A stretch of 64,000 bases of DNA from Alphaproteobacteria bacterium (GTDB lineage: Bacteria > Pseudomonadota > Alphaproteobacteria > DSM-16000 > Inquilinaceae), in assembly GCA_028277405.1 (NCBI GenBank), contig JANQGH010000013.1:1-64000 (forward strand). The letters are read 5' to 3'. Shown here one piece after another: positions 1-64,000 of the stretch. A program made the position numbers and the translations under genes. Position 1 is the stretch's first letter. Every line of letters starts with the position of its first letter. The notes beneath the pieces are model-generated. The model ran no database searches. It saw nothing but the letters and a program-made list of their open reading frames with translations, and was not told where the DNA came from.

Positions 1-176
1 GGTGCCCGATCGTTCGGCCGCGATGCCGAGCAGAACGGCCGTCGTTGCGTGAACTGGGGCCCGATCACCACGCCGCCTGCCACTTTCCGGCGACCTGACG
101 GAACGTGTCGCTCGCCTCGGGCCGTGCGTCGAGGCCCCGGTCGACTGGCTGGCCAAGCCGATGTACCGTTCCGACC
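1..176. other. Left window edge, no gene recognised
   Basis: All forward frames are either stopped (TGA at 50-52 in frame 2) or give low-complexity Arg/Pro translations. Frame 1 could hold the tail of an upstream gene, but no family was recognisable. No hairpin or promoter was recognised. Confidence 0.4.
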
Positions 177-1265
177 ATGGACCGAAAAGACGCCGATATC
201 GATGTTCGCCAAGAACTGACGCACGCCTATCACGCCGACGCGCAGGCCGCCGCGAAGACCGGCGCCGATGCCCCGGTCGAAATCCGCTTGGCCCGCGCGG
301 AAGACGCCGATGGTCTCGCGCGGTGCTTCTACGGCGCCTATGGCGACAGCTACGACCATGAGTGGGTCTACAAGCCCGACGCGCTGCGGCGGCGCTGGGC
401 CGAACGTATGATGATGTCCGTTGTCGGCCTGGCACCGGACGGCGAGGTGATCGGACATCTGGCGGCATCCTTTGCGGGGCGCGCGTCCAAGGTGGCAGAG
501 GCCGGCCAGGCCGTGGTCAGCCCGCGCTACCGTGGTCATCATCTTTTCGAATCGATGAAGCAGCAGCTCGCGGCCTGGGCGGTCGATGAGGGCCTCTATG
601 GCCTGTTCAGCGAGGCGACCACCGCCCACCCCTATTCCCAGCGCGGAAACCTGGCACTTGGGGCGCACGAGATGGGGTTCATCTTCGGCTATATCCCCGG
701 CGGCGTTCAGTACAAACAGATGGCCGATCCTGCGGCGCTTCACCGGAAAACGGCCGCCCTGATGTATCTTCGCACCAACCGCGAGCCCAGCCGAACGGTG
801 CATCCGCCCGCCGCATATCGAGAGATCGCGATGCGCATTTACGGCAATGCGGGGTTCGCCCGCACCGCGGGCACTGGTGAGATTTCACCAAGCGATGCCG
901 ATGGCCAGGTGCATCTGAAGCGCGACCACGATCACAACGCCGCGCTGTTGACCTGCGACAGCGTCGGCGCCGCTTCATGCGCCGAGATCGCTGCCCGCGT
1001 CGAGACGCTGAAGGCCGAGGGTCTCGCCTGCCTATTCATCGACCTGCCCCTGGCCGACCCCAACCTGTTCGTCTACGGCGCGGATTTGGCGGACCTGGGC
1101 TTCGCGTTCAGTTGCATCCTGCCCGAGGCGCGACAGGACGGGGACGTCCTGCGGCTGCAGTACCACAACGAACCGGACATCCATCTTGGGCAGATCGCCA
1201 CGTCATCGGACTTCGGCCACGCGCTACTGGCCGAGATCGCGGCCGGTTACCAAAGAAGCGGATGA
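177..1265 (+). CDS. GNAT-family N-acetyltransferase, 362 aa
   Basis: The N-terminal half reads as a GNAT domain: strand-rich start (VEIRLARAEDADGLARCFY), a VVSPRYRGHHLFE segment in the place of the acetyl-CoA pyrophosphate loop, and a following helix. The C-terminal 150 residues form a second domain that I do not recognise, so the protein is about twice the size of a simple GNAT. An in-frame GTG at 105 exists, but the residues it adds are Arg/Ser-rich and look non-coding, so the ATG at 177 is preferred. The gene converges on the amidohydrolase at 1299. Substrate unknown; the family call is fairly secure. Confidence 0.7.
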   Translation: MDRKDADIDVRQELTHAYHADAQAAAKTGADAPVEIRLARAEDADGLARCFYGAYGDSYDHEWVYKPDALRRRWAERMMMSVVGLAPDGEVIGHLAASFAGRASKVAEAGQAVVSPRYRGHHLFESMKQQLAAWAVDEGLYGLFSEATTAHPYSQRGNLALGAHEMGFIFGYIPGGVQYKQMADPAALHRKTAALMYLRTNREPSRTVHPPAAYREIAMRIYGNAGFARTAGTGEISPSDADGQVHLKRDHDHNAALLTCDSVGAASCAEIAARVETLKAEGLACLFIDLPLADPNLFVYGADLADLGFAFSCILPEARQDGDVLRLQYHNEPDIHLGQIATSSDFGHALLAEIAAGYQRSG

Positions 1266-1298
1266 CGGGACCCACGTCAGCCCGCCAACCAGGCCCCA

Positions 1299-2207
1299 TC
1301 AGGAGAGTGAAAGATCGAAGATCCGCGCTGCGTTGAAGCGGAAGACCGCCTCCAGTTCCGGCTTCGTGAGATCGCCAAGACAGTCGATCACGGTGGAGAG
1401 CTGGTGCTCGGTTTCGCCAATCACCGCCTCGATCGGATAGTTCGATCCAAACAGAACCCGGTCGGTGCCGAACAGGTCAACCGTCTCCGCGATGAACGGC
1501 TCGACGATGTTGCGACGCCAGCCACGATCGATCGGCCACAGCATCGAGAGCTTCACGGCGATGTTGGGATGGCGCGCCAGATGACCCATGGCCCGCCGCC
1601 AGGTGTCGAAGTCGTCCAGCCCCTCGGCGATGCGCGGCCAACCGAGATGGTTAAGGATGAACCAGGTCCCTGGGAAGTCACGCGCCAGGCGACCGCCCTC
1701 CTCATATTGGCTGGGAAAGATACTCAGTTCAAACACCAGTGCGCTGTCCGCGACGGCCCGGAAGTTGCACCTGAACAGCGGCTCGTCGGCGATGCCGGCG
1801 CGTCCGGCGATCCTCGGGTCCGCGTTCAGGCGCATGCGGACGCCGCGCACGATCGGTTCGTCGCTCAGCTCAGCGATGCGCTTCGGCGCTCGCTCGTCGG
1901 TCAGATCCACACGCGCCACATGGGCCAGCGGCATGCCGGCCGACGAGGCCACATCGGCGATCCAGCGTGTTTCCGCCACCGGATCTGCGCAGCCCGCCTC
2001 GACATGGATACCGCCGGCAACGTCCAGAAATCGGCCAATCTCTCGGCGATGATCCGACAGGCCGAACGAGCGCATCAGCGGGCGATGGTCGCCCAGGGCC
2101 GGCCTCGGGCTGTCCTCCGCCAGCCAGGGATAGGGGTTGGCCGCCCGGTCCCAGAGATGAAAGTGAGCGTCGACTACGGGAAAGTCGAGCAGCCTGTCGG
2201 TCGCCAT
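1299..2207 (-). CDS. Amidohydrolase-2 family metal-dependent hydrolase (TIM barrel), 302 aa
   Basis: The N-terminal VVDAHFHLWD supplies the HxH metal motif, LNHLGWP the later histidine, and FGSNYP the C-terminal region that carries Asp or Asn in this superfamily. Members hydrolyse lactones (for example L-fuconolactone or 2-pyrone-4,6-dicarboxylate) or decarboxylate small acids. A TTG at 2219 and GTG at 2213 lie upstream in frame; ATG 2207 was chosen, but no clear Shine-Dalgarno decides it. It lies downstream of the TRAP operon on the same strand, but a terminator-like hairpin at 2230-2260 separates them. A lactonase acting on the enolase-superfamily product encoded at 6461 is an inference only. 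Confidence 0.8.
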   Translation of the reverse strand: MATDRLLDFPVVDAHFHLWDRAANPYPWLAEDSPRPALGDHRPLMRSFGLSDHRREIGRFLDVAGGIHVEAGCADPVAETRWIADVASSAGMPLAHVARVDLTDERAPKRIAELSDEPIVRGVRMRLNADPRIAGRAGIADEPLFRCNFRAVADSALVFELSIFPSQYEEGGRLARDFPGTWFILNHLGWPRIAEGLDDFDTWRRAMGHLARHPNIAVKLSMLWPIDRGWRRNIVEPFIAETVDLFGTDRVLFGSNYPIEAVIGETEHQLSTVIDCLGDLTKPELEAVFRFNAARIFDLSLS

Positions 2208-2229
2208 GGGCACGGACAATCGTTAAGGA

Positions 2230-2260
2230 AAGCAGGCGTCAACCTCGCCGCCGCCTGCTT
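2230..2260 (-). terminator. Rho-independent terminator after dctP
   Basis: A perfect 9-bp inverted repeat (AAGCAGGCG at 2230-2238 and CGCCTGCTT at 2252-2260) has a 13-nt loop. On the minus strand it is followed by a T-rich CTTTCCTTAA tail. It lies 17 bases past the dctP stop, so it should end the dctQMP transcript. Confidence 0.75.
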
Positions 2261-2276
2261 CGCTTGGACCGAGCAG

Positions 2277-3344
2277 TTATTCGATCGCCTGGATCTGGTC
2301 GACCAGGCCGCCGCCCCACCAGTCGGCCGTGCCCTCCAATTCGCGGGCCCGGTCCAGTGCGCCCTGGCGCAGCGCTTGATAGGCCGCGTCGGGGAACAGC
2401 ACGACCCGGTCCTCGCCGATCGCCGCCGCGATCCGGTCCACATTGGCCTGGTTGTGCGAGGTATAGGTCCCGCCGCCGTCCTGCAGCATGGTGACGACGG
2501 CGTCGTGGTCCAGCTCGTCGGAGCGCTCGGCCAGCCAATCGATGGACGCGTCCATCACCGAAGTCAGCTCTTCTTGCTCTGCCGGCGAAAGCGACTGCCA
2601 GCGATCTTCGTTCATGAACCAGGCATGGACCGCGAACATATCCTCCAAGGCCGTAATGTGCGGCGCCGCCAGATGCCACTGGTTGGCGATCACGTCAGCA
2701 GGCAGGCCATGGCCGGCCTCGACCAGGCCGGTCTGTAGGGCGAGGAACACCTCGTTCCAGTTCACCGGCGTCGGATTGGCGCCGAGCGACTGGTAGGACT
2801 CGATCCAGACATTCAGTTGCGGCGACCGGATCTTCAAATCGTCGAGGTCGCTGTCTGAGGCGAGCGGGTCGAGGGAAAAGAAGGTACGGGCCGGCAAGAC
2901 GCCGACGGCAAGGATGCGAATGCCGAACTCGTCCGCCATGGCCTCTTCCACCGACGCCATCAGGTCGCTGTCGAAGACGTTGCTCAGATGCTCCTCATCA
3001 CGAAACACGAAGGCGAACGACGTCGTCTTCAGCAGGTCCGAATAGGGCGTCAGCCAGGCGGCATCGGTGCCGAAAATGTCGACACTGCCATCGATGACCT
3101 GATCGGTGATCTGGGCCGCGTTGCCCAACACCGGCCCTTCGATGTGCTGCACGCGCAGCGCGCCGTCTTGTTCCGCAAGCTGGTCGCGGACCCAGTTGCC
3201 GACCTGGTTGCGCAGCGAGCCGACCGCGTCGCCGGTCGCCATGGTCAGCGTGGTCTGCGCCGACGCGCTATTGCCGTCGAGGCCGATCGTCAAAACTAAC
3301 GCGCCAATCGCGATCCCGGTCGCGAGATAGGATTTTCTAAACAT
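2277..3344 (-). CDS. dctP: TRAP transporter substrate-binding protein (DctP type), 355 aa
   Basis: Periplasmic solute receptor of a tripartite ATP-independent transporter. A Sec signal peptide covers about residues 1-30 (hydrophobic core LATGIAIGALVLTIG, cleavage after ASAQ). The rest has the DctP pattern, with the conserved segment DDLKIRSPQLNVWIESYQSLGANPTPVNWNEVFLALQTG where an Arg normally clamps the ligand carboxylate. A strong GGGGGG Shine-Dalgarno stands before ATG 3344. It is the last gene of dctQ-dctM-dctP. The ligand is likely a carboxylate such as a sugar acid, given the enolase-superfamily dehydratase beyond the LacI gene, but this is inference. Confidence 0.9.
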   Translation of the reverse strand: MFRKSYLATGIAIGALVLTIGLDGNSASAQTTLTMATGDAVGSLRNQVGNWVRDQLAEQDGALRVQHIEGPVLGNAAQITDQVIDGSVDIFGTDAAWLTPYSDLLKTTSFAFVFRDEEHLSNVFDSDLMASVEEAMADEFGIRILAVGVLPARTFFSLDPLASDSDLDDLKIRSPQLNVWIESYQSLGANPTPVNWNEVFLALQTGLVEAGHGLPADVIANQWHLAAPHITALEDMFAVHAWFMNEDRWQSLSPAEQEELTSVMDASIDWLAERSDELDHDAVVTMLQDGGGTYTSHNQANVDRIAAAIGEDRVVLFPDAAYQALRQGALDRARELEGTADWWGGGLVDQIQAIE

Positions 3345-3386
3345 GGATTCCCCCCAGTTGGTTGGTTGATGGAACGGCGGATCCGG

Positions 3387-4679
3387 TCACCACAGCCCGG
3401 TGCCGAACTGGCGCGGCACAAAGGTTGAGATGGCCGGGATGAAGGTCAGCAGCAGCAAGACGATGACGAGCGGGATGTAGAAGGGCAGCACCGCGCGAAC
3501 CATCGCGTTCAGCGACGATTTCGTGATGTCCATCATCACGAACAGCAGGACGCCGAACGGCGGGGTCAGCGCGCCGATCAGCAAATTGACGATGATCACC
3601 ATCGCCGCATGGATCGGATTGAGGCCGGCCAGCAGCATCACCGGCGCCAATACCGGCACCACGATCAGCAGGACCACCGTCGTTTCCAACAGCGCGCCCG
3701 CGATCAGCAGCGCGACATTGATCAACAGCAGCAGAGCAATCGGATCGGCGGCGATGCCGGCAACCGTTCGGGCAAACCAGCCGGACATGTCGTGCATGGC
3801 CAGCGTCCACAGGAATGGCGAGGCGGCGGCGATCAGGAAGGCCAGGACGCCCGTGGTCACAACCGTCTCCACACCGCAACGCCACAGCCGCGCAAGCGTC
3901 AACTCGCCCTGCACGAAGCCGAGGATGACGGCATAAAGTGCGGTGAGGGCGCCCAGTTCCGTCGGCGTCGCCACGCCGGACAGCAGGCCGCCAATCAGGA
4001 AGACCGGCGCAGCCAAGGCCGGCAGCGCGCGCAAAAAGGCGCGGCCCCGGCCCGACCAGGCGACGCGCGGCTGCAAGGCCACATCGATCTTGCCGCGCGC
4101 GGCCATAACCGCGATGGTCGCCATAAGCGCGCCGCCCATCAATAGGCCAGGCAGGATGCCGGCCAGGAACAGGTCGCTGAGCGGCACCTCCGCCAGGACG
4201 GCATAAACCACCATGATGACAGACGGCGGAATGATCGGACCGATCACGGCCGAGGCCGCCGTTATGGCAGCGGCGAAATTGGCGGCGTAGCCAGCGCGGC
4301 GCATCTCCTGAATCTCGATGCGCCCGAGGCCGGCGGCATCCGCTTGCGCCACGCCGCTCATGCCCGCGAAGATCATGCTGGCCAGCACGTTCACGTGGCC
4401 GAGGCCGCCCCGGAAATGGCCAACCAGACTGTTGGCGAAATCGAAAATGCGCCGGGCGATGCCGCCCTGGCTCAGGATCGCGCCAACGAAGACGAACAGC
4501 GGCAGGGCGAGAAACGGAAAGCTCTCCAAGCCCGGCGCCATTCTGCTGGCGATGACCGATGTCGGAAACATGCCGTCGATCGCTAGAAAAGCACCCGCCG
4601 CGAAGATCAAGGCAAAGGCGACGGGGACCTGCAAAGCCGCCGCAGCCAGAAAGAACAGCAGGATGTAGCCGATCGACAT
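3387..4679 (-). CDS. dctM: TRAP transporter large permease (DctM type), 430 aa
   Basis: Large integral-membrane subunit that couples uptake to a sodium or proton gradient. The sequence is hydrophobic throughout, with about 12 predicted helices, and carries family motifs LALPLFVFVGAILSQGG, SGVAQADAAGLG and VIGPIIPPSVIMVVYA. Length matches the family (about 425-435 aa). Its ATG starts one base after the dctQ stop, so translation is probably coupled. Base composition is normal for the window, unlike the dctQ gene next to it. Confidence 0.92.
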   Translation of the reverse strand: MSIGYILLFFLAAAALQVPVAFALIFAAGAFLAIDGMFPTSVIASRMAPGLESFPFLALPLFVFVGAILSQGGIARRIFDFANSLVGHFRGGLGHVNVLASMIFAGMSGVAQADAAGLGRIEIQEMRRAGYAANFAAAITAASAVIGPIIPPSVIMVVYAVLAEVPLSDLFLAGILPGLLMGGALMATIAVMAARGKIDVALQPRVAWSGRGRAFLRALPALAAPVFLIGGLLSGVATPTELGALTALYAVILGFVQGELTLARLWRCGVETVVTTGVLAFLIAAASPFLWTLAMHDMSGWFARTVAGIAADPIALLLLINVALLIAGALLETTVVLLIVVPVLAPVMLLAGLNPIHAAMVIIVNLLIGALTPPFGVLLFVMMDITKSSLNAMVRAVLPFYIPLVIVLLLLTFIPAISTFVPRQFGTGLW

Positions 4680-4680
4680 G

Positions 4681-5241
4681 TCAGCCGCCCAGAATCTTCA
4701 TCGGCTCACGCTCTTGGCTCGGATTTCGAAGGCGGACAACGCTGTCCATGAAATAGGCAAGCTGCGTCAGGGCAATCGAAGCCATGGCGATGAGTGTCGG
4801 AATGGAAAACACCCATCCTCTGGGAAAGTTGACGGGTAAGGAGACGGTAAGGCTGCGGTTTTGCGGCTCTATGTATCTAATTGCAAAAACACAAACGATA
4901 ACTGCGACAATCAGAACGAAAAAATCACAGAATATCGACATATATATTCTGGATTTTGCACTCTTGAATATTGAGAGCGTGGTGATAACAATATGTCTTC
5001 TCATCTTAATAGCGACGGCCGCACCTAGAAACGTAATCCAAATGAAGGATATTGTTACAGCCTCCTCAACAAAAACAAGAGATGATCCTAAAACATATCT
5101 AAAGAACACGCCGACAACGATCGTGATGCTGATAAAGAAGACAAGAATCACAGAAAGCGTGAGCTCAATAGCGCCGATCGACGCGAGAACCCGCTTGAAC
5201 GTAGCTAGAGGGTCTGGCCTATGCACTCGATGACTGGTCAT
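4681..5241 (-). CDS. dctQ: TRAP transporter small permease (DctQ type), 186 aa, AT-rich core
   Basis: Four-helix small subunit that pairs with DctM. Helix-rich segments include ELTLSVILVFFISITIVVGVFFRYVLG, FIWITFLGAAVAI and MSIFCDFFVLIVAVIVCVFAIRYI; RYVLG in the first helical hairpin and the WITFLGAA segment are typical. It is first in the operon and diverges from the LacI gene. A hand count gives about 38% GC for 4861-5160, against well over 60% on either side, with many A/T-ending codons. Both ends of the gene return to normal composition. The reading frame is intact, so it is probably functional but of different origin or under unusual constraint. Confidence 0.88.
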   Translation of the reverse strand: MTSHRVHRPDPLATFKRVLASIGAIELTLSVILVFFISITIVVGVFFRYVLGSSLVFVEEAVTISFIWITFLGAAVAIKMRRHIVITTLSIFKSAKSRIYMSIFCDFFVLIVAVIVCVFAIRYIEPQNRSLTVSLPVNFPRGWVFSIPTLIAMASIALTQLAYFMDSVVRLRNPSQEREPMKILGG

Positions 5242-5296
5242 TTCTATCTAGGAACTCTCGAACCACAAGGCGCTTCACCCTCTCGAATTCCTTTTA

Positions 5297-5311
5297 CTTG
5301 GCGATACGAAC
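5297..5311. promoter_or_regulatory. Possible IclR-type half-operator upstream of dctQ
   Basis: The 15-mer ends GATACGAAC, identical over nine bases to the right side of the operator at 14300-14314; both continue ACACT or ACACT-like, giving a shared 12-mer GATACGAACACT. The left arm is degenerate (CTTGG instead of GTTCG). A second site 19 bp away is not seen, so this is weaker than the other copies. Confidence 0.35.
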
Positions 5312-5357
5312 ACTGACACTTGAAAGCCCTTCACGGCCAAATCGCTGCGCCGGTTGT

Positions 5358-5379
5358 CAATGGACAGCGCTGTCCATTG
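5358..5379. promoter_or_regulatory. LacI-type operator, perfect 22-bp palindrome
   Basis: CAATGGACAGC at 5358-5368 is followed directly by its exact reverse complement at 5369-5379, giving a central GC-rich AGCGCT as in LacI-family operators. It sits in the divergent region between dctQ (start 5241) and the LacI gene (start 5424), where a regulator encoded next door would control both directions. Confidence 0.8.
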
Positions 5380-5423
5380 CTGCTATTCTTAGGTCCAGAG
5401 AGTTGCTTTTGTCAAGGTCTGCG

Positions 5424-6446
5424 GTGGTGACGGATTCAGATTCAGCATTAACAGGGCCGGTCCGGCTGCAGGAAGTTGCGGAGGCGGCGGGCGTTTCGAC
5501 GATCACCGTGTCGAGATGCGTCAACCGGCCAGATCGCGTTTCGGCGAAGACCCGGGCCCATGTCCTTGAGGTGGCAGCCCGGCTCGGCTACATCCCGAAC
5601 CGCTTGGCCTCCAGCCTGGTATCGTCGCGCACCGGCGTCGTCGGGGCGATCGTGCCGACCATCGGCAACCCGATCCACGCCGAAACGCTGCAGGCGGCCA
5701 CCGACATTCTGGGCGGCGCGGGCTATCGCATCCTGCTCGGCGATACCGGCTATTCGACGGCCCGCGAGGCGGAACTGGTTCAGACCTTCCTTGGCCATCA
5801 GGTGGACGGTATGCTGATAACCGGCGTCCAGCACTCCGCCGCCTGCGTCACGCAACTGCGACGGTCGGGTGTGCCGGTCGTCGAGACATTCGAGTTCACC
5901 GCCAGCCCGATCGACTGTAACGCCGGCTTTTCGAACTTCGAGGCCGGCGCGGCGCTGACGCACTATCTGATCGGCAAGGGACGGCGCCGGATCGCCTTTG
6001 TCGAACACGCCCATATCGACGACAGCCGTATGAACGCCAGGCGCGACGGGGCGCTGTCCGCCGCGGCCAAGGCCGGATTGAACGTGCGGCTTCACGCCAT
6101 CGACAGCGATCCAGGAACGGGTATGGGGGGCGAGGTCGTCGGGACGATCATCGACGCCGCGCCCGAGACGGACGCCATCATTTTTGCCGGGCACCAGGTC
6201 GCGGTCGGAGCGATCCGCTATGCGATCGACAATGGGATCGACATTCCCGAACGCCTTGCGATTGCCGGCTTTGGCGATTCGCCCATCTCACGCTGGATCC
6301 GGCCGGCGCTGACCACCGTTCGGTTCCCCATGCGCGAGATGGGGGAGGAGGCGGCGCGCCTGTTGCTGGGCCGCCTGGCCGGCGACAACACGGTCGGCAG
6401 CGCCGTCAATCTCGGTTTCGAAATCATGATGCGCGAAAGCGCGTGA
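5424..6446 (+). CDS. LacI-family transcriptional regulator, 340 aa
   Basis: An N-terminal helix-turn-helix (VRLQEVAEAAGVSTITVSRCVNRPDRVS) and hinge (RVSAKTRAHVLEVAARLGYIPNRLASSL) lead into a type I periplasmic-binding-protein ligand domain that ends with RFPMREMGEEAARLLLGRL. Shape and length are typical, about 340 aa. A TTG at 5298 would extend the frame across the operator palindrome, so GTG 5424 (or the adjacent GTG 5427), seven bases after an AAGG, is preferred. It likely represses dctQMP and its own operon with the enolase gene, with the imported sugar acid or an intermediate as inducer. Confidence 0.9.
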   Translation: MVTDSDSALTGPVRLQEVAEAAGVSTITVSRCVNRPDRVSAKTRAHVLEVAARLGYIPNRLASSLVSSRTGVVGAIVPTIGNPIHAETLQAATDILGGAGYRILLGDTGYSTAREAELVQTFLGHQVDGMLITGVQHSAACVTQLRRSGVPVVETFEFTASPIDCNAGFSNFEAGAALTHYLIGKGRRRIAFVEHAHIDDSRMNARRDGALSAAAKAGLNVRLHAIDSDPGTGMGGEVVGTIIDAAPETDAIIFAGHQVAVGAIRYAIDNGIDIPERLAIAGFGDSPISRWIRPALTTVRFPMREMGEEAARLLLGRLAGDNTVGSAVNLGFEIMMRESA

Positions 6447-6460
6447 GCGGAGGCAGGCCC

Positions 6461-7612
6461 GTGAGCCGTATACGTCGCATTGAAGTGTATGAGTACGCCT
6501 TCACGATCGACAATCTGGACCAGCACCGTGCCTATCAGCCGGATGCCAAGCTGACGCTCAGCAGCTTCGGTGTCACGATCCTGACCGACGACGGGTCGCG
6601 CGGCGACTATTTCCCCCAGCATGGCGGCAAGAAGGCCCATCTGGGACAGGTGTTGATGGCCGCGCCGCAACTGATCGGCCGTAACGCGCTGCAACGGTCG
6701 ATCCTCTACGACGACATGAAGCGGTCGCTGCGGCAGGTCGGCTTTATCGGCGTCAGCCATCTGGATGTCGCGCTCTGGGACCTGGCGGGACGGCGTCTCG
6801 GCGTATCGGTCGGCGAACTGCTGGGCGCCTATCGCGAGCGGCTGCCGACCTACGCCTCGACGACCCATGGCGATCGCGAAGGCGCCTTGTCCAGCCCGGA
6901 GCACTACGCCGCGTTTGCCGAGCAATGCCACGAACTGGGCTTTCGCGCCTTCAAGATCCACGGCTGGAACGACGGCGACGCGCGGGAAGAGGCACGCAAT
7001 GTCGAGTTTGTGGCCGACCGGGTTGGCGACCGGATGACCTTGATGCTCGACCCGGCGAGCCAACTGCGCACCTTTGCCGACGCGCTCTATGTCGGGCGCG
7101 CCTGTGATGCCGGCGGCTATTTCTGGTACGAGGATCCGATGCGCGATTGCGGCGTGTCGATGCACGCGCACCGCAAGCTGCGCCAGATGATCAAGACGCC
7201 CTTGCTGGCGACCGAGCATGTGCGCGGCATCGAACCGAAGGCCGATTGGATCGCGGGCGAAGCGACCGATTTCGTGCGCGCCGACCCAGACCTCGATCTG
7301 GGCATCACCGGCACCATGCGGATCGCCCATCTGGCCGAAGCCTTCGGCCTTGATGTCGAACTGCATGGCTGTGGTCCGGCCCATCGCCTGTGCATGGCGG
7401 CGATCCGCAACACCAACTTTTACGAACTGGCCATCGTCAACCCGAAGGCGCGCAATCCGGTGCCGCCGATCTATGCCTGCGACTACACCGACCAGTTGGA
7501 GGGCGTGGGCAGCGACGGCGCGTATCCGGTGCCGGCCGGCCCCGGATTGGGCGTCGACTATGATTGGGGTTTCATCGAGGCCAACCGAACCGCCCTGCAC
7601 GTATTCGACTGA
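6461..7612 (+). CDS. Enolase-superfamily (mandelate racemase type) dehydratase, 383 aa
   Basis: The protein follows the mandelate racemase subgroup: Lys165-Ile-His167 (FKIHGW) at the KxK position, metal ligands Asp197 (MLDPAS), Glu224 (YEDPM) and Glu252 (ATEH), then His302 (VELHG) as the acid/base partner. Most members dehydrate sugar acids. The second Lys of KxK is His here, so the base set differs from mandelate racemase and the reaction cannot be named. GTG 6461 has GCGGAGG eight bases upstream and is preferred to the GTG at 6443, which overlaps the LacI stop. Likely co-transcribed with lacI; it faces the SDR at 7621. Confidence 0.85.
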   Translation: MSRIRRIEVYEYAFTIDNLDQHRAYQPDAKLTLSSFGVTILTDDGSRGDYFPQHGGKKAHLGQVLMAAPQLIGRNALQRSILYDDMKRSLRQVGFIGVSHLDVALWDLAGRRLGVSVGELLGAYRERLPTYASTTHGDREGALSSPEHYAAFAEQCHELGFRAFKIHGWNDGDAREEARNVEFVADRVGDRMTLMLDPASQLRTFADALYVGRACDAGGYFWYEDPMRDCGVSMHAHRKLRQMIKTPLLATEHVRGIEPKADWIAGEATDFVRADPDLDLGITGTMRIAHLAEAFGLDVELHGCGPAHRLCMAAIRNTNFYELAIVNPKARNPVPPIYACDYTDQLEGVGSDGAYPVPAGPGLGVDYDWGFIEANRTALHVFD

Positions 7613-7620
7613 CAGACGGG

Positions 7621-8376
7621 TCAGGACAAGCCGGCCTCGACCGGCAAGCAGGTGCCGGTGATGCTGGAGGACCGTGGGCCTGCCAGGAACAGAGCTGCCT
7701 CTGCCACATCGGCCGGCGTGGCCAATCTGCCCAGTGCCGTTGTGCCCGCCAGGCCGGCGACCGCCGTTGCCTCCTCCTCGCCGCCTGCCGCCGCACGCGC
7801 CTTGACGCGGGTCAGAAGGGCATCGGTCAGGACCGGGCCGGGGGCGAGCGCGTTGACGCGGACCGACTGGCCGCCAAGGTCCTGCGCGGCGGCGCGCATC
7901 AGGCCAAGGACCGCGTGCTTCGTCGCGGTGTACAGGGCCTGCCCTGCCATCGGCCGATAGGCGTTGATCGAGGCCATCAGCACGGCGGACCCGCCGCCAT
8001 CCTCCGCCAGACGCCGCGCCGTACATTTCAGGCTCAGCGCCACGCCGCGTACATTGAGCGCAAAGACCCGATCCCATTCGGCGAAGTCCAGATCGGCGAC
8101 CGAGCGCCAGGGCGGCACCATGCCGGCGTTCGCCACGAGAATGTCCAGGCGATCGAGATCGGCAACGTGGCGGGCCAGCCTCTTCTCCGCGTCAGCCGCC
8201 GTCAGGTCCAGCGCGATCGGTTGCCAATCGTCCGGCAAATCGGCGGCAGGGAGCACCTCGGGCAAGTCGAGAACCGCGATGTCCGCCCCGGCGCCATGCA
8301 GCTTGTCGGCAATCGCACGGCCCAAGCCTCGCGCGCCGCCCGTGACGAGTGCCGTCCGCCCCATAAGCTCGGCCAT
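7621..8376 (-). CDS. SDR-family NAD(P) oxidoreductase, 251 aa
   Basis: A classical short-chain dehydrogenase. The nucleotide-binding TGGARGLG lies near the N-terminus, then NAG (VANAGM), the catalytic Ser in LMASINAY, and Tyr/Lys in LYTATKHA. ATG 8376 has a GAAAGAGAGG ribosome-binding sequence and gives the usual short N-terminus; an upstream GTG adds a poor Arg-rich extension. The gene converges with the enolase-superfamily gene and diverges from the TIM-barrel gene at 8579. It probably oxidises or reduces a hydroxy/keto group on the sugar-acid or imino-acid intermediates. Confidence 0.88.
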   Translation of the reverse strand: MAELMGRTALVTGGARGLGRAIADKLHGAGADIAVLDLPEVLPAADLPDDWQPIALDLTAADAEKRLARHVADLDRLDILVANAGMVPPWRSVADLDFAEWDRVFALNVRGVALSLKCTARRLAEDGGGSAVLMASINAYRPMAGQALYTATKHAVLGLMRAAAQDLGGQSVRVNALAPGPVLTDALLTRVKARAAAGGEEEATAVAGLAGTTALGRLATPADVAEAALFLAGPRSSSITGTCLPVEAGLS

Positions 8377-8508
8377 GGCCTCTCTTTCCTGGTTCTTGCT
8401 CGCAAAGTGACGGGTTGCGGTCGGTCCCGAGCGCCGCGCAGGTGCCATGCAACGACCAACGAGTTACGTGAACGCAGCCCAACGGAATCCGATTGAGCCA
8501 CGGCATGT

Positions 8509-8542
8509 GTTCACTATACTAACTTTTGTACGCTCTTTGAAC
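8509..8542. promoter_or_regulatory. Tandem IclR-type operator upstream of the TIM-barrel gene
   Basis: Two 15-bp boxes start 19 bp apart: GTTCACTATACTAAC (8509-8523) and GTACGCTCTTTGAAC (8528-8542), separated by TTTT. The first box, the spacer and the start of the second are identical to those at 36601-36624. They match the GTTCG-N5-CGAAC shape of IclR-family sites. The position, 37 bp before ATG 8579, fits a repressor or activator site. Confidence 0.7.
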
Positions 8543-8578
8543 ACCAGACCAAACCCGACCGACAGGAGTTGCCCGCCC

Positions 8579-9415
8579 ATGTCCGAACTGAAGGTGGCCG
8601 CCAGCACGTTTCCCTATCTCTATTCCCACTCCGGGCTCGATGCGCTGAAGCACCTGCACGGGATGGGATACCGAAACTTCGAAATGATGATCTTCCCGCC
8701 CCATTGCTGGCCGGCGGAGATGAGCGCGGCGGACCGGACGGAGATCAGGAGCTGGCTCGATGGCGAAGGCGGACGGATCACGTCCTTTTGCTATCCGCTG
8801 CTGGACAACAATCCGAACTCCACCGACAAGATCATGCGGGATTACACCCTGGCCCGGTACCGCGAGGCGATCGATCTGGCGGCGGAATGGGGCTGCCCGT
8901 ACGTGGTCGCGATCCCCGGCCCCGTGAACAGCCTGATCAACGCGCCGGAAAAGTGGATGCTGGACTGGTTCGTGTCGGGCATGAAATCGCTGGTCGCGCA
9001 TGCCAATGGCACCAGCGTCAAGCTGCTGCTGGAGAATGTGCCGTTTACCTTCCTGCCATCGGCGCAGGACATGAAAGACACCGCCGCGCTGATTGGCCCC
9101 GAGGTGGGCGTGAACTTCGATGTCTGCAACAGCGCCTATATCAAGGAGGATGTCGGCGCGGCGATTCGCCTGCTGGGCGACCTGGTCGAGAACGTGCACA
9201 TCTCCGACAGCGGCTATGACGATTTCAAGCACGACCGGCTGGGCACGGGCATCGTCGACCCCGGACCTGCCCACGCGGCGCTGCGCGACATCGGCTACGA
9301 CAAGTTCACCGTGCTGGAGATCATCACGGACGCTAACCTGCCCGGCGTGGACCCCGACGGCGACATCAAGGCCAGCCATGACATCTTGGCCAAGCATGGC
9401 TGGGCGGCCCTTTAG
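8579..9415 (+). CDS. Sugar phosphate isomerase/epimerase-like TIM-barrel protein, 278 aa
   Basis: AP-endonuclease-2/xylose-isomerase-like barrel. Metal-site segments recognisable for the family are LLLENVPF (Glu), VNFDVCNS (Asp), VHISDSG (His), GTGIVDPGPAHAAL and TVLEII (Glu). Such proteins isomerise or epimerise keto sugars or inosose-like compounds. ATG 8579 has GACAGGAG about ten bases upstream. It is a single-gene unit under a tandem IclR-type site and is followed by a hairpin, so the call of its own promoter and terminator is reasonable. Confidence 0.83.
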   Translation: MSELKVAASTFPYLYSHSGLDALKHLHGMGYRNFEMMIFPPHCWPAEMSAADRTEIRSWLDGEGGRITSFCYPLLDNNPNSTDKIMRDYTLARYREAIDLAAEWGCPYVVAIPGPVNSLINAPEKWMLDWFVSGMKSLVAHANGTSVKLLLENVPFTFLPSAQDMKDTAALIGPEVGVNFDVCNSAYIKEDVGAAIRLLGDLVENVHISDSGYDDFKHDRLGTGIVDPGPAHAALRDIGYDKFTVLEIITDANLPGVDPDGDIKASHDILAKHGWAAL

Positions 9416-9443
9416 GCCGGAGTTTACACAGTCTGCCTCCGGC
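9416..9443 (+). terminator. Hairpin after the TIM-barrel gene, possible terminator
   Basis: GCCGGAG (9416-9422) pairs with CTCCGGC (9437-9443) across a 14-nt loop, directly after the stop codon. There is no U-run, so termination may be inefficient or Rho-dependent. Confidence 0.5.
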
Positions 9444-9539
9444 ACCCTTGGCGTACGGCCCTCGGGAGCACCATGAATAGCTGAGCCCCCGGCGCGCGAC
9501 CCGACCCAAAGGGCGGCGATCAGCGGCTCGAGGTCGACG

Positions 9540-9553
9540 CGAACAGTTGTTCG
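9540..9553. promoter_or_regulatory. IclR-type operator core upstream of the oxidase operon
   Basis: CGAAC-AGTT-GTTCG, part of the larger inverted repeat GCGAACA-GT-TGTTCGC (9539-9554). The same CGAAC-N4-GTTCG geometry occurs at 14291-14304 and 35332-35345. It lies 32 bp before ATG 9586. Confidence 0.65.
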
Positions 9554-9585
9554 CAACGTGACAGGCGGAGGGAAGCCCTCAAGCG

Positions 9586-10524
9586 ATGAACGAGCGCATT
9601 TTGGTTTTGGGCGCCGGGGCGATCGGAACGGCACTGGCGGCCGTTTTTGTCGAGGCGGGGTGCGGGGTCAGCCTGCTCGACCCCGATGCGAACGCACGCG
9701 AAGATGCGATGGCAGCGGTCGAACGGCATCGCGCGGCGATGGCCCGTGCCGGCCTGTCAACCGATGCGGCCGAGGGTGAACTGACGCTGATCGCAAGCCT
9801 GGATGACGCCGGTACGGCGGCGCTCGCCATAGAGGCGGCGGCCGAAGACCGGGATCTGAAGGCCGCGCTGTTTCAAGACCTGCTGCGCACCATGGGCGGT
9901 ACGACGGTCCTGGCGACCGCCTCCTCGGCCCTTCCAATCTCGGCGATCTTGCCGCATGCCGCCGACCAGCAGCGCTGCCTGGTCGCCCATCCGGCCAATC
10001 CGCCAAGCCTGATCAGGGTGCTGGAACTGGTCCCGGGGCCGGGCACCGCGCCCGAGACCGTGACGCGCGCCTCCGCCCTCTTCTCCGCCGCCGGTTTCGA
10101 CCCGGTTGCTCTCGGCCACGAGCTACCGGGCTTCGTTTTCAACCGGCTGCAGTCGGCCCTTATGCGCGAGGCCTATCGCCTGGTCGATGAAGGGGTGGTC
10201 GATGTGGACGGGCTCGATCGGTTGGTGCGCGACGGGCTGGGGCCGCGATGGGCGCTGTCCGGACCGTTCGAGACCGCCGATCTGAACACCGCCGGCGGCA
10301 TTCGCGGCCATGCGGCAAGGCTGGGGCCCGCCTACGCGGCCATTGGCGCGGCGCGGGGCGAGACCAACCCAAGCTGGTCTGCCGCATTGGTCGACCGGGT
10401 GGCCACTGAGCGGCGACGCCTCCTGCCCGAGGAAGCCTTGCCGGCCCGCCGTGCCTGGCGAGAGACCGCGCTGGCCGATCTCTTGGCAGCGCGGCGCAGG
10501 TTGCTGGCCGAGGCGGAGAGATGA
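9586..10524 (+). CDS. 3-hydroxyacyl-CoA dehydrogenase-like NAD-dependent dehydrogenase, 312 aa
   Basis: The Rossmann start is VLGAGAIGTAL, followed by an ATASSALPIS loop and HPANPPSLIRVLELVPG, the counterpart of the HPFNPP motif of this family. The C-terminal helical domain has FVFNRLQSALMREAYRLVDEGVV. The short one-domain architecture is like L-gulonate 3-dehydrogenase/lambda-crystallin or carnitine dehydrogenase rather than FadB. Its stop overlaps the next start (ATGA at 10521-10524), so it is tightly coupled to the oxidase genes. It likely oxidises a beta-hydroxy acid; the substrate is not determined. Confidence 0.85.
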   Translation: MNERILVLGAGAIGTALAAVFVEAGCGVSLLDPDANAREDAMAAVERHRAAMARAGLSTDAAEGELTLIASLDDAGTAALAIEAAAEDRDLKAALFQDLLRTMGGTTVLATASSALPISAILPHAADQQRCLVAHPANPPSLIRVLELVPGPGTAPETVTRASALFSAAGFDPVALGHELPGFVFNRLQSALMREAYRLVDEGVVDVDGLDRLVRDGLGPRWALSGPFETADLNTAGGIRGHAARLGPAYAAIGAARGETNPSWSAALVDRVATERRRLLPEEALPARRAWRETALADLLAARRRLLAEAER

Positions 10525-12185
10525 GCAAAACCGTTCGCTTCACGTTTGACGGAGAGCCGCAAACCGCGACCGGGAGTGTCTCGGTGGCTGCCGCCCTGAC
10601 GGGCGCGGGACACACCAGACTGCGCCGCACCGACGGGGACAGCGCGCGCGGCATGTTCTGCGGTATCGGCGTCTGCCAGGACTGCCTCGTCACCATCGAC
10701 GGCCGGCCCAATCGCCGGGCCTGCATGACGCTCTTGGAGGACGGCATGACGGTCGAGACGCAGGCCGCCCGAGCGCCGCTCAGCGGGCCAGCGCCGCCGC
10801 GACTGAAGGCCGAACGACTGTCACCCGATGTTCTCATCATCGGTGGTGGGGCGGCGGGGCTAGCGGCCGGTATCGCAGCCCGCGCCGAGGGCGCCGAGGT
10901 GCTGCTGCTCGACGAGCGCAAGGTCGCCGGGGGCCAGTATTTCAAGCAGCCGGCCCGCGCCGACGCACCCGCGATGGATCCGCAACAGGCGGACGGCGCC
11001 GCCCTTGTCGCGCGTGCACGCGAAAGCGGCGTCACGATTGTGGCCGGGGCCGAGGTTTGGGGGGCCTTCGACGGCCCCGAAATCATGGCCTCGACCGCGA
11101 CCCATGTCTATGTGCTGACGCCGCGTGCCTTGATCGTGGCGACCGGCGCCTATGAACGGCCGATCATGATACCGGGCTGGACATTGCCAGGGGTCATGAC
11201 CGTCGGGGCCGCGCAAACCCTGTGGCGCAGCTATGGCGTGCTGCCGGGCAAGCGCGTGGCGATCTTCGGCAACGGGCCGCTTTGCGCCCAGGTCGCGCTG
11301 GAACTGTCGAAGGGCGGGGCCGAGATCGCCGTTCTCGGCGAAACGGCGGCACCGGGCTGGACCCAGCCGCGGGCGGTCGCGGCGATGGCTCTTTCCAACC
11401 GCGCCCTGGCCGCCAAGGGTGCCGGCATGTTGGCCGGGCTGCGACGGCGCGGCATTGCGGTCACCTGGCGGGCCAAGCCGCTGGCGATCGAACAGACTGG
11501 GGCCGGTCTGACCGTGGCGTATCAGGCGGGAAAGCGGCATCGGCAGGTGACGGTGGATGCGGTCTGCCTGAATTTCGGCTTTCAGCCGCAAAACGAGATC
11601 CTGCGCCTGCTAGGCACGGCCATGCGGTTCGACGCCAGGTTCGGCCAGCTTCGCCCGGACCGTAGCGCGGTGATGGAGACCAGCGTGCCCGGCGTCTACG
11701 CGGTTGGCGATTGCTGTGGGCTTGGCGGCGCGCACGCGGCAATGGTCGAGGGCCGGATCGCCGGGCGGGCCGCCGCTGGCGGCAGCGGCCCTACCGACAA
11801 GGAGAGTGCCGAGTTGTCCGGTCACCGGCGCTTTCAAGATGCGCTTTGGCAAGTCTACGCGGCCGACGAACCGCCCGGCATCGAGCACGCGACCCCAGAA
11901 ACCCTTATCTGCCGGTGCGAGGAAGTCACCTGCGCAAAGCTTGACGATGCGCTCAAAGCCGGCGGCAGCGACATCGGCGCGATCAAGCGCGCCACGCGCA
12001 TCGGCATGGGGCGCTGTCAGGGCCGCTATTGCGCGCCTGTGTTGGCCGCGTATCTGGCCGGCAAGCAAGGCCGCCCCCTTGAGGATCTGTCCTTCTTCGC
12101 GCCGCAGGTGCCGATAAAGCCGGTCGATATCGCGACCGTCGCCGCGACGGAAGCGCTGCTGGAAACGCCGCCGGCCGATGGCTGA
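10521..12185 (+). CDS. Fused 2Fe-2S/FAD/BFD oxidase subunit (HcnA-HcnB-like, opine/D-hydroxyproline oxidase type), 554 aa
   Basis: Three domains in order. Residues 1-80 are a 2Fe-2S domain with FCGIGVCQDC and a fourth Cys in RRACM. Residues about 95-420 are a FAD-NAD pyridine-disulphide-type oxidoreductase with VLIIGGGAAGLAAGIAA. Residues about 455-510 are a BFD-like 2Fe-2S domain with ICRCEE and GRCQGRYC. In hydrogen cyanide synthase and opine/D-hydroxyproline oxidases the first part is usually a separate small subunit (HcnA-like); here it is fused. It should take electrons from the catalytic subunit encoded next, whose start overlaps by 8 bases, and pass them to the respiratory chain. Confidence 0.85.
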   Translation: MSKTVRFTFDGEPQTATGSVSVAAALTGAGHTRLRRTDGDSARGMFCGIGVCQDCLVTIDGRPNRRACMTLLEDGMTVETQAARAPLSGPAPPRLKAERLSPDVLIIGGGAAGLAAGIAARAEGAEVLLLDERKVAGGQYFKQPARADAPAMDPQQADGAALVARARESGVTIVAGAEVWGAFDGPEIMASTATHVYVLTPRALIVATGAYERPIMIPGWTLPGVMTVGAAQTLWRSYGVLPGKRVAIFGNGPLCAQVALELSKGGAEIAVLGETAAPGWTQPRAVAAMALSNRALAAKGAGMLAGLRRRGIAVTWRAKPLAIEQTGAGLTVAYQAGKRHRQVTVDAVCLNFGFQPQNEILRLLGTAMRFDARFGQLRPDRSAVMETSVPGVYAVGDCCGLGGAHAAMVEGRIAGRAAAGGSGPTDKESAELSGHRRFQDALWQVYAADEPPGIEHATPETLICRCEEVTCAKLDDALKAGGSDIGAIKRATRIGMGRCQGRYCAPVLAAYLAGKQGRPLEDLSFFAPQVPIKPVDIATVAATEALLETPPADG

Positions 12186-13305
12186 AGCGATCGACCTGCT
12201 GATCGTCGGCGGCGGGATCACCGGACAATCGGCCGCGCTGACCGCGGCAGGCGCGGGCGCCAGGGTGGCGATCGTCGACATGGCGCAGAATGTCGGCTCA
12301 CACGCCAACGCCGGTAGCCTGCATGTGCAGATGCAGAGCCGTTTCCTGCGCCTGAACCCACACCTTGCGGAGAATGTCGAGAGTTCGCTGCCGCTCTATC
12401 TCGCGGCCGTCGCCGAGTGGGACGTGCTGGACGAAGCGCTTGGCGGCGTCGAGTTGACCCGCGAGGGCGGGCTGATGCTGGCCGAAGGCGCCGATCAGAT
12501 GGCCTTTCTGCGGGAGAAGGCGGAACGGGAGGCGAAGAAAGGCCTCGCCGTCGACATACTAGAGCGCCCGGAACTGGAGCGGATCGCGCCCTATCTGGGT
12601 CCCAACATCGTCGGCGCCGAGATCTGCCGCGACGAAGGCAAGGTGAACCCCCTCATCGCCAACCGCAAAATGAACGCTCGACTAAGTGCGCTTGGGGTTC
12701 GGCACATCGCCGATCGGATAATCGGCATTGAGGCCGGCGATGGAAAGCCGGCCGCGATTGGCCAAGCCCGCCACAAGGCCGCCCACATCCTGATCGCGGC
12801 GGCCTGGGGCACCGAGGCGCTGACCCGATCGCTGGGTCTTCGTCTGCCCACGCCGCCCGAACCGCTGCACATGAACATCACCGAGGCGGGCGAGTACGCC
12901 ATCAAGCATCTGGTTCAACATGCGGAACGGTCGATCACGCTGAAGCAGTTTCGATCCGGCCAGGTTGTGATCGGCGGCGGCTGGCCGGCACGCCAAAACG
13001 GCGTCGAGTCAACGCCCCGGGTCCGAGGCGACAGCTTGCTGGGCAATGTCGCCCTGGCGGCGGCCATCGCGCCAGGAATTGCGGGGCTGAGGGTCTTGCG
13101 CACCTGGGCCGGGGTCAACACGCCCGTGGACGGAAAGGCGACGATCGGACCCGTTCGCCCGGGCGCGCGCGTCTCGCTCTCCCTGCCTGGCGACGCGGGC
13201 TATACGCTCGGCCCCATTGTCGGACGCAGCGCCGCGGAACAGATCCTTGGCCTGCCAAGCCAGATCGACCCGACGCCTTTCGCGCCGAACCGCTGGTACG
13301 ACTAG
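12178..13305 (+). CDS. FAD-dependent amine/imino-acid oxidase subunit (DadA/HcnC-like), 375 aa
   Basis: N-terminal FAD site LLIVGGGITGQSAALTAAGAGARVAIVD, NAGSLHVQ, and the C-terminal GDAGYTLGP that contacts FAD are typical of the DAO family (sarcosine oxidase beta, HcnC, opine oxidase B). It overlaps the preceding flavoprotein gene by 8 bases, so the two likely form the oxidase complex. It shares the uncommon VIGGGWPAR segment with the paralogue at 35441. The stop overlaps the IclR stop (CTAG). The substrate could be an N-alkyl amino acid, a D-amino acid or a cyclic imino acid; context does not decide. Confidence 0.87.
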   Translation: MAEAIDLLIVGGGITGQSAALTAAGAGARVAIVDMAQNVGSHANAGSLHVQMQSRFLRLNPHLAENVESSLPLYLAAVAEWDVLDEALGGVELTREGGLMLAEGADQMAFLREKAEREAKKGLAVDILERPELERIAPYLGPNIVGAEICRDEGKVNPLIANRKMNARLSALGVRHIADRIIGIEAGDGKPAAIGQARHKAAHILIAAAWGTEALTRSLGLRLPTPPEPLHMNITEAGEYAIKHLVQHAERSITLKQFRSGQVVIGGGWPARQNGVESTPRVRGDSLLGNVALAAAIAPGIAGLRVLRTWAGVNTPVDGKATIGPVRPGARVSLSLPGDAGYTLGPIVGRSAAEQILGLPSQIDPTPFAPNRWYD

Positions 13306-14156
13306 CGCGCTAGCGATCTCTGGATCTGGTCGGCCGTTTCTTTGAGCTTCGGCAAGTAGATCTTGACCATATCCTCCGGCACGGCCCGCACCGAGGGGAC
13401 AGCGATGTTGATCGCGCCGGCCAGCACGCCGGAGCGATAGCGCAGCGGAATGGCGATCGACAGCAGCCCCAACTCAAGCTCCTCGACCACCAGCGACCAG
13501 CCCTTGTCGCGCACATCCTCAAGCACCTCGCGGAACTTGGTCTTCTTGGTCACGCTGTAGGGCGTGCGCGGGGTGAGCTGGGCGTTTTTGATGATGCCGT
13601 CCCAATACTCCTCGGGCTGGGCCGCCAGCAAGACCCGCCCATTGGCCGTGTAGACCGCCGACAGACGGCTACCGATCGTGATGCCCACCGAGATGATGTT
13701 ATGGGCCTGCACGCCCGCGACATAAACGACTTCCGACCCGTCCAGAATCGCCGCCGAGCAGGTTTCGCCGGTCTGGTCCGACAGCCGTTCCATGAATGGG
13801 CGCGCGCGGTCCCAAACCCCGATGGTCGACAGCACCGAAAAGCCCAGGTCCAGCACCTTGGGCGTCAGGTCGAACAGCTTGCCGTCGGTGACGACATAGC
13901 CGTCCCGGACCAGCGTGAGCAGAAACCGCCGGGCGGTGGCGCGGCTCATGCCGGTTTCGGCAGCGACCTCGCTCAAAGTCATTTTGCGCGAGGTGTTCGA
14001 AAAGCTGCTGAGAATCGACAGTCCGCGCGACAGGGAACTGACGAAGTCGCGGCTGGACAGTTTCTCTTCCTCGTCGAAGCCGATCCCGGGGTCGACAGTG
14101 CCGAGGCGGTTTTCACTGACCGCCGATGGGGGGGTACGCAAAGCCTGTCTTGCCAT
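13302..14156 (-). CDS. IclR-family transcriptional regulator, 284 aa
   Basis: The winged helix-turn-helix is near residues 35-100 (SRGLSILSSFSNTSRKMTLSEVAAETGMSRATARRFLLTLVRDGYV), followed by an IclR effector domain (ILDGSEVVYVAGV, GRVLLA, VVEELELGLLSIAIPL). PobR/PcaU-type members have a similar ability to act as activators. An upstream ATG at 14297 would place the start inside the operator and adds a non-conserved extension, so ATG 14156 is chosen. It diverges from the ABC importer genes and is the best candidate to bind the tandem GTTCG-N5-CGAAC elements found across 8.5-39.6 kb. Confidence 0.88.
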   Translation of the reverse strand: MARQALRTPPSAVSENRLGTVDPGIGFDEEEKLSSRDFVSSLSRGLSILSSFSNTSRKMTLSEVAAETGMSRATARRFLLTLVRDGYVVTDGKLFDLTPKVLDLGFSVLSTIGVWDRARPFMERLSDQTGETCSAAILDGSEVVYVAGVQAHNIISVGITIGSRLSAVYTANGRVLLAAQPEEYWDGIIKNAQLTPRTPYSVTKKTKFREVLEDVRDKGWSLVVEELELGLLSIAIPLRYRSGVLAGAINIAVPSVRAVPEDMVKIYLPKLKETADQIQRSLAR

Positions 14157-14280
14157 TCTCTTCGTCTCCGTCCAGCCGGCGCTCGATAGCACAAGCGTGT
14201 GCCATCTGAGAAGCGCGGCGCAGTTCGATGCACGCCCCGCCCAGGGCACCGAGAAACCGCTTGCCTTGCCTGGGGCGCAA

Positions 14281-14314
14281 TCGCATAGTACGAACATAAG
14301 TTCGTGATACGAAC
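14281..14314. promoter_or_regulatory. Tandem IclR-type operator upstream of the ABC importer
   Basis: Core CGAAC-ATAA-GTTCG (14291-14304) inside the longer inverted repeat ACGAAC-N4-GTTCGT; the right box GTTCGTGATACGAAC (14300-14314) is an exact GTTCG-N5-CGAAC. The left box keeps only its CGAAC arm. The box starts are 19 bp apart as at 8509 and 36601. It lies between the divergent IclR and importer genes. Confidence 0.75.
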
Positions 14315-14340
14315 ACTAGCCACAACAGGGGACAGGTCAA

Positions 14341-15678
14341 ATGACTCTTAATCGCTTTATGTCGACGGGCGTTCGCCGCCGGTCCGTGCTGGGCGGAATG
14401 GCCGCCGTCGGCGCCGCCGCCGCGATGCCGCGCCGGATCCGCGCGCAGGAGACGATTACGCTGCGCTGGTGGTCGCCACAGAGCTCGCCGGAACAGCTGG
14501 CCGCCTACGAAACCCAGATGCGGAACTTCGAGGCCCAGCACGAGAATGTCCAGGTGGTGTTCGAGCGGACGTCGGACGAAGGCTATGCCCCGCAACTGGC
14601 GGCGGCCTTCGCCAGCGGCGACGTGCCGAACATCGTCACCCACCTGCCCAGCTTCGCGGTTTCCGACTATTGGAGCGCCGGGCTTCTGGAGCCGTTCAAT
14701 GACGTGATCGATATGGTCGGTCCGGAAAACTACTATGAGGGCGCCAACCAGATCTACGAGATCGACCCGGGTGTTTACGCGGGCACAGGCATCGGCAACT
14801 CGGCCGCCAACATGCTGTGGCTGCGCACCGACTTGATGGAGCAGGCGGGCATCGACGAGGCCCCGCGCACCTGGGACCAGCTGCGCGACGCGGTCAGCCG
14901 CATGCAAGGCGGCGGCATCTTCGGCGCGCCCCTGCCCTATGGTCGCAACTCGATGACATCGCTGATTTTCATCGGCGTGATCCATCAGGCGGGTGGCCAG
15001 GTCTTTAGCCCGGACCTGCAGGTGGCCATCGACAGCGACGAGACCCGCAACGCGCTGGAGTTCTACCGCTCCATGCGTGAGTACTGCCCGCCGGGTGCCA
15101 CCAACTATAGCTGGGGCGAAAGCCTGACGGCCTTCGTGTCGGGCGCGACCGCAACCGGCATCTATACCGGCCGGGTGCTGATCAACGTCGCCAACCAGAA
15201 CCCGGGCATCGCCGATTACATCGATTGCGTCCTCTACCCGACGGTTTCAGAGGATGTGCCGGCCTGGACCTTCAACGACTTCCCGTCCGTCTTCATCCCA
15301 AGGCAGGCGTCGAACATGGATGTGACGAAGCAGTTCGCCGCCTTCCTGTTCGATCCCGAAGGCTATATCCAGCAGCTTCACGCCGCCCCGGGTCACGTTC
15401 TGCCGGTGCTTTGGACAATTTCGGAGAACCCGGAATACTTGGACAATCCGATCATCGAGCGCTACACGCCGCAGGTGGACCTGATGGCGGCGGCCGCGGC
15501 CGAAGGCTACAATCTCGGCTGGGAAAGCCAAGGCCATCAGCCCAACGTCAAGGCCGGCGAGATCATCAATTCCAACGTCATTTCGGAGATGGTGCAGCGG
15601 GTCGTGCTGAACGACGAGAATGTCGATCAGGTGCTGAGCGACACGTCCAGCCGTCTTGAAGAGATCATGGGCTCTTAA
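14341..15678 (+). CDS. ABC transporter solute-binding protein, family 1, with Tat signal, 445 aa
   Basis: The N-terminus has a twin-arginine-like signal (RRRSVLGGMAAVGAAAAM, cleavage after IRAQ), then an extracellular solute-binding protein family 1 fold: ITLRWWSPQSSPEQ, a central PLPYGRNSMTSLIF segment and a C-terminal helical part. This is the periplasmic receptor for the MalFG-type permeases and UgpC/MalK-type ATPase that follow. Family members bind sugars, polyols or glycerophosphodiesters. A strong hairpin follows the stop, so this gene may be expressed above the permease genes. Confidence 0.9.
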   Translation: MTLNRFMSTGVRRRSVLGGMAAVGAAAAMPRRIRAQETITLRWWSPQSSPEQLAAYETQMRNFEAQHENVQVVFERTSDEGYAPQLAAAFASGDVPNIVTHLPSFAVSDYWSAGLLEPFNDVIDMVGPENYYEGANQIYEIDPGVYAGTGIGNSAANMLWLRTDLMEQAGIDEAPRTWDQLRDAVSRMQGGGIFGAPLPYGRNSMTSLIFIGVIHQAGGQVFSPDLQVAIDSDETRNALEFYRSMREYCPPGATNYSWGESLTAFVSGATATGIYTGRVLINVANQNPGIADYIDCVLYPTVSEDVPAWTFNDFPSVFIPRQASNMDVTKQFAAFLFDPEGYIQQLHAAPGHVLPVLWTISENPEYLDNPIIERYTPQVDLMAAAAAEGYNLGWESQGHQPNVKAGEIINSNVISEMVQRVVLNDENVDQVLSDTSSRLEEIMGS

Positions 15679-15687
15679 TGACGCAGC

Positions 15688-15722
15688 GAAGGGCGGCGCC
15701 TGATCCGCTGACGCCGCCCTTC
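15688..15722 (+). terminator. Intercistronic hairpin between binding protein and permease
   Basis: GAAGGGCGGCG (15688-15698) pairs exactly with CGCCGCCCTTC (15712-15722), an 11-bp stem with a 13-nt loop. No U-run follows, so it is more likely an attenuator or 3'-end stabiliser that raises binding-protein mRNA than a full terminator. Confidence 0.7.
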
Positions 15723-15739
15723 GGTTGGTGACCCCGCAT

Positions 15740-16639
15740 ATGGCAACCGCAGCCCACGCCGGCCATAGGCTCGAGCGCCGCTACGCCCGTCTGGGTGTGT
15801 TTCTGATCGCACCAACGATCGTGGTGTTCAGCCTGGTGATCGTCTACCCGCTGTTGGCGGCGATCTATCTCAGCTTCTTCTCGGTCTACACGCCGACTTT
15901 GGAGGGGGAGTTCACCGGCGCGGACAACTACATCCGTCTGCTGACGAACGCGGCGTTTTGGAACTCCCTGATCACCACGTTGATCTGGACCGTGGGCACG
16001 TTGAGCCTGCAGATCGTTTTCGGCGTCGGCATGGCGTTGCTGCTGCACCAGAATCTCTGGTTCCGATCACTGGCGCGCAGCTTGGTGCTGTTTCCTTACT
16101 TCGTTTCGACCGTCGTGGCCGTGCTGGTCTGGCGCTGGCTGTTCAACGACCTCTATGGCGCCATCAATCACGGGCTGATGCAGTTGGGCATCATGGACAT
16201 GCCGCTGGACTGGCTCGGAACAATGCCAAACGCCATGATCGGCGTCATTCTGGTTGGCGCCTGGAAGTACTTCCCCTTCGTGGTCATTGCTGTGCTGGCG
16301 CGCCTGCAGACGATCCCCGAACATCTGTACGAGGCCGCCAAGATCGATGGCGCCGGCCCCATCGCCCGCTTCTTTGACGTGACCCTGCCCCAGCTACGCT
16401 CGGTCCTGGTGGTCATTATCCTGCTGCGCGCAATCTGGGACTTCAAGGAATTCGACCTGATCTACCTGCTAACCGGCGGCGGACCGGTGACGTCGACCCA
16501 GACCCTGTCTCTGCTGGTCTATCAAGAGGCGTTCGCGCTGAACGAAATGGGCCAGGCCGCGGCCTATTCGATCGGCATGATGCTGGTGATGCTGGTCTTC
16601 ATGCTGGTCTATATCCGCCGCACGGCGCGGGAGGCGTGA
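15740..16639 (+). CDS. ABC sugar transporter permease (MalF/UgpA type), 299 aa
   Basis: Six-helix inner-membrane permease. The EAA loop is visible as YEAAKIDGAGPIARFFDVTLPQL, where the ATPase docks. The first helix is GVFLIAPTIVVFSLVIVYPLLAAIYLSFFS. TTG 15725 and GTG 15728 are in-frame alternatives, but they sit right at the hairpin, so ATG 15740 is used; no strong Shine-Dalgarno decides it. It overlaps or abuts the next permease gene and pairs with it in the complex. Confidence 0.9.
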   Translation: MATAAHAGHRLERRYARLGVFLIAPTIVVFSLVIVYPLLAAIYLSFFSVYTPTLEGEFTGADNYIRLLTNAAFWNSLITTLIWTVGTLSLQIVFGVGMALLLHQNLWFRSLARSLVLFPYFVSTVVAVLVWRWLFNDLYGAINHGLMQLGIMDMPLDWLGTMPNAMIGVILVGAWKYFPFVVIAVLARLQTIPEHLYEAAKIDGAGPIARFFDVTLPQLRSVLVVIILLRAIWDFKEFDLIYLLTGGGPVTSTQTLSLLVYQEAFALNEMGQAAAYSIGMMLVMLVFMLVYIRRTAREA

Positions 16640-16641
16640 CC

Positions 16642-17469
16642 GTGCGGATCCTGCGCAAGCTGGGTTTCAACCTGTTCACCTGGATCCTGGTCCTGCTGGT
16701 GGCGTTTCCGCTGGTCTGGATGATCCTGACCTCGCTGAAGCCGCAAACGGAGCTGTTCCGCATCCCGCCGACCTGGCTGCCGGAAACGGTCACGTTCGAG
16801 CATTATTGGCGCCTGCTGACCGAGACGCCGTTCCTCATCTATTTCCGCAACTCGGTCGTCCTGGCAACAACCACCACTGTTTTTGTCGTCGTACTGGGCG
16901 CCATCGGCGCCTACAGCCTGGTCCGCTTCGCCTATCGTGGGCGCGAGACCCTGGCGACCCTGGTCCTGTTCACTTATCTGCTGCCGTCGGTCGTCCTGAT
17001 CATTCCGCTCTATCTGATGATGGTGGAATTGGGGCTGTCCAACACCCTGGCCAGCCTGGTCCTGGCCCACACGACGTTCGCCCTGCCTTACGCGCTTTGG
17101 CTGCTGCGGTCGTTCATGGAGGGCGTGCCGGAGGATCTTGAGTCGGCGGCCCTGGTCGATGGCGCCAGCCGCATGGGTGCCTTTCGCGACGTGATTCTGC
17201 CGCAGCTTCTGCCCGGCATCATCTCCACCGCGCTGTTCACCTTCATCTTGTCGTGGAACGAGTATCTCTACGCGCTGGTGCTGGTGAACTCGGACGCCGT
17301 GCGGCCGTTGACCACCGGCGTCATGACGATGCTGATCTCCGCCTTCAACATCGAATGGTCGTTGTTGATGGCGGCATCGGTGATGATGAGCTTGCCGCTG
17401 ATCGTCGTGTTCGCCTTCCTGCAAAGCTATCTCACCCGCGGCTTCGGCGCGGGTGCAGTCAAAGGTTAG
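16642..17469 (+). CDS. ABC sugar transporter permease (MalG/UgpE type), 275 aa
   Basis: Second permease, with EAA loop LESAALVDGASRMGAFRDVILPQL and the MalG-like ending AFLQSYLTRGFGAGAVKG. GTG 16642 stands seven bases after GGGAGG; GTG 16636 overlaps the previous stop but is too close to that ribosome-binding sequence. It is followed after 14 bases by the ATPase gene. Confidence 0.9.
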   Translation: MRILRKLGFNLFTWILVLLVAFPLVWMILTSLKPQTELFRIPPTWLPETVTFEHYWRLLTETPFLIYFRNSVVLATTTTVFVVVLGAIGAYSLVRFAYRGRETLATLVLFTYLLPSVVLIIPLYLMMVELGLSNTLASLVLAHTTFALPYALWLLRSFMEGVPEDLESAALVDGASRMGAFRDVILPQLLPGIISTALFTFILSWNEYLYALVLVNSDAVRPLTTGVMTMLISAFNIEWSLLMAASVMMSLPLIVVFAFLQSYLTRGFGAGAVKG

Positions 17470-17483
17470 AGGAAGCCAGATCG

Positions 17484-18608
17484 TTGGCCGAAGTCGTCCT
17501 CAAGGATATCCGCAAGGAATTTGGCACGTTCGTCGCGCTGGAGCGGCTGAACGTCGCCATCAATGCGGGGGAGTTCGTGGCCCTGCTCGGCCCCTCCGGC
17601 TGCGGCAAATCCACCACGTTGCGCATGTTGGCCGGGTTGGATTTCCCGACAGCGGGCGAAATCTCGATCGACGGGCGTGTCGTCAACGATGTGGCGCCGG
17701 GCAAGCGCGACATCGCCATGGTGTTCCAGTCCTACGCGCTTTATCCGCACATGACGGTGGCGCAGAACATCGCCTACCCCTTGAAGAAGCGCGGCGTGGC
17801 CCGGCCGGAGCGCGACGCGGCGGTGGCCAAGACCGCGACGCTGTTGCAGCTCGAACCGCTGCTGAACCGCAAGCCCAGACAGTTGTCAGGGGGTCAGCAG
17901 CAGCGTGTCGCGCTGGGACGGGCTCTGGTGCGCGAGCCCAAGGTCTTCCTGCTGGACGAACCGCTGTCCAACCTGGACGCCAAGCTGCGCAGCTATATGC
18001 GGGCGGAACTGATCGAGCTGCATCGCCGCATCGGCAAGACCATGGTCTACGTCACCCACGATCAGCTTGAGGCCATGACCATGGCCGACCGGATCGCGGT
18101 CATGCATGACGGCCGGCTGCAACAGTTCGATGAGCCGGAAATCATCTACAATCAGCCCGCCAACCGGTTCGTGGCCGGGTTCATCGGCACGCCCTCGATG
18201 AACCAGTTGGAAGGCGCGATCGCCGGATCGAGCTTTGTGATCAACGGCGAGCAGGTGCCGATCAACCGGGCGCTCTACGAACAGGCCCTCAAGGACGGCC
18301 CCGTCGTTCTTGGCATCCGGCCGGAGAATGTCTCGCTTTCGGGCGGGAGCCTGCCCGCGACCGTTCGGCTGGTCGAAAATGCCGGGCATGAGCAGATCGT
18401 GACCGTGGAGATCCCCGGCGGCCATCGGCTGCTCGCGCGCGAGGCCTCTGGCCAGCGGCCAAGCGTGGGGCAGACCTGTCAGATCGGCTTCGACGCCGAC
18501 TTCATCCATCTGTTCCAACCGGGCGAGAACGGGTCTCGGTTCGAGACCACCGGCCAAGCCCACGTGATCCCGATGCAAGCCCAAAGATCGGCTTCGGATG
18601 AGAGCTAA
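17484..18608 (+). CDS. ABC sugar transporter ATP-binding protein (UgpC/MalK type), 374 aa
   Basis: Walker A GPSGCGKST, Q-loop VFQSYALYPHMTV, signature LSGGQQQRVALGRAL, Walker B VFLLDEPLSNLDAKLR and switch His in VTHDQLEAMT are all intact. The C-terminal OB-fold regulatory region (GIRPENVSL, ARE) places it in the CUT1 group. The start is TTG 17484, nine bases after AGAGGAAGC; the frame is open further upstream inside the MalG-type gene but that stretch is not coding for this protein. Confidence 0.9.
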   Translation: MAEVVLKDIRKEFGTFVALERLNVAINAGEFVALLGPSGCGKSTTLRMLAGLDFPTAGEISIDGRVVNDVAPGKRDIAMVFQSYALYPHMTVAQNIAYPLKKRGVARPERDAAVAKTATLLQLEPLLNRKPRQLSGGQQQRVALGRALVREPKVFLLDEPLSNLDAKLRSYMRAELIELHRRIGKTMVYVTHDQLEAMTMADRIAVMHDGRLQQFDEPEIIYNQPANRFVAGFIGTPSMNQLEGAIAGSSFVINGEQVPINRALYEQALKDGPVVLGIRPENVSLSGGSLPATVRLVENAGHEQIVTVEIPGGHRLLAREASGQRPSVGQTCQIGFDADFIHLFQPGENGSRFETTGQAHVIPMQAQRSASDES

Positions 18609-18609
18609 G

Positions 18610-20031
18610 ATGACCGACATCAGAGAACTCGACCGGCAGTACATTTTCCACCCGTTCAGCGTGCTGAATGCGCATGAGCAGGCGGGGGCGGCGATGATGG
18701 CGCGCTCCGCGGAAGGCGTATGGATCACGGATGACCGGGGCAAACGATACCTCGACGCCATGGCCGGGCTGTGGTGCGTGAATGTCGGCTATGGCCGTGG
18801 CGAGATCGCCGACGCGCTGGCCGATCAGGCGCGGAAACTGTCCTATTTCCACGGCTTCTCGTCGATGGCGACCGAGCCAGCCGCGCTCCTGGCCGAGCGG
18901 GTGATCTCAAAAGCGCCGGCCGGCATGTCCAAGGCGTTCTTCGGCGCCTCCGGTTCCGACGCCAACGACACCCAGGCGAAGCTGGTCTGGTACTACAACA
19001 ACGTGCTGGGCCGGCCGGAGAAGAAGAAGATCATCGCGCGTGAGCGGGGCTATCACGGCGTCACCGTTATGTCCGGCGGGCTAACCGGACTTTCGACTCT
19101 GCATGACGGGTTCGACCTGCCGTTGCCGATGGTCCGCCACGTCAGCGCGCCGCATAATCTCTGGGTGCGGCAGGCCGGCGAGACGGACGTGGCCTTCTCC
19201 GACCGCCTGGCACAAGAACTGGAAGACACGATCCTGGCGGAAGGGCCGGAGACGGTGGCGGCCTTTATCGCGGAACCGGTGATGGGCGCCGGCGGCGTGA
19301 TCGTGCCGCCGGAAGGGTACTTCGCAAAAGTCCAAGCGGTGCTGGACCGGCACGACGTGCTGTTGATCGCCGATGAAGTGATTTGCGGCTTTGGCAGGCT
19401 CGGCACATGGTTCGGCTGCGAAAAGCTGGACATACGGCCCGACTTGATGACCGTCGCCAAGGGGATCACGTCGGGCTATGCCCCGCTTTCCGCCTGCCTG
19501 GTCGGTGAAAAGGTTTGGCAGGTCATCTCCAGCGAAAAGGCGGCCGAATACGGCGCCTTCGGGCATGGCTATACCTACACGGCTCACCCGGTCATGGCGG
19601 CGGCTGGCCTTGCCAACCTCGACCTGATGGAAAGCGAAGGGCTGATCGAACGCGCCGGCAAGATGGGGGCGGTCCTTCAAGAGCAGCTGCGTGAGACATT
19701 CCGGGATTTCCCGATTGCGGCCGAGACGCGTGGCAAAGGGCTTATGGCCGCGGTCGAGTTCGCCAAACCATCCGCCGATGGCTGGCAACGGTTCGATCCG
19801 AAGCTGACCGTCGGCCCGAAGATCGCGCGGGCAGCGCTGGACGCTGGACTGATCGTTCGCGCATTGCCCCTGTGCGACGCCATCTCCATGTCGCCGCCAT
19901 TCGTGATCACCGAGGACCAAATCGCCTTCACCGCCAGCACCTTGCGTCAGGCGGCAGCCAAGGTTTTGGAGACGCTGAAAAGCGACGGCGTCTTGAGTGA
20001 CCAACAAAGCGAGTACCAGAACGTTGGATAG
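18610..20031 (+). CDS. Class III aminotransferase (omega-amino acid:pyruvate type), 473 aa
   Basis: PLP-dependent class III fold. Conserved GASGSDANDTQAKL, the cofactor Asp in LLIADEVICGFGRLG and the Schiff-base Lys284 in TVAKGITSGY are present. Members transaminate omega-amino acids such as beta-alanine, GABA or taurine with pyruvate. ATG 18610 begins one base after the ATPase stop; an ATG at 18598 would overlap it. The 3' end overlaps the DapA-type gene by 35 bases. In this cluster it probably moves an amino group from an intermediate after uptake by the ABC importer. Confidence 0.88.
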   Translation: MTDIRELDRQYIFHPFSVLNAHEQAGAAMMARSAEGVWITDDRGKRYLDAMAGLWCVNVGYGRGEIADALADQARKLSYFHGFSSMATEPAALLAERVISKAPAGMSKAFFGASGSDANDTQAKLVWYYNNVLGRPEKKKIIARERGYHGVTVMSGGLTGLSTLHDGFDLPLPMVRHVSAPHNLWVRQAGETDVAFSDRLAQELEDTILAEGPETVAAFIAEPVMGAGGVIVPPEGYFAKVQAVLDRHDVLLIADEVICGFGRLGTWFGCEKLDIRPDLMTVAKGITSGYAPLSACLVGEKVWQVISSEKAAEYGAFGHGYTYTAHPVMAAAGLANLDLMESEGLIERAGKMGAVLQEQLRETFRDFPIAAETRGKGLMAAVEFAKPSADGWQRFDPKLTVGPKIARAALDAGLIVRALPLCDAISMSPPFVITEDQIAFTASTLRQAAAKVLETLKSDGVLSDQQSEYQNVG

Positions 20032-20941
20032 AACCAGTGTCACTTGGACGGGCGCCATGCCCGCCGTCACGACGCCGTTCGCCAAGGATGGCAGCGTCGA
20101 CCACACCGGCCTTGCGGCCAATATCGAGCGGCTGATGAAGGCCGGCGCGACCGGCGTGGTTGCGGCCGGCTGCACCGGCGAGTTCTGGAGCCTGAACGAC
20201 AGCGAGCGCAACGCGATCTACCAGACCGCGCGCCGCAGCGTCGGGCCGGACGGCACCGCGATCGTCGGCGCGGCGGCCGTGACGCCCGGCGCCGTGATCG
20301 AGGCGCTGCACGCGGCGAAGGAAGCAGATTGCGACGCCGGCCTGGTCATGCCGCCCTACTTCGTGCATTTGAACGAGGCGGAACTGATCGCCCATTTCGA
20401 GGCGGTCGCCGCCCAGGCCCCCTTGCCGGTCGTGCTTTACAACATTCCCGGTAATGCCGGGAACGCGCTAACGCCGGCAATCGTCGACCGGCTCGCCGAC
20501 CTCGACCCGGTGGTGGCGATCAAGGAGAGTTCCGGCGACTGGCTGAACTTCCAGGAAACGCTGGCCGTGGCGAGCGACCGGATTCTGGTCTTCTGCGGCC
20601 CCTCGTCGACGATCGGCGTGCCATCGATTCTCGCCGGCTGTGACGGTTTGATCGACTGCTTTCCCAATGTCTGGGAGCGGTGCATGGATTTGTGGGACCT
20701 GACCAAAGCCGGGCGGCTGGACGAAGCGTGGCAGGTGCAGCGCCGGGCGCAGCAATTGACCCGGCTGTTCACCAGCGACGGGCGCAGCCTCTACCCGTCG
20801 ACCAAGGCGGCCATGGACCATCTGGGCTTCCCCGGCGGCGGCGCGCCACGTGCGCCTCTGGCGCCCTTGGAAGGGGCGCAGCTTCGCGGCCTGCTCGCGG
20901 GGCTCGACAGCATATTGGACGTTCGGGACACCGCGGCCTGA
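19997..20941 (+). CDS. Dihydrodipicolinate synthase (DapA) family lyase/deaminase, 314 aa
   Basis: Class I aldolase-type barrel with Schiff-base Lys176 (VAIKESSGD), catalytic Tyr148 (VLYNIPGN) and the loop GCTGEFWSL at the GTTGE position. The family includes N-acetylneuraminate lyase, keto-deoxy sugar acid dehydratases/aldolases and pyrroline-4-hydroxy-2-carboxylate deaminase. In a catabolic operon far from lysine genes it should act in breakdown rather than lysine synthesis. GTG start at 19997, inside the end of the aminotransferase gene. A second DapA paralogue is at 36684, and both lie near a DadA-type oxidase. Confidence 0.87.
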   Translation: MTNKASTRTLDRTSVTWTGAMPAVTTPFAKDGSVDHTGLAANIERLMKAGATGVVAAGCTGEFWSLNDSERNAIYQTARRSVGPDGTAIVGAAAVTPGAVIEALHAAKEADCDAGLVMPPYFVHLNEAELIAHFEAVAAQAPLPVVLYNIPGNAGNALTPAIVDRLADLDPVVAIKESSGDWLNFQETLAVASDRILVFCGPSSTIGVPSILAGCDGLIDCFPNVWERCMDLWDLTKAGRLDEAWQVQRRAQQLTRLFTSDGRSLYPSTKAAMDHLGFPGGGAPRAPLAPLEGAQLRGLLAGLDSILDVRDTAA

Positions 20942-20979
20942 CGCGCCCCTAAACTAAGAACACAAGAAAGGAATTCGGT

Positions 20980-21762
20980 ATGGACCTGGGTCTGAGCGGC
21001 CGCAGAGCCATCGTCAGCGCGGCCGGCAAAGGGTTGGGCAAGGCCTGCGCCATGTCGCTCGCGCGCGAAGGGGTCGACCTTGTGCTGAACTCCCGGACCG
21101 CCGAGGCGCTGGAAGCCACGGCGGAAGAAATCCGCGCCGAGACCGGCGTTTCAGTCACCACGGTGGCCGCCGACTACAATACAGACGAAGGCCGCGCGGC
21201 CATTTTGGAGCAGGCCTCGGACGTCGACATCCTGGTCTCAAACCCCGGCATCCGGCAGATCCCGGGTGATTTCAACGAATGGGGCAAGGATGAGTGGCTC
21301 TATTGGCTGGACGTCCATTTTCTGTCCTCGATCCAAATGATCCAAGCCCTGGTGCCGGGCATGCGCGAACGCAAATTCGGCCGGATCGTCAACATCTCGG
21401 TCAGCTTCATCAAGTTCCCGCAGGTGAACTTCGCCCATTCCCATTCCGCGCGCCTTGCCCTGTCGGGCGCGATCGCCTCGATCGTGCGGGAATGCGTGCC
21501 GGACAATGTGACCATGAACACGGTGTGTCCGGGCTTTTTCGACACGGACGCCCTGCACACGAACCTGCACAACCACGCCAGACGCGGGAACACGACCTAC
21601 GAGGCGATCGTGGAGAACCGCCTGCAAAGCGTGCCGGCCGGACGCTTCGCCGACCCCAAGGAGTGCGGCGACCTGGTCGCCTTTCTTTGCTCCAGCCAAG
21701 CCGGCTTCATCGTCGGCCAGAACATCATCAATGATGGCGGCGTCTATCAGGGCTTGTTCTGA
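20980..21762 (+). CDS. Divergent SDR-like protein with Tyr/Lys of the active site replaced, 260 aa
   Basis: The Rossmann part is clear (AAGKGLGKACA as glycine motif, VADYN, ILVSNPG for NAG, IVNISVSF with Ser). Where classical SDRs have YxxxK, this protein reads FAHSHSARLALSG, so Tyr and Lys appear to be replaced by Ser/His and Arg. Divergent FabG-like groups with SNAxR in this place are known. It may use another proton donor, or act as a binding partner. Good GAAAGGAATTC ribosome-binding sequence before ATG 20980. The next SDR gene starts two bases after its stop. Confidence 0.82.
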   Translation: MDLGLSGRRAIVSAAGKGLGKACAMSLAREGVDLVLNSRTAEALEATAEEIRAETGVSVTTVAADYNTDEGRAAILEQASDVDILVSNPGIRQIPGDFNEWGKDEWLYWLDVHFLSSIQMIQALVPGMRERKFGRIVNISVSFIKFPQVNFAHSHSARLALSGAIASIVRECVPDNVTMNTVCPGFFDTDALHTNLHNHARRGNTTYEAIVENRLQSVPAGRFADPKECGDLVAFLCSSQAGFIVGQNIINDGGVYQGLF

Positions 21763-21763
21763 T

Positions 21764-22480
21764 ATGGCCGCGCCCAGAATTGTCATGGTCTCCGGCGGCG
21801 CGCGCGGGTTGGGCGCGGCGATCGTGCAACGGTGCCTGGACGATGGTCACAAGGTATCCGTCGGCGCCCGCGACAAGGGGGCCATTGCGAAGGCATTCAC
21901 CGACATCGCGCCGGAGAAACTAAGCGCGCATTGCTTCGATGCTGACAAACCGGAGACCGCCGAGGAGTGGGTGGCTGGAACAGTTGCCGTACTCGGCCCG
22001 CCGGATGCGTTAGTCAACAATGCCGGCATCTTGAAGATGGTCGATTTCACCCGCGGCGACGAAGACGACCTTGACGATCTATGGCGCGTGAACGTTAAGG
22101 CGCCCTTTCGCCTCATTCGCGCGGCCTTGCCCCATCTGAAGGCGTCCGGGCGCGGGCGGGTGGTCAACATCGCCTCGACCGACGCCAAGCGCTATCGCGA
22201 TAGCACCGTGTCGCTGGGCTATGTGATGACCAAGCACGCCCTGCTGGCCATGACGAACGCGGTGCGCTTCGCCGGTTGGGACGAGGGGCTGCGCGGCACG
22301 GCCATCTGCCCCGGCGCCATCGACACAGACATGATCGCCGGCATTCCCGGCGTCACGCCGAAGGCCGAACGGCTGCAGCCCGAGACGATCGCGGAGATCG
22401 TCTCGCTGCTGCTGAGGCTGCCCAATCAGGCCAGCGTGCCGGAAATCGTCGCCAATACGCGCCTGGAAAGCGCGCTTTAG
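21764..22480 (+). CDS. SDR-family NAD(P) oxidoreductase, 238 aa
   Basis: Classical SDR: VSGGARGLGAAIV, NNAGI, NIASTDAKR with catalytic Ser, and GYVMTKHAL with Tyr and Lys. ATG 21764 lies one base after the upstream SDR stop, so the two are probably co-translated and may work on the same substrate. An in-frame ATG at 21731 is inside the previous gene and adds unlikely residues. It ends three bases before the convergent gcvPB-like gene. Confidence 0.87.
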   Translation: MAAPRIVMVSGGARGLGAAIVQRCLDDGHKVSVGARDKGAIAKAFTDIAPEKLSAHCFDADKPETAEEWVAGTVAVLGPPDALVNNAGILKMVDFTRGDEDDLDDLWRVNVKAPFRLIRAALPHLKASGRGRVVNIASTDAKRYRDSTVSLGYVMTKHALLAMTNAVRFAGWDEGLRGTAICPGAIDTDMIAGIPGVTPKAERLQPETIAEIVSLLLRLPNQASVPEIVANTRLESAL

Positions 22481-22483
22481 CTG

Positions 22484-24040
22484 TTACTCAGCGGCTTCGG
22501 CCATACCCTGCTTGCGCTGATAGGCGCGCCAAGTCGTCGCCCAGCGCTCCGGATCTTCCATGCCGTCGGTTTTCAACTGATGGATCGCACCCTTGTGCGG
22601 GGCCGTCTTGACCGTCTTCGGGTCGACATAGGCTTCCTTGATCACCCGCGCCATGACGTCGATCCAATAGTCGATATCCTCCTTCGACCATAGCTCACCC
22701 GCCTCCGGCGTGAACGGCTCCGGCACGACCCAGGGCTCGTGGCTCAGCCACAGCGCGTCGATGCCGTAGTCGGTCATGCGATTGGCGATATCGACCACCG
22801 TGCAGCCGGTGTCCTTGGTCACTTGCTCCACCGAATGGCGCGTCATCTCTAGCCGCCAGGCGTCGATATGGGGGTGCGATTTCGTCACGCCGGGCAGCTC
22901 GCCCAGACGCTTGTCCATGTAGTTGTTGGCGAGGACCGACAGGTCGGCGGCCTCACGCAGGCCCTCGGCCCCCATCGCCCTTGCCCAGGCATAGGCCTTC
23001 ACCACCTGCGGTGCGTTGCCCCAGAATTCCCGCACACGGCCGATGGATTGCGGCCGATCTTCGTCAAGCGCGAAGCCCTGCCCTTGCCGCACCACCAGAG
23101 GTGACGGAAGAAACGGGACCAGATGGTCCGCACAGCCATAGGCACCGACGGCAGGGCCACCGCCGCCCTTCGGCGCGCCGAAGGTCTTGTGCAGCATGAA
23201 CATGCAGGCGTCGAAGCCCAGCTCGCGGGCCCGCACGCGGGTCATCACGCCGTTGAAGTTGGCATGGTCGTAAAAGCACAGCCCGCCGACACCGTGCACC
23301 GCCTTGATCCACTCTTTGATCTCGGGGTTGTAGATGCCCATGTCGTCCGGATTGTTGACCATCAGCGCCGCCGTGCGCGGCCCGATCGCCGATTTCAGCT
23401 GGTCGAGCGACGGGTAGCCGTTCTCCTCCAGGCTGAGCGTGATCACCTCGAACCCGGCGGCGTTGGCGGTCGCAGGCGAGCAGGGGTGGCTCTGGATCGT
23501 GGTGACGATCTGATCGCGCTGCGCCAACTCCCCCCGGCTGGCGTGATAGGCGCGGGTGACGCAGGCGTGCGTGTAGGCCGCGTCCGCCCCGCCGCCGGCC
23601 TGGAACACGAACTGGTCCATGCCGGACAGCTCGCACAGCATATCGTTGAAATTGGCGTAGATTTCCAAGACGCCTTGCAGCGTATCCGGATGCTGCAGCG
23701 GATGGACCTCCGCCAACTGATCGGCCGCGACCGCACGCTCGCCGATGCGGGAGTTGTATTTCATCGTGCAGGTGCCGAACAGCGAGACACCCATCATACC
23801 AAGGGTCATCTGACTGAGATGCAGGTAATGGCGCAGCGCGTCATGTTCCGTCATCTCCGGCAGCACTGGACGGGCCTTGCGCAAGGCACCCGGCGGCAGG
23901 TCGGGGACCGGCCCGGCATCCGGGAACACGGCGCCACGGCGGCCAGGGCTGCTCAACTCCATCACCACGGGCTCGGCCCATCTGGCGGAATGGTAACCCT
24001 CGAACCGGGCGTCGGAGCGGTTGGATATCGGTGCGGTCAT
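22484..24040 (-). CDS. gcvPB: Glycine dehydrogenase (decarboxylating) subunit 2-like, 518 aa
   Basis: C-terminal half of a split P-protein. PLP Lys285 lies in MLHKTFGAPKGGGGP, preceded by FYDHANFNGVM. The P-protein decarboxylates glycine and loads the aminomethyl group on the lipoyl arm of H-protein. The two subunit genes are adjacent (one base apart), but no gcvH, gcvT or lpd is present in the window; an AcoX/ATP-NAD-kinase-like gene lies upstream instead. The protein might therefore decarboxylate a different amino acid or supply a separate complex. The symbol names the family, not a proven function. Confidence 0.87.
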   Translation of the reverse strand: MTAPISNRSDARFEGYHSARWAEPVVMELSSPGRRGAVFPDAGPVPDLPPGALRKARPVLPEMTEHDALRHYLHLSQMTLGMMGVSLFGTCTMKYNSRIGERAVAADQLAEVHPLQHPDTLQGVLEIYANFNDMLCELSGMDQFVFQAGGGADAAYTHACVTRAYHASRGELAQRDQIVTTIQSHPCSPATANAAGFEVITLSLEENGYPSLDQLKSAIGPRTAALMVNNPDDMGIYNPEIKEWIKAVHGVGGLCFYDHANFNGVMTRVRARELGFDACMFMLHKTFGAPKGGGGPAVGAYGCADHLVPFLPSPLVVRQGQGFALDEDRPQSIGRVREFWGNAPQVVKAYAWARAMGAEGLREAADLSVLANNYMDKRLGELPGVTKSHPHIDAWRLEMTRHSVEQVTKDTGCTVVDIANRMTDYGIDALWLSHEPWVVPEPFTPEAGELWSKEDIDYWIDVMARVIKEAYVDPKTVKTAPHKGAIHQLKTDGMEDPERWATTWRAYQRKQGMAEAAE

Positions 24041-24041
24041 G

Positions 24042-25427
24042 TCAGAGGCTCTTCTTCAAGGCGGCAACGAGACGATCGATGTCTTGGTCGGTGTGGATTT
24101 CGGTGACGCAGTAGAGCGCGGCCTGTCCATCGATGCCCGGTTCGCCGGAAATGTCCTTGCCGCCAAAGATGCCCTGGTCGCGCAGCTTGGCGTTCACCGT
24201 GTCGACATTGGCGCTGTCGAACCGGACCACGAACTCCTTGAAGAAGGGACGGCTGAGGTCGACCGAACAGCCCTCGATAGCGTCGATCGCCTGTGCCGCG
24301 TGCCGCGCGCGCGCCAGGATCAGACGCCCGATCTCCTCAAAGCCAGCCGGCCCCATGGCGGCCATGTAGGCGGCGTTGGCCAGCGACCAGAGATAGACCG
24401 AGTTGCCGGTCCAGTCCTTGCCTTCCTCGCGCGAGCCGTAGGACGACTGCCCGAACAGCGTCAGGCCAAAGCCGTATTCACCCTCCTCGATCGTCTCGGC
24501 GATCGTGATGTTCAGGGTCGGGTATTCTCGGGCGTATCGCTCCGTGTCGGGACTGGCGATGAAGCCGCCCACACCGCCGCCGGCATTCATATGCACGCCC
24601 AGAGGCTGGGTCGGGCCTACTGCGATGGTGGCGCCATAAGCGCCTGGCGCCTCGAGCACGCCCAGCGACAGCGGGTCGACACCCACGATCGCCTCCGCGC
24701 CGACGGCAGTGGCGGCCTGGCACAGGCCGGCCGGATCGGCCTCGATCACGCCGTGATAGGACGGTGTCTCGAAATAGAGCGCAGCGACGCCGTCATTCAG
24801 CTTCGCCGCCAGATCGGCCCGGTCGATGCAGCCATCGGGACCGACAGCCACCTCGACAATGTCGATATGCCGGGCCATTTCGGGCGGTTCGCAATAGTTG
24901 CGCAGGACCGACAGGCGCTCAGGGTCCATGATCGCCGGAATCAGCACCGTGCGCCGGCCCGTCATGCGCGCGGCCATGCGCACCGCGTGGCCGATGGCGC
25001 AGCCCCAGCTATAGACCGGCAGGCCAACGAAATCGAACTCGACCAGCGCCCCGATCTGCGAGCAGAACTCGAACCAGGCCTGGTTGCGGCCGTGGTCGGA
25101 GGTCGGCGAACCAAACACCGAGGTCTGCCATTCGTAGCGCCCCACCACCTCGTCGCAGATCGCCGGCACGTAGTGGGGCCACGCCCCAGCCCCGAGGAAA
25201 CAGAGATTGTCCGCCGCCGTCGCGTTCTTCGACAACAGATCGTTCAGATGACGGGAGAGTTCGACCTCGGACGCCAACTGGCGCGGCAGGTTGAACGTGC
25301 CGCTATGGTAGTGGTCCTCCGGGATTTGGCCGAACAGCGCCTCGACACTGTTCACGCCCAGCGCGGCCAGCATTTCCTGCTTGGCATCGCTGGCGGAATT
25401 GGCCATCCAGGGATGGGGTTTGGTCAT
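24042..25427 (-). CDS. gcvPA: Glycine dehydrogenase (decarboxylating) subunit 1-like, 461 aa
   Basis: N-terminal half of a split P-protein: LGAGAWPHYVPAICDEVVGRYEWQTS (a GAGAY-like start), Asn/Gly-rich YGSREEGKDWTGNSVYLWS region and a C-terminal small domain. The family lysine-free subunit pairs with the PLP-bearing subunit 2. It begins 29 bases after the AcoX-like stop, and its own stop is one base from the gcvPB start, so all three should be one transcript. Typical GcvPA proteins end with the IREKA-type motif for glycine binding; this copy differs (GEYGFGLTLFGQSSYG), which supports altered specificity. Confidence 0.83.
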   Translation of the reverse strand: MTKPHPWMANSASDAKQEMLAALGVNSVEALFGQIPEDHYHSGTFNLPRQLASEVELSRHLNDLLSKNATAADNLCFLGAGAWPHYVPAICDEVVGRYEWQTSVFGSPTSDHGRNQAWFEFCSQIGALVEFDFVGLPVYSWGCAIGHAVRMAARMTGRRTVLIPAIMDPERLSVLRNYCEPPEMARHIDIVEVAVGPDGCIDRADLAAKLNDGVAALYFETPSYHGVIEADPAGLCQAATAVGAEAIVGVDPLSLGVLEAPGAYGATIAVGPTQPLGVHMNAGGGVGGFIASPDTERYAREYPTLNITIAETIEEGEYGFGLTLFGQSSYGSREEGKDWTGNSVYLWSLANAAYMAAMGPAGFEEIGRLILARARHAAQAIDAIEGCSVDLSRPFFKEFVVRFDSANVDTVNAKLRDQGIFGGKDISGEPGIDGQAALYCVTEIHTDQDIDRLVAALKKSL

Positions 25428-25456
25428 CGTCTCACCTCGTCGTTTCGAACATGTTG

Positions 25457-26578
25457 TCAGGCCGCGACCCGAATGACCTGGCGTCGCCCAGGCCCGGTAA
25501 TGACCTGTCGGAAGCCCGACAGCCCTTGATCGAGGTCCACATCGCCCGTGTCCACGGCAAGCTCGGGCAAAGTAAGCGCCGCCAGTTTCGAGGCAGCGCA
25601 GATCACGTCGATGGCGTCGAGGCCGATGCGGCCGATCACAAGGGGCGAGAACTGCTGATTGCCCCGGCCTAGCAAGAAGCCCTGCCCGCCGATGACCGTC
25701 AACACGATGCGCGTGCGACCGTTGGCATCAAGCAAGGCCAGGATATCCGCCTCGCTGAGATCGCGGGCGATGATCTGGCCCGCCCGTGCTGCGTCAACGC
25801 CCAAGAGCGTGCCGCCGCCCAGGCGCTGCTTCAGCGCCGCCATGGTCATCCCAGGGCCTATGAAATAGAGCGTGTCGTCGTCCATGTCGCGGGCGTAGGC
25901 CCCGAGGGCTGCGTCGATCTCCGCCACAGCATCGCCGCCGCTGCCTGCCTTTGGCCCTAGATGCGCCGTGGGCCCCGCTGGTGTGCGGGCCATCCCATAA
26001 AGCTGGGCCGACAGCCGCCCGCGCCGGCGTTCCTCTTCGTCGATGTCCATGACCTCGGCGTCATCCATCCGCCGGCCCCGGCTGGCCAGGAAGGCGGCCG
26101 CGACTTGGCCCGCCCGTTCCGGCGTCCGCGCGAAGACGCCGGAATGCATCTTCACGCCGGCCGGGATACCCAGGATCGGGATCTCCGTGTTGTTGGCCGC
26201 CATGACGTCCCTGGCGGTCCCGTCACCGCCGGCGAACAGGATCAGCGCGACCCGTCCCTGCATGGCCTTCACCAGCGCCTTGGTATCCTCCGCCGTGCCC
26301 GTTGGCGGGAGTGTGATCACGTCTGCCCAGGGCGCGGCCTCGGCCCCCAGATTACCCGGCCCGGTCAGCACCGGCCCGCCACCGTCGCGCTTGAAAGCGT
26401 CCATCGCCCGTCGCGCCCGCTCACCCGCATGAGGCTCAGCACCCGCCGCCAGCGCCCTGGCCACAATCGCGGCCCCGTCCGTGCCCTTCAGCGCCACAGC
26501 GCCACCCAGCCCGGCCACTGGATTGACGACCAGGCCCAGGACCTGGGCCGCATCCCGATCGCAAGGCTCTTTCGTCAT
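25457..26578 (-). CDS. ATP-NAD kinase/AcoX-like protein, 373 aa
   Basis: The NAD-kinase motif GGDGT is at residues 117-121 (ILFAGGDGTARDVMAAN), with LGIPAGVKMHSGVFA after it. Total length and layout match the AcoX/ATP-NAD kinase-like family found in acetoin and other catabolic operons, whose exact reaction is poorly defined. It is first in an operon with the split P-protein pair, an unusual combination. A GTTCG-N5-CGAA element lies 13 bases upstream of its start. Confidence 0.82.
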   Translation of the reverse strand: MTKEPCDRDAAQVLGLVVNPVAGLGGAVALKGTDGAAIVARALAAGAEPHAGERARRAMDAFKRDGGGPVLTGPGNLGAEAAPWADVITLPPTGTAEDTKALVKAMQGRVALILFAGGDGTARDVMAANNTEIPILGIPAGVKMHSGVFARTPERAGQVAAAFLASRGRRMDDAEVMDIDEEERRRGRLSAQLYGMARTPAGPTAHLGPKAGSGGDAVAEIDAALGAYARDMDDDTLYFIGPGMTMAALKQRLGGGTLLGVDAARAGQIIARDLSEADILALLDANGRTRIVLTVIGGQGFLLGRGNQQFSPLVIGRIGLDAIDVICAASKLAALTLPELAVDTGDVDLDQGLSGFRQVITGPGRRQVIRVAA

Positions 26579-26590
26579 TTCCGGACTTTT

Positions 26591-26605
26591 GTTCGCATTC
26601 CGAAA
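26591..26605. promoter_or_regulatory. Possible IclR-type operator upstream of the AcoX-like/GcvP operon
   Basis: GTTCGCATTCCGAAA matches GTTCG-N5-CGAAC in 9 of 10 fixed positions. Only one box is present, and the second box at 19 bp is not visible. It lies in the 200-bp region shared with the plus-strand deacetylase gene. Confidence 0.4.
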
Positions 26606-26778
26606 CGATGCCAGTCACAGGCTGTTCCGGCAACACAAAAATCCCGCAGATCAGCGGATTCGATCGTGGAACGTCCGCCGGCAATTCGGCAGTCGACAGC
26701 GTCGCAAAACCACGACACGCGTGCGATACATCTCCGAACCGGACTTTGGTATCTCGAAGAGCAAGACAAGAAGGGGCA

Positions 26779-27705
26779 ATGGTGGACGACAGCCGAGACT
26801 CACAGGACCTTCCCCCCTTCCATTGGGCGGAGGAGACATGGCGCGGCATTGTCGGCCAAGTGCGTGCAGGCCGTCGGCTCGCGCCTGACATTTGGCCGGA
26901 CGGCGCGCGCTGTGCGGTCGCCCTGTCGTTCGACTGCGACCACGAGACGTTTGAGCTCGGCGCCGGCGGGCGAGCGATCGGGCGCCTGGGCTGGGGCGAG
27001 TATGGCCGCCGTGTCGGTGTGCCGCGCATCCTGGACGTGCTGGCCCACCACGATGTTCCGGCCAGCTTTTTCGTGCCGGCGGTGGCGGCGCTGATTGGTC
27101 CGGACGAGCCCAGGCGCATTGTCGAGGCAGGCCACGAGGTCGGCGTTCATGGCTGGATCCATGAGAGCAATGCGACCCTGTCGGCGTTCGAGGAGCGCGA
27201 GATGCTGCTGCGCGCCCGCGCGACGCTGGCCGACCTGACCGGACGCGAACCGGTGGGCCACCGCGCGGCACATTGGGATCTCAGCCCCAACACGGCGCGG
27301 CTGGTCGCGGAGCTGGGGTTTCTCTACGACAGCTCCATGATGGCCGATGAAGATTGCTACGAAATCATGATCGAGGGCGAGCCCTCCGGGCTGGTTGAGA
27401 TCCCGGTCGACTGGGTACGCGACGACGCCGTCTATCTGATGTTCAACCGCACGCCGCCGACACGGCCCTACACCTCGCCCGACTCGGTGCTGGACATCTT
27501 CCGCCGCGAGTTCGATGGCGCCTTCGATGCGGGCGGCCTCTGCCAGTTGGTGATGCATCCGTTCGTGATCGGCTATCGCTCGCGCATCTGGATCTTGGAC
27601 GCCCTGATCACGCACGCCCGATCGCGGGGCAAGGTCTGGTTCGCCACCCATGAACAGATCGCCCGCCATGCGCGCGCGGCGTGCGGCTTGGAGTCGACGG
27701 GCTAA
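26779..27705 (+). CDS. Polysaccharide-deacetylase-like (PuuE/peptidoglycan deacetylase type) hydrolase, 308 aa
   Basis: NodB-type deformed barrel: SFDCDHE (Asp pair), HGWIHES (metal His pair) and HRAAHW. The lack of a signal peptide and the family shape resemble cytoplasmic allantoinase-like PuuE proteins or D-aminoacyl/peptidoglycan deacetylases that open amide bonds in small molecules. ATG 26779 has AAGAAGGGG upstream; an earlier ATG at 26608 adds a poorly conserved stretch. It is followed by the cupin-HTH regulator, 97 bases later. Likely removes an acyl or amide group from a small substrate. Confidence 0.82.
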   Translation: MVDDSRDSQDLPPFHWAEETWRGIVGQVRAGRRLAPDIWPDGARCAVALSFDCDHETFELGAGGRAIGRLGWGEYGRRVGVPRILDVLAHHDVPASFFVPAVAALIGPDEPRRIVEAGHEVGVHGWIHESNATLSAFEEREMLLRARATLADLTGREPVGHRAAHWDLSPNTARLVAELGFLYDSSMMADEDCYEIMIEGEPSGLVEIPVDWVRDDAVYLMFNRTPPTRPYTSPDSVLDIFRREFDGAFDAGGLCQLVMHPFVIGYRSRIWILDALITHARSRGKVWFATHEQIARHARAACGLESTG

Positions 27706-27776
27706 GCCGAACGAGACAAGAGGAGCGCCTCTCACACAGGCGTGTTCTGGTGCAACCGGCTCAATTCATCTATGTT

Positions 27777-27803
27777 GTTTTAGTCAGGTCTAAAAAACTT
27801 TAG
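27777..27803. promoter_or_regulatory. Nested TTTAG/CTAAA inverted repeats before the cupin regulator
   Basis: TTTTAG (27778-27783) pairs with CTAAAA (27790-27795), and CTAAA (27790-27794) pairs again with TTTAG (27799-27803) across AAAC. The region is strongly AT-rich against a GC-rich background. The arrangement fits a self-regulating HTH protein that binds just upstream of its own start. Confidence 0.55.
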
Positions 27804-27820
27804 TGATTTGGAGCGATCCC

Positions 27821-28429
27821 ATTTCCACCCAGTCCTCCATTGCCACCCCGACCGATGCCCCGCAAATGGGTGGCCTGATTAGGGCGCGCAGACGCGAGCT
27901 CAACATGACGCTCCAAGAGGTTTGCGACGCTGCCGAAATCTCGGGCGGTTACCTCAGCCAGGTCGAGCGCGATCTGGCCGTCCCGACGATCACCACCCTG
28001 TCCCGCATCGCCGGTGCCCTCGGCGTTACCCTGGAGTTCTTCATCGCGCGTCCGAAGCCGACCGACTGCGTCACGCACAGCGACAGACGACAGCGATTCG
28101 CGATCGGCGGGTCGGAAATCCACTACGAACGTCTGGGTGCGGAGTTCGCCGGCCATGTGCTGTCCAGCTTCATCATGACCATTCCCCCCGGCTACCGGTC
28201 GGAGCGGGTAACCCATGGCGGCGAAGAGACGTTCTTCATCATGGACGGGCGTTTGGATCTGTCGCTGGACGACCACGAGATCAGTTTGAAGGCTGGCGAC
28301 AGCGCCCATTACAAGGCCAATCGGCTGCATGGCTGGTCGAACCCCGGCCCCGTCCCGGCCCACGTCTTGTGGACCGGGACAATGGATCTGTTTCGCGACC
28401 CCATCAGCAGCATTGCGGACGACGACTGA
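27821..28429 (+). CDS. HTH-cupin transcriptional regulator (XRE type), possible AUU start, 202 aa
   Basis: An XRE helix-turn-helix (LIRARRRELNMTLQEVCDAAEISGGYLSQVERDLAVPTITTLSRIAGALGV) precedes a cupin sensor (RSERVTHGGEETFFIMDGRLDL, GDSAHYKANRLHGWSNPG with metal-type His). The start is unclear: GTG 27803 lies in the operator with no Shine-Dalgarno; ATG 27866 also has none; ATT 27821 sits seven bases after TTTGGAG and would give ISTQSS, which resembles a usual MSTQSS. It converges with the M24 gene and may control the deacetylase upstream or the Dpp operon. Confidence 0.75.
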   Translation: MSTQSSIATPTDAPQMGGLIRARRRELNMTLQEVCDAAEISGGYLSQVERDLAVPTITTLSRIAGALGVTLEFFIARPKPTDCVTHSDRRQRFAIGGSEIHYERLGAEFAGHVLSSFIMTIPPGYRSERVTHGGEETFFIMDGRLDLSLDDHEISLKAGDSAHYKANRLHGWSNPGPVPAHVLWTGTMDLFRDPISSIADDD

Positions 28430-28479
28430 CGCTTTTGTTGTCGACGCATCCATCGAAGCGGCGCCGTCCCCTATTCCTC

Positions 28480-29628
28480 CTATTCGATGACGATCAGATC
28501 CTGAAAGCCACTGGTCAGGGCCTCGCCGCCACCGGGTCGCGCGACGATGCAGTCCTCGACCCGGGCGCTGACACCGCCATCCTGGAAGATCGAGGGTTCG
28601 ATGGTGAAGATCATGCCTTCGCGAACCTCGGTCGTGTCGCCCTTGGTCAGGAACGGCGGCTCGTGGACGTCCCAGCCGATCGCGTGGCCCAACCGATGGC
28701 GAAAGGCGGGGCCGTAGCCCGCATCCTCCAGCACATCGCGCGCGGCCTTGTCGACGGCCTCGCAGGTCACGGCACCCGCTTTCAGCGCTTCGATCCCCGC
28801 ACGTTGGCTGTCCATGATCAGCTTGTGCACCAGCACCTGTTCGTCGCTGGGTGCGCCGAAGCAGACGGTGCGGCCGAAATCGTAGCACATGCCGTCATGC
28901 ACGGCGCCGAAGTCGAACAGCACGGACACCGGCGGCGTCAGCTTGCGCGGCCAGCTTTCCAGCTTGTTGCCGAAACACAGCGGATGGTTCGGCCCGGTAT
29001 TGTAGAGTGAGGTGGTGAAGGACGGCCCTAGTGAACCGTGCCTTTTCATCTGATAATCGACCTCCGAGCTGACATCCAGCTCGGTCATGCCGATCTTCAG
29101 ATTGCCGACCACGGCGGCGAAGGCCTGTTCGGTGATCGCACCGGCCTCGCGCAGCTTCTCGATCTCGTCGTCATCCTTGATCACCCGCAGTTCGCGCAGG
29201 ATTGCCGTGCCGGAGACGAAGCGGGCGCCCGGACACAGGGTTTGCAACTCCATCAGCGATTCCGCCTCCGCGTCGTCGCTGGTCGCGATGCGCGGCGCAT
29301 CCGGCAAGCCGATCTCGGCCAGGATGCCCTTGACCATTTCGACCGGGTCGTCCCAGTCGCCCAGCACCCGGACATCCAGCCCGTCAAGACCCTCGGGCGT
29401 GCCGAACTCGACCGTCATGCGCGGCAAGGTCAGGATCGGAGCCCGGCCCGGCGCCAGCCAGGCGCCTTCCAGCCAGTTGCCCGGATGCAGGTTGCGGCCA
29501 TAGTTCGGAATGTCGCGGTGAATGCCCGTCAGATAATCCAGATCCGTGCCGATCGGAAAGAAGACCAGGTCGGCCCTGCCCTCGATCAGCGTTTGGAATC
29601 TGGTCATCCGGTCTTGGTAACTGGCCAT
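28480..29628 (-). CDS. M24-family metallopeptidase (Xaa-Pro dipeptidase-like), 382 aa
   Basis: The pita-bread domain keeps all five metal ligands: the two Asp in LFDFGAVHDGMCYDFGRT, His in HRLGHAIGWDVHE, Glu in FTIEPS and Glu in ARVEDCIV. The creatinase-like N-domain is residues 1-150. So it should be an active di-metal amidohydrolase/peptidase rather than creatinase, which lacks the metal set. Its ATG is 25 bases inside the end of the DppF-type gene, with GGAGAG upstream, so it is tied to the peptide importer and probably cleaves the imported peptide or acyl-amino acid. Confidence 0.87.
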   Translation of the reverse strand: MASYQDRMTRFQTLIEGRADLVFFPIGTDLDYLTGIHRDIPNYGRNLHPGNWLEGAWLAPGRAPILTLPRMTVEFGTPEGLDGLDVRVLGDWDDPVEMVKGILAEIGLPDAPRIATSDDAEAESLMELQTLCPGARFVSGTAILRELRVIKDDDEIEKLREAGAITEQAFAAVVGNLKIGMTELDVSSEVDYQMKRHGSLGPSFTTSLYNTGPNHPLCFGNKLESWPRKLTPPVSVLFDFGAVHDGMCYDFGRTVCFGAPSDEQVLVHKLIMDSQRAGIEALKAGAVTCEAVDKAARDVLEDAGYGPAFRHRLGHAIGWDVHEPPFLTKGDTTEVREGMIFTIEPSIFQDGGVSARVEDCIVARPGGGEALTSGFQDLIVIE

Positions 29629-30677
29629 TCAGTGCTCTCCTTGGCAACGGGTGGGGCAACGGTTGACGTTTCGGGAACGAGGTGACAGGCCGCACTTCGG
29701 CCGGGCGCGATGCGGCGCAGTTTCGGCGCCTCCACGCGGCAGCGATCCTGCGCCAGCGGGCAGCGCGGATGGAAATGGCAGCCCTTGGGCGGGTCGAGCG
29801 GCGACGGAATGTCGCCTTCGATGGGATTGTAGACCACGCGCCGTCGGTCGAGCCGGGGCACACCCTCGATCAAGGCACGCGAATAGGGGTGCTGCGGGTC
29901 GGTAAAGATCTCCGCCGCCGGGCCGCTTTCGACGATCCGCCCCAGATACATGACCAGAATGCGGTCGGCGATATGCTCGACGACGCCGAGGTCGTGGCTG
30001 ATGAACACGTAAGTCAGGCCGAACTCGTCGCGCAGATCCATGAACAGGTTGATGATCTGGGCCTGGATCGAGACATCGAGGGCCGAGACGGCCTCGTCGC
30101 AGACCAGGATCTCGGGCTTTACGGCAAGGGCGCGGGCGATGCCGATGCGCTGGCGCTGGCCGCCGGAAAACTGGTGGGCGAACCGGTCGCGATAGGCCGG
30201 GTCGATGCCGCAGCGCTCCATCAGGTCCGCGACATAGCGCTCCAGACCGTCTCGGTCGACGATGCGATGGACGCGCGGCGCCTCGCCGATCAGGTCCGTC
30301 ACGCGCTTGCGCGGGTTGAGGGACGAGAACGGATCCTGGAAGATCATTTGCAGGTCCAGGGCCCGGGGTGCCTTACCCGGCTCGTCGCGCTTGGCCACAC
30401 GGGCGCCGCGCGCCTCGCCATCGACCAGGATCGTGCCCTCGCTCGGCTCCAGCAGGCCCGCGATCATGCGGCCCAGGGTGGATTTGCCGCAGCCGGATTC
30501 GCCGACGACGCCCAGCACTTCGCCGCGATTGAGCACGAAGCTGACATCATCGACCGCGAGCACCTGCGGGCGCGGCTTGGCCAGCCCGATGGCGGCCAGC
30601 CCACGGGCGATAAAATCGCCCTTGCTGCCAAACCGTTTGCTGACGTTTTCCACCGTGAGCATCGGGGCTTCGGTCAT
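29604..30677 (-). CDS. Dipeptide/oligopeptide ABC transporter ATPase (DppF type), 357 aa
   Basis: Walker A GESGCGKST, signature FSGGQRQRIGIARAL, Walker B ILVCDEAVSALDVSIQAQ, His in ISHDLGVVEHIAD. The C-terminal oligopeptide/dipeptide region HPYSRALIEGVP plus the Cys-rich GCHFHPRCPLAQDRC, which in this family carries an iron-sulphur or metal-like motif, is complete. Start overlaps the DppD stop by ATGA. It extends over the M24 gene start at its 3' end. Confidence 0.88.
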   Translation of the reverse strand: MTEAPMLTVENVSKRFGSKGDFIARGLAAIGLAKPRPQVLAVDDVSFVLNRGEVLGVVGESGCGKSTLGRMIAGLLEPSEGTILVDGEARGARVAKRDEPGKAPRALDLQMIFQDPFSSLNPRKRVTDLIGEAPRVHRIVDRDGLERYVADLMERCGIDPAYRDRFAHQFSGGQRQRIGIARALAVKPEILVCDEAVSALDVSIQAQIINLFMDLRDEFGLTYVFISHDLGVVEHIADRILVMYLGRIVESGPAAEIFTDPQHPYSRALIEGVPRLDRRRVVYNPIEGDIPSPLDPPKGCHFHPRCPLAQDRCRVEAPKLRRIAPGRSAACHLVPETSTVAPPVAKESTEWPVTKTG

Positions 30678-31648
30678 GCCGTTGCCTCGGTCAGCGGATG
30701 GATGCAGCGCACCTTTCGCGCGGGCCCGATGTCGTGTAACTCCTGCGGCGCACGACAGGCATCTGTGGCGCGGGAACAGCGCGGCCGGAAGGCGCAGCCC
30801 TCGGGCAGGCTGGTCAGCGCCGGCATTCGGCCGGGGATCTGGTTAAGCCGGCGGCCGCGCCGCCCCCGGGACGGCACCGAGTCCATCAGGCCGGCCGTAT
30901 AGGGATGGGCCGGGTTGTCGAGCACGTCATCGACCGGCCCGACCTCCACCAAACGGCCGGCATACATCACCGCGATCCGGTCCGCGATGCCGGCGACCAC
31001 CGCGAGGTCATGGGTGATCCAGATCAGCGCCGTGCCCCGCTCGCGGCAAAGCCGCTGCACCAAGGCGAGGATCTGGCCCTGGATGGTTACGTCGAGAGCT
31101 GTCGTCGGCTCATCCGCGATGATCAGATCAGGCTGGTGCAGGAGCGCAATGGCGATGGCCACGCGCTGGCGCATGCCGCCGGAAAGCTGGTGCGGATAGG
31201 CGCGCAGGCGCTCCTCCGGCGACGGTATGCCGACCTCGTCCAGCGCGGCGATGGATCGTGCCCTCGCCTCGGCCCTGGAGAGGCTCAGATGGGCGGCGAG
31301 CGCGTCGCGCATCTGGGTTTCGACCCGCAGGACCGGGTTCAGCGTCATCATCGGGTCCTGGAAGATCATGGCGATGTTCTGCCCGCGGATCCGGCGCATC
31401 GCCTCGCGCGAAAGATCCAGCACGTTCTCGCCATGCAGCAGCACCTCGCCCCCGACAACGCGGCCCGGCGGGCTGATCAGGCCATTGATCGAAAAGCCGG
31501 TCAGCGATTTGCCAGACCCGCTTTCGCCGACAAGACCCAGGATCTCGCCGCTGCCGACCGTCAGCGAGACGCCCTGCAACGCGCGCAGTTCGCCCCCTTC
31601 GGTGAAGAAGGACGTGTCGAGGTTGCGAAGTTCGAGGACATGGGTCAT
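30674..31648 (-). CDS. Dipeptide ABC transporter ATPase (DppD type), 324 aa
   Basis: Walker [10 protein letters not shown], signature [15 protein letters not shown], Walker [20 protein letters not shown], then [13 protein letters not shown] and [15 protein letters not shown] at the C-terminus. It forms the ATPase pair with the DppF-type gene. Four bases separate its start from the DppC stop. Confidence 0.88.
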
Positions 31649-31652
31649 CGAC

Positions 31653-32558
31653 TCACCGCCTCAAATGCGGGTTCAGAATGTCGCGCAACCGGTCGCCCAA
31701 AAGGTTGACGCTGACGATGATGGCCAACAGCACCAGCCCGGGCACGACGCTGATCCAATAGCGGCCCGATTGCAGATAGTCGAAGCCGTTGGAGATCAGC
31801 AGGCCCAGCGACGGGCGGGTCGGTGGCAAGCCCAGGCCTAAGAAGGACAAGGTCGCCTCCAGCGAGATGGCCGTGGCCATCTGCATGGTCGCGACAACGA
31901 GGATCGTGGGCAGGCAGTTCGGCAGGACGTGGCCCAGAAGAATGCGCACCCCGCCCAGACGCAGGCCGCGCGCGGCCTCGACATATTCGCGCGCGCCTTC
32001 CACCAGGGCGACACCGCGAACGGTGCGGGCGAAATACGCCCATTGAACCACGACCAGCGCAAAGATGATCTTGTCGACGCCGCGGCCTAAGATGACCAGC
32101 AGGATCAGCGCCACAAGGATGGTCGGAAAGCTGAGCTGCAGATCGACGATCCGCATCAGCACGGTTTCCGCCCAGCCCCGCCGATAGGCGGCGATCAGCC
32201 CCACCGTCGTGCCCACGATCAGGGCGAAGAAGCCCGACAGCAGGCCGACGATCAGGCTGATGCGGATGCCGTACAGGATGGCAGAGAGCATATCCCGCCC
32301 CTGCCCGTCGGTGCCGAGCCAATAAGTCATGCCGGTGAAGCTTTCGCTGCCCGGCGGCAAAAGGCTGTCGAGGATATCGACCTGCGCCAGATCGTACGGA
32401 TTTTGGGGCGCGATCCAAGGCGCCAGCAGCGCGGCGACACAGAAGAAGGCGAACACGAGCAGCGCGCCAACGGCCGTGGGTGACGCCAGAAAGCGCCTTA
32501 CGGCCAGGCGGAAATTGCTGGTCCGCGGGCCGGGTACGTCCTGCGCCAGATCGGTCAT
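31653..32558 (-). CDS. Dipeptide ABC transporter permease (DppC type), 301 aa
   Basis: Six transmembrane helices, with the cytoplasmic N-terminal arm FRLAVRRFLASPTAVGALLVFAFFCVAAL typical of DppC and an EAA loop VEGAREYVEAARGLRLGGVRILLGHVLPN. The start overlaps the DppB stop (ATGA at 32555-32558). Confidence 0.9.
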   Translation of the reverse strand: MTDLAQDVPGPRTSNFRLAVRRFLASPTAVGALLVFAFFCVAALLAPWIAPQNPYDLAQVDILDSLLPPGSESFTGMTYWLGTDGQGRDMLSAILYGIRISLIVGLLSGFFALIVGTTVGLIAAYRRGWAETVLMRIVDLQLSFPTILVALILLVILGRGVDKIIFALVVVQWAYFARTVRGVALVEGAREYVEAARGLRLGGVRILLGHVLPNCLPTILVVATMQMATAISLEATLSFLGLGLPPTRPSLGLLISNGFDYLQSGRYWISVVPGLVLLAIIVSVNLLGDRLRDILNPHLRR

Positions 32559-33532
32559 GCAGAGGCCGCGCCCAGCCGCACGCGCGGGTCAAGCAATGTG
32601 TAAAGGATGTCCACGAGCAGATTGAGGATCACGAACATGAACACCACGAAGATCAGGTAGGCGACGATCAAGGGCCGGTCGAGCACGGCGATGCCGTCGA
32701 TCAGCATCTTGCCGACACCGGGCCACGAAAAGATGGACTCCACCACCACGGCAAAGGCGATGATGCCGCCAAACTCCATGCCCAAGACCGTGACGATGGG
32801 GATCAGGATGTTCTTCATCACATGCAGGCTGAGCACGCGCCGTTCGCGCACGCCGTTGGCTCGGGCGAACTTGATGTAGTCGGAATACAGCACCTCGCGC
32901 ATGCCGGCCCGGGTCAGCCGGATCACCAAGGCCATCATGATCAACGACAGGGTGAAGGCGGGCAGGATCAAGTGGTGCAGGCCACTGAACGTAACAAAGC
33001 TGATATCGATGCCGAAGATCATCACCGTCTCGCCCCGGCCGACGGCCGGCATCCAGCCAAGCTGGACGGCAAAGACGACAATCATGATCAGCCCGATCCA
33101 GAAGACCGGCACCGAAAAGCTGATCATGGAAAAACCCATGATCAGCCGGCTGGAAAACGCGTCGGGTTTCAGCCCGGCACGCATGCCCAGCGGTAAGCCG
33201 ATGGCCAGCGCCATCAGCAAGGCCATTACCGCCAGCTCCAGGGTGGCGGGCAGACGCTCGAAAATCAGGTCAAGCGTCGGCACCCCATGGGTGAAGGAAT
33301 TGCCCAGGTCGCCCCGGACAAGATTCCCCATGAAAACCAGATACTGCTCCCACACCGGCCGATCGAGACCGAGATCGGCGATGATGCGGGCGAGACACTC
33401 TTGATCGCATTCCGACGAGGCGAAGATGTAGACCGGATTGCCGATCACATTGACCCCGAAGAACACCAGCACGGTCATCACGATCAGGACCAGCAGGGCC
33501 TGCAGGATGCGCCGCAGGATGAACTCGGCCAT
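32555..33532 (-). CDS. Dipeptide ABC transporter permease (DppB type), 325 aa
   Basis: Begins MAEFILRRILQALLVLIVMTVLVFFGV, as DppB proteins do, and has the EAA loop YIKFARANGVRERRVLSLHVMKN. Forms the channel with the DppC-type permease. It starts 37 bases after the binding-protein stop; no strong hairpin is visible in that gap, in contrast to two other importers in this window. Confidence 0.9.
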   Translation of the reverse strand: MAEFILRRILQALLVLIVMTVLVFFGVNVIGNPVYIFASSECDQECLARIIADLGLDRPVWEQYLVFMGNLVRGDLGNSFTHGVPTLDLIFERLPATLELAVMALLMALAIGLPLGMRAGLKPDAFSSRLIMGFSMISFSVPVFWIGLIMIVVFAVQLGWMPAVGRGETVMIFGIDISFVTFSGLHHLILPAFTLSLIMMALVIRLTRAGMREVLYSDYIKFARANGVRERRVLSLHVMKNILIPIVTVLGMEFGGIIAFAVVVESIFSWPGVGKMLIDGIAVLDRPLIVAYLIFVVFMFVILNLLVDILYTLLDPRVRLGAASA

Positions 33533-33569
33533 TCAATCTTCGCCTCGACGGTTTGCGTGCGAGCCTGGA

Positions 33570-35177
33570 CTATTCGACGCGGTTGACCTCGATCGCCAAG
33601 GTCCGCTCATTGGTGCGGGGCTCGTGCACCAGATCACTGCTCATGGCCCAGTTGTTGACCTGAAAGTGAAGCGGAATGTAGGCGTAGTCATCCATGCCGA
33701 TCTGGATGGCCTCTTGCAGGATCGCCAGACGCTCTTCCGGATCGATCGTCTGCTTGGCCAGCACCGACCGCGCATCGATCGCCGGGTTGGAATAGCGCCC
33801 GAAATTGCCATTCCCGCCGCCGGTCGCCGCATTATAGGTCTCAAGCGTGCCCGAGACCGTATAGGTCGCCTCGCCGGCCACCGTGCCCCAACCGGTCATC
33901 GATACCGAGAATTCCGGCACGTCGAAGCCCGGCATCGTCAACTCGTCACCGCGAATGAGGCGCGAGAAGAAGATGTTGCGCGGCATGGCGTCCACTTCCG
34001 TGGTGATGCCGATACGGCTCCACATCTGGGCGACCGCCTCCAGGATGCGCGAATCGTTGATGTAGCGGTCGTTCGGCCCGTGCAGCGTGATCTGGAACCC
34101 GTCGCCATAGCCCGCCTCTTCCAAAAGCGCCATGGCGGCTTCCGGATCATAGGGATCGGCCTCAAGCTCATCGACATAACCGAAGAAGCCGGGCGGCACG
34201 ATGTTGCGCGTGGGCAGCGAGGCCCCGCCCATAATCCGGTCGCGGATCGCATCGCGGTTGATCGCCAGGCTCATCGCGCGGCGGACGCGCCAGTCGCGCA
34301 TCGGGTTCGGCACCATGACGTTGCCGTCATTGTCGCGAATGAACTCCTCGACATGCCGGTAGCTGGGCATGATGTAGATCAGCCGGTCGGACGGGATGGT
34401 CGACACGGTGAAATCCGGGTTCTCTTCAAGCTGCGGCAGGTCGATGGTCGGCGGATAGTCGATCATGTCGACATCGCCGTTCAAAAGCGCCGCCAGACGC
34501 GCGGAATCCTGCCCGACGGGCCGGAAGACGACCTGATCCCATTGGACGTCACCGCCCCACCAGTTGGGATTGCGCACGACGGAGACGCGGTTACCCGGGT
34601 CGAACTCCTCAAATATGAACGGACCGGTGCCGATGGCGGCCTGGCCACTGTTGAAGTCGACGGAGGCCGTGACGCCTTCGGCGGCATGCTGCGCGACGAT
34701 CGGCACCATGGCGAGGTCTTCCGCCACCGTCGGATAGGGACCGTCGGTGTAGATGTGCACCGTGTAGTCGTCGATCATCTCCCACGTCTTGCCGCCCTTC
34801 TCCAAGGTGAAGGCCGGGCTGGCCGGGGCGCCGGAGATGCCGCCGCGCAGACGGTCCATCGAGAAGATGACGTCCTCGGCGGTGAACGGCTCGCCATCAT
34901 GCCAGGTGACGCCTTCGCGCAGCCGGAACTCCCACGTGGTGTCGTCCAGCGGCTCCCACGAGACCGCCAGGCCCGGCACGGGCTGCGAGGCCGAATCGAG
35001 CGCCACCATGCGTTCGAAGATGTGTTCCTGAACCTGAAGATCCGCCGAAAGCTGGGTCCAGTGCGGGTCGAGCGAGCTTGCTTCCGATCGCACGCCGATC
35101 GTCAGCACCTCCTGCGCGACCCCGGGCGTTGCGGCAAGCAACACCGCGGCCATCAGGCCGACTAACCATTTTTTCAT
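33570..35177 (-). CDS. ABC transporter solute-binding protein, family 5 (DppA type), 535 aa
   Basis: A Sec signal (KKWLVGLMAAVLLAATPGVAQ) precedes a family 5 receptor: EASSLDPHWTQ, LREGVTWHDGEPFTAEDVIFSMDRL, and AMSLAINRDAIRDRI. Ligands of the family include di- and oligopeptides, opines and related amino compounds. A good GAGGGACACG ribosome-binding sequence stands before ATG 35177. It heads the dppABCDF-M24 operon and lies downstream of an IclR-type core at 35332-35345. Confidence 0.9.
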   Translation of the reverse strand: MKKWLVGLMAAVLLAATPGVAQEVLTIGVRSEASSLDPHWTQLSADLQVQEHIFERMVALDSASQPVPGLAVSWEPLDDTTWEFRLREGVTWHDGEPFTAEDVIFSMDRLRGGISGAPASPAFTLEKGGKTWEMIDDYTVHIYTDGPYPTVAEDLAMVPIVAQHAAEGVTASVDFNSGQAAIGTGPFIFEEFDPGNRVSVVRNPNWWGGDVQWDQVVFRPVGQDSARLAALLNGDVDMIDYPPTIDLPQLEENPDFTVSTIPSDRLIYIMPSYRHVEEFIRDNDGNVMVPNPMRDWRVRRAMSLAINRDAIRDRIMGGASLPTRNIVPPGFFGYVDELEADPYDPEAAMALLEEAGYGDGFQITLHGPNDRYINDSRILEAVAQMWSRIGITTEVDAMPRNIFFSRLIRGDELTMPGFDVPEFSVSMTGWGTVAGEATYTVSGTLETYNAATGGGNGNFGRYSNPAIDARSVLAKQTIDPEERLAILQEAIQIGMDDYAYIPLHFQVNNWAMSSDLVHEPRTNERTLAIEVNRVE

Positions 35178-35331
35178 ACTCGTGTCCCTCCGTGTTGACC
35201 GGCGCCCAACGTCGCTGAGGCGCGCTGGGGGTCGGGTTTTTTGTCAGGCTCAGGGCCTGCCAAATTCGTTGTTCTCCCAGTAAAAAAAATTTACTGTCCA
35301 TTTACCGGCATGTCCACAACATACGACTATG

Positions 35332-35345
35332 CGAACGAATGTTCG
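35332..35345. promoter_or_regulatory. IclR-type operator core upstream of dppA-like operon
   Basis: CGAAC-GAAT-GTTCG, same geometry as at 9540 and 14291. It lies 155 bases before the dppA-like start, in the 263-bp gap between the oxidase stop (35441) and the dppA start (35177). The rest of the gap is AT-rich near 35281-35300 and otherwise shows nothing recognisable. Confidence 0.6.
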
Positions 35346-35440
35346 ACAAGCTGCAGGTGCTGAAACCGGGTATGGACGTGCGGACGAACCGACAATTGGA
35401 CTGGCGGCTGCCGGCCACGATCGCGGCCAGAATTCTGACG

Positions 35441-36568
35441 CTAAGCAGCGAGAAAGAAGCGCGAGAGGTCCAGCGCGGGTTCGAGCCCCAAGGCCAGATC
35501 GACCAAAGCCTCGGAAACTGCAGGTGCGGCGGTGAAGCCCATCCAGGGAACGAGGTTGAGGTAAAAGCCGGGCACCCCGGGCGCCTCGCCAAGGATCGGG
35601 TGCCAATCGGCGGTGCCATTGACCATCGCCGCCCAGCTTCGCACGATTTGCGCACCGGACAGCGCCGGCAACACAAGCTGTGCGACCGCCAGATTGCGAG
35701 CGAGCGAGACCGGATCGACCCAGGGCGCGCCGCGCATCCGCGCGGGCCAGCCGCCGCCGATCAGAAAGCCCCCTTCCGCGGCCTGTTTCAAGGTCAGCTT
35801 CTCGCCGGTGTAATAGACCAGATAGGGCAACAACGGCGGGCGCTTTTCGGTAACGGCCACCTGGATCGGATGCCCTTCGAGCGCGATGTCGAGCCCGACC
35901 ATAGCAGCCACCCGCGCCGCCTCGGCCCCGGCCGCGTTGACCACGCAGCGCGCGGCAAAGCGGCCTTCAGGCGTTTCCAGCACGAAACCGTCGGAATCGT
36001 GGTCGATCGCCTGAACCGGGGCGTTGCGGCGGATCTCGGCCCCATGATCCATAGCCCGGCGGGCGAACAGCGGGGTGGCGAGAAACGGATCGGCCTTGCC
36101 CTCGATGGGGCAGAACGCGGCGCCGGCAAGATCGTCCGCGAGAAACGGCGCACGACGCGCCAGGTCGCCCCTGTCCCACAGCTCGACCGGCAGGCCGGCG
36201 CGCCGTTCGATCGCGGCCTTGCGTTCCAGATCGGCCATGTCCGCGTCGGATGCCGCGGCCATCAAACCGCCCTTGGTGGACACACCCAGCGACCCCCCCA
36301 GCTCGGCCTCCAACCGGGACCAGCGATCGATCGCGGCCATGAACAGGGGGATCGTGGCGGCGTACCCCTCGGCCCAATCCGGCCCAAGCGCGCGATAGGG
36401 CTCAAACGGGATCTGCGCATGGATCGACCCCGCGTTCGACCCGGAGGCGGCCAGGTTCAAGTCGGCTTTTTCCAGCAGCAGCACCCGCGCGCCCCGGCGC
36501 GACGCGAAATAGGCCGTGGCCGCACCGGACAATCCACCGCCGACAACAATCAGATCAAAGGGTTTCAA
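35441..36568 (-). CDS. FAD-dependent amine oxidase (DadA/sarcosine oxidase beta-like), 375 aa
   Basis: FAD fold LIVVGGGLSGAATAYFASRRGARVLLLE, with the family features NAGSIHAQ, FLIGGGWPAR and a C-terminal NLVPWMGFTAAP. It is a paralogue of the catalytic subunit at 12178, but no ferredoxin/BFD flavoprotein partner lies next to it, so either it borrows that partner or works alone. The start appears to be TTG 36568; no ATG or GTG fits the N-terminal FAD motif. It diverges from the DapA-type gene across the tandem operator at 36601-36634. Confidence 0.85.
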   Translation of the reverse strand: MKPFDLIVVGGGLSGAATAYFASRRGARVLLLEKADLNLAASGSNAGSIHAQIPFEPYRALGPDWAEGYAATIPLFMAAIDRWSRLEAELGGSLGVSTKGGLMAAASDADMADLERKAAIERRAGLPVELWDRGDLARRAPFLADDLAGAAFCPIEGKADPFLATPLFARRAMDHGAEIRRNAPVQAIDHDSDGFVLETPEGRFAARCVVNAAGAEAARVAAMVGLDIALEGHPIQVAVTEKRPPLLPYLVYYTGEKLTLKQAAEGGFLIGGGWPARMRGAPWVDPVSLARNLAVAQLVLPALSGAQIVRSWAAMVNGTADWHPILGEAPGVPGFYLNLVPWMGFTAAPAVSEALVDLALGLEPALDLSRFFLAA

Positions 36569-36600
36569 GGCATCAGGAACCGGATTGAGTCGGCCTATTC

Positions 36601-36634
36601 GTTCACTATACTAACTTTTGTACGCAGGTTGAAC
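36601..36634. promoter_or_regulatory. Tandem IclR-type operator between oxidase and DapA-type gene
   Basis: GTTCACTATACTAAC (36601-36615), TTTT, then GTACGCAGGTTGAAC (36620-36634), 19 bp apart. The first 24 bases are identical to those at 8509-8532, 28 kb away, and both are followed by TTGAACACC. Such long identity in non-coding DNA indicates a shared regulator. Confidence 0.75.
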
Positions 36635-36683
36635 ACCGCCCATGCGGCGAAGGCCGGCGTACTTTGAAACTGGAGACGGAACG

Positions 36684-37622
36684 ATGAAACCTTTTCGCGG
36701 CAGCTATTCCGTTAACGTCACGCCGTTCACGGAAGATGGCGACGCGGTCGATCTTGCGGCCAACCGCCGATTAATCGACTGGCAGATCGACCAGGGCGTG
36801 CCGGGCATCATCATCCTGGGCACGACGGGCGAGTTCCTCACCCTGACGGATGCCGAGCGCGCGTCGTTTGTCGAAGACACCGTCGCCCATGTGAACGGGC
36901 GGATCGACGTGCTGGTCGGCGCCTCGAATGCCCACTCGCCGACAGCCGCCCGTTACGCGCGCGAGGCCGAGGCGGCCGGCGCCCAGGGCCTGATGATCGT
37001 TCCGCCCTATTACTACACGCCGACCGAGGACGAGATCGTCAAATACTACGGCACAATCACGGCCACCTGCGACCTGCCGATCATGCTCTACAACAACCCG
37101 TTCACCTCCAATGTGGACATGTCGGCGAAGCTGGTCGGGCGGTTGACGCGTGAGTTCGACACCGTGCGCTACATCAAGGAGGCGAGCATGGATGTGGCGC
37201 GGGTCTACGACATCGTCGAGGAAACCGAGGGCGTGATGAACGTCTTTGCCGGCGAGCGGATCGTAGAGAGCTTCCTGCTGGGCGCGGTCGGCTATGTGAA
37301 CCCGTTCGGCAACTACATCCCCCACGCCTCGACCCGGATCTGGGATCTTCTCACCGCTGGCCGGATCGAGGATGCCAAGGCCATTCAGCGCCATATCAGC
37401 GTGATCGAGCACACGATTGCCGAGGGGCATCCGACCTATGGCCACCAATGTTATTCCAAAGCGCTGGCCGCCGAGGCTGGCTGTCCCGTCGGCGATGTGC
37501 GCCCGCCGCTAACGCCCTTCGCCGATTTGGGCGAAGAAGGCCGGGCACGCGCGGCCAAACTGAAGGGCATCATGGACGATCTGGACCGGCTGATGGTCCA
37601 ACTTGAAAGCAAGGCTGCATGA
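36684..37622 (+). CDS. Dihydrodipicolinate synthase (DapA) family lyase/deaminase, 312 aa
   Basis: Schiff-base Lys165 (IKEAS), Tyr136 (MLYNNPF) and GTTGEFLTL are present, so the aldolase-class chemistry is intact. YNNP rather than YNIP and IKEAS rather than IKESS separate it from the paralogue at 19997. ATG 36684 has GGAGACGG upstream; an ATG at 36642 is inside the promoter region. The stop overlaps the OYE start by ATGA. It likely cleaves or deaminates the product made by the oxidase that is divergently encoded. Confidence 0.87.
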   Translation: MKPFRGSYSVNVTPFTEDGDAVDLAANRRLIDWQIDQGVPGIIILGTTGEFLTLTDAERASFVEDTVAHVNGRIDVLVGASNAHSPTAARYAREAEAAGAQGLMIVPPYYYTPTEDEIVKYYGTITATCDLPIMLYNNPFTSNVDMSAKLVGRLTREFDTVRYIKEASMDVARVYDIVEETEGVMNVFAGERIVESFLLGAVGYVNPFGNYIPHASTRIWDLLTAGRIEDAKAIQRHISVIEHTIAEGHPTYGHQCYSKALAAEAGCPVGDVRPPLTPFADLGEEGRARAAKLKGIMDDLDRLMVQLESKAA

Positions 37623-38725
37623 CCGACATCCCACCGCTGTTCACGCCCTTCACCCTGAGAGGGGCGACGTTTCGCAACCGCATCGTGCTTGCCCCGATGT
37701 GCCAGTACCAGGCCGAGGACGGCACGCCGACGGACTGGCATGTCGCCCATCACGGGCGCTATGCAACCTCCGGTGTCGGCGGCGCGATCACCGAGGCCAC
37801 CGGCATCTCCGCCGAGGGGCGGATCAGCCCTGGCTGCACGGGCATTTATACCGACGCCCATGTCGCGGCGTGGCGCCCGGTGACGCAGCTTTACCACCGG
37901 CAGAACATCCCCATCCTGATGCAGATCGGCCATGCGGGGCCCAAGTCATCGACCATGCGCCCCTGGGACGGCAGCGGGCCCCTGCATGAAACCGGCCCCG
38001 AACCGGCCTGGCAGACCTACGGCCCCTCCGCCGTGCCGGCGCGCGAGGGCTGGCACGTGCCCAAGGCGCTGGACGAGGCCGAGATCGCCGGCATTGTCTC
38101 GGATTTCGCCACCGCCGCGAAGCGCGCCTTGGCAGCCGGGTTCGACGGGGTGGAGATCCACGGCGCGCACGGCTATCTGCTGCACAGCTTCATGTCGCCG
38201 GTGATGAACCAGCGCGATGACGGCTATGGCGGCACGCTGGCCGGCCGGATGCGGCTGCCGATCGAGGTGGCCAAGGCGGTCAGGGCTGCGGTGCCCGATA
38301 CCACGCCGGTTCTGTATCGCGCGTCTTGCGTCGACGGCGAGGGCGGCGCCCTGACGTTGGACGACACTGTTGCGCTGGCCGCTGAGTTGAAACGCGTCGG
38401 CGTCGATCTTCTGGATGCCTCGGGCGGTGGCATCCCGTCGGGCATGCGCCTGGCGCAGATGAAACCGAAGCCGGGCTTTCAGGTGCCCTATGCGGAGCGG
38501 ATCCGGCACGAAACCGGCCTGCCGACCATGGCCGTGGGCATGATTACCGAGGCGGAACAGGCCAACAGCATCATCGCCGAGGGCCGCGCCGATCTGGTGT
38601 CGTTGGCGCGCGAGATGCTGCGCCGGCCAAGCTGGCCTTATCTAGCCGCGATCGAGCTGGGCCATCCGGAACCGGCGTCGATCCTGCCCAAGCTTTATTC
38701 CTTCTACCTGAAAATCGCAGCCTAA
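37619..38725 (+). CDS. NADH:flavin oxidoreductase, old yellow enzyme family, 368 aa
   Basis: FMN barrel. Starts IPPLFTPFTLRGATFRNRIVLAPMCQYQAEDG (the MCQY segment is typical of the thermophilic-like/YqjM class), then QIGHAGPKSS, VEIHGAHGYLLHSFMSPVMNQRDDGYGG with the HxxH carboxylate/carbonyl-binding pair, and VGMIT near the FMN phosphate. Such enzymes reduce activated C=C bonds. It is translationally coupled to the DapA-type gene, and its stop overlaps the convergent SDR. Confidence 0.88.
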   Translation: MTDIPPLFTPFTLRGATFRNRIVLAPMCQYQAEDGTPTDWHVAHHGRYATSGVGGAITEATGISAEGRISPGCTGIYTDAHVAAWRPVTQLYHRQNIPILMQIGHAGPKSSTMRPWDGSGPLHETGPEPAWQTYGPSAVPAREGWHVPKALDEAEIAGIVSDFATAAKRALAAGFDGVEIHGAHGYLLHSFMSPVMNQRDDGYGGTLAGRMRLPIEVAKAVRAAVPDTTPVLYRASCVDGEGGALTLDDTVALAAELKRVGVDLLDASGGGIPSGMRLAQMKPKPGFQVPYAERIRHETGLPTMAVGMITEAEQANSIIAEGRADLVSLAREMLRRPSWPYLAAIELGHPEPASILPKLYSFYLKIAA

Positions 38726-39483
38726 CGGATATAGCTCGCGCCATTGACATCGAGGGTCGCGCCCGAGAGATGGCGACAGCGGCCGGACAGACAGAACGCG
38801 GCGAGCGTTGCAACGTCCGACGGCGGCACGAACGCGCCCATTGCCAGCCGGTCCTCGACCGCGGCACGGCCGCCCTGGGTCTCGGCGAAATCGCGCGACA
38901 TCCGCGTGTCCACCACGCCGGGCGCGATGATGTAGGTCCGGATATTGTCGCGCGCATAGCCGGTCGCCACGGTCTGCAAGGCCGCCTTGATCGCGGCCTT
39001 GGAGGCCGCATAGGCGATCGCGCGCGGGTTGGTGACACCCTTTTGCGCCGCCCAGCTTGAGATGCCGACGATCTCTCCCCCGCCCCGTTCCCTGAAATGG
39101 GCGACGGCATGGCGCAGCAGCGTGGCTGCCGAATGCACGTTGACCTGGAAGGTCTCGCGCCAGACCCGGTCCCAGGCTTCGGGTGGGTCGTCGATGCCGC
39201 CATCCTGGATGATGATGGCAGCGTTGTTGACCACGCCGTCGATGCCGCCCGTTGCCGCCAACGTCTCGGTGAACAGCCGGTCGGCCCCGTCGGGCTGTGC
39301 CAGATCGGACCCGATCAGAATGCGGCGGTCTTCCGGCAGCCCGGCCACGGCCGCCTCCGCACCCGCGCGGTCGCTGCCGTAATGGGCCACGACCCGCGCG
39401 CCTTGCGATCCGACCTCCTCGGCGATGGCCCGGCCAATCCCCTTCGAAGCGCCCGTAACCAGGATCGTCTTGCCGTGAAGCAC
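38722..39483 (-). CDS. SDR-family NAD(P) oxidoreductase, 253 aa
   Basis: Classical SDR: VTGASKGIGRAIA, NNAAI for NNAG, GISSWAAQ with Ser, and IAYAASKAAI with Tyr and Lys. ATG at 39483. It stands alone between the OYE gene (convergent, 4-base overlap) and an operator-like element at 39531-39554, so it is probably part of the same IclR-type regulon. Confidence 0.87.
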   Translation of the reverse strand: MLHGKTILVTGASKGIGRAIAEEVGSQGARVVAHYGSDRAGAEAAVAGLPEDRRILIGSDLAQPDGADRLFTETLAATGGIDGVVNNAAIIIQDGGIDDPPEAWDRVWRETFQVNVHSAATLLRHAVAHFRERGGGEIVGISSWAAQKGVTNPRAIAYAASKAAIKAALQTVATGYARDNIRTYIIAPGVVDTRMSRDFAETQGGRAAVEDRLAMGAFVPPSDVATLAAFCLSGRCRHLSGATLDVNGASYIR

Positions 39484-39530
39484 GTCTCAGCCTCTCTCTC
39501 ACGCGGTCGGTTGATGGCGCGCCTGCATTG

Positions 39531-39554
39531 CGCACAATTGTTCTCATACCGAAC
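39531..39554. promoter_or_regulatory. IclR-type operator upstream of the SDR at 38722
   Basis: CGCAC-AATT-GTTCT (39531-39544) is a variant of the CGAAC-N4-GTTCG core, and GTTCTCATACCGAAC (39540-39554) is a GTTC-N7-GAAC box like the others. It lies 48 bases before the SDR start. The remaining part of the 173-bp gap up to 39656 shows nothing else. Confidence 0.6.
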
Positions 39555-39656
39555 AGCGTCGCCGAGAGCAACGGGCTGATGGAGGATGCTAGTGTCGCCG
39601 TGAATGGCTCCGGAAGAACGATGCCGCTGATCGCTGAACCCAGAAGACCAAGAACG

Positions 39657-40181
39657 TCAGCCCTGCTTCGGTGACCAGAGCGCGCCGGGGTTTTCGCGCG
39701 TCACCGCCATGCCGTTCGGATAGCTGACAAGCTCTAGCTGCATGCCCCAGGGTGCCAGGAAATAGACCCAGATCAAACCCTCGGACGGACCTTCCGTCAT
39801 GGTGGTGGGGTCGCCCTGCACCTTGACGCCATGGGATTTCAGATGCGCCACGGCCGCATCCATATCATCGACCAGGAAACCCAGATGGGCCGCGCCGACA
39901 TCGCTGTTGGGCGGCGGAGACTGCGCAGCACCGTCAAGGGCGTATTCAAAGATCTCGAACGACGGGCCGTTCTTGCAGCGCAGCATCCGCAGCTTGTTGA
40001 TCACCGCGCGCGGGTGGACGCCCAGACAGACCTCCATCCAGTCATCATCGGACACGAAAGGCCCGATTTCGAACACCAGTTCGCAGCCGATCACGTCGAC
40101 GAAGAAGCGCGTCGCCTCCTCGATGTCGGGCACGGTGAAACCGACATGGTCCGTGCCCGACAGGCCAGGCAGCCCACTCAT
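39657..40181 (-). CDS. VOC-family (glyoxalase/extradiol-like) protein, 174 aa
   Basis: Two beta-alpha-beta repeats: DHVGFTVPDIEEATRFFVDVIG (metal His) and AAHLGFLVDDMDAAVAHLKSHG, ending with DPEGxxLEL-like PWGMQLELVSYP (metal Glu). A single polypeptide of this size may be a glyoxalase, epimerase or ring-cleavage dioxygenase of type I. The start overlaps the ABM stop (ATGA). It is last in the long minus-strand group. Function within aromatic breakdown is likely but not fixed. Confidence 0.82.
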   Translation of the reverse strand: MSGLPGLSGTDHVGFTVPDIEEATRFFVDVIGCELVFEIGPFVSDDDWMEVCLGVHPRAVINKLRMLRCKNGPSFEIFEYALDGAAQSPPPNSDVGAAHLGFLVDDMDAAVAHLKSHGVKVQGDPTTMTEGPSEGLIWVYFLAPWGMQLELVSYPNGMAVTRENPGALWSPKQG

Positions 40182-40489
40182 CTCTTAGTAACCGGCTCGC
40201 AGACCATGGTCATCAGCCGCAGCTTCTCAAGCTCGAAGATCTTGTCCTTGACCTCGGCAAAGGCTTCGAGATGGGGCAGTTCCATGTGCTTGTCCCATTC
40301 GGCCCGGTCGGTCCAGTTTTCATAGAAAGTGAACTCGGCCGGATCGTCATTGTCCTGGTGCAGCCAGTATTCGACACAGCCGGCTTCCTGCCGTGTCGGT
40401 TCGATCAGGCCCAGGAGAAACGCCTTGGTTTCCTCGATTTGCCCGTTCAGGGCGCGCAGATGGGCGATGACGGTGAGTTGTTCGGACAT
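40178..40489 (-). CDS. Antibiotic-biosynthesis-monooxygenase (ABM) domain protein, 103 aa
   Basis: Dimeric ferredoxin-like fold: LTVIAHLRALNGQIEETKAFLLGLIEPTRQEAGCVEYWLHQDNDDPAEFTFYENWTDRAEWDKH. YgiN-type members act as quinol monooxygenases or scavengers of quinones. Beside an intradiol dioxygenase this could make or recycle a hydroxylated aromatic. Overlaps the VOC gene. Confidence 0.82.
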   Translation of the reverse strand: MSEQLTVIAHLRALNGQIEETKAFLLGLIEPTRQEAGCVEYWLHQDNDDPAEFTFYENWTDRAEWDKHMELPHLEAFAEVKDKIFELEKLRLMTMVCEPVTKR

Positions 40490-40555
40490 GGGTTTCTTCC
40501 TCCCGTTGGACGTTGGTGTGGCGGCCAGAGGCCTAGACCGTCGCGGCGGCGCTGC

Positions 40556-41341
40556 TCACTGCATGATCATGCCGCCATCGATCATAAGGCACTGTCCGGT
40601 CATGTAATCGGACGCTGGCGAAATCAGAAAGTCGACGGTTCCGGCAATATCCTGCGGGGTTGAGGCGCGCCCAAGCGTGATGCCCGCGGAGAAGTTCTCG
40701 ATCGCCTCACCCGGCTTAGACGTTGCGCCCATGTCCATCAGGTCGCTGTCGAGCTTGTCCCACAGTTCCGTCACCACCACGCCCGGTCCGAAGGCGTTCA
40801 CCGTGATGCCGTGCTCGGCCAGCGAGCGGGCGGCGGCCTGGGTCAGGCTGATGACGGCGGCCTTGCTGGCGCAATAGGGCGCAAAGTCACCGAACCCGGT
40901 GCGGCCGGCCATCGACGCCGTGCTGACGATCTTGCCCTTGTGGCCCTTGGCGATCATCGCCTTGGCGGCCTCCTGAATGCCGATCATCACGCCCATGCCA
41001 TTGACCGCCATGATCTGGTTCCAGTTGTCCTCGGTGGTCTCCAGAAACGGCTGGGGCCGGTTGAAGCCGGCATTGTTGACAATGGCATGCAGAAAGCCGA
41101 ACGCGTCCTCGCAGGCCCCGATGGCCGCCGCCACGGACGCGCGGTCCGAAACGTCGGTCTTGCAGAAGATCGCCCTGCCGCCAGCTTCCTCGATCTTGGC
41201 AGCGGCCTTTGGGCCCTCGGTGTCGTCCAAATCGGCGATGACCACGCCGTAGCCCTTCTTGGCACTGCTCTCGGCAATGGCCAGCCCGATGCCGCGTGCA
41301 GCACCGGTGACGACGACGCCGCCAAGATTGTCTGAACTCAT
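40556..41341 (-). CDS. SDR-family NAD(P) oxidoreductase, 261 aa
   Basis: VTGAARGIGLAIAESS, NNAGFN, TASMAG and the catalytic pair in PYCASKAAV. It resembles meso-2,3-butanediol/dihydrodiol-type dehydrogenases of the FabG group. ATG 41341 with GGAGGCAG upstream was chosen over an upstream in-frame start that runs into the dioxygenase. Sits between ABM and dioxygenase genes, so likely dehydrogenates a diol or hydroxy intermediate. Confidence 0.87.
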   Translation of the reverse strand: MSSDNLGGVVVTGAARGIGLAIAESSAKKGYGVVIADLDDTEGPKAAAKIEEAGGRAIFCKTDVSDRASVAAAIGACEDAFGFLHAIVNNAGFNRPQPFLETTEDNWNQIMAVNGMGVMIGIQEAAKAMIAKGHKGKIVSTASMAGRTGFGDFAPYCASKAAVISLTQAAARSLAEHGITVNAFGPGVVVTELWDKLDSDLMDMGATSKPGEAIENFSAGITLGRASTPQDIAGTVDFLISPASDYMTGQCLMIDGGMIMQ

Positions 41342-41357
41342 GATCTGCCTCCCGTGA

Positions 41358-42218
41358 TCACTGGGTCTTTTTGTGCAGGACGAAGTCGAACGCGGACCGC
41401 CATTTCGTGTCGCCGTCGGTGACCGGCTCGAACGCGACAATCAGCGATTCCTTCACGCCAAAGACCGCGTCGGATTCCAGATAGGGGTCGCCATCCACGA
41501 AAATGTGCGTGACGACCGTGTCGTAGCCCTCGGCGCTGATGATGAAATGCATGTGCGCGGGGCGATTGGGGTGCCGCTCAAGCCGGTAAAGCAACTGCCC
41601 CACGGGCCCGTCATCCGGAATCGGGTAGGAGACCGGCTTGATCCCGCGAAACTGATATCGGCCATCGGCCCCGGTCGTGAACACCCCGCGATTATTGTGC
41701 TTCGGCTGCACGTCAGGCTGTTGCACGTCATAGAAGCCGTCCTCGCTGTCGCACCAGACATCGATCCGCGCGCCTTCGATCGGGGCGCCGTCCAGGTCCC
41801 TGACGGCCCCCTCAAAGACACAAGTCTCCCTGGCCCCCTGCAGCGCGATCGACGCGCCCATCGGGTATTCGGGCGCGCCGTTCACATGAAACGGGCCCAG
41901 CACCGTGTTTTCCGTGGCGCCGGTCGGACGCCGGTTGTTGATCGCGTCGACCAGCATCGAGACGCCGAGGACGTCCGACAGCAGAATGAACTCCTGCCGA
42001 CTGTCGTCGCAGATCTGTCCGGTGCGGGTCAGGAACTCGATCGCGGCGGCCCATTCGTCCTGGGTCAGTTCGACATCCTTGATGAAGGCGTGCAGATGCT
42101 TGACCAGGCTGTGAATCACGTCGGTCAGGCGACCGTCGGTCTTGTCGCCGACGCGTGCGTTCACGGCCTCGACCGAAGACTGTTCGGTGAAATACTGAAT
42201 GTTGCTGTGGTCCGTCAT
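41358..42218 (-). CDS. Intradiol ring-cleavage dioxygenase (catechol/hydroxyquinol 1,2-dioxygenase type), 286 aa
   Basis: Non-haem Fe(III) ligands are in place: Tyr163 (GFYDVQ), Tyr198 (SYPIPDDGPVG), His222 and His224 (RPAHMHF). An N-terminal helical dimerisation domain, GPFHV and ADGRYQFRGIKP follow the catechol/hydroxyquinol branch rather than the protocatechuate one. It opens a catecholic ring to a muconate or maleylacetate. The usual next enzymes (maleylacetate reductase, muconate cycloisomerase) are not in the window. It lies in the same strand block as the ribose-type importer. Confidence 0.9.
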   Translation of the reverse strand: MTDHSNIQYFTEQSSVEAVNARVGDKTDGRLTDVIHSLVKHLHAFIKDVELTQDEWAAAIEFLTRTGQICDDSRQEFILLSDVLGVSMLVDAINNRRPTGATENTVLGPFHVNGAPEYPMGASIALQGARETCVFEGAVRDLDGAPIEGARIDVWCDSEDGFYDVQQPDVQPKHNNRGVFTTGADGRYQFRGIKPVSYPIPDDGPVGQLLYRLERHPNRPAHMHFIISAEGYDTVVTHIFVDGDPYLESDAVFGVKESLIVAFEPVTDGDTKWRSAFDFVLHKKTQ

Positions 42219-42260
42219 CGAAGGTCCTTTGCGTTCGGTCGTCCGCGAGAATATCGGAGA

Positions 42261-44789
42261 TCAGGCTTCCGCCTTCCGCCGCACGGTCGAATAGATCAGC
42301 GCCGCGGCGAGGATCAGCGCGCCCTGGAACATGTATTGATAGGTCTGGGTCAAGCCGAGGAAGGACACGGCGTTCAGTACCATCGTCAGCAGCAATGCGC
42401 CCATCACCGTCCCGATGAAGGTGCCACGACCGCCGAGCAGGCTGGTGCCGCCGAGGACGACCGCCGTGATGCTGGCGAGCGTGTAGTTGACGCCTTGGGC
42501 CGGGTCCCCGACGCCGATCTGCGCCATCAGCATGATGGCCCCAAGCGCCGTCAGCAGCGAGCAGGCGACATAACCGGCGATGAAGGTCAGGTTGGTCCGA
42601 ACGCCAACCCGGCGGGCATTGTCCTCGTTCGACCCGACGGCCCGCAGTCTCCAACCGGGCCGGCGCTTGCGCAGCGTGAACTCGGCAGCAATCGCCAACA
42701 CGACCAGCACGATGAACGCGACCGGAATCGGCCCGAGGCGCCAAGTCAGCGTCTCGATAACCCCGAAATTGATGAAGCCGTCCGGCCCGTCCCGCAGCAC
42801 GAAGCTGAGCCCCTGCAGGCCGATGAACATCGCCAGAGTGGCCGCGATCGGCGTGAAGTTGGCAAACCGGATCAGAGAGCCGTTAATCAGCCCGACGACA
42901 AGGGCGGCGGCGAGCATCAAGGCGAAACCGGCAGCGATCGTCAGCGCCGGCTGGCCATCATTGACGAAGAACGAGGCGATCACGACCAGGAAGCCGGCGA
43001 GCGGACCGACCGACAGGTCGATGCCACCCATCAGCAGCGCAACCGTCTGCCCAAGAGCGATGAAGCCCAGCGCCGTGGCGAGGATCAAAATGTTCGAGAC
43101 GTTAAAGGCGGACAGGAAATTCTCGTTCTGGCCAAAGACATAGAGCGCCAAGGCGACCGCCACCACGACCAGCGGGCCGACCGTCGCATTGTCGGTCTGC
43201 ACGAAATGCTTCACGCGCTCGCCGAAACTGGCGTGATGCCGGCGGGCTTCTTCGACATGATGGGCGTGGGTGTCGGCCTGTACCGCCGCGCCGACGATCC
43301 GCGCCTCGGTTATGTCGTCGCCGCGCAGCGTCTCGACCACGCGCCCGCGCGACATGACGATCACGACATCGCACAGCCCCTCGAGTTCTGCAGCGTCGGA
43401 GGAGTTCACGACAACCGGCGTTCCCGAGCGCGAGACTTCGCGCAGGATGCGGTAGATCTCCGACCGCGCGCCGACATCGACGCCCTGGGTGGGCTCGTCC
43501 GCGACGATGAAGCCAGGCTCCGACAACAGCGCTCGGGCCATGACCACCTTCTGCTGGTTGCCGCCGGATAGCGACAGGATCTTGGCCTCCAGCCCGGCTG
43601 TCTTGACCGCGAGCTCACGAAAGACCTCGTTGACCTTTGCCAGCTCGCGCGGCCGGCGCATCACGCCGCGCAAGCTGAACTTCTCCAGCGCGGCGAAGGT
43701 CGCGTTTTCGCGCACGGTCAGATCCTTGGCGACGCCCTCCGTATGGCGATCCGACGGCATGTAGGCGGCATGGGATTTGAGCGCGGACGCCCCGATGGCG
43801 TGGCCATTGAGCTGTACTTCGCCCGTAATCGACTGTAGGCCGGCCAATGCCCGCATCAGGTCGGCCTGGCCATTACCCTCGACGCCGGCAACGCCGATGA
43901 TCTGGCCGCGGCCGACCTCGAAACTGACATCCTTGAACTTTCGCCCGCTGAGGCCCGAGACGGTGAAGTTGATCTCCGGCGCGGGGTCGTCGAGTTTCAG
44001 CGGGAAAGCGGACTCCAGCGAGCGGCCGACGATCATGCTGAGCAGGTCTTCGTCGCCGACCGCGTCGACCATGGCGCGCCCCGCCATACGGCCGTCGCGC
44101 AGCACCGTCACACGGTCGCCGATCTGGCGCAGTTCCGCGAGGCGATGGGTGATGTAGATGACCGATGTGCCCTCGGCCACCAGGCGCCGGACCTGGCTGA
44201 ACAGCATGTTGGTGGCGTCCTGGTCGAGCGACGCCGTCGGTTCGTCAAGGATCAGCACCCGTGGATTGACCGCCAGCGCCTTCGCCAGCTCCAAGAGGTG
44301 TTTCTGCGCGACGGGCAAGCTGCCCGCCCTCGCCTGCAGCGGCACATGCAGCCCGACCTCGTCCAGCATGCGCCGGGCAATGCCCCTGGTATCGCCCACT
44401 GCGAAGACCTGGGTGGGCAACGCCACCTGCAGGTTTTCCAGCACCGACAGATCCTCAAGAATGGCCGGGTGCTGATAGGAAATCGCGACCCCGAGATCGG
44501 CCGAACTGTCCGGCGACAGCGGGGTCACATCGCGCCCGTCGAACGCGATCGCGCCGCGATCGGGCTGAAGCACGCCGGAAATGATGTTCATCAAGGTGGA
44601 CTTGCCGGCACCGTTCTCGCCGAGGATGGCGTGAACCTCGCCGGCGAAGAACTCGACACTGACATCCGTCAAGGCGTGAACGCCCGCGAACGACTTTGAC
44701 ACGCCGGTCATCCGAATCACGGGATGGCCACGATCGGGCTCGATGGCGTCGACGGCGCTTGCGGCTTCGATGGGCTGTGTCGCTGTCAT
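42261..44789 (-). CDS. Fused RbsA-RbsC: ribose-type ABC ATPase and permease in one chain, 842 aa
   Basis: Residues about 25-250 are the first ABC domain (GENGAGKST Walker A, LDEPTASLDQDATN), 255-490 the second (degenerate Walker A GVEGNGQADLM, signature LSGGNQQKVVMARAL, VADEPTQGVDVG), the usual RbsA layout. After a linker, residues about 530-840 are a complete RbsC-type permease (GQTVALLMGGIDLSVGPLAG; VLGGTSLLGGRGTFIGTVMGA). Normally these are two genes. There is no internal stop or frameshift. A second free RbsC-type gene lies at 45941, so the transporter may be a heterodimer. Confidence 0.9.
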   Translation of the reverse strand: MTATQPIEAASAVDAIEPDRGHPVIRMTGVSKSFAGVHALTDVSVEFFAGEVHAILGENGAGKSTLMNIISGVLQPDRGAIAFDGRDVTPLSPDSSADLGVAISYQHPAILEDLSVLENLQVALPTQVFAVGDTRGIARRMLDEVGLHVPLQARAGSLPVAQKHLLELAKALAVNPRVLILDEPTASLDQDATNMLFSQVRRLVAEGTSVIYITHRLAELRQIGDRVTVLRDGRMAGRAMVDAVGDEDLLSMIVGRSLESAFPLKLDDPAPEINFTVSGLSGRKFKDVSFEVGRGQIIGVAGVEGNGQADLMRALAGLQSITGEVQLNGHAIGASALKSHAAYMPSDRHTEGVAKDLTVRENATFAALEKFSLRGVMRRPRELAKVNEVFRELAVKTAGLEAKILSLSGGNQQKVVMARALLSEPGFIVADEPTQGVDVGARSEIYRILREVSRSGTPVVVNSSDAAELEGLCDVVIVMSRGRVVETLRGDDITEARIVGAAVQADTHAHHVEEARRHHASFGERVKHFVQTDNATVGPLVVVAVALALYVFGQNENFLSAFNVSNILILATALGFIALGQTVALLMGGIDLSVGPLAGFLVVIASFFVNDGQPALTIAAGFALMLAAALVVGLINGSLIRFANFTPIAATLAMFIGLQGLSFVLRDGPDGFINFGVIETLTWRLGPIPVAFIVLVVLAIAAEFTLRKRRPGWRLRAVGSNEDNARRVGVRTNLTFIAGYVACSLLTALGAIMLMAQIGVGDPAQGVNYTLASITAVVLGGTSLLGGRGTFIGTVMGALLLTMVLNAVSFLGLTQTYQYMFQGALILAAALIYSTVRRKAEA

Positions 44790-44824
44790 GGTCAGTCTCG
44801 ATCAACCTTGGGATGCACCGGCAA

Positions 44825-44866
44825 GGGCGGCTGGCCCCGGGCAGGGAGGAATGCCCGGGGCCGCCC
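44825..44866 (-). terminator. Strong hairpin between binding-protein and fused ATPase-permease genes
   Basis: CCCCGGGCA (44835-44843) pairs with TGCCCGGGG (44852-44860), loop of 8; outer GGGCGG (44825-44830) pairs with CCGCCC (44861-44866) with a three-base bulge. It lies directly after the binding-protein stop (44872). No U-run, so an mRNA stabiliser or attenuator is more likely than a full stop. Confidence 0.7.
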
Positions 44867-44871
44867 TCGGA

Positions 44872-45939
44872 TCAGTTGCCCACGGCGTCCGCCTGAACCT
44901 GGGCCGGCACGGCCGAGGACAGGTAGATCGCGCCCGGCAGATCCGGCTCGCACTGGACCGCGTTCGGCTGATCCGTGATCGAGTTTTCGAACACGCCCGA
45001 GGTGAATACGTCGGACTCCGGCGGCGTGCCGCCTGTCGCTTCGGCTATGGCCCATTGCACGGCCAAGCGGACGTTGTCCGTCCCGGTCTCGACCGTCATC
45101 AGGTCGAAATCGGAGTTGTTCGCGCGGTTCTCCTGCCAGAAGCAGCCCAGCGAGTTGCCGTCCGAGGTCGCCAGCGCCGGAATCGAGCGATCGAAATTCT
45201 CGAAGACCGGCAGAGCACCGACGAGGGACGGACCGAAATCCGAGACGATGACGTCGATATCTTCGTGCTGCGCGATGGCGGCCGACAGGACCTGCTGCGT
45301 CAGCGCGGGGTCCCAGTTCGTCACCGCGAACGGTTCGGGGTTGAGGAAGACATAGCTGTCGTCGAGGACCTGCATCATGCCCTCCAACTCCTCCAAGCCC
45401 TGGCTGTTGCCGGCAGGGCCGCTGAGGAACAGGATGTTGGCGCCGTCGGGAAACTGCTCGACGATCCATTCGCCCCACAGCACGCCATTCTCGACGAACG
45501 AGGCGGCGACATAGCGCGTGTAGTTGCGGCCGGCCTCACCACCGACAACCACGCGATACGGAATGACGATCGCGCCCGCGCGGTAGGCGTTGGTCAGCGC
45601 CGGCAGTACCGCCGGGCCGGCGTCGCCGAAGACGACCAGCGCGTCGATCCCGCGCGCGGCCATGGAGTTGATGTCCGAAATGGCCTTCTGCGTGTCGCCC
45701 TGCCCATCGGCATAGAGGTATTCGGTGATGCTGGGGCAGAGCTCTGCCTCCTGACGCCCTGCCTCCGCTGTTACGATCCGCCAGCTATTGCCGCCGAAGC
45801 CGTCGAGCAGCGCCAGCGATGCCTCGTTCGGGCCACACCAGGCCGGCGTGTCCTGCGCTGAGGCGGTGCTGCCGAGCAAGGCCATTGAAAGTCCGGCCGC
45901 GGCGACCGCGACGGCGGTTCTGCAAGTCGATTGGGTCAT
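44872..45939 (-). CDS. Ribose-type ABC transporter solute-binding protein, 355 aa
   Basis: Sec signal (VAVAAAGLSMALLGSTASAQ) then a type I periplasmic-binding fold: DGFGGNSWRIVTAEAGRQ, DINSMAARGIDALVVFG, and IDVIVSDFGPSLVGA. The receptor for the RbsC and fused RbsA-RbsC proteins. Ligand not known; the neighbouring genes (ring-cleavage, dehydrogenases) suggest a cyclic alcohol, an aromatic or a glycoside rather than ribose. Start one base after the RbsC stop. Confidence 0.88.
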   Translation of the reverse strand: MTQSTCRTAVAVAAAGLSMALLGSTASAQDTPAWCGPNEASLALLDGFGGNSWRIVTAEAGRQEAELCPSITEYLYADGQGDTQKAISDINSMAARGIDALVVFGDAGPAVLPALTNAYRAGAIVIPYRVVVGGEAGRNYTRYVAASFVENGVLWGEWIVEQFPDGANILFLSGPAGNSQGLEELEGMMQVLDDSYVFLNPEPFAVTNWDPALTQQVLSAAIAQHEDIDVIVSDFGPSLVGALPVFENFDRSIPALATSDGNSLGCFWQENRANNSDFDLMTVETGTDNVRLAVQWAIAEATGGTPPESDVFTSGVFENSITDQPNAVQCEPDLPGAIYLSSAVPAQVQADAVGN

Positions 45940-45940
45940 G

Positions 45941-46960
45941 TCACTCCTCCTTTGGATTTCTGTTGGCGAGTTTGGTCGTGAGGGTGGTCCAGTTGATCGA
46001 GTAGATCCCGATGCCGACCACGAGCGCTAAGGCCTGGATGATGGTCTGGGCCGAAAAGGGCACACCGACCGCGAGCGCGAACTGGCTCAACTGGTTCAAG
46101 AAGAACGCCGCGATCACGACCGATATCGGGAAGCCGCGTCCGCCCAGCAGCGACGTACCGGCTAACACCACGACCGCCACCGAGGGCAGCAGCAGGCTGT
46201 TGCCTTGGAACGCCGTGGGCTCGCGGGTGATGCCGGCGATCAGGATGCCGGCCACGCAGTAGTGCAACTGTGCGAAGACGTAGGCCATCATCTGGTAGAG
46301 CTTCACCCGCAGCCCCACGGCCTGCGCGGCAAGCGGGTTGGCCCCGATCGCCTCGAAGCGTCGCCCAACAACCGTCTTCTTCATGACGAAGGAAACGAGC
46401 ACCAGGATCGCAAGCGCGATGAAGACCGAATGGTTGATGCCGAAGGTCCTGCCGCCGGCGATCTCGGCCAGGAGGTCGGTGGTGGTGCGCGGCACGCCGC
46501 GGGAGATCGCGAAGACGCCGCCGAACAGAAGCGCGTTCATTCCGATGGTCGCGATGATCGCGTTCAGCCGGTAGACGCCGACAAGCAGGCCGTTGATCAC
46601 GCCCGCCGCGATCGCGCAGCCGAAGGCGAACAGAACGGCGCCTAAGAGATCCGCGTCGTTGCCTGAAGGCATGTGCGTCGCGATGACCACGGCCAGCGAG
46701 ACACCCCCCGGCACCGACAGGTCGAAGCCCCCCTGCTGCACAACCAGCATCTGGCCAAGGCCGACGATGGCCAGCACTGCCGCGAAAGGCAGGCTGCCGA
46801 CCAACGCCCCCGTCGAAACCGCCGACGGGGCGAAGATGAGGCACAGCACGATCAGCGCCACCGTCGATCCGACGATGGTCACGAACCCCTTGGCGAGCGG
46901 GATCTGATGGATCGCCTGCCGCGGGCCCCGTGTTTCGAACTGTGTGTCGGTTTGTGCCAT
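45941..46960 (-). CDS. Ribose-type ABC transporter permease (RbsC type), 339 aa
   Basis: About ten helices; GLGQMLVVQQGGFDLSVPGGVSLAVVIATH and VVLAGTSLLGGRGFPISVVIAAFFLNQL are the RbsC signature regions. It parallels the permease half of the fusion at 42261, so the channel is probably formed by these two unlike halves. Separated by one base from the binding-protein gene. Confidence 0.9.
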   Translation of the reverse strand: MAQTDTQFETRGPRQAIHQIPLAKGFVTIVGSTVALIVLCLIFAPSAVSTGALVGSLPFAAVLAIVGLGQMLVVQQGGFDLSVPGGVSLAVVIATHMPSGNDADLLGAVLFAFGCAIAAGVINGLLVGVYRLNAIIATIGMNALLFGGVFAISRGVPRTTTDLLAEIAGGRTFGINHSVFIALAILVLVSFVMKKTVVGRRFEAIGANPLAAQAVGLRVKLYQMMAYVFAQLHYCVAGILIAGITREPTAFQGNSLLLPSVAVVVLAGTSLLGGRGFPISVVIAAFFLNQLSQFALAVGVPFSAQTIIQALALVVGIGIYSINWTTLTTKLANRNPKEE

Positions 46961-47010
46961 CGCCCTTGTCTTGCGTTCTGTATCTGGCTGGTCCGCCGGG
47001 TTTGCTGTCG

Positions 47011-47991
47011 TCAGGAGATGTTCAGGGTCACCTTGACCGCCGCCTCAGGCTTCTTGCCGAGGTCCAGCGCGGTCAAAGCGTCATCGAGGTCGAACTGGTG
47101 CGTCTGGATCGGCGACAGGTCGAGGCCGGTCCGTTCCAGAAAACGGATCGCCGCTGGCCAGACGCCGGGCGAGCCGATGCAGCCGCGCACGGTCAGGTCC
47201 TTGATTTGAATCTTGCCAAGCTCGACCGGGAACTTCTGGCCGATATTGATGCCGACCATCGACACGCAGCCCTCGGGCTTCGCGTAATCGAAGACGTTGG
47301 CCAGCGACGCGGCGTGGCCCGCCGCCTCGACCACCAGGTCGGCGCCGTCGCCCGTCATCTCCTGCACGGCCTCGATTGGATCGCCGGCGGAGGGATCGAC
47401 GGTGCCCTCGGCGCCGAGGCGCATGGCGATGTCGCGCCGCAACGGCACGGGGTCGACGACGATCACCCGGGCACCCATGCCGATGGCCGCCGCCGCCGAA
47501 ACCAGCCCGATCGTGCCGCCGCCGGAGACAACGACCGTCTGCGAGGCATCGACGCCGCCATGGCGCAGCACCGCGTAATAGCCGCAGGTGAAGGGCTCGA
47601 TCAGCGAGCCTTTGTCGTCGTCCACCGCATCAGGCAGCTTGTGCAACCATTCCGGCCGCGCCGGGAAAAACTCCCGGTTGGCCCCATCCATCGAAAAGCC
47701 GAAATGGTGGATCCGCTCCGGCGTCGGGATCACGCATTCGCCGACGACCCGGTCGCCGACCGATAGGCCGGTGACGTTGCTGCCAACGTCCACCACTTCG
47801 CCGACCCATTCGTGGCCGGGCGTTACCGGATAAGTGATCGGGATGATGTAGTGACCGGCCAGAAGCTCGTAGTCGGAATGACAGATCCCGACCTTGCGAG
47901 ACTGGATCATGACCTCGTTCTCGGTGATCGCCGGCGACTGTACCCGCGTAACCACCGGCTTCTTCGGCTCATCGAAAATCAGCGCTTTCAT
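47011..47991 (-). CDS. Zinc alcohol dehydrogenase-like MDR protein lacking the structural zinc lobe, 326 aa
   Basis: Catalytic zinc residues Cys (VGICHSDYELL) and His-Glu (TPGHEWVGEV) and the GGGTIGLVS Rossmann motif are present. The four-Cys structural zinc segment, which normally follows GDRV, is replaced by VGECVIPTPERIHHFGFSMDG, so it does not bind the structural zinc in the usual way. Related to threonine/sorbitol-type dehydrogenases. Overlaps the Gfo/Idh gene by ATGA. Probably oxidises a sugar or polyol hydroxyl. Confidence 0.85.
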   Translation of the reverse strand: MKALIFDEPKKPVVTRVQSPAITENEVMIQSRKVGICHSDYELLAGHYIIPITYPVTPGHEWVGEVVDVGSNVTGLSVGDRVVGECVIPTPERIHHFGFSMDGANREFFPARPEWLHKLPDAVDDDKGSLIEPFTCGYYAVLRHGGVDASQTVVVSGGGTIGLVSAAAAIGMGARVIVVDPVPLRRDIAMRLGAEGTVDPSAGDPIEAVQEMTGDGADLVVEAAGHAASLANVFDYAKPEGCVSMVGINIGQKFPVELGKIQIKDLTVRGCIGSPGVWPAAIRFLERTGLDLSPIQTHQFDLDDALTALDLGKKPEAAVKVTLNIS

Positions 47992-49028
47992 GACACCGTC
48001 TCCATCTCTGCCGGTGCCGGTTCGGGCACCGTTTCGATCCGGCCGCTCGAGGCGGATTTGAAGACCGCCTCCAGCAGCGCGATGGTGTTGACCAGTTCAT
48101 CGCCGGTGATCGGATAGGGCGCCAAGTCACGCACCGCGTGGGCGAAGGCGACCAGATTGTCCTTCACCGGCTCGGCCGGGCCGACTTCCTCGGTGACGAT
48201 CGGCCCACCTGCCGTGGCGGAGGTGACGACCCAGCCATCGGGCGCCTCGACATGGGCCTTGTCGCGGATGTCGATCCAGGCTTTCGAGCCATAGACGGTG
48301 AAGCGCGACATGAAGGGAGTGGCAAGCGAGGCCGAGACGTAGGCCGTGCCGCCGCGCCGGAATTTGACATAAGCCGCCACGGTGTCGCCCTGCGGCAGAT
48401 CGGACGACAGCCGCTCGCAATGGCACAGCACGCTTTGCGCCGGCCCCAACAGCCTAACCGACAGATCGAGCAGATGGATGCCGGTGGCCGTCATCCCACC
48501 GGCAGGCGCCTGATCGGCCTTTAGGCGCCAATTGCCGGGATCCAGAGACAGGAATTTGTCGTGGCTGAAATTGGCTTCGATCTGATGGATGCGTCCAAGT
48601 TGTCCCGCTTCCGCGCTGGCCAGCAGGTCGGCGATCGGCGGTTCCCAGCGCCGTTCGTGCCCCATGCCCAGGACCAGCCCAGCATCGCCGCACAGCGCGA
48701 CGGATCGCGCAGCCTCGGCGGCCGTCAGGGCCAAGGGCTTTTCGCAGAAGATGTGCCTGCCTGCCCGGATAGCCGCCTCGATCTGGGCGCTGTGCAGCGC
48801 GTGCGGCGTGGCCAGCACGACGGCTTCAACCGCCGGATCGCGCAACGCATCGGCATAGTCGGCCGACAGCGGGATGCCTCTTTCGGCACACAACGACATA
48901 GCGGAACCGATGTCGGGCTCGACCGCGCGCACGACCGCGATCTCGTCCGATGCGGCCTCCAGCACGGCAAGCATCTTGCGGCCCCACCAGCCGAGCCCAA
49001 CCAGCGCGATGCGGACCGGATCGGGCAT
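47988..49028 (-). CDS. Gfo/Idh/MocA-family NAD-dependent oxidoreductase, 346 aa
   Basis: Rossmann start IALVGLGWWGRKMLAVLE, the EKP motif IFCEKPLALT, and GIHLLDL for the catalytic His. Members oxidise or epimerise sugars and inositols. ATG 49028 is preferred to an in-frame upstream start that would overlap the YciI gene widely; the ATG overlaps the YciI TGA by one base. With the two alcohol dehydrogenases it forms a set of sugar-type dehydrogenases. Confidence 0.88.
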   Translation of the reverse strand: MPDPVRIALVGLGWWGRKMLAVLEAASDEIAVVRAVEPDIGSAMSLCAERGIPLSADYADALRDPAVEAVVLATPHALHSAQIEAAIRAGRHIFCEKPLALTAAEAARSVALCGDAGLVLGMGHERRWEPPIADLLASAEAGQLGRIHQIEANFSHDKFLSLDPGNWRLKADQAPAGGMTATGIHLLDLSVRLLGPAQSVLCHCERLSSDLPQGDTVAAYVKFRRGGTAYVSASLATPFMSRFTVYGSKAWIDIRDKAHVEAPDGWVVTSATAGGPIVTEEVGPAEPVKDNLVAFAHAVRDLAPYPITGDELVNTIALLEAVFKSASSGRIETVPEPAPAEMETVS

Positions 49029-49312
49029 CAGCGATTGTCCACCCGCTTGGCAAACGGGCGGATCGACACCGTCTTCCACAGGCCTGCCTGTGCGAACGGA
49101 TCGTCCCGGTTGAAGGCCTCGACCTCTTCAATGCTGTCGGCCTCGAGGACGAAGCAACTGCCGATCATCGTCTCTTCGTCATCGGCCAAGAGCGGGCCGG
49201 AAATCACGGTCTTGACCGGCGCCTGGGCGAGATAGGCCTTGTGGGTCTCATACAGCGACAACCGCTTTTCGATCGCTCCGTCATGGTCCAGGCAATGAAC
49301 GACGTAATGCAT
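49028..49312 (-). CDS. YciI-family protein, 94 aa
   Basis: Small alpha-beta barrel with the family His-Asp pair in VVHCLDHDGAIEKR and SIEEVEAFNRDDPFAQAGLW; close in fold to ABM and muconolactone isomerase. Biochemical role of the family is mostly unknown; some act as dehydrochlorinase or lactone isomerase-like enzymes. Stop overlaps the next start. Confidence 0.85.
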   Translation of the reverse strand: MHYVVHCLDHDGAIEKRLSLYETHKAYLAQAPVKTVISGPLLADDEETMIGSCFVLEADSIEEVEAFNRDDPFAQAGLWKTVSIRPFAKRVDNR

Positions 49313-49336
49313 GGTGCTTCCCCTAGGCTGCAGTCA

Positions 49337-50407
49337 TCACGAGGGAATGATCCGGCGCGCCCGCAGCTCGTCGAACACATCGAAGAAGCTGTCGGGCGTG
49401 CGCTGATGGGTGGTGAAGCCGCGCGTACGGCTGTTGGTCATGTCGGTGAGGCATTCCAGATTGCGGCCCAGATCGGCATCGCTGTGCCACCAGGAGGCCA
49501 GGCGGCTGACTGGAAGGTCTTCAAGCTCATGCTTGGCCACGATCTCGGACCAAACCGCATGAGCATCGGCCATCTGCTCTTCAAGAAGGGTTGGATGGCC
49601 AGGGTATGGAGCGACTTCTAGCTCGAAATACTTGGCGATCTCAGCCCACAGCCAGGTCCAGCGAAACACGTCGCCATTGACCGTATTGAACGGCAGGTTG
49701 GCGGCCTCCGGGGTGGTCGCGGCCCAATGGAGTTGCTTGGCCAGCAGCCGTGCATCGGTCACATCAGTGACGGCGTTGTACTGGTCGGGCGAGCCGGGAA
49801 AGACGAAGGGCCGACCTGTGTGCTTGCAGATCGATGCGTAGATCGCGAGCGTGACCGCCATGTTCATGGCATTGCCAACGACGAACCCGATCATGGTGTG
49901 GGGGCGGTGGACCGACCAGGTGAAGCCCCGCCGTTCGGCCATTTCGAACAGCACGTCTTCCTGATCGTAATAGAAGTTGGGGCCCGGCAGCCTTGGGCTG
50001 TCTTCCAGGAACGGCGTATAGGGCGTGACCTGCGCATAATCGTCGAACGAGCCGAGATAATGCTTCAGGCCCGTCACCAGGGCCGCATGGCGCAGCGGCG
50101 CGGCCGCAAGCCCGTCGAAGAGATTGCGAATCATCGCGGCGTTTACGGCGATGTTCTCCTCTTCGGTCGCCTGGCGAGACCAGGTGCAATAGAAGACGTG
50201 CGTAACGTCGGACGCCTGGCGAAGCGCCGTGGCACTGGCCTCAGCATCGGTCAGGTCGGCAGCGATGTGGCGGTCGGACCAAGGAAGGTCCGCCGCCCCG
50301 CGCGACACCGTGACGACCGTCCAGCCAGCGTCTTTCAGGTGCCGGCCGGCATAGCTGCCCGACAGGCCGGTGGCGCCGACGATCAGGGCGACGTTCGAAC
50401 CGGTCAT
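49337..50407 (-). CDS. PRISE-like enone reductase (progesterone 5-beta-reductase/iridoid synthase type), 356 aa
   Basis: Extended SDR with GATGLSGSYAGRHL, the PRISE-type Lys115 in VTGLKHYLGSF and Tyr147 in NFYYDQEDVLFE, separated by 32 residues as in plant progesterone 5-beta-reductases; SVHRPHTMIGF follows. Such enzymes reduce activated enones by 1,4-hydride addition. ATG 50407 is chosen over an earlier start with a non-Rossmann Arg-rich extension. It overlaps the upstream alcohol dehydrogenase gene by 4 bases. Confidence 0.82.
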   Translation of the reverse strand: MTGSNVALIVGATGLSGSYAGRHLKDAGWTVVTVSRGAADLPWSDRHIAADLTDAEASATALRQASDVTHVFYCTWSRQATEEENIAVNAAMIRNLFDGLAAAPLRHAALVTGLKHYLGSFDDYAQVTPYTPFLEDSPRLPGPNFYYDQEDVLFEMAERRGFTWSVHRPHTMIGFVVGNAMNMAVTLAIYASICKHTGRPFVFPGSPDQYNAVTDVTDARLLAKQLHWAATTPEAANLPFNTVNGDVFRWTWLWAEIAKYFELEVAPYPGHPTLLEEQMADAHAVWSEIVAKHELEDLPVSRLASWWHSDADLGRNLECLTDMTNSRTRGFTTHQRTPDSFFDVFDELRARRIIPS

Positions 50408-51471
50408 GTGGTCACCAGGATCTTCAGGTTCTCGCCGGCCGGGTCGAGCAACGCCTCGAAGCCTTCCTCGACCACATCGTCCGCGTCGATCCGGGCGGTA
50501 ATAACCTTTTCGACCGGGAAGCCTCCGGCCGCGATCATGCGCGCGATGCGCGGCCAGATCTGAGTCGGGTAGCACCAGGTCGCCTCGACGGTGATGTCCT
50601 TCAGCGCCCAGAGCATCGCGTCGATCCGCGCGGGCTTAATATGCAGACCGACCTGAACGACCCGGCCCTGGCGGCGCGCGGCCTCGACACAAGCGTTCAG
50701 CGACGCTTCGAGACCGACGCATTCCAGCGCGACGTCGACCCCGACACCTTCCTCGGTCAGGTCCCCGACCAAGGTAGGGAGGTCGCCGGTGCCGGGGTCG
50801 ACGACGATGGCGTAAGGCGCGATCTCGGACATGATCCGCCGGCGGTTTGGATTCGGTTCGGAGACGATGATGGTCGAAGCGCCCGCCGCGCAGGCCGCCA
50901 GCACGGTCAGGGCGCCGATCGGCCCGGCGCCGGAGACGAGGACGGTCGAACCCGCCGTGACGCCGCCGCGATCGACGCCGTAGAGCGCCACGGCCGCCGG
51001 CTCGATCATCGCTGCCTGGTCGTCGGTGATGCCGTCGGGAATAGGCTGGGCGTTGTAGTCCTTGACGATCGCCTTTTCGGCCATCCCGCCCCAGGCCCAG
51101 CTCAGCCCCACGCAAGCCATCTTCGGCGACAGGTGATAAAGGCCGCGCTTGCCGTAATAGTCGTCGCGCGGCGAAAGCAGCGGCTGGACCGAAATGCGGT
51201 CGCCCGCCTCGACATGGGAGACGCCGTCCCCGACAGCGAGCACGGTGGCCGATGTTTCGTGGCCGAGGATCTGGGGATTGCTGGCGCCCGTGTATATGTG
51301 CGGCGTTTCGGGGGTCACGATAGGGCCGGCAATGTATTCATGAAGGTCCGTGCCGCAGATCCCGGTGACAGCCGGGGCGATCAGCACGTCATCCGGCGCC
51401 AGTGCATCCGCAGGCTCGGCGACGTCCTCGACCCGAATATCCTTGGCCCCATGGAACCGGACCGCCCTCAT
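50404..51471 (-). CDS. Zinc alcohol dehydrogenase-like (butanediol dehydrogenase-like), without structural zinc Cys set, 355 aa
   Basis: Catalytic Cys in TGICGTDLHEY and His-Glu in LGHETSATVL, GAGPIGALTVLAACAAGASTIIVSE Rossmann motif. The structural zinc lobe is again missing: ISVQPLLSPRDDYYGKRGLYHLSPK lies where four Cys are expected. It is the first gene of the 12-gene minus-strand group, beginning at 51471 in the divergent intergenic region with the 3-hydroxyisobutyrate dehydrogenase-like gene. Confidence 0.86.
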   Translation of the reverse strand: MRAVRFHGAKDIRVEDVAEPADALAPDDVLIAPAVTGICGTDLHEYIAGPIVTPETPHIYTGASNPQILGHETSATVLAVGDGVSHVEAGDRISVQPLLSPRDDYYGKRGLYHLSPKMACVGLSWAWGGMAEKAIVKDYNAQPIPDGITDDQAAMIEPAAVALYGVDRGGVTAGSTVLVSGAGPIGALTVLAACAAGASTIIVSEPNPNRRRIMSEIAPYAIVVDPGTGDLPTLVGDLTEEGVGVDVALECVGLEASLNACVEAARRQGRVVQVGLHIKPARIDAMLWALKDITVEATWCYPTQIWPRIARMIAAGGFPVEKVITARIDADDVVEEGFEALLDPAGENLKILVTT

Positions 51472-51744
51472 CTGATCCTCCCCTTGCGCCGGCCTTGCCG
51501 GCCTGGCCGACCCATGCGCGTTGTGTCTTGGATCACGGCGCGCATGACATCACCCGTGACCGTTGCGCTCTCGGCGTAGTGGCGTTCGAAGGCCGGACCG
51601 CTTGAGCGTGGACAAGGCGTAGCAAGAAAACTTTTGGGCAATTTGGGGAAATTTATCCGCTTCGGAGAAATTAACCTCAGCGGCTCCGCTCTGGAAATCT
51701 AGGCTGGGCGCCCGCGTCTCGGAACGGAATGGGAAGCAAGGACC
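51472..51744. promoter_or_regulatory. Divergent intergenic region with 19-bp-spaced direct repeats
   Basis: This 273-bp gap lies between the minus-strand dehydrogenase operon and the plus-strand 3-hydroxyisobutyrate dehydrogenase/regulator pair. An AT-rich stretch near 51615-51680 holds the imperfect direct repeats GGGGAAATTTA (51645-51655) and GGAGAAATTAA (51664-51674), 19 bp apart. A small hairpin AGCGG-CT-CCGCT is nearby (51679-51690). These are candidate binding sites for the winged-helix/SBP fusion protein; no promoter boxes were assigned. Confidence 0.4.
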
Positions 51745-52668
51745 ATGACCTCGACTGTGCGGACCACCGCGAGCCTGGCGCCCAAAGATCTTGCGCTCGG
51801 CTGGGTCGGCGCCGGCAAGATGGGCGCGCCGATGATCCAGAACCTTCTGGCGAAGGATCTGAAGGTGCTGGTGACCGAGCCAAGCGAGGCGCGATTGTCG
51901 CCTTTGCTTACCGCCGGCGCCACTGGGGCCGACGCGCTTACAGACCACGCCGCTTCAAAGATCGTTTTTTCCACCTTGCCCAACGACAAGGTCCTTTTGG
52001 ACGTGGTTCTGGGGTCCGAAGCGCAAGGCGCGCTTGCCGGGGTACTCGCGCCTGGCGCGGTCTTTGTCGAGATGAGCACGGTCTCGCCGGGATGCTCGGC
52101 CAAGGTCGCCGAAGCGTTAAGCGCACGCGGTGTCCACTACCTCCGCGCGCCCCTGTCCGGCAGCACGGCACTTGCCGAGCAGGCGCTATTGACGGTGCTT
52201 GCCTCGGGCGACGAGCCCGCCTGGGCGGCCGCTTTGCCCTTTCTGCAAATCATGTCGTCGCGCCAGTTCTATCTTGGCCCCGGCGAGGAAGCGCGCTTCA
52301 TGAAGCTGGTGCTCAACACGCTGGTTGGCGCCTCGTCGGCAATTCTTTCCGAGGCCCTGGCGCTCGGCGAAAGCGGCGGTTTGAGCCCGACTGCGATGAT
52401 GGAGGTCATCAACGAGAGCGTGGTCGCCTCGCCGCTTTTGAAATACAAGGAACAGACGGTCGTTTCCGGCGATTACGCCCCGGCCTTTACGATCGGCCAG
52501 ATGATCAAGGATTTCACCCTGATCAGCGACACCGCGCGAGCCGAGGACGTGCCTCTGATCACGACCGGCGTGATCCTCGAACTCTACCGCGCGGCGGCAA
52601 ATGCCGGCTTGAAGGACGATGATTTCTTCGCTTTGGTGAAATGGCAGTCGGACCTGTCATTGCGCTAG
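51745..52668 (+). CDS. 3-hydroxyisobutyrate dehydrogenase-like protein, 307 aa
   Basis: GWVGAGKMGAPMIQNLLA Rossmann start, LRAPLSGSTALAEQALLTVLASGD for the DAPVSGG region, and the catalytic Lys in FMKLVLNTLVGASSAILSEALALGE. Family members oxidise beta-hydroxy acids such as 3-hydroxyisobutyrate or tartronate semialdehyde's reduced form. Its stop is 11 bases before the GTG of the wHTH-SBP gene, and the AGGAAG ribosome-binding sequence of that gene overlaps the stop region, so they should be one operon. Confidence 0.87.
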   Translation: MTSTVRTTASLAPKDLALGWVGAGKMGAPMIQNLLAKDLKVLVTEPSEARLSPLLTAGATGADALTDHAASKIVFSTLPNDKVLLDVVLGSEAQGALAGVLAPGAVFVEMSTVSPGCSAKVAEALSARGVHYLRAPLSGSTALAEQALLTVLASGDEPAWAAALPFLQIMSSRQFYLGPGEEARFMKLVLNTLVGASSAILSEALALGESGGLSPTAMMEVINESVVASPLLKYKEQTVVSGDYAPAFTIGQMIKDFTLISDTARAEDVPLITTGVILELYRAAANAGLKDDDFFALVKWQSDLSLR

Positions 52669-52679
52669 GAAGACCTATC

Positions 52680-54413
52680 GTGCAGCCAGACCCACAGTCA
52701 GGCGCTTTTCAAACGGACCTGGCCAGCCACGAACTCTCAAGGATCGTCGACTTTCTGCGCAAGCTGCGGGAGCCGTTCGACGCCGGCCTGCCCGGCGCAA
52801 AACCGGACGTCTATTGGAACATCGTCCTGGAACTCGTCGATGCCCATCTGCGACGAAACCCGATCGACAAGTCCGGGCTGATCAGCCTTGCCGAGGTGCC
52901 TTACAGCACCGGCAACCGCATGATCACCAAGATGATCGACGACGGGCTGATCGACCTGGTGCCGCGCGGCAACGGGCTGAAGACCCATTTCCTTGAGCCG
53001 ACGGACGCGCTGTTGCGCGCCTTCATGGTCTACGCCACCCATGTGAAGCAGCATTTGGCCCAGACATTCGGGCTGCGGAAAGGCACGGAGACCAGCGAGT
53101 ACTATTTCGGCGGCAGCTATTTCGCGGCCCAGATCATCTCGCCGATCAGGGGCGAGGACATCTCCGGCATGGGCCTGAACAACATCAGGTTCTTGCTCAA
53201 CGACGACAATTACTTCACCTCGATGCGCAACATGTGGGCCGACTTCCGGACCGATATCGGGCGGAAAAGCAGCTTCGAGATGCAGCGCTTGCCGAACCTC
53301 TATGCCCAAGCGCGCAAGACGTTCGCCAAAGGCACGCCCGAATACGATGTCGTCGCCCTCAACATGCCCTGGCTGGGCGATTTCGCCGACCGGGGCGATC
53401 TGGCGCCGCTTGACGATCTGATCGCGGATGCCGCCATCAACCCGCTCGATTTCCATCCGTCGGTCTGGGGCACCGGCACTTGGAAGGGGACCCAATACGG
53501 CATACCGCTCTATTGCACGATCGAGATCCTGGCCGCGCGCAAGGACCTGTTCGAGGACCAGGGCTTGGCCTTTCCAAAGACGTTCGACGACACGATCCAC
53601 GCCGCACGATCGCTCCATAACCCGGAGAAGGAGTTTTACGGCATCGCCTGGAACGGACAGCGCGGCATGCCGATCGCCAATTCGTTCATGTTCTTCCTGG
53701 CGGCCTGCCGCACGACCGTGATCGACATGCCGCTGCGCAATCACGACAGCTGGACCTTCGACCCGTTCGAACGGCTGAAACTGCAGATCGATACGGACGA
53801 CGCGCTGGAAGTCATCGACTACATGAAACAGCTCGTCGAGGTCTCCCCGCCCGATATCGCGACCATCGATTGGGAAGGCCGCATTCGCTATTTCATGTCC
53901 GGGCAGGTCGCGCTGGCCTATTGCTGGACCATGCGCGCGGCGCGGTTCGAGCACGAGTTGAGTTCGCGCGTGACAAGGCGCGTGGCCTACCTGCCGCCGC
54001 CGTCGCGCCGCATGCACAAGGTCGCCGCACCCATCGGCGGGTTCCTGCTGACGATACCGGCCTATGTCGAACCGGCGCGCCGCAAGAAGATCATCAACGC
54101 CATCGCCTGGATGGTCTCACCCGAGGCGATGAAAGCCCATGTCAAGAACGGCTTCCCCGTCGCGCCGCGGTTTTCGGTCTGCGCCGATCCCGAGGCGCTG
54201 GCCTCGTCGCCCATCGTCAGCATGGTGGACCGAATGGCGCGCAAGAACGAGCTGGTCACTTGGGCGCGTCCGCCGATCCCGGAATTCAACCTGATCGAAC
54301 GTACCTTGGGCGAGCAGATCCACGAGGCGGTCTTCCAAGGCAAGACGGCACGGCAGGCGCTGAGGGATGCTGAGAATCAGATCCTCAGGGGCGTTCGAGA
54401 AGAAATGGCCTAG
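52680..54413 (+). CDS. Winged-helix (MarR-like) DNA-binding domain fused to an ABC family 1 solute-binding domain, 577 aa
   Basis: Residues about 44-112 read as a winged helix: VYWNIVLELVDAHLRRN, GLISLAEVPYSTGNRMITKMIDDGLIDLV with a wing (PRGNGLKTHFLEPTD). From residue about 140 the chain is a full family 1 solute-binding domain (EYDVVALNMPWLGDFADRGDLAPL; YGIPLYCTIEILAARKDLFEDQGL; PVAPRFSVC). It has no signal peptide, so it acts in the cytoplasm. GTG 52680 lies seven bases after AGGAAG; ATG 52641 would overlap the previous gene. It is inferred to be a ligand-responsive transcription factor, probably for the divergent operon. The N-terminal fold call is from pattern alone. Confidence 0.78.
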   Translation: MQPDPQSGAFQTDLASHELSRIVDFLRKLREPFDAGLPGAKPDVYWNIVLELVDAHLRRNPIDKSGLISLAEVPYSTGNRMITKMIDDGLIDLVPRGNGLKTHFLEPTDALLRAFMVYATHVKQHLAQTFGLRKGTETSEYYFGGSYFAAQIISPIRGEDISGMGLNNIRFLLNDDNYFTSMRNMWADFRTDIGRKSSFEMQRLPNLYAQARKTFAKGTPEYDVVALNMPWLGDFADRGDLAPLDDLIADAAINPLDFHPSVWGTGTWKGTQYGIPLYCTIEILAARKDLFEDQGLAFPKTFDDTIHAARSLHNPEKEFYGIAWNGQRGMPIANSFMFFLAACRTTVIDMPLRNHDSWTFDPFERLKLQIDTDDALEVIDYMKQLVEVSPPDIATIDWEGRIRYFMSGQVALAYCWTMRAARFEHELSSRVTRRVAYLPPPSRRMHKVAAPIGGFLLTIPAYVEPARRKKIINAIAWMVSPEAMKAHVKNGFPVAPRFSVCADPEALASSPIVSMVDRMARKNELVTWARPPIPEFNLIERTLGEQIHEAVFQGKTARQALRDAENQILRGVREEMA

Positions 54414-54455
54414 CAGGCATCGCACGAGTCCGCGCCAAGATCGTGAGCCAAAGTG

Positions 54456-55610
54456 CTAGCCAGCCGACCCCGCGAACTTCGCCACGTGGTCGTGATAATG
54501 CTGCAAGGCGGGTTCGTTGCGTCCGAAGACGAACGCCTCATTGGCCTTTGACCCCAGCGTCTTCTGGATCTGGAAGCCCATGGCGTAGTCTTCTTCGCGC
54601 ACCGCCTTCAGCACCAGTTGGCTGAAACCCTCGGTCTTGTCGATTTCCTCATTCGTCTCGGGCTTCTTCGCGCACATGATCGACTGGCGCGTCAGGGTCG
54701 TGTCGGGTGTCGGGCCGGGGAAGACCTGGCTGACCAGGCAATGGTCGCCCACGACGCCTGAGATGGACGTGTTGGGAAAGACCGAATGGATCAGGCGGAT
54801 ATGCTCCGACGGGTCATCCCATTGGTCCTCGGGCAGTTTGGCAAGCCGCCTTAGGGACTTACGGCCGAAGACGATGCGCTGGTGCGGGCCGTAAGTGTCG
54901 TGCAGCATCAGGTTGCCGACGGTGTATTTGCCCACCGATTCGGCGTGAAGCGTGTTGTGGTGATAGGCTTCCAGATAGCCGTCCCAGGCAACCTTCCAGC
55001 CGGGTCCGTCGATGTCGCGCTGCTCGTACAGGTACCAGTTGGCGAGGTCGAGCGTTTCCAGCTCGTAGGCAAAAGCACCCAGCCAGTCGTCGATATCGAA
55101 CGCCCTTCCGGGCGTCAGGCAAACCCAGATCAGCCCCGCCCTTTCAGCGCAGGGCAGCTCTTTCAGCCCGCGTTTCTCGGTGTCCAGGTCGCCGAAGGTC
55201 TTTTCGCCATAGATCGACACGAGCTTGCCTTGCATGTCGTAGGTCCAGGCATGGTAGGGGCATGAGAACTCTCGCCGCTCACCGCGCCCGTTGGGGCAGA
55301 CCGGGGCGCCGCGGTGGCGGCAGGCGTTGAGGAAGGCGTGAGCCTTGCCGTCGCCGTCGCGCGTGACGATCACCGGCGTGCCGACGACCTCGATCGCGCT
55401 GTAGCTGTTGGGCTCCGCCACCTCGATCGAAAGCGCCAATGCCAGCGGCAGTTGCTTGAAGACCTTCTCGACCTCGAGAGCGTAGCGTGCCGGGTCGGTG
55501 TAGGCGGACACGTCGAGCGCGTAGGTCGACGCGGCCTGGTCGGTCGTCCGGTTGGAGAAATGGACCACGGCGCGGCGGGCGAGGTCCATGGTTTCGTGCA
55601 TCGGTCGCAT
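54456..55610 (-). CDS. Rieske non-haem iron aromatic-ring oxygenase, alpha subunit, 384 aa
   Basis: Rieske cluster: Cys97-Arg-His99 (ACRHRG) and Cys117-Pro-Tyr-His120 (SCPYHAW). Mononuclear iron site around GYLEAYHHNTLH, with His217 and His222. The choline monooxygenase/carnitine-type or aromatic-ring oxygenases look alike, so substrate is open. It needs an external reductase, which is not in the window. It overlaps the small SnoaL-like gene by one base, as alpha and beta subunits often do. Confidence 0.88.
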   Translation of the reverse strand: MRPMHETMDLARRAVVHFSNRTTDQAASTYALDVSAYTDPARYALEVEKVFKQLPLALALSIEVAEPNSYSAIEVVGTPVIVTRDGDGKAHAFLNACRHRGAPVCPNGRGERREFSCPYHAWTYDMQGKLVSIYGEKTFGDLDTEKRGLKELPCAERAGLIWVCLTPGRAFDIDDWLGAFAYELETLDLANWYLYEQRDIDGPGWKVAWDGYLEAYHHNTLHAESVGKYTVGNLMLHDTYGPHQRIVFGRKSLRRLAKLPEDQWDDPSEHIRLIHSVFPNTSISGVVGDHCLVSQVFPGPTPDTTLTRQSIMCAKKPETNEEIDKTEGFSQLVLKAVREEDYAMGFQIQKTLGSKANEAFVFGRNEPALQHYHDHVAKFAGSAG

Positions 55611-56188
55611 CAGTCTCTCCGCTTCGTTCCCTGGACATACCGGTCTTCGAATTCCTGCCAGGCGGCAAGCCCTTCCGGGTAGTCGGCGGGCAATCGGCGA
55701 TCACCCGCGACGACCCGCTCCGCTTGGGTCAGCGCGCCGACATGTTCCGAGGCCGGGACGTAATAGAGGAAATGAATGGTTCGCTTGGCGAAGCGCCAGC
55801 GTCCGTCTTCCACCCGATACTCATCGTCGTATTTCATGGCGGCAAGGCTGTGCGTTCCGCCGGGCGTCGTCTCCGCGTGGCTGAGCAGCAGGCCGGACGC
55901 CGCAACGTCGGATCCCCTGTCGAACCGGATGATGTGGTCATGCGTCCAGTGATAGCCCGGGCCCCGGATGGCCAGCACCTCGCAGAACATGTCGATGATC
56001 GCCGTCCGCCCCTCGGCACGCATGATGCCGGTCGGGCTGTCGAAGACGGCATCGCGGGTAAACAGGCTTTCGAGCTGCGGAATGTCGCGTTCGTCGCAGG
56101 CGATGCCATAGCGGGTCACGAGATCGGAAATCTCCGCCCGTGCCTCCAGTCGAGTGATCCGAGCCTCAAGCTCGATGAGGTCGGTCAT
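55610..56188 (-). CDS. SnoaL/NTF2-like protein, possibly oxygenase beta-type subunit, 192 aa
   Basis: Cone-shaped NTF2-like fold: EARITRLEARAEISDLVTRYGIACDERDIPQLESLFTRDAVFD, GRTAIIDMFCEVL, and HWTHDHIIRF. It might serve as the beta subunit for the Rieske protein or be an independent isomerase/hydratase. ATG 56188 follows GGAGGTGAC; an upstream ATG at 56227 lies in the dctM-like gene. It starts one base after the DctM-type stop. Confidence 0.82.
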   Translation of the reverse strand: MTDLIELEARITRLEARAEISDLVTRYGIACDERDIPQLESLFTRDAVFDSPTGIMRAEGRTAIIDMFCEVLAIRGPGYHWTHDHIIRFDRGSDVAASGLLLSHAETTPGGTHSLAAMKYDDEYRVEDGRWRFAKRTIHFLYYVPASEHVGALTQAERVVAGDRRLPADYPEGLAAWQEFEDRYVQGTKRRD

Positions 56189-56189
56189 G

Positions 56190-57485
56190 TCACCTCCCAT
56201 AGACGAGTTGGGGCAGCCAGGTCGCAAGGCCCGGCTGCCAGATCAAAAGCGCGACAAGCGCCAGCATCGCGATCACAAAGGGCACGGCGCCGACGCAGAC
56301 ATCGCGAAACGGCGCGCCCCGCGTTCGGATGCCCTGCACCACGAACAGATTGACCCCGATCGGCGGCGTGATCAGCGCGGTTTCCATCAGTACGACGACC
56401 ATGATGCCGAACCACACCGGGTCGTAACCCATGGAGGTCACGAGCGGAAAGACGATGCCGATCGTGGTCAGCATCATGGAAAACGTCTCCATGAACATGC
56501 CGATCACCAGATAGAAGACCACGATCAAAAGCATCAGTTGCAGCGGGCTCAGGCCCAGCGTGCCGATGAACTCGCTGGCCGCCTGTATGGCGCCGAAGAA
56601 GCCGACGATGATGTTGAGGATCATCGCGGCAAAAATGACCAGCATGATCATCGAGGTGGTGCGGACCGTGCCCTCGAAGGACGCCAGCAGCATCGCGCCG
56701 TTCAGCTTGCCGTTCCAGGCGGCAAGGATCAGGGACAGAACGACCCCGATGGACGCCGCCTCGGTCGGCGTGGCAAGACCCGCATAGATCGTGCCGATCA
56801 CACCGAAAAAGATGATGGCCGGTGGGATCAGGTCCTTCAGGGAAACGAGGCGCTCGGCCCAGCTCGCCTGGATGCGGTCGCCGCCCATGTCCGGCCGGAT
56901 CACACAGATGATCAGGATCATGACCGAGAACAGCGCCGCAAGCAGCAGGCCCGGCAGGACGCCGGCGAGATAAAGCTCCGGCACCGATGTCTGCGTCAGC
57001 ACGCCGTAGACGATCAGCGTGACGGAGGGCGGGATCAGAATGCCGAGAGTTCCGCCCGCCGCGACCGAGCCGAGGAACAGCGGCTCGTTATAGTGATGCC
57101 GCTCGATCTCCGGATAGGCGACGGTGCCGATGGTGGCGGCCGTGGCGACGGAGGACCCGGAGGTGGCGGCGAAGATCGACGACGAGCCGATGTTGGAATG
57201 CATCAGCCCGCCGGGAAGCCAACTCAGCCATTTGGCGACGGCGGAGTACATCTGCCCGGCAAGGCCGGCCCGTAAGTTGATTTCGCCCAGAAGGATGAAG
57301 AGCGGGATGGAGAGCAACAGGTACTGGTTCGATTTCTCCCATAGGAACCCGCCGAAGGTCCGCTGTAGCCGCCCATCGTTCCAGAAATAGTCCGTGACGG
57401 TCGCAAGATTGCCCAGGATCGCCGCCACCGGCAGCGACAGCGCGATGAGCAGGACGAGGCCAACAAGGAAGAACGCGACGCTCAC
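56190..57485 (-). CDS. dctM: TRAP transporter large permease (DctM type), 431 aa
   Basis: Hydrophobic through its length; SIPLFILLGEINLRAG, SGSSVATAATIGTVAYPEIE, GILIPPSVTLIVYGVLT are the DctM hallmarks. GTG 57485 overlaps the DctQ stop (GTGA); an earlier in-frame start is inside the DctQ gene and reads as Arg-rich non-coding. It completes the second TRAP system with the DctQ and DctP genes upstream. Confidence 0.9.
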   Translation of the reverse strand: MSVAFFLVGLVLLIALSLPVAAILGNLATVTDYFWNDGRLQRTFGGFLWEKSNQYLLLSIPLFILLGEINLRAGLAGQMYSAVAKWLSWLPGGLMHSNIGSSSIFAATSGSSVATAATIGTVAYPEIERHHYNEPLFLGSVAAGGTLGILIPPSVTLIVYGVLTQTSVPELYLAGVLPGLLLAALFSVMILIICVIRPDMGGDRIQASWAERLVSLKDLIPPAIIFFGVIGTIYAGLATPTEAASIGVVLSLILAAWNGKLNGAMLLASFEGTVRTTSMIMLVIFAAMILNIIVGFFGAIQAASEFIGTLGLSPLQLMLLIVVFYLVIGMFMETFSMMLTTIGIVFPLVTSMGYDPVWFGIMVVVLMETALITPPIGVNLFVVQGIRTRGAPFRDVCVGAVPFVIAMLALVALLIWQPGLATWLPQLVYGR

Positions 57486-58042
57486 AGCGCGCTCTCTTCC
57501 GATTGGCGAGAGGCGTGCGGAATGCCAGCCACCTTCGCAACGCGATCGTATCGTCGGCGCATCAGCAGAAGAACGACGTAAGTGACGAGGAAGACAGTGC
57601 AGATCAGGAAGAACAGAAGCCCCGCCAGCCAGAAGGCTTGCGGGATCCAGAGCGGGGTCTGCATGGTCGTGCGCGACCGGGCATCGAACAAAAGCGTGTC
57701 GTCTAGGGTGAGCCAGGCGCGATAGCTCAGGACGGCGACGAACAGCCCCAGGGCCAGTAGCGACAGAAGATCGGCCCAGGCGCGCAGCCTGGCGCCGAAA
57801 TGCTGATAGGCCACATCGATCCGGACATGGGCGCGCTCGAAAAGCACGAAGCTGAACCCCCATGTCGTCGCGATCGCGAAGACGTAGCCGGAAAACTCAT
57901 AGACCCCGGGCAGCGCCATCGCGAACAGGTTGCGCAGCGCGATGTCCAACGTCGTGGCCAAGGCGATAAGCAGATAGCCCGCGCCGGAAAGCCAGACGCT
58001 CAGCCGCGAGATGCGGAACAGTATCCGATGCAGGGTGTCCAT
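57482..58042 (-). CDS. dctQ: TRAP transporter small permease (DctQ type), 186 aa
   Basis: Four-helix membrane protein: RISRLSVWLSGAGYLLIALATTLDIALRNLF, YEFSGYVFAIATTWGFSFVLFERAHVRID (typical HVRID end), and WIPQAFWLAGLLFFLICTVFLVTYVVLLL. ATG 58042 was chosen; an upstream start would run through the hairpin at 58053-58082. Composition is normal, unlike the first DctQ gene. Confidence 0.88.
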   Translation of the reverse strand: MDTLHRILFRISRLSVWLSGAGYLLIALATTLDIALRNLFAMALPGVYEFSGYVFAIATTWGFSFVLFERAHVRIDVAYQHFGARLRAWADLLSLLALGLFVAVLSYRAWLTLDDTLLFDARSRTTMQTPLWIPQAFWLAGLLFFLICTVFLVTYVVLLLMRRRYDRVAKVAGIPHASRQSEESAL

Positions 58043-58052
58043 CGGCTTCGGG

Positions 58053-58082
58053 CGGCGGGCCCCGGGGTCGCAGGACCCGCCG
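58053..58082 (-). terminator. Hairpin between dctP and dctQ of the second TRAP system
   Basis: CGGCGGG (58053-58059) pairs with CCCGCCG (58076-58082), and the stem can be extended with one mismatch. It lies between the dctP stop (58089) and the dctQ start (58042). As at 15688 and 44825, it directly follows a binding-protein gene and precedes the membrane genes. Confidence 0.6.
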
Positions 58083-58088
58083 TTTCTC

Positions 58089-59165
58089 TTAAAGCCTGGC
58101 CTCGAAGCCCAGCAGCTGACCGATGGTGTTGTTCCAGTTCTCGACACATCCGGGCGAGCGCTCTTCGCAGCGCTGCGCCCAGTTGGCGATCACCCCGCTC
58201 TCGATCGACTCCCGCATCGCCTGCATGGCCTCGTCGGTCATGGTGATCTGCGTCATCCCGCCGGTGTCGCCGCGGTCGCAAGGCCCGTCGGCCATGCAGG
58301 CCACGCCATCGGCCGTGTCTCGGGCCGTGGCTTCCCACATGGCCTCTTCCAACACGGCGACCTCGGCCTCGATCAGCGCGCGCTGATCATCGGTCAGGCT
58401 GTTCCAGGTGTCGTTGTTCACCGCCAGAAATGAGGCGGTGTAGCCCAGCGAAACCTGGATGTCATGGCTAGCGCCCTGGTACCAGTTCGCCGAATAGGCC
58501 GACAGCGTTCCGGTCGCGCCGCAATCCAAGGCACCGCGCTCAAGGCTTGGCAGCACCTCACCGAAAGCGACGGCGACCGGCACCGCCTGAAGCGTTTCTG
58601 AGATGAAGTCGCCCATCGAGGCGCCGAAGGAACGCACATTCAGGCCTTCAAAGACATCGAGACCCACCGCCTCCGGTGTGCCTTCGGGGAAATTACAGTA
58701 GAGATGCGTCTCCGGCCAGGCGTAGAGCATCAGGATGTGGGAGTTGAATAGCCGCTGGAACTCGTCCTCCAGCACCGGGCGGTAGGCCTCGGCCACCTGG
58801 CGGAACGTCTCAAGGTCCGGTGTCACGGCGGTGAGGTCGGCCCCTTCGATGACCGGACTGTCTGCCGCGACATAGAGGAAAACGCCGTGCGCGAAGTCAA
58901 AGGCGCCCGAGCGTAGTTCGCGCATGACCGTGGTTCCGTCCATGCCCAACTCGGTCAAAGGCCGGGCGTTTGCCGTGAGTTGGCCATCCGAGGCCGCCGG
59001 CAACTGCTCGTTCCAGAACGGATCTTCCCGTTCCTGCCAATGCGACAGCACACCCCAGGTGCCCACGACATTGAATTCGCGCGCCTCCTGGGCCACAGCG
59101 CCAGAGGCGCCGACGGCTAGTGTGGTTGCAACCAAACCGGCCGCGAACTTTCCGAGAACGTGCAT
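58089..59165 (-). CDS. dctP: TRAP transporter substrate-binding protein (DctP type), 358 aa
   Basis: Sec signal (KFAAGLVATTLAVGASGAVAQ), then FNVVGTWGVLSHWQEREDPFW and the DctP core with NVRSFGASMGDFISETLQAVPVAVAFGEVLPSLERGALDC. Extra Cys near the C-terminus (MADGPCD, RCEERSPGC) may form disulphides, which is uncommon in the family. ATG 59165 follows GGGGGGAAGG. The upstream region holds a MarR-type operator at 59245-59271. Confidence 0.88.
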   Translation of the reverse strand: MHVLGKFAAGLVATTLAVGASGAVAQEAREFNVVGTWGVLSHWQEREDPFWNEQLPAASDGQLTANARPLTELGMDGTTVMRELRSGAFDFAHGVFLYVAADSPVIEGADLTAVTPDLETFRQVAEAYRPVLEDEFQRLFNSHILMLYAWPETHLYCNFPEGTPEAVGLDVFEGLNVRSFGASMGDFISETLQAVPVAVAFGEVLPSLERGALDCGATGTLSAYSANWYQGASHDIQVSLGYTASFLAVNNDTWNSLTDDQRALIEAEVAVLEEAMWEATARDTADGVACMADGPCDRGDTGGMTQITMTDEAMQAMRESIESGVIANWAQRCEERSPGCVENWNNTIGQLLGFEARL

Positions 59166-59244
59166 CCTTCCCCCCTTCTTGTCATGCGACGGTCCGCCTT
59201 TCCGACGGGTCTCGCCACCGATACCAAAACATCGCTTTAAATTC

Positions 59245-59271
59245 AATCGATATCGGTATTATCGATTTCGA
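59245..59271. promoter_or_regulatory. MarR-type operator upstream of the second TRAP operon
   Basis: Perfect 8-bp arms AATCGATA (59245-59252) and TATCGATT (59260-59267) around a 7-base spacer. The 15-mer TATTATCGATTTCGA (59257-59271) recurs exactly at 61704-61718, next to the MarR gene. It lies between dctP (start 59165) and the amidohydrolase stop (59293). Confidence 0.7.
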
Positions 59272-59292
59272 GGATCGTGCGCTGGAGGAGAG

Positions 59293-60660
59293 TTAGTGTA
59301 GCTCCTCGATATTGAGCGGCTCCGGCGGCTGTTCCGGCCCATAGGCGACCTCACGCGTCAGCTTCTTGTCGCCGATCGATGCCAGTCGCCAGCCTGAAAG
59401 CGGCTTGCGTTTCGGTGGCGGCGACAGGTCTTTCTCCACGCCATCAATCATCACCGTCGTGATGTTGTCGGAGTTGCCGAGAAGCGACAGGTCATCTTCC
59501 ACCTTGCCGGTTACGCAGATGATGTCGGCGCGATAGCCCGGTGCGATCACGCCCACCTCGCCCGCCATCTTGATGCCGAAGGCACTTTTTTGCGTGCCGC
59601 ATTGAATGGCCTCCAGCGGCGACATGCCGAAATACTTCACGAAGACTTCCAGCTCGCGGTAGTGCCAATCGCCGTACGGCACGAGCGAGAAGCCGGATTC
59701 CGAACCGGTCAGCAGCGGCACGCCGGCCTTGTGTGCGGCGGTCATGGTCTCGATGGACTCGGTGATCTCGCTTTCGAACAGCTTCATCAGCGACGCCGAC
59801 GTGCCGATCTTTTCGCCGAACTCGACCATGTTGTATTGAAAGGTCAGCGCAGGCGCGATGGGGACCTTGCGGTCGATGACCGCCTGAAGCGCCGCATCAT
59901 CCATGGCGGTGGCGTGGAAGATCAGATCGAAGCCCGCCTCGGCCGCCTTGCGGGTCGCCTCGGCCCCTCGGCAGTGGCCCATGACCGGTGTTTCGAGATC
60001 GTGGGCGGTGTCGCAGATCAGCTTCAGCTCGTCATCGGTCCAAACGCATAGTTCGCCCTTGTGCGCCTGGCGCGGGATGATGCCCGTGACATGGACCTTG
60101 ATCCAATCCGCGCCGTATTTGATCTGCCGGCGGACCTCGCGCACGATCTCGTCCTTGGAGTTGACGGCCATGTAGTAGCCGGTGACGCCTTCGTCACCGA
60201 TCAGGCGGCCGGCCGTGCCTCCGACGCCGGTGATCAGGGCGTAGGCCCCGCAGGACATGCGCGGCCCCTCGACGATGTTGGCGTCGATGGCATCCCGCAG
60301 GTCGGTCATGTTCTCGAACGTCGAGTCCGGGTCGAGCACCCCCGTCACGCCGGCCCTGAGAAGCTTGCGCGCGTTATAGGATGCGACCAGGGCCGACAGG
60401 GCGTTGCGACGCTGAAAGAAGATTTCCGAGTTGGAGCCGGCGTCGTCGAAAGACAGGTGGCAATGGGTGTCGATCAGCCCCGGCATGACCGTCTGGCCGC
60501 TGGCGTCGATGCGCCTTAGGCCGGGTCTGGTCTTCGCCTCGTCGTCCGCGGCGATGCCCACGGCCCTGATCTTGCCGTCGAGAACCAGGACTGAGCCTTC
60601 GAAGGCAGGCTGGCCCGTGCCATCGATGATGCGGCCGTTTGTGATAATGAGATCGGAGAT
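59293..60660 (-). CDS. Amidohydrolase (imidazolonepropionase/prolidase-like), likely AUC start, 455 aa
   Basis: The N-terminal barrel-cap motif DLIITNGRIIDGTGQPAFEG and the metal HxH in GLIDTHCHLS, later VMGHCRG and DLIFHATAMDD, are typical. The usual GTDAG metal Asp segment reads TGSESGFS, so Glu replaces Asp. The first standard codon is GTG 60561, which would remove 33 residues including the family start. ATC at 60658-60660 gives ISDLIITNG in place of MSDLIITNG, with GGGAGG six bases upstream, so an AUC start or a single-base change is likely. Starts 11 bases after the ACMSD-like stop. Confidence 0.8.
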   Translation of the reverse strand: MSDLIITNGRIIDGTGQPAFEGSVLVLDGKIRAVGIAADDEAKTRPGLRRIDASGQTVMPGLIDTHCHLSFDDAGSNSEIFFQRRNALSALVASYNARKLLRAGVTGVLDPDSTFENMTDLRDAIDANIVEGPRMSCGAYALITGVGGTAGRLIGDEGVTGYYMAVNSKDEIVREVRRQIKYGADWIKVHVTGIIPRQAHKGELCVWTDDELKLICDTAHDLETPVMGHCRGAEATRKAAEAGFDLIFHATAMDDAALQAVIDRKVPIAPALTFQYNMVEFGEKIGTSASLMKLFESEITESIETMTAAHKAGVPLLTGSESGFSLVPYGDWHYRELEVFVKYFGMSPLEAIQCGTQKSAFGIKMAGEVGVIAPGYRADIICVTGKVEDDLSLLGNSDNITTVMIDGVEKDLSPPPKRKPLSGWRLASIGDKKLTREVAYGPEQPPEPLNIEELH

Positions 60661-60671
60661 GTGCTGCCTCC

Positions 60672-61670
60672 CTATTCCTTGATGCGCAGCAGCCTGCGCG
60701 CGTTGTCCGCGAGCTCTTTCGGCGGGCGGTGGGCGCCGAGATCGTCAGGCGCGTCCCATCCCGCGAAGTTCGTGCCAAAGACCAGCCGGTCGGTGCCAAT
60801 GCGACTGACGAGCAGGTCCAGCGACACATCGCTGTTGAGGTGGTTGTCGAACCACAGCCTTTGCAGCCGGTCCTCGAACCCGCCGTCTGCCCGCAACTCG
60901 GCACTGGCCCAGGGCCGTTTGCGCGCGGCCATGGCCATGCGGCCGAACAGGTACCCGGTCGAGCCGCCGCCGTGGCTGAGGCAGATGTCCAGCGTCGGGT
61001 GCCGGTCCAGAACCCCGCCATAGATCAGCTGCGCCACCGCCAGCGTCTCTTGCGCGGCGAACCCGACGACCACGTCGAGATCATAGTCGGTCAGGTTCGG
61101 GTCGCCTTTCGGCCCGTCGATGCCGGCCGGTGACGGATGGATGAACAGCGGCACGTCAAGCCGCGTGCAGGTCTCGTAGAGCCTGTCCATGCCGGGGGCA
61201 TCCAGCCTGTGCGGCATGTCGGTGCCAATATAGCCGCCAAGCAGGCCCAATCGGCTGACCGCGCGGTCCAGTTCATCCGCCGCCGCGGCGACATCCTGCA
61301 TCGGCAAGGCGGCAAAGCCGCCGAGACGGTTGTAACCCGAGACCAACCGCGCGAGCGCATCATTGTGGGTCCGGCAAAACCGGATCGCATCCGACGCATC
61401 AATGAAATGCAGGAAGGTCAGCGGGTTCGGCGAAAGAACCTGATAGTCGATCCCCGCGGCATCCATTCGGTTGAGCCGCAGAGCCGTATCCATGAACGGG
61501 CTGCCTTGGTAGCGCACGCCGTCAAGCCGATAGTCCCCCACCCGGAACCAAGGTGCGTCGCCGTCCTGCCCGCCCATCTCAGGCCCGAGGTCGCCTGCCG
61601 CGCCGAAGGTCTCGGCGAGCACCACGTGGGCGTGGACATCAATCACGGCTGCGCCTAAAGCGATCGTCAT
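60672..61670 (-). CDS. Amidohydrolase-2 family (ACMSD-like decarboxylase/hydrolase), 332 aa
   Basis: VIDVHAHVV (metal HxH), PLFIHPSPAG, ICLSHGGGS, FGTNFAGWD with the catalytic Asp, and the family end RRLLRI. Aminocarboxymuconate-semialdehyde decarboxylase and gamma-resorcylate decarboxylase belong here. ATG 61670 was chosen because the TTG at 61703 overlaps the operator. It is first in an operon with the imidazolonepropionase-like gene, divergent from MarR, so it likely acts on a product of the Rieske-oxygenase pathway. Confidence 0.86.
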   Translation of the reverse strand: MTIALGAAVIDVHAHVVLAETFGAAGDLGPEMGGQDGDAPWFRVGDYRLDGVRYQGSPFMDTALRLNRMDAAGIDYQVLSPNPLTFLHFIDASDAIRFCRTHNDALARLVSGYNRLGGFAALPMQDVAAAADELDRAVSRLGLLGGYIGTDMPHRLDAPGMDRLYETCTRLDVPLFIHPSPAGIDGPKGDPNLTDYDLDVVVGFAAQETLAVAQLIYGGVLDRHPTLDICLSHGGGSTGYLFGRMAMAARKRPWASAELRADGGFEDRLQRLWFDNHLNSDVSLDLLVSRIGTDRLVFGTNFAGWDAPDDLGAHRPPKELADNARRLLRIKE

Positions 61671-61703
61671 GAATCGACAGGGTCTCAATTTATTTCTTTT
61701 CAA

Positions 61704-61718
61704 TATTATCGATTTCGA
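61704..61718. promoter_or_regulatory. MarR-type operator between amidohydrolase operon and marR
   Basis: TATTATCGATTTCGA is identical to 59257-59271 and lies in an AT-rich stretch (61686-61735) between the divergent genes. The left 8-bp arm is not kept here, but AATCGA-like half sites overlap. Confidence 0.65.
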
Positions 61719-61790
61719 TTTAATTAGTCAACGCGCAGGATGGTAGTGGGCAGAAAGCGCAAGATGTCGGAATCGACCGGAGGCATCGAA

Positions 61791-62270
61791 ATGGTCATGC
61801 CAAACAGAATCGAACGTTCAGAACAGCGCCTTCCGTTGGAAGATCGCGCGTCCTTTCTGACCCATCGCATCAACGCCCGCCTGCAGCAGGTCTGCAATCC
61901 GGTTCTGGCGCCCCTAAAGCTCGATCTCTATTCCTCGCGTATCATCGCCGCGCTCAGCGAAAACGGCGCCATGAAGGTGGGCAAGCTGGTCGACCTCATG
62001 GCGCTGCCGCAATCCACCATTTCCCATCAGCTCAAGCGGATGGAGAAGGACGGCTACGTGCGCCGTACCAGATCCGAAAGCGACAACCGGACAGTCGTGG
62101 TCACGTTGACGGCTTTGGGCGATGAGGTGGCCGTCACCTGCAACAGGCTCAGCGACAGGATCCTGGAAGCTGTCTCGGCGGAACTGGCGCCAGACGAGAT
62201 CGAGCAGCTGACGTCCCTGTTGAAACGCATGTTCGCCAGCCTGCCGACGGAGAACGATCTCGATCTCTGA
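61791..62270 (+). CDS. MarR-family transcriptional regulator, 159 aa
   Basis: Winged helix YSSRIIAALSENGAMKVGKLVDLMALPQSTISHQLKRMEKDGYVRRTRSESDNRTVVVTLTALG fits MarR proteins that respond to aromatic ligands, with SDNRTVVV wing. Upstream in-frame ATGs at 61740 and 61764 exist, but GGAGG stands seven bases before 61791. It diverges from the amidohydrolase operon and probably controls it and the TRAP operon through the shared 15-mer. Confidence 0.88.
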   Translation: MVMPNRIERSEQRLPLEDRASFLTHRINARLQQVCNPVLAPLKLDLYSSRIIAALSENGAMKVGKLVDLMALPQSTISHQLKRMEKDGYVRRTRSESDNRTVVVTLTALGDEVAVTCNRLSDRILEAVSAELAPDEIEQLTSLLKRMFASLPTENDLDL

Positions 62271-62278
62271 CTCCGGGC

Positions 62279-62307
62279 CGAGCCGAAACGGCCCAAACGC
62301 CGGCTCG
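62279..62307. terminator. Bidirectional hairpin between marR and DegT gene
   Basis: CGAGCCG (62279-62285) pairs with CGGCTCG (62301-62307), 15-nt loop; an alternative stem GGGCCG/CGGCCC overlaps it. It lies between the convergent stops at 62270 and 62316. Confidence 0.5.
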
Positions 62308-62315
62308 TAAGGGCG

Positions 62316-63593
62316 TCAGCCTCGCTGGCCCTTCGTTGCCGCGTCCATCGCCTCGGCCAGAACGGTGACGATGGTTCGACAGTCTTCCGGCGTGAACGAG
62401 ACGGCAATGCGCATATCCATCAGCCGGGGCAAGACACGATCGGCGCCCACCAACCGCCGACGGTCAGCCAGATGGCGCCATTGATCGTAGCGGCTGGTGA
62501 ACCCGGCCGTCCGGTCCGCGCCGAACCACTTGATATAGACGCCATGGGCGGCCGCCTCGTCCACGAACGCGGCGGCAATCTCCGGCGCGAGATCGGGCTC
62601 GGCGAGAAACTGAATGGAACTGCCGACGAACGCGTCCCGCCGATCGCGCGGGATCGGGTCGATATGGGGGATCGTCTTCAGCCCCGCCTCAATGCGCCGA
62701 TAGGCGTCGTTCCAGCGCGCGATCCAGCCGTCGAGTTGGTCCAGCTGGGGCCGCAGGATCGCCGCCACCAGGTTCGACATGCGCATGGAATAGTTCGGTG
62801 TCGCGTCCCGGATCGGCGCGAAGACCTCCTCCGGCGGGCACGTGCCGTTCTGCGCATACATCATGTAGCTGCCCGACAGCATGATCGCCTTGGCGGCGAT
62901 GGCGTCATCGTCGGTGGCCAGGATGCCGCCCTCGCCGGAGTTGATATGCTTGAACGTCTGGCTGGAATAGCAGGCGATGGCCCCGAAGCTGCCCACGGGG
63001 CGGCCGTCCCAGCGTGCACCCAATGTATGGGCGCAATCCTCGATGATCGCGACACCAAGCCGGTCACACAGCGTCGCGACGGCGTCGAGCCCGTGCACGT
63101 GCCCCCGCATGTGCGACAGGATCAGCAGCTTGGCGCCGCTTTGGGCGGCTTTTTCTTCCAGATCCTGAAGGTCGACGGTCAGCCGTTCGGTCACGTCCAC
63201 CAAGACGTGCTCGGCGCCGATATGCGAGATGGCCCCGGGCACGGGGGCCAAGGTGAAGCCGCTGCACAGCACCTTGTCGCCGGGCGTCACGCCGAGCGCC
63301 TTCATGGCCAGGAACAGCGCGCAGCCACAGGAATTGATCGCCACCGCATGGCGCCGGCCGACCAAGCTGGCGAACGCGCGTTCGAAGGAAGCCGCCTCGC
63401 CCTCGCCGCCCGTGTCCTCGCCGTAGCGGAACAGACGGCCGGACCGCATGACCGTGACCGCCCTTTCGATGGCCGCCTCCGGGATCGGCACCGGCTCGCT
63501 CATGATCTTGGTGAAGCGCGCGCGCTCCTTCCGCTCGTCCGCCGACAGGGCGGCCGGCCCAGGCGTGCCCGCCGATCGCCGTCGTTCCGACAC
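62316..63593 (-). CDS. DegT/DnrJ/EryC1 (sugar) aminotransferase-like protein, 425 aa
   Basis: PLP fold type I. Lysine in SSQTFKHINSGEGG, VAIIEDCAHTLGARWDGRPVGSFG for the cofactor Asp/His region, and FTLAPVPGAISHIGAEHVLVDV. Normal for nucleotide-sugar aminotransferases, but no sugar-nucleotide genes are close. GTG 63593, eight bases after GGAGG, is preferred to GTG 63602, which is too close to it; ATG 63503 is a possible later start. A LacI-type operator lies just upstream. Confidence 0.85.
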   Translation of the reverse strand: MSERRRSAGTPGPAALSADERKERARFTKIMSEPVPIPEAAIERAVTVMRSGRLFRYGEDTGGEGEAASFERAFASLVGRRHAVAINSCGCALFLAMKALGVTPGDKVLCSGFTLAPVPGAISHIGAEHVLVDVTERLTVDLQDLEEKAAQSGAKLLILSHMRGHVHGLDAVATLCDRLGVAIIEDCAHTLGARWDGRPVGSFGAIACYSSQTFKHINSGEGGILATDDDAIAAKAIMLSGSYMMYAQNGTCPPEEVFAPIRDATPNYSMRMSNLVAAILRPQLDQLDGWIARWNDAYRRIEAGLKTIPHIDPIPRDRRDAFVGSSIQFLAEPDLAPEIAAAFVDEAAAHGVYIKWFGADRTAGFTSRYDQWRHLADRRRLVGADRVLPRLMDMRIAVSFTPEDCRTIVTVLAEAMDAATKGQRG

Positions 63594-63641
63594 TCCGGTC
63601 ACCTCCCAAAGTGCTATTGCACAGTGCTTCTTGTCGATTTT

Positions 63642-63655
63642 TGAAATCGCTTACA
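63642..63655. promoter_or_regulatory. LacI-type operator upstream of DegT and LacI genes
   Basis: TGAAATCGCTTACA matches the common LacI palindrome TGTAAGCGCTTACA in 12 of 14 positions. It sits between the divergent DegT (start 63593) and LacI (start 63817) genes; a CGATTT-TTG-AAATCG inverted repeat overlaps it (63635-63649). The rest of the 223-bp gap shows a TTGAA-GGT-TTCAA repeat at 63664-63676 and nothing more. Confidence 0.55.
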
Positions 63656-63816
63656 CTATTCTCTTGAAGGTTTCAACGTGACCGAAGGGCCGTCGAAGAC
63701 CGACCAGCGGTTGCGGCGCGGGTGCGAATGCGAGACGAGATAGCGCCGCTATGGTCGCTGGTCGCCGGCATGCTAAGACGGTTCGACGGGTTGGAGGCGG
63801 CGGGCAGGCTTGAGTG

Positions 63817-64000
63817 ATGCGGGATAGGGACAAAACCGGGTCGGGGCGTGGCGCGGCGGCGACACTCGCCGATGTCGCCCGACAAGCGGGTGTGTCCACC
63901 GCCACCGTCTCGCGCTTTCTGAACCAGCCTAGCCTGCTGCGTCCGGACAAGCGGGCGAGGGTCGAGGCGGCGATCCAGGCGCTGGGCTATATTCCGCACG
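63817..64000 (+). CDS. LacI-family transcriptional regulator, N-terminal part (cut by window end)
   Basis: Only 61 residues are seen: after an MRDRDKTGSGRG start comes the HTH and hinge segment TLADVARQAGVSTATVSRFL, then ALGYIPH. It runs past base 64000. ATG 63817 is used; GTG 63814 is an alternative. It faces away from the DegT gene across a LacI-type operator. Confidence 0.85.
   Translation, partial: MRDRDKTGSGRGAAATLADVARQAGVSTATVSRFLNQPSLLRPDKRARVEAAIQALGYIPH

Follow-up and report, generated by a model that had tools for sequence, protein, structure and literature searches.

How is a gene to be read whose product starts with a winged helix and continues into an entire family 1 solute-binding protein? 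The question is raised by one locus of the window, i.e., the whole stretch of 64,000 nucleotides which was analysed. An earlier note had proposed a cytoplasmic winged-helix/binding-protein regulator, and this proposal is supported by the domain content, the missing export signal and the fold of the head. We put the probability at about 0.85 that the protein is a cytoplasmic one-component regulator in which a winged-helix head is joined to a binding-protein sensor, with a predicted operator before a divergent operon. By domain content it belongs to the one-component systems, as a DNA-binding output and a ligand-binding input are combined in one chain. Computation established the fusion and how it is conserved, showed that an export signal is missing, and brought out both the synteny and the operator.

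The regulator gene

The gene for the 577-aa protein extends from 52680 to 54413 on the plus strand, with an open frame from 52680 to 54410, a stop codon at 54411-54413 and a GTG start. The GTG at 52680 is positioned 11 nt past the stop of the preceding dehydrogenase gene. An alternative start, the ATG at 52641, would add 13 residues. The GTG is favoured because the ribosome site AGGAAG (52667-52672, plus strand) lies 7 nt upstream, several orthologues have a GTG available at a similar place, and conservation of the 13-residue extension was not found in the orthologues. Pfam and AlphaFold2 confirm the initial description of a single 577-codon frame which encodes a winged helix and then a complete binding domain.

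The winged-helix head

In the 577-aa protein itself Pfam reports SBP_bac_1 alone (E=1e-22, residues 209-484); the winged helix stays below threshold. When the whole protein was submitted to Foldseek the best 50 matches were all binding proteins, and the head was therefore modelled and searched separately. The isolated head reached a pLDDT of 86. All but a few of its best 50 matches in the PDB are MarR regulators, with modest TM-scores of about 0.4-0.5. In the AlphaFold2 model helices comprise residues 16-36, 44-57, 64-71, 75-87 and 109-129, and strands residues 91-95 and 103-107; core confidence is high. This is the MarR topology including the flanking helices. A MarR-like pattern had been noticed at residues of about 44-112; structure prediction and fold search place the MarR-type head, with its long flanking helices, at residues 16-129 (52725..53066, plus strand). 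Helix 75-87 (52902-52940, plus strand) is the probable recognition helix. A linker of residues 130-164 (53067..53171, plus strand), modelled at low confidence, leads to the second domain.

At the sequence level the MarR assignment is weak. Twenty-one of 36 homologues match MarR_2 weakly, and the others match HTH_IclR, HTH_20, HTH_24, MarR or TrmB. The curated Pfam cut-offs for MarR and MarR_2 were not reached: the best homologue has a MarR_2 E of about 0.002, and no such match is listed for the 577-aa regulator.

A profile built from the head alone also detects this module in other genomes of the class, where receiver-domain proteins carry it as their C-terminal part (L098 and L104, Response_reg E 1e-21 and 4e-19). 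These share the winged-helix module with the regulator, yet their input is a Response_reg receiver instead of a binding protein, and the head is placed at the C-terminus. Because the same head terminates receiver-domain proteins, its probable role as a DNA-binding output domain gains independent support. Further proteins (L097, L099-L101, L103, L105), all from one family of the class (f13), have the same C-terminal winged helix and no recognised receiver.

The binding-protein domain

Residues of about 165-577 (53172..54410, plus strand) form a family 1 solute-binding domain (SBP_bac_1) according to Pfam and to sequence and fold matches in the PDB, with 5iai first. In structural alignments the sensor shares about 24% identity with the exported family 1 proteins 5iai and 4rya. 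Cleft residues common to 5iai and the regulator are W231, NGQ-G at 325-329, W416, GG at 453-454 and R497. The most conserved stretch of the protein is 480-511; residues 486-504 of the C-terminal lobe have low AlphaFold2 confidence. Among solved structures, the binding proteins nearest to the sensor bind sugars or polyols, and 4rya is labelled as a sorbitol protein.

Cellular location

In eight orthologues an in-frame stop codon is located 10-12 codons ahead of the first conserved residues of helix 1. These stops leave no room for a signal peptide, and none was found on the regulator, as had been claimed at the outset. Export was judged from the in-frame stops, as a hydrophobicity scan could not tell proteins with a signal peptide from those without. 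Most other family 1 proteins encoded in this genome have a typical export leader at their start. Judged by its reading frame, the regulator is almost certainly cytoplasmic and devoid of an export signal.

Distribution and origin of the family

A single scan of GTDB species genomes yielded 57 loci, nearly all full length; in L048, L052 and L057 the gene is broken or truncated at the end of a contig, and there are at least 54 full-length relatives. At least 54 GTDB loci and, at identities as low as 28%, 32 plasmid copies keep both halves of the protein, counts in which related loci are non-independent observations. The divergent synteny is conserved as well. Rhodobacterales proteins are about 76-83% identical to the 577-aa regulator; the values fall to 60-63% in an intermediate group and to 47-50% in Rhizobiaceae and their relatives. 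Plasmid relatives from Phaeobacter, Tritonibacter, Marinovum, Skermanella, Aminobacter and Agrobacterium are 28-36% identical over 91-97% of the length; those which are annotated are nearly all called 'extracellular solute-binding protein'. The fusion is also kept in three 1.4-Mb genomes of one genus and in one genome outside the Alphaproteobacteria. Overall the regulator is uncommon, being present in 8 of 385 genomes sampled across the class (E<=1e-60).

A tree of the binding part separates 21 regulators from 13 exported proteins by one branch with support of 98/99. With all 21 regulators on one side of this branch, a single fusion event is the simplest reading. The 16 other genomes of the window's own family (G001-G016) have no regulator at E<=1e-20. 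Since these genomes lack it although copies with 76-83% identity exist in Rhodobacterales, the cluster has likely been transferred horizontally.

The earlier note had also suggested that the sensor was copied from an importer. This is contradicted by the single, old clade of all regulators tested and by the adjacent importer, the binding protein of which is a Peripla_BP_4, a different class; copying from the adjacent importer was rejected. In two distant loci, from Agrobacterium and Aminobacter, where family 1 importers are neighbours, the regulators have no BLASTP match to the adjacent importer at E<=1e-3, and these importer proteins fall outside the regulator clade.

The divergent operon

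A NAD_binding_2-type hydroxyacid dehydrogenase gene (51745..52668, plus strand) precedes the regulator in the same unit and is a conserved neighbour, found upstream of the regulator in 48 of 58 loci (the 57 plus the window). Across the gap 51472-51744 a divergent operon of 12-13 genes occupies 38722-51471 on the minus strand, in line with the 12-gene operon and the gap reported before. Its genes, assigned by Pfam and locus comparison and all on the minus strand, start with a Zn-dependent dehydrogenase (50404..51471). A PRISE-like SDR reductase follows (49337..50575; judging from orthologue L007 the true start is probably nearer 50407), then a YciI-like protein (49028-49312), a Gfo/Idh/MocA dehydrogenase (47988-49079) and a second Zn dehydrogenase (47011-47991). 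A ribose-type importer (42261..46960) comprises a permease (45941-46960), the Peripla_BP_4 binding protein (44872-45939) and an ATPase-permease fusion (42261-44789). An intradiol ring-cleavage dioxygenase is encoded at 41358..42218. The importer fusion is a chain of 842 aa with two ATPase domains and a BPD_transp_2 permease, and this arrangement recurs in five other loci (cluster 22).

The divergent Zn dehydrogenases, the Gfo/Idh/MocA dehydrogenase, YciI, the PRISE-like SDR and the ribose-type importer recur in Rhodobacterales and Rhizobiaceae, and annotated records agree with this divergent gene set. In several Rhizobiaceae this position is taken by a different ribose-type importer (clusters 14, 11, 18, 23), and distant family members adjoin other importers. 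No DNA-binding family was among the conserved neighbour families scanned.

Among the operon dehydrogenases are IolG-like and IolM-like ones with scores below the cut-offs of those families, and a maleylacetate reductase joins the operon in relatives. From these genes we infer that a cyclitol-like substrate might be converted to a hydroxyquinol-type ring which is then cleaved. The stretch 39657-51471 (minus strand), with inositol-dehydrogenase-like enzymes and the intradiol dioxygenase, possibly encodes such a cyclitol-to-hydroxyquinol route; no described pathway matching it was found in the freely accessible literature. The earlier note had guessed at a sugar or an aromatic glycoside as the ligand of the regulator. 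Judged by the enzymes encoded nearby and by the most similar binding proteins of solved structure, a polyol, a cyclitol or a derivative of either would be the better candidate.

On the other side of the regulator a convergent cluster (54456-60561, minus strand) encodes a Rieske ring-hydroxylating oxygenase, TRAP transporter parts and a peptidase/amidohydrolase-like protein; apparently it is a separate catabolic unit.

A conserved palindrome between the divergent units

The gap 51472-51744 had been put forward as the target region of the regulator, and a strongly conserved, predicted palindromic operator was indeed found there. K-mer and inverted-repeat searches uncovered a 23-bp palindrome, AATTTATCCG-N3-CGGATAAATT, in the divergent gap. 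The copy in the window, AATTTATCCGCTTCGGAGAAATT (51650..51672), has a 10-3-10 plan and deviates by one mismatch; 0.00 such sites are expected per 64 kb. A pattern search with up to 3 mismatches identified it as the sole site in the 6.2-Mb genome, and the reversed control pattern gave no site in that genome under the same limit.

A symmetric operator matrix was trained on 17 Rhodobacterales sites alone, and every other locus was compared with 200 dinucleotide shuffles. At p<=0.01 the matrix matched every one of the 31 other orthologous loci; at p<=0.05 it matched 10 of the 14 distant members and did not detect the palindrome in the remaining 4. The distance of the palindrome to the GWxG codons of the dehydrogenase varies between orders from about 140 to about 200 bp upstream. 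The three 1.4-Mb genomes use AATATATTCA-N3-TGAATAT(A/T)TT, i.e., the same 10-3-10 plan with shifted letters. In these AT-rich, streamlined genomes (G045, G272, G349; loci L068, L086-L088) the regulator is preceded by a perfect or near-perfect palindrome, and the product of the divergent neighbour begins like an exported protein.

Weaker core sites accompany the palindrome in Rhodobacterales. They are located at exactly -29 bp in 10 of 18 loci and at +29 bp in 5 of 18, and every other offset occurs in at most 4 of these loci. In the window the secondary predicted core, TCCGCTCTGGA, is at 51685..51695, its center 29 bp from that of the primary site. A scan of the gap 51472-51744 found no consensus sigma-70 promoter. 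After alignment of the loci on the operator, a TANNNT element was found on the right of the palindrome, at 27-28 bp, in 17 of 18 Rhodobacterales loci; in the Rhizobiaceae group all 26 loci have one on the left, at 28-29 bp. At the fixed offset on the right the window has TAGGCT (51700..51705, plus strand), the predicted -10 element of the dehydrogenase-regulator unit. Either end of the primary palindrome is about 27-29 bp away from a predicted -10 element, which places the palindrome immediately upstream of where the -35 boxes are expected.

Relation to known regulators

Pfam domains of binding proteins act as sensors in transcriptional regulators (PMC9602780). SgrR and the SgrR-like DsvR of Vibrio cholerae combine an HTH with SBP_bac_5 (PMC13060122; PMC7786190), and E. 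coli SgrR activates sgrS (PMC7786190). With SgrR (E. coli sgrR/b0069) and DsvR our regulator shares the single cytoplasmic chain of an N-terminal winged helix/HTH and a whole ABC-type binding domain, and also the divergent gene arrangement; SgrR itself is autoregulated. However, SgrR consists of SgrR_N and SBP_bac_5 whereas the 577-aa regulator consists of a MarR-like head and SBP_bac_1, and it adjoins importer and catabolic operons, not sgrS. SgrR_N (PF12793) matched neither the regulator, nor the 36 homologues, nor any protein of the whole genome, compared with 2e-43 for E. coli SgrR. SBP_bac_5 was not found in the regulator, which has SBP_bac_1/SBP_bac_8 instead. No sequence relation to E. 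coli SgrR was found by BLASTP (E=1.8) or hhalign (probability about 1%). Membership in the SgrR family was rejected by domain content, BLASTP and profile comparison. Of the initial idea of an undescribed one-component system, novelty of the architectural principle must be given up, as it is known from SgrR; the separateness stands because no sequence relation was found. By sequence, this is a separate, overlooked family with another class of binding protein and a working principle like that of SgrR.

MarR proteins manage with about 140 residues, the ligand being bound at the dimer interface. The regulator resembles them in the winged helix between long helices, with MarR structures dominating the fold matches of the head, and in the palindromic predicted operator in a divergent gap; it differs in a head below the MarR cut-offs and in a separate binding domain of 410 residues. 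LacI, LysR and others also use a periplasmic-binding-protein-like fold as a cytoplasmic sensor, yet with other HTH types and other classes of binding fold. The exported family 1 proteins (5iai, 4rya, paralogues of the own genome) have the fold and domain of the sensor, but they carry export leaders, have no winged helix and stand outside the regulator clade. Searches of the freely accessible literature for regulators with a winged helix and a family 1 binding protein returned nothing relevant.

Working model and alternatives

Dimerisation, DNA binding, the ligand and the sign of control are what we infer from these data. The heads would pair as a dimer, presumably through helices 16-36 and 109-129, and the dimer would occupy the 23-bp palindrome at 51650-51672, with the core sites 29 bp away bound more weakly. 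Because the sites separate the dehydrogenase-regulator unit from the divergent operon, the regulator is expected to control both units and itself. The C-terminal domain, a two-lobed clamp, would sense a compound inside the cell, most likely either the imported substrate, polyol- or cyclitol-like, or an intermediate of its catabolism. Filled sites at ±29 bp would cover the -35/-10 spacers and shut both promoters; the ligand would close the clamp, alter DNA binding and release them. That the apo form represses and ligand relieves is the sign of control to which we incline, with modest confidence. The same cytoplasmic sensor-regulator could alternatively work as a ligand-dependent activator of both divergent units. 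This is a serious rival because of the position of the primary site, immediately before the expected -35 boxes and about 27-29 bp away from the -10 elements; the lack of a consensus sigma-70 promoter in the gap and the activation of sgrS by SgrR fit it as well. Against it, protein bound at the weaker ±29 bp cores, between -35 and -10, would block polymerase, and MarR-type proteins are mostly repressors. We regard activation as a tentative but real possibility.

Two other readings touch the sensor itself. The binding-protein domain of a DNA-binding regulator might have given up ligand binding and act as a scaffold or in protein contacts, e.g., with the ATPase of the importer. Residues 486-504 in the C-terminal lobe have low model confidence, which would suit this idea; yet the surrounding stretch 480-511 is the most conserved of the protein, and the residues kept in common with 5iai fit a retained ligand cleft, so that such a loss seems improbable. 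A conventional ABC binding protein which is exported, has an unusual N-terminus and was misread as a regulator would agree with the database annotation and the complete SBP_bac_1 domain. This reading was rejected in view of the missing signal peptide, the in-frame stops, and a winged helix confidently predicted and kept across homologues. Moreover, the regulators form a clade apart from exported proteins, a conserved palindrome precedes the unit, and the importer of the operon already has its own binding protein of another class. An exported protein is thus extremely improbable.

Significance

Taken together, the 577-aa protein probably represents an unnamed family of one-component regulators which extends through the Alphaproteobacteria and beyond. 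It would descend from one ancient fusion of a MarR-type head with a family 1 binding protein, use a common ATCC(G/A)-N3-(C/T)GGAT code to control the uptake and breakdown of sugars or cyclitols, and have been overlooked through its annotation as an exported protein. A set of gene switches would then be hidden under the label 'extracellular solute-binding protein', and each member recognised would yield its own regulon, i.e., operator and operon. Few sugar-sensing folds are as well understood or as much engineered as that of the family 1 binding proteins, so their natural fusion to a DNA-binding head may offer a ready scaffold for transcriptional biosensors. The comparison with SgrR suggests that binding proteins were joined to winged helices at least twice in evolution, once in SgrR and once in the family described here.
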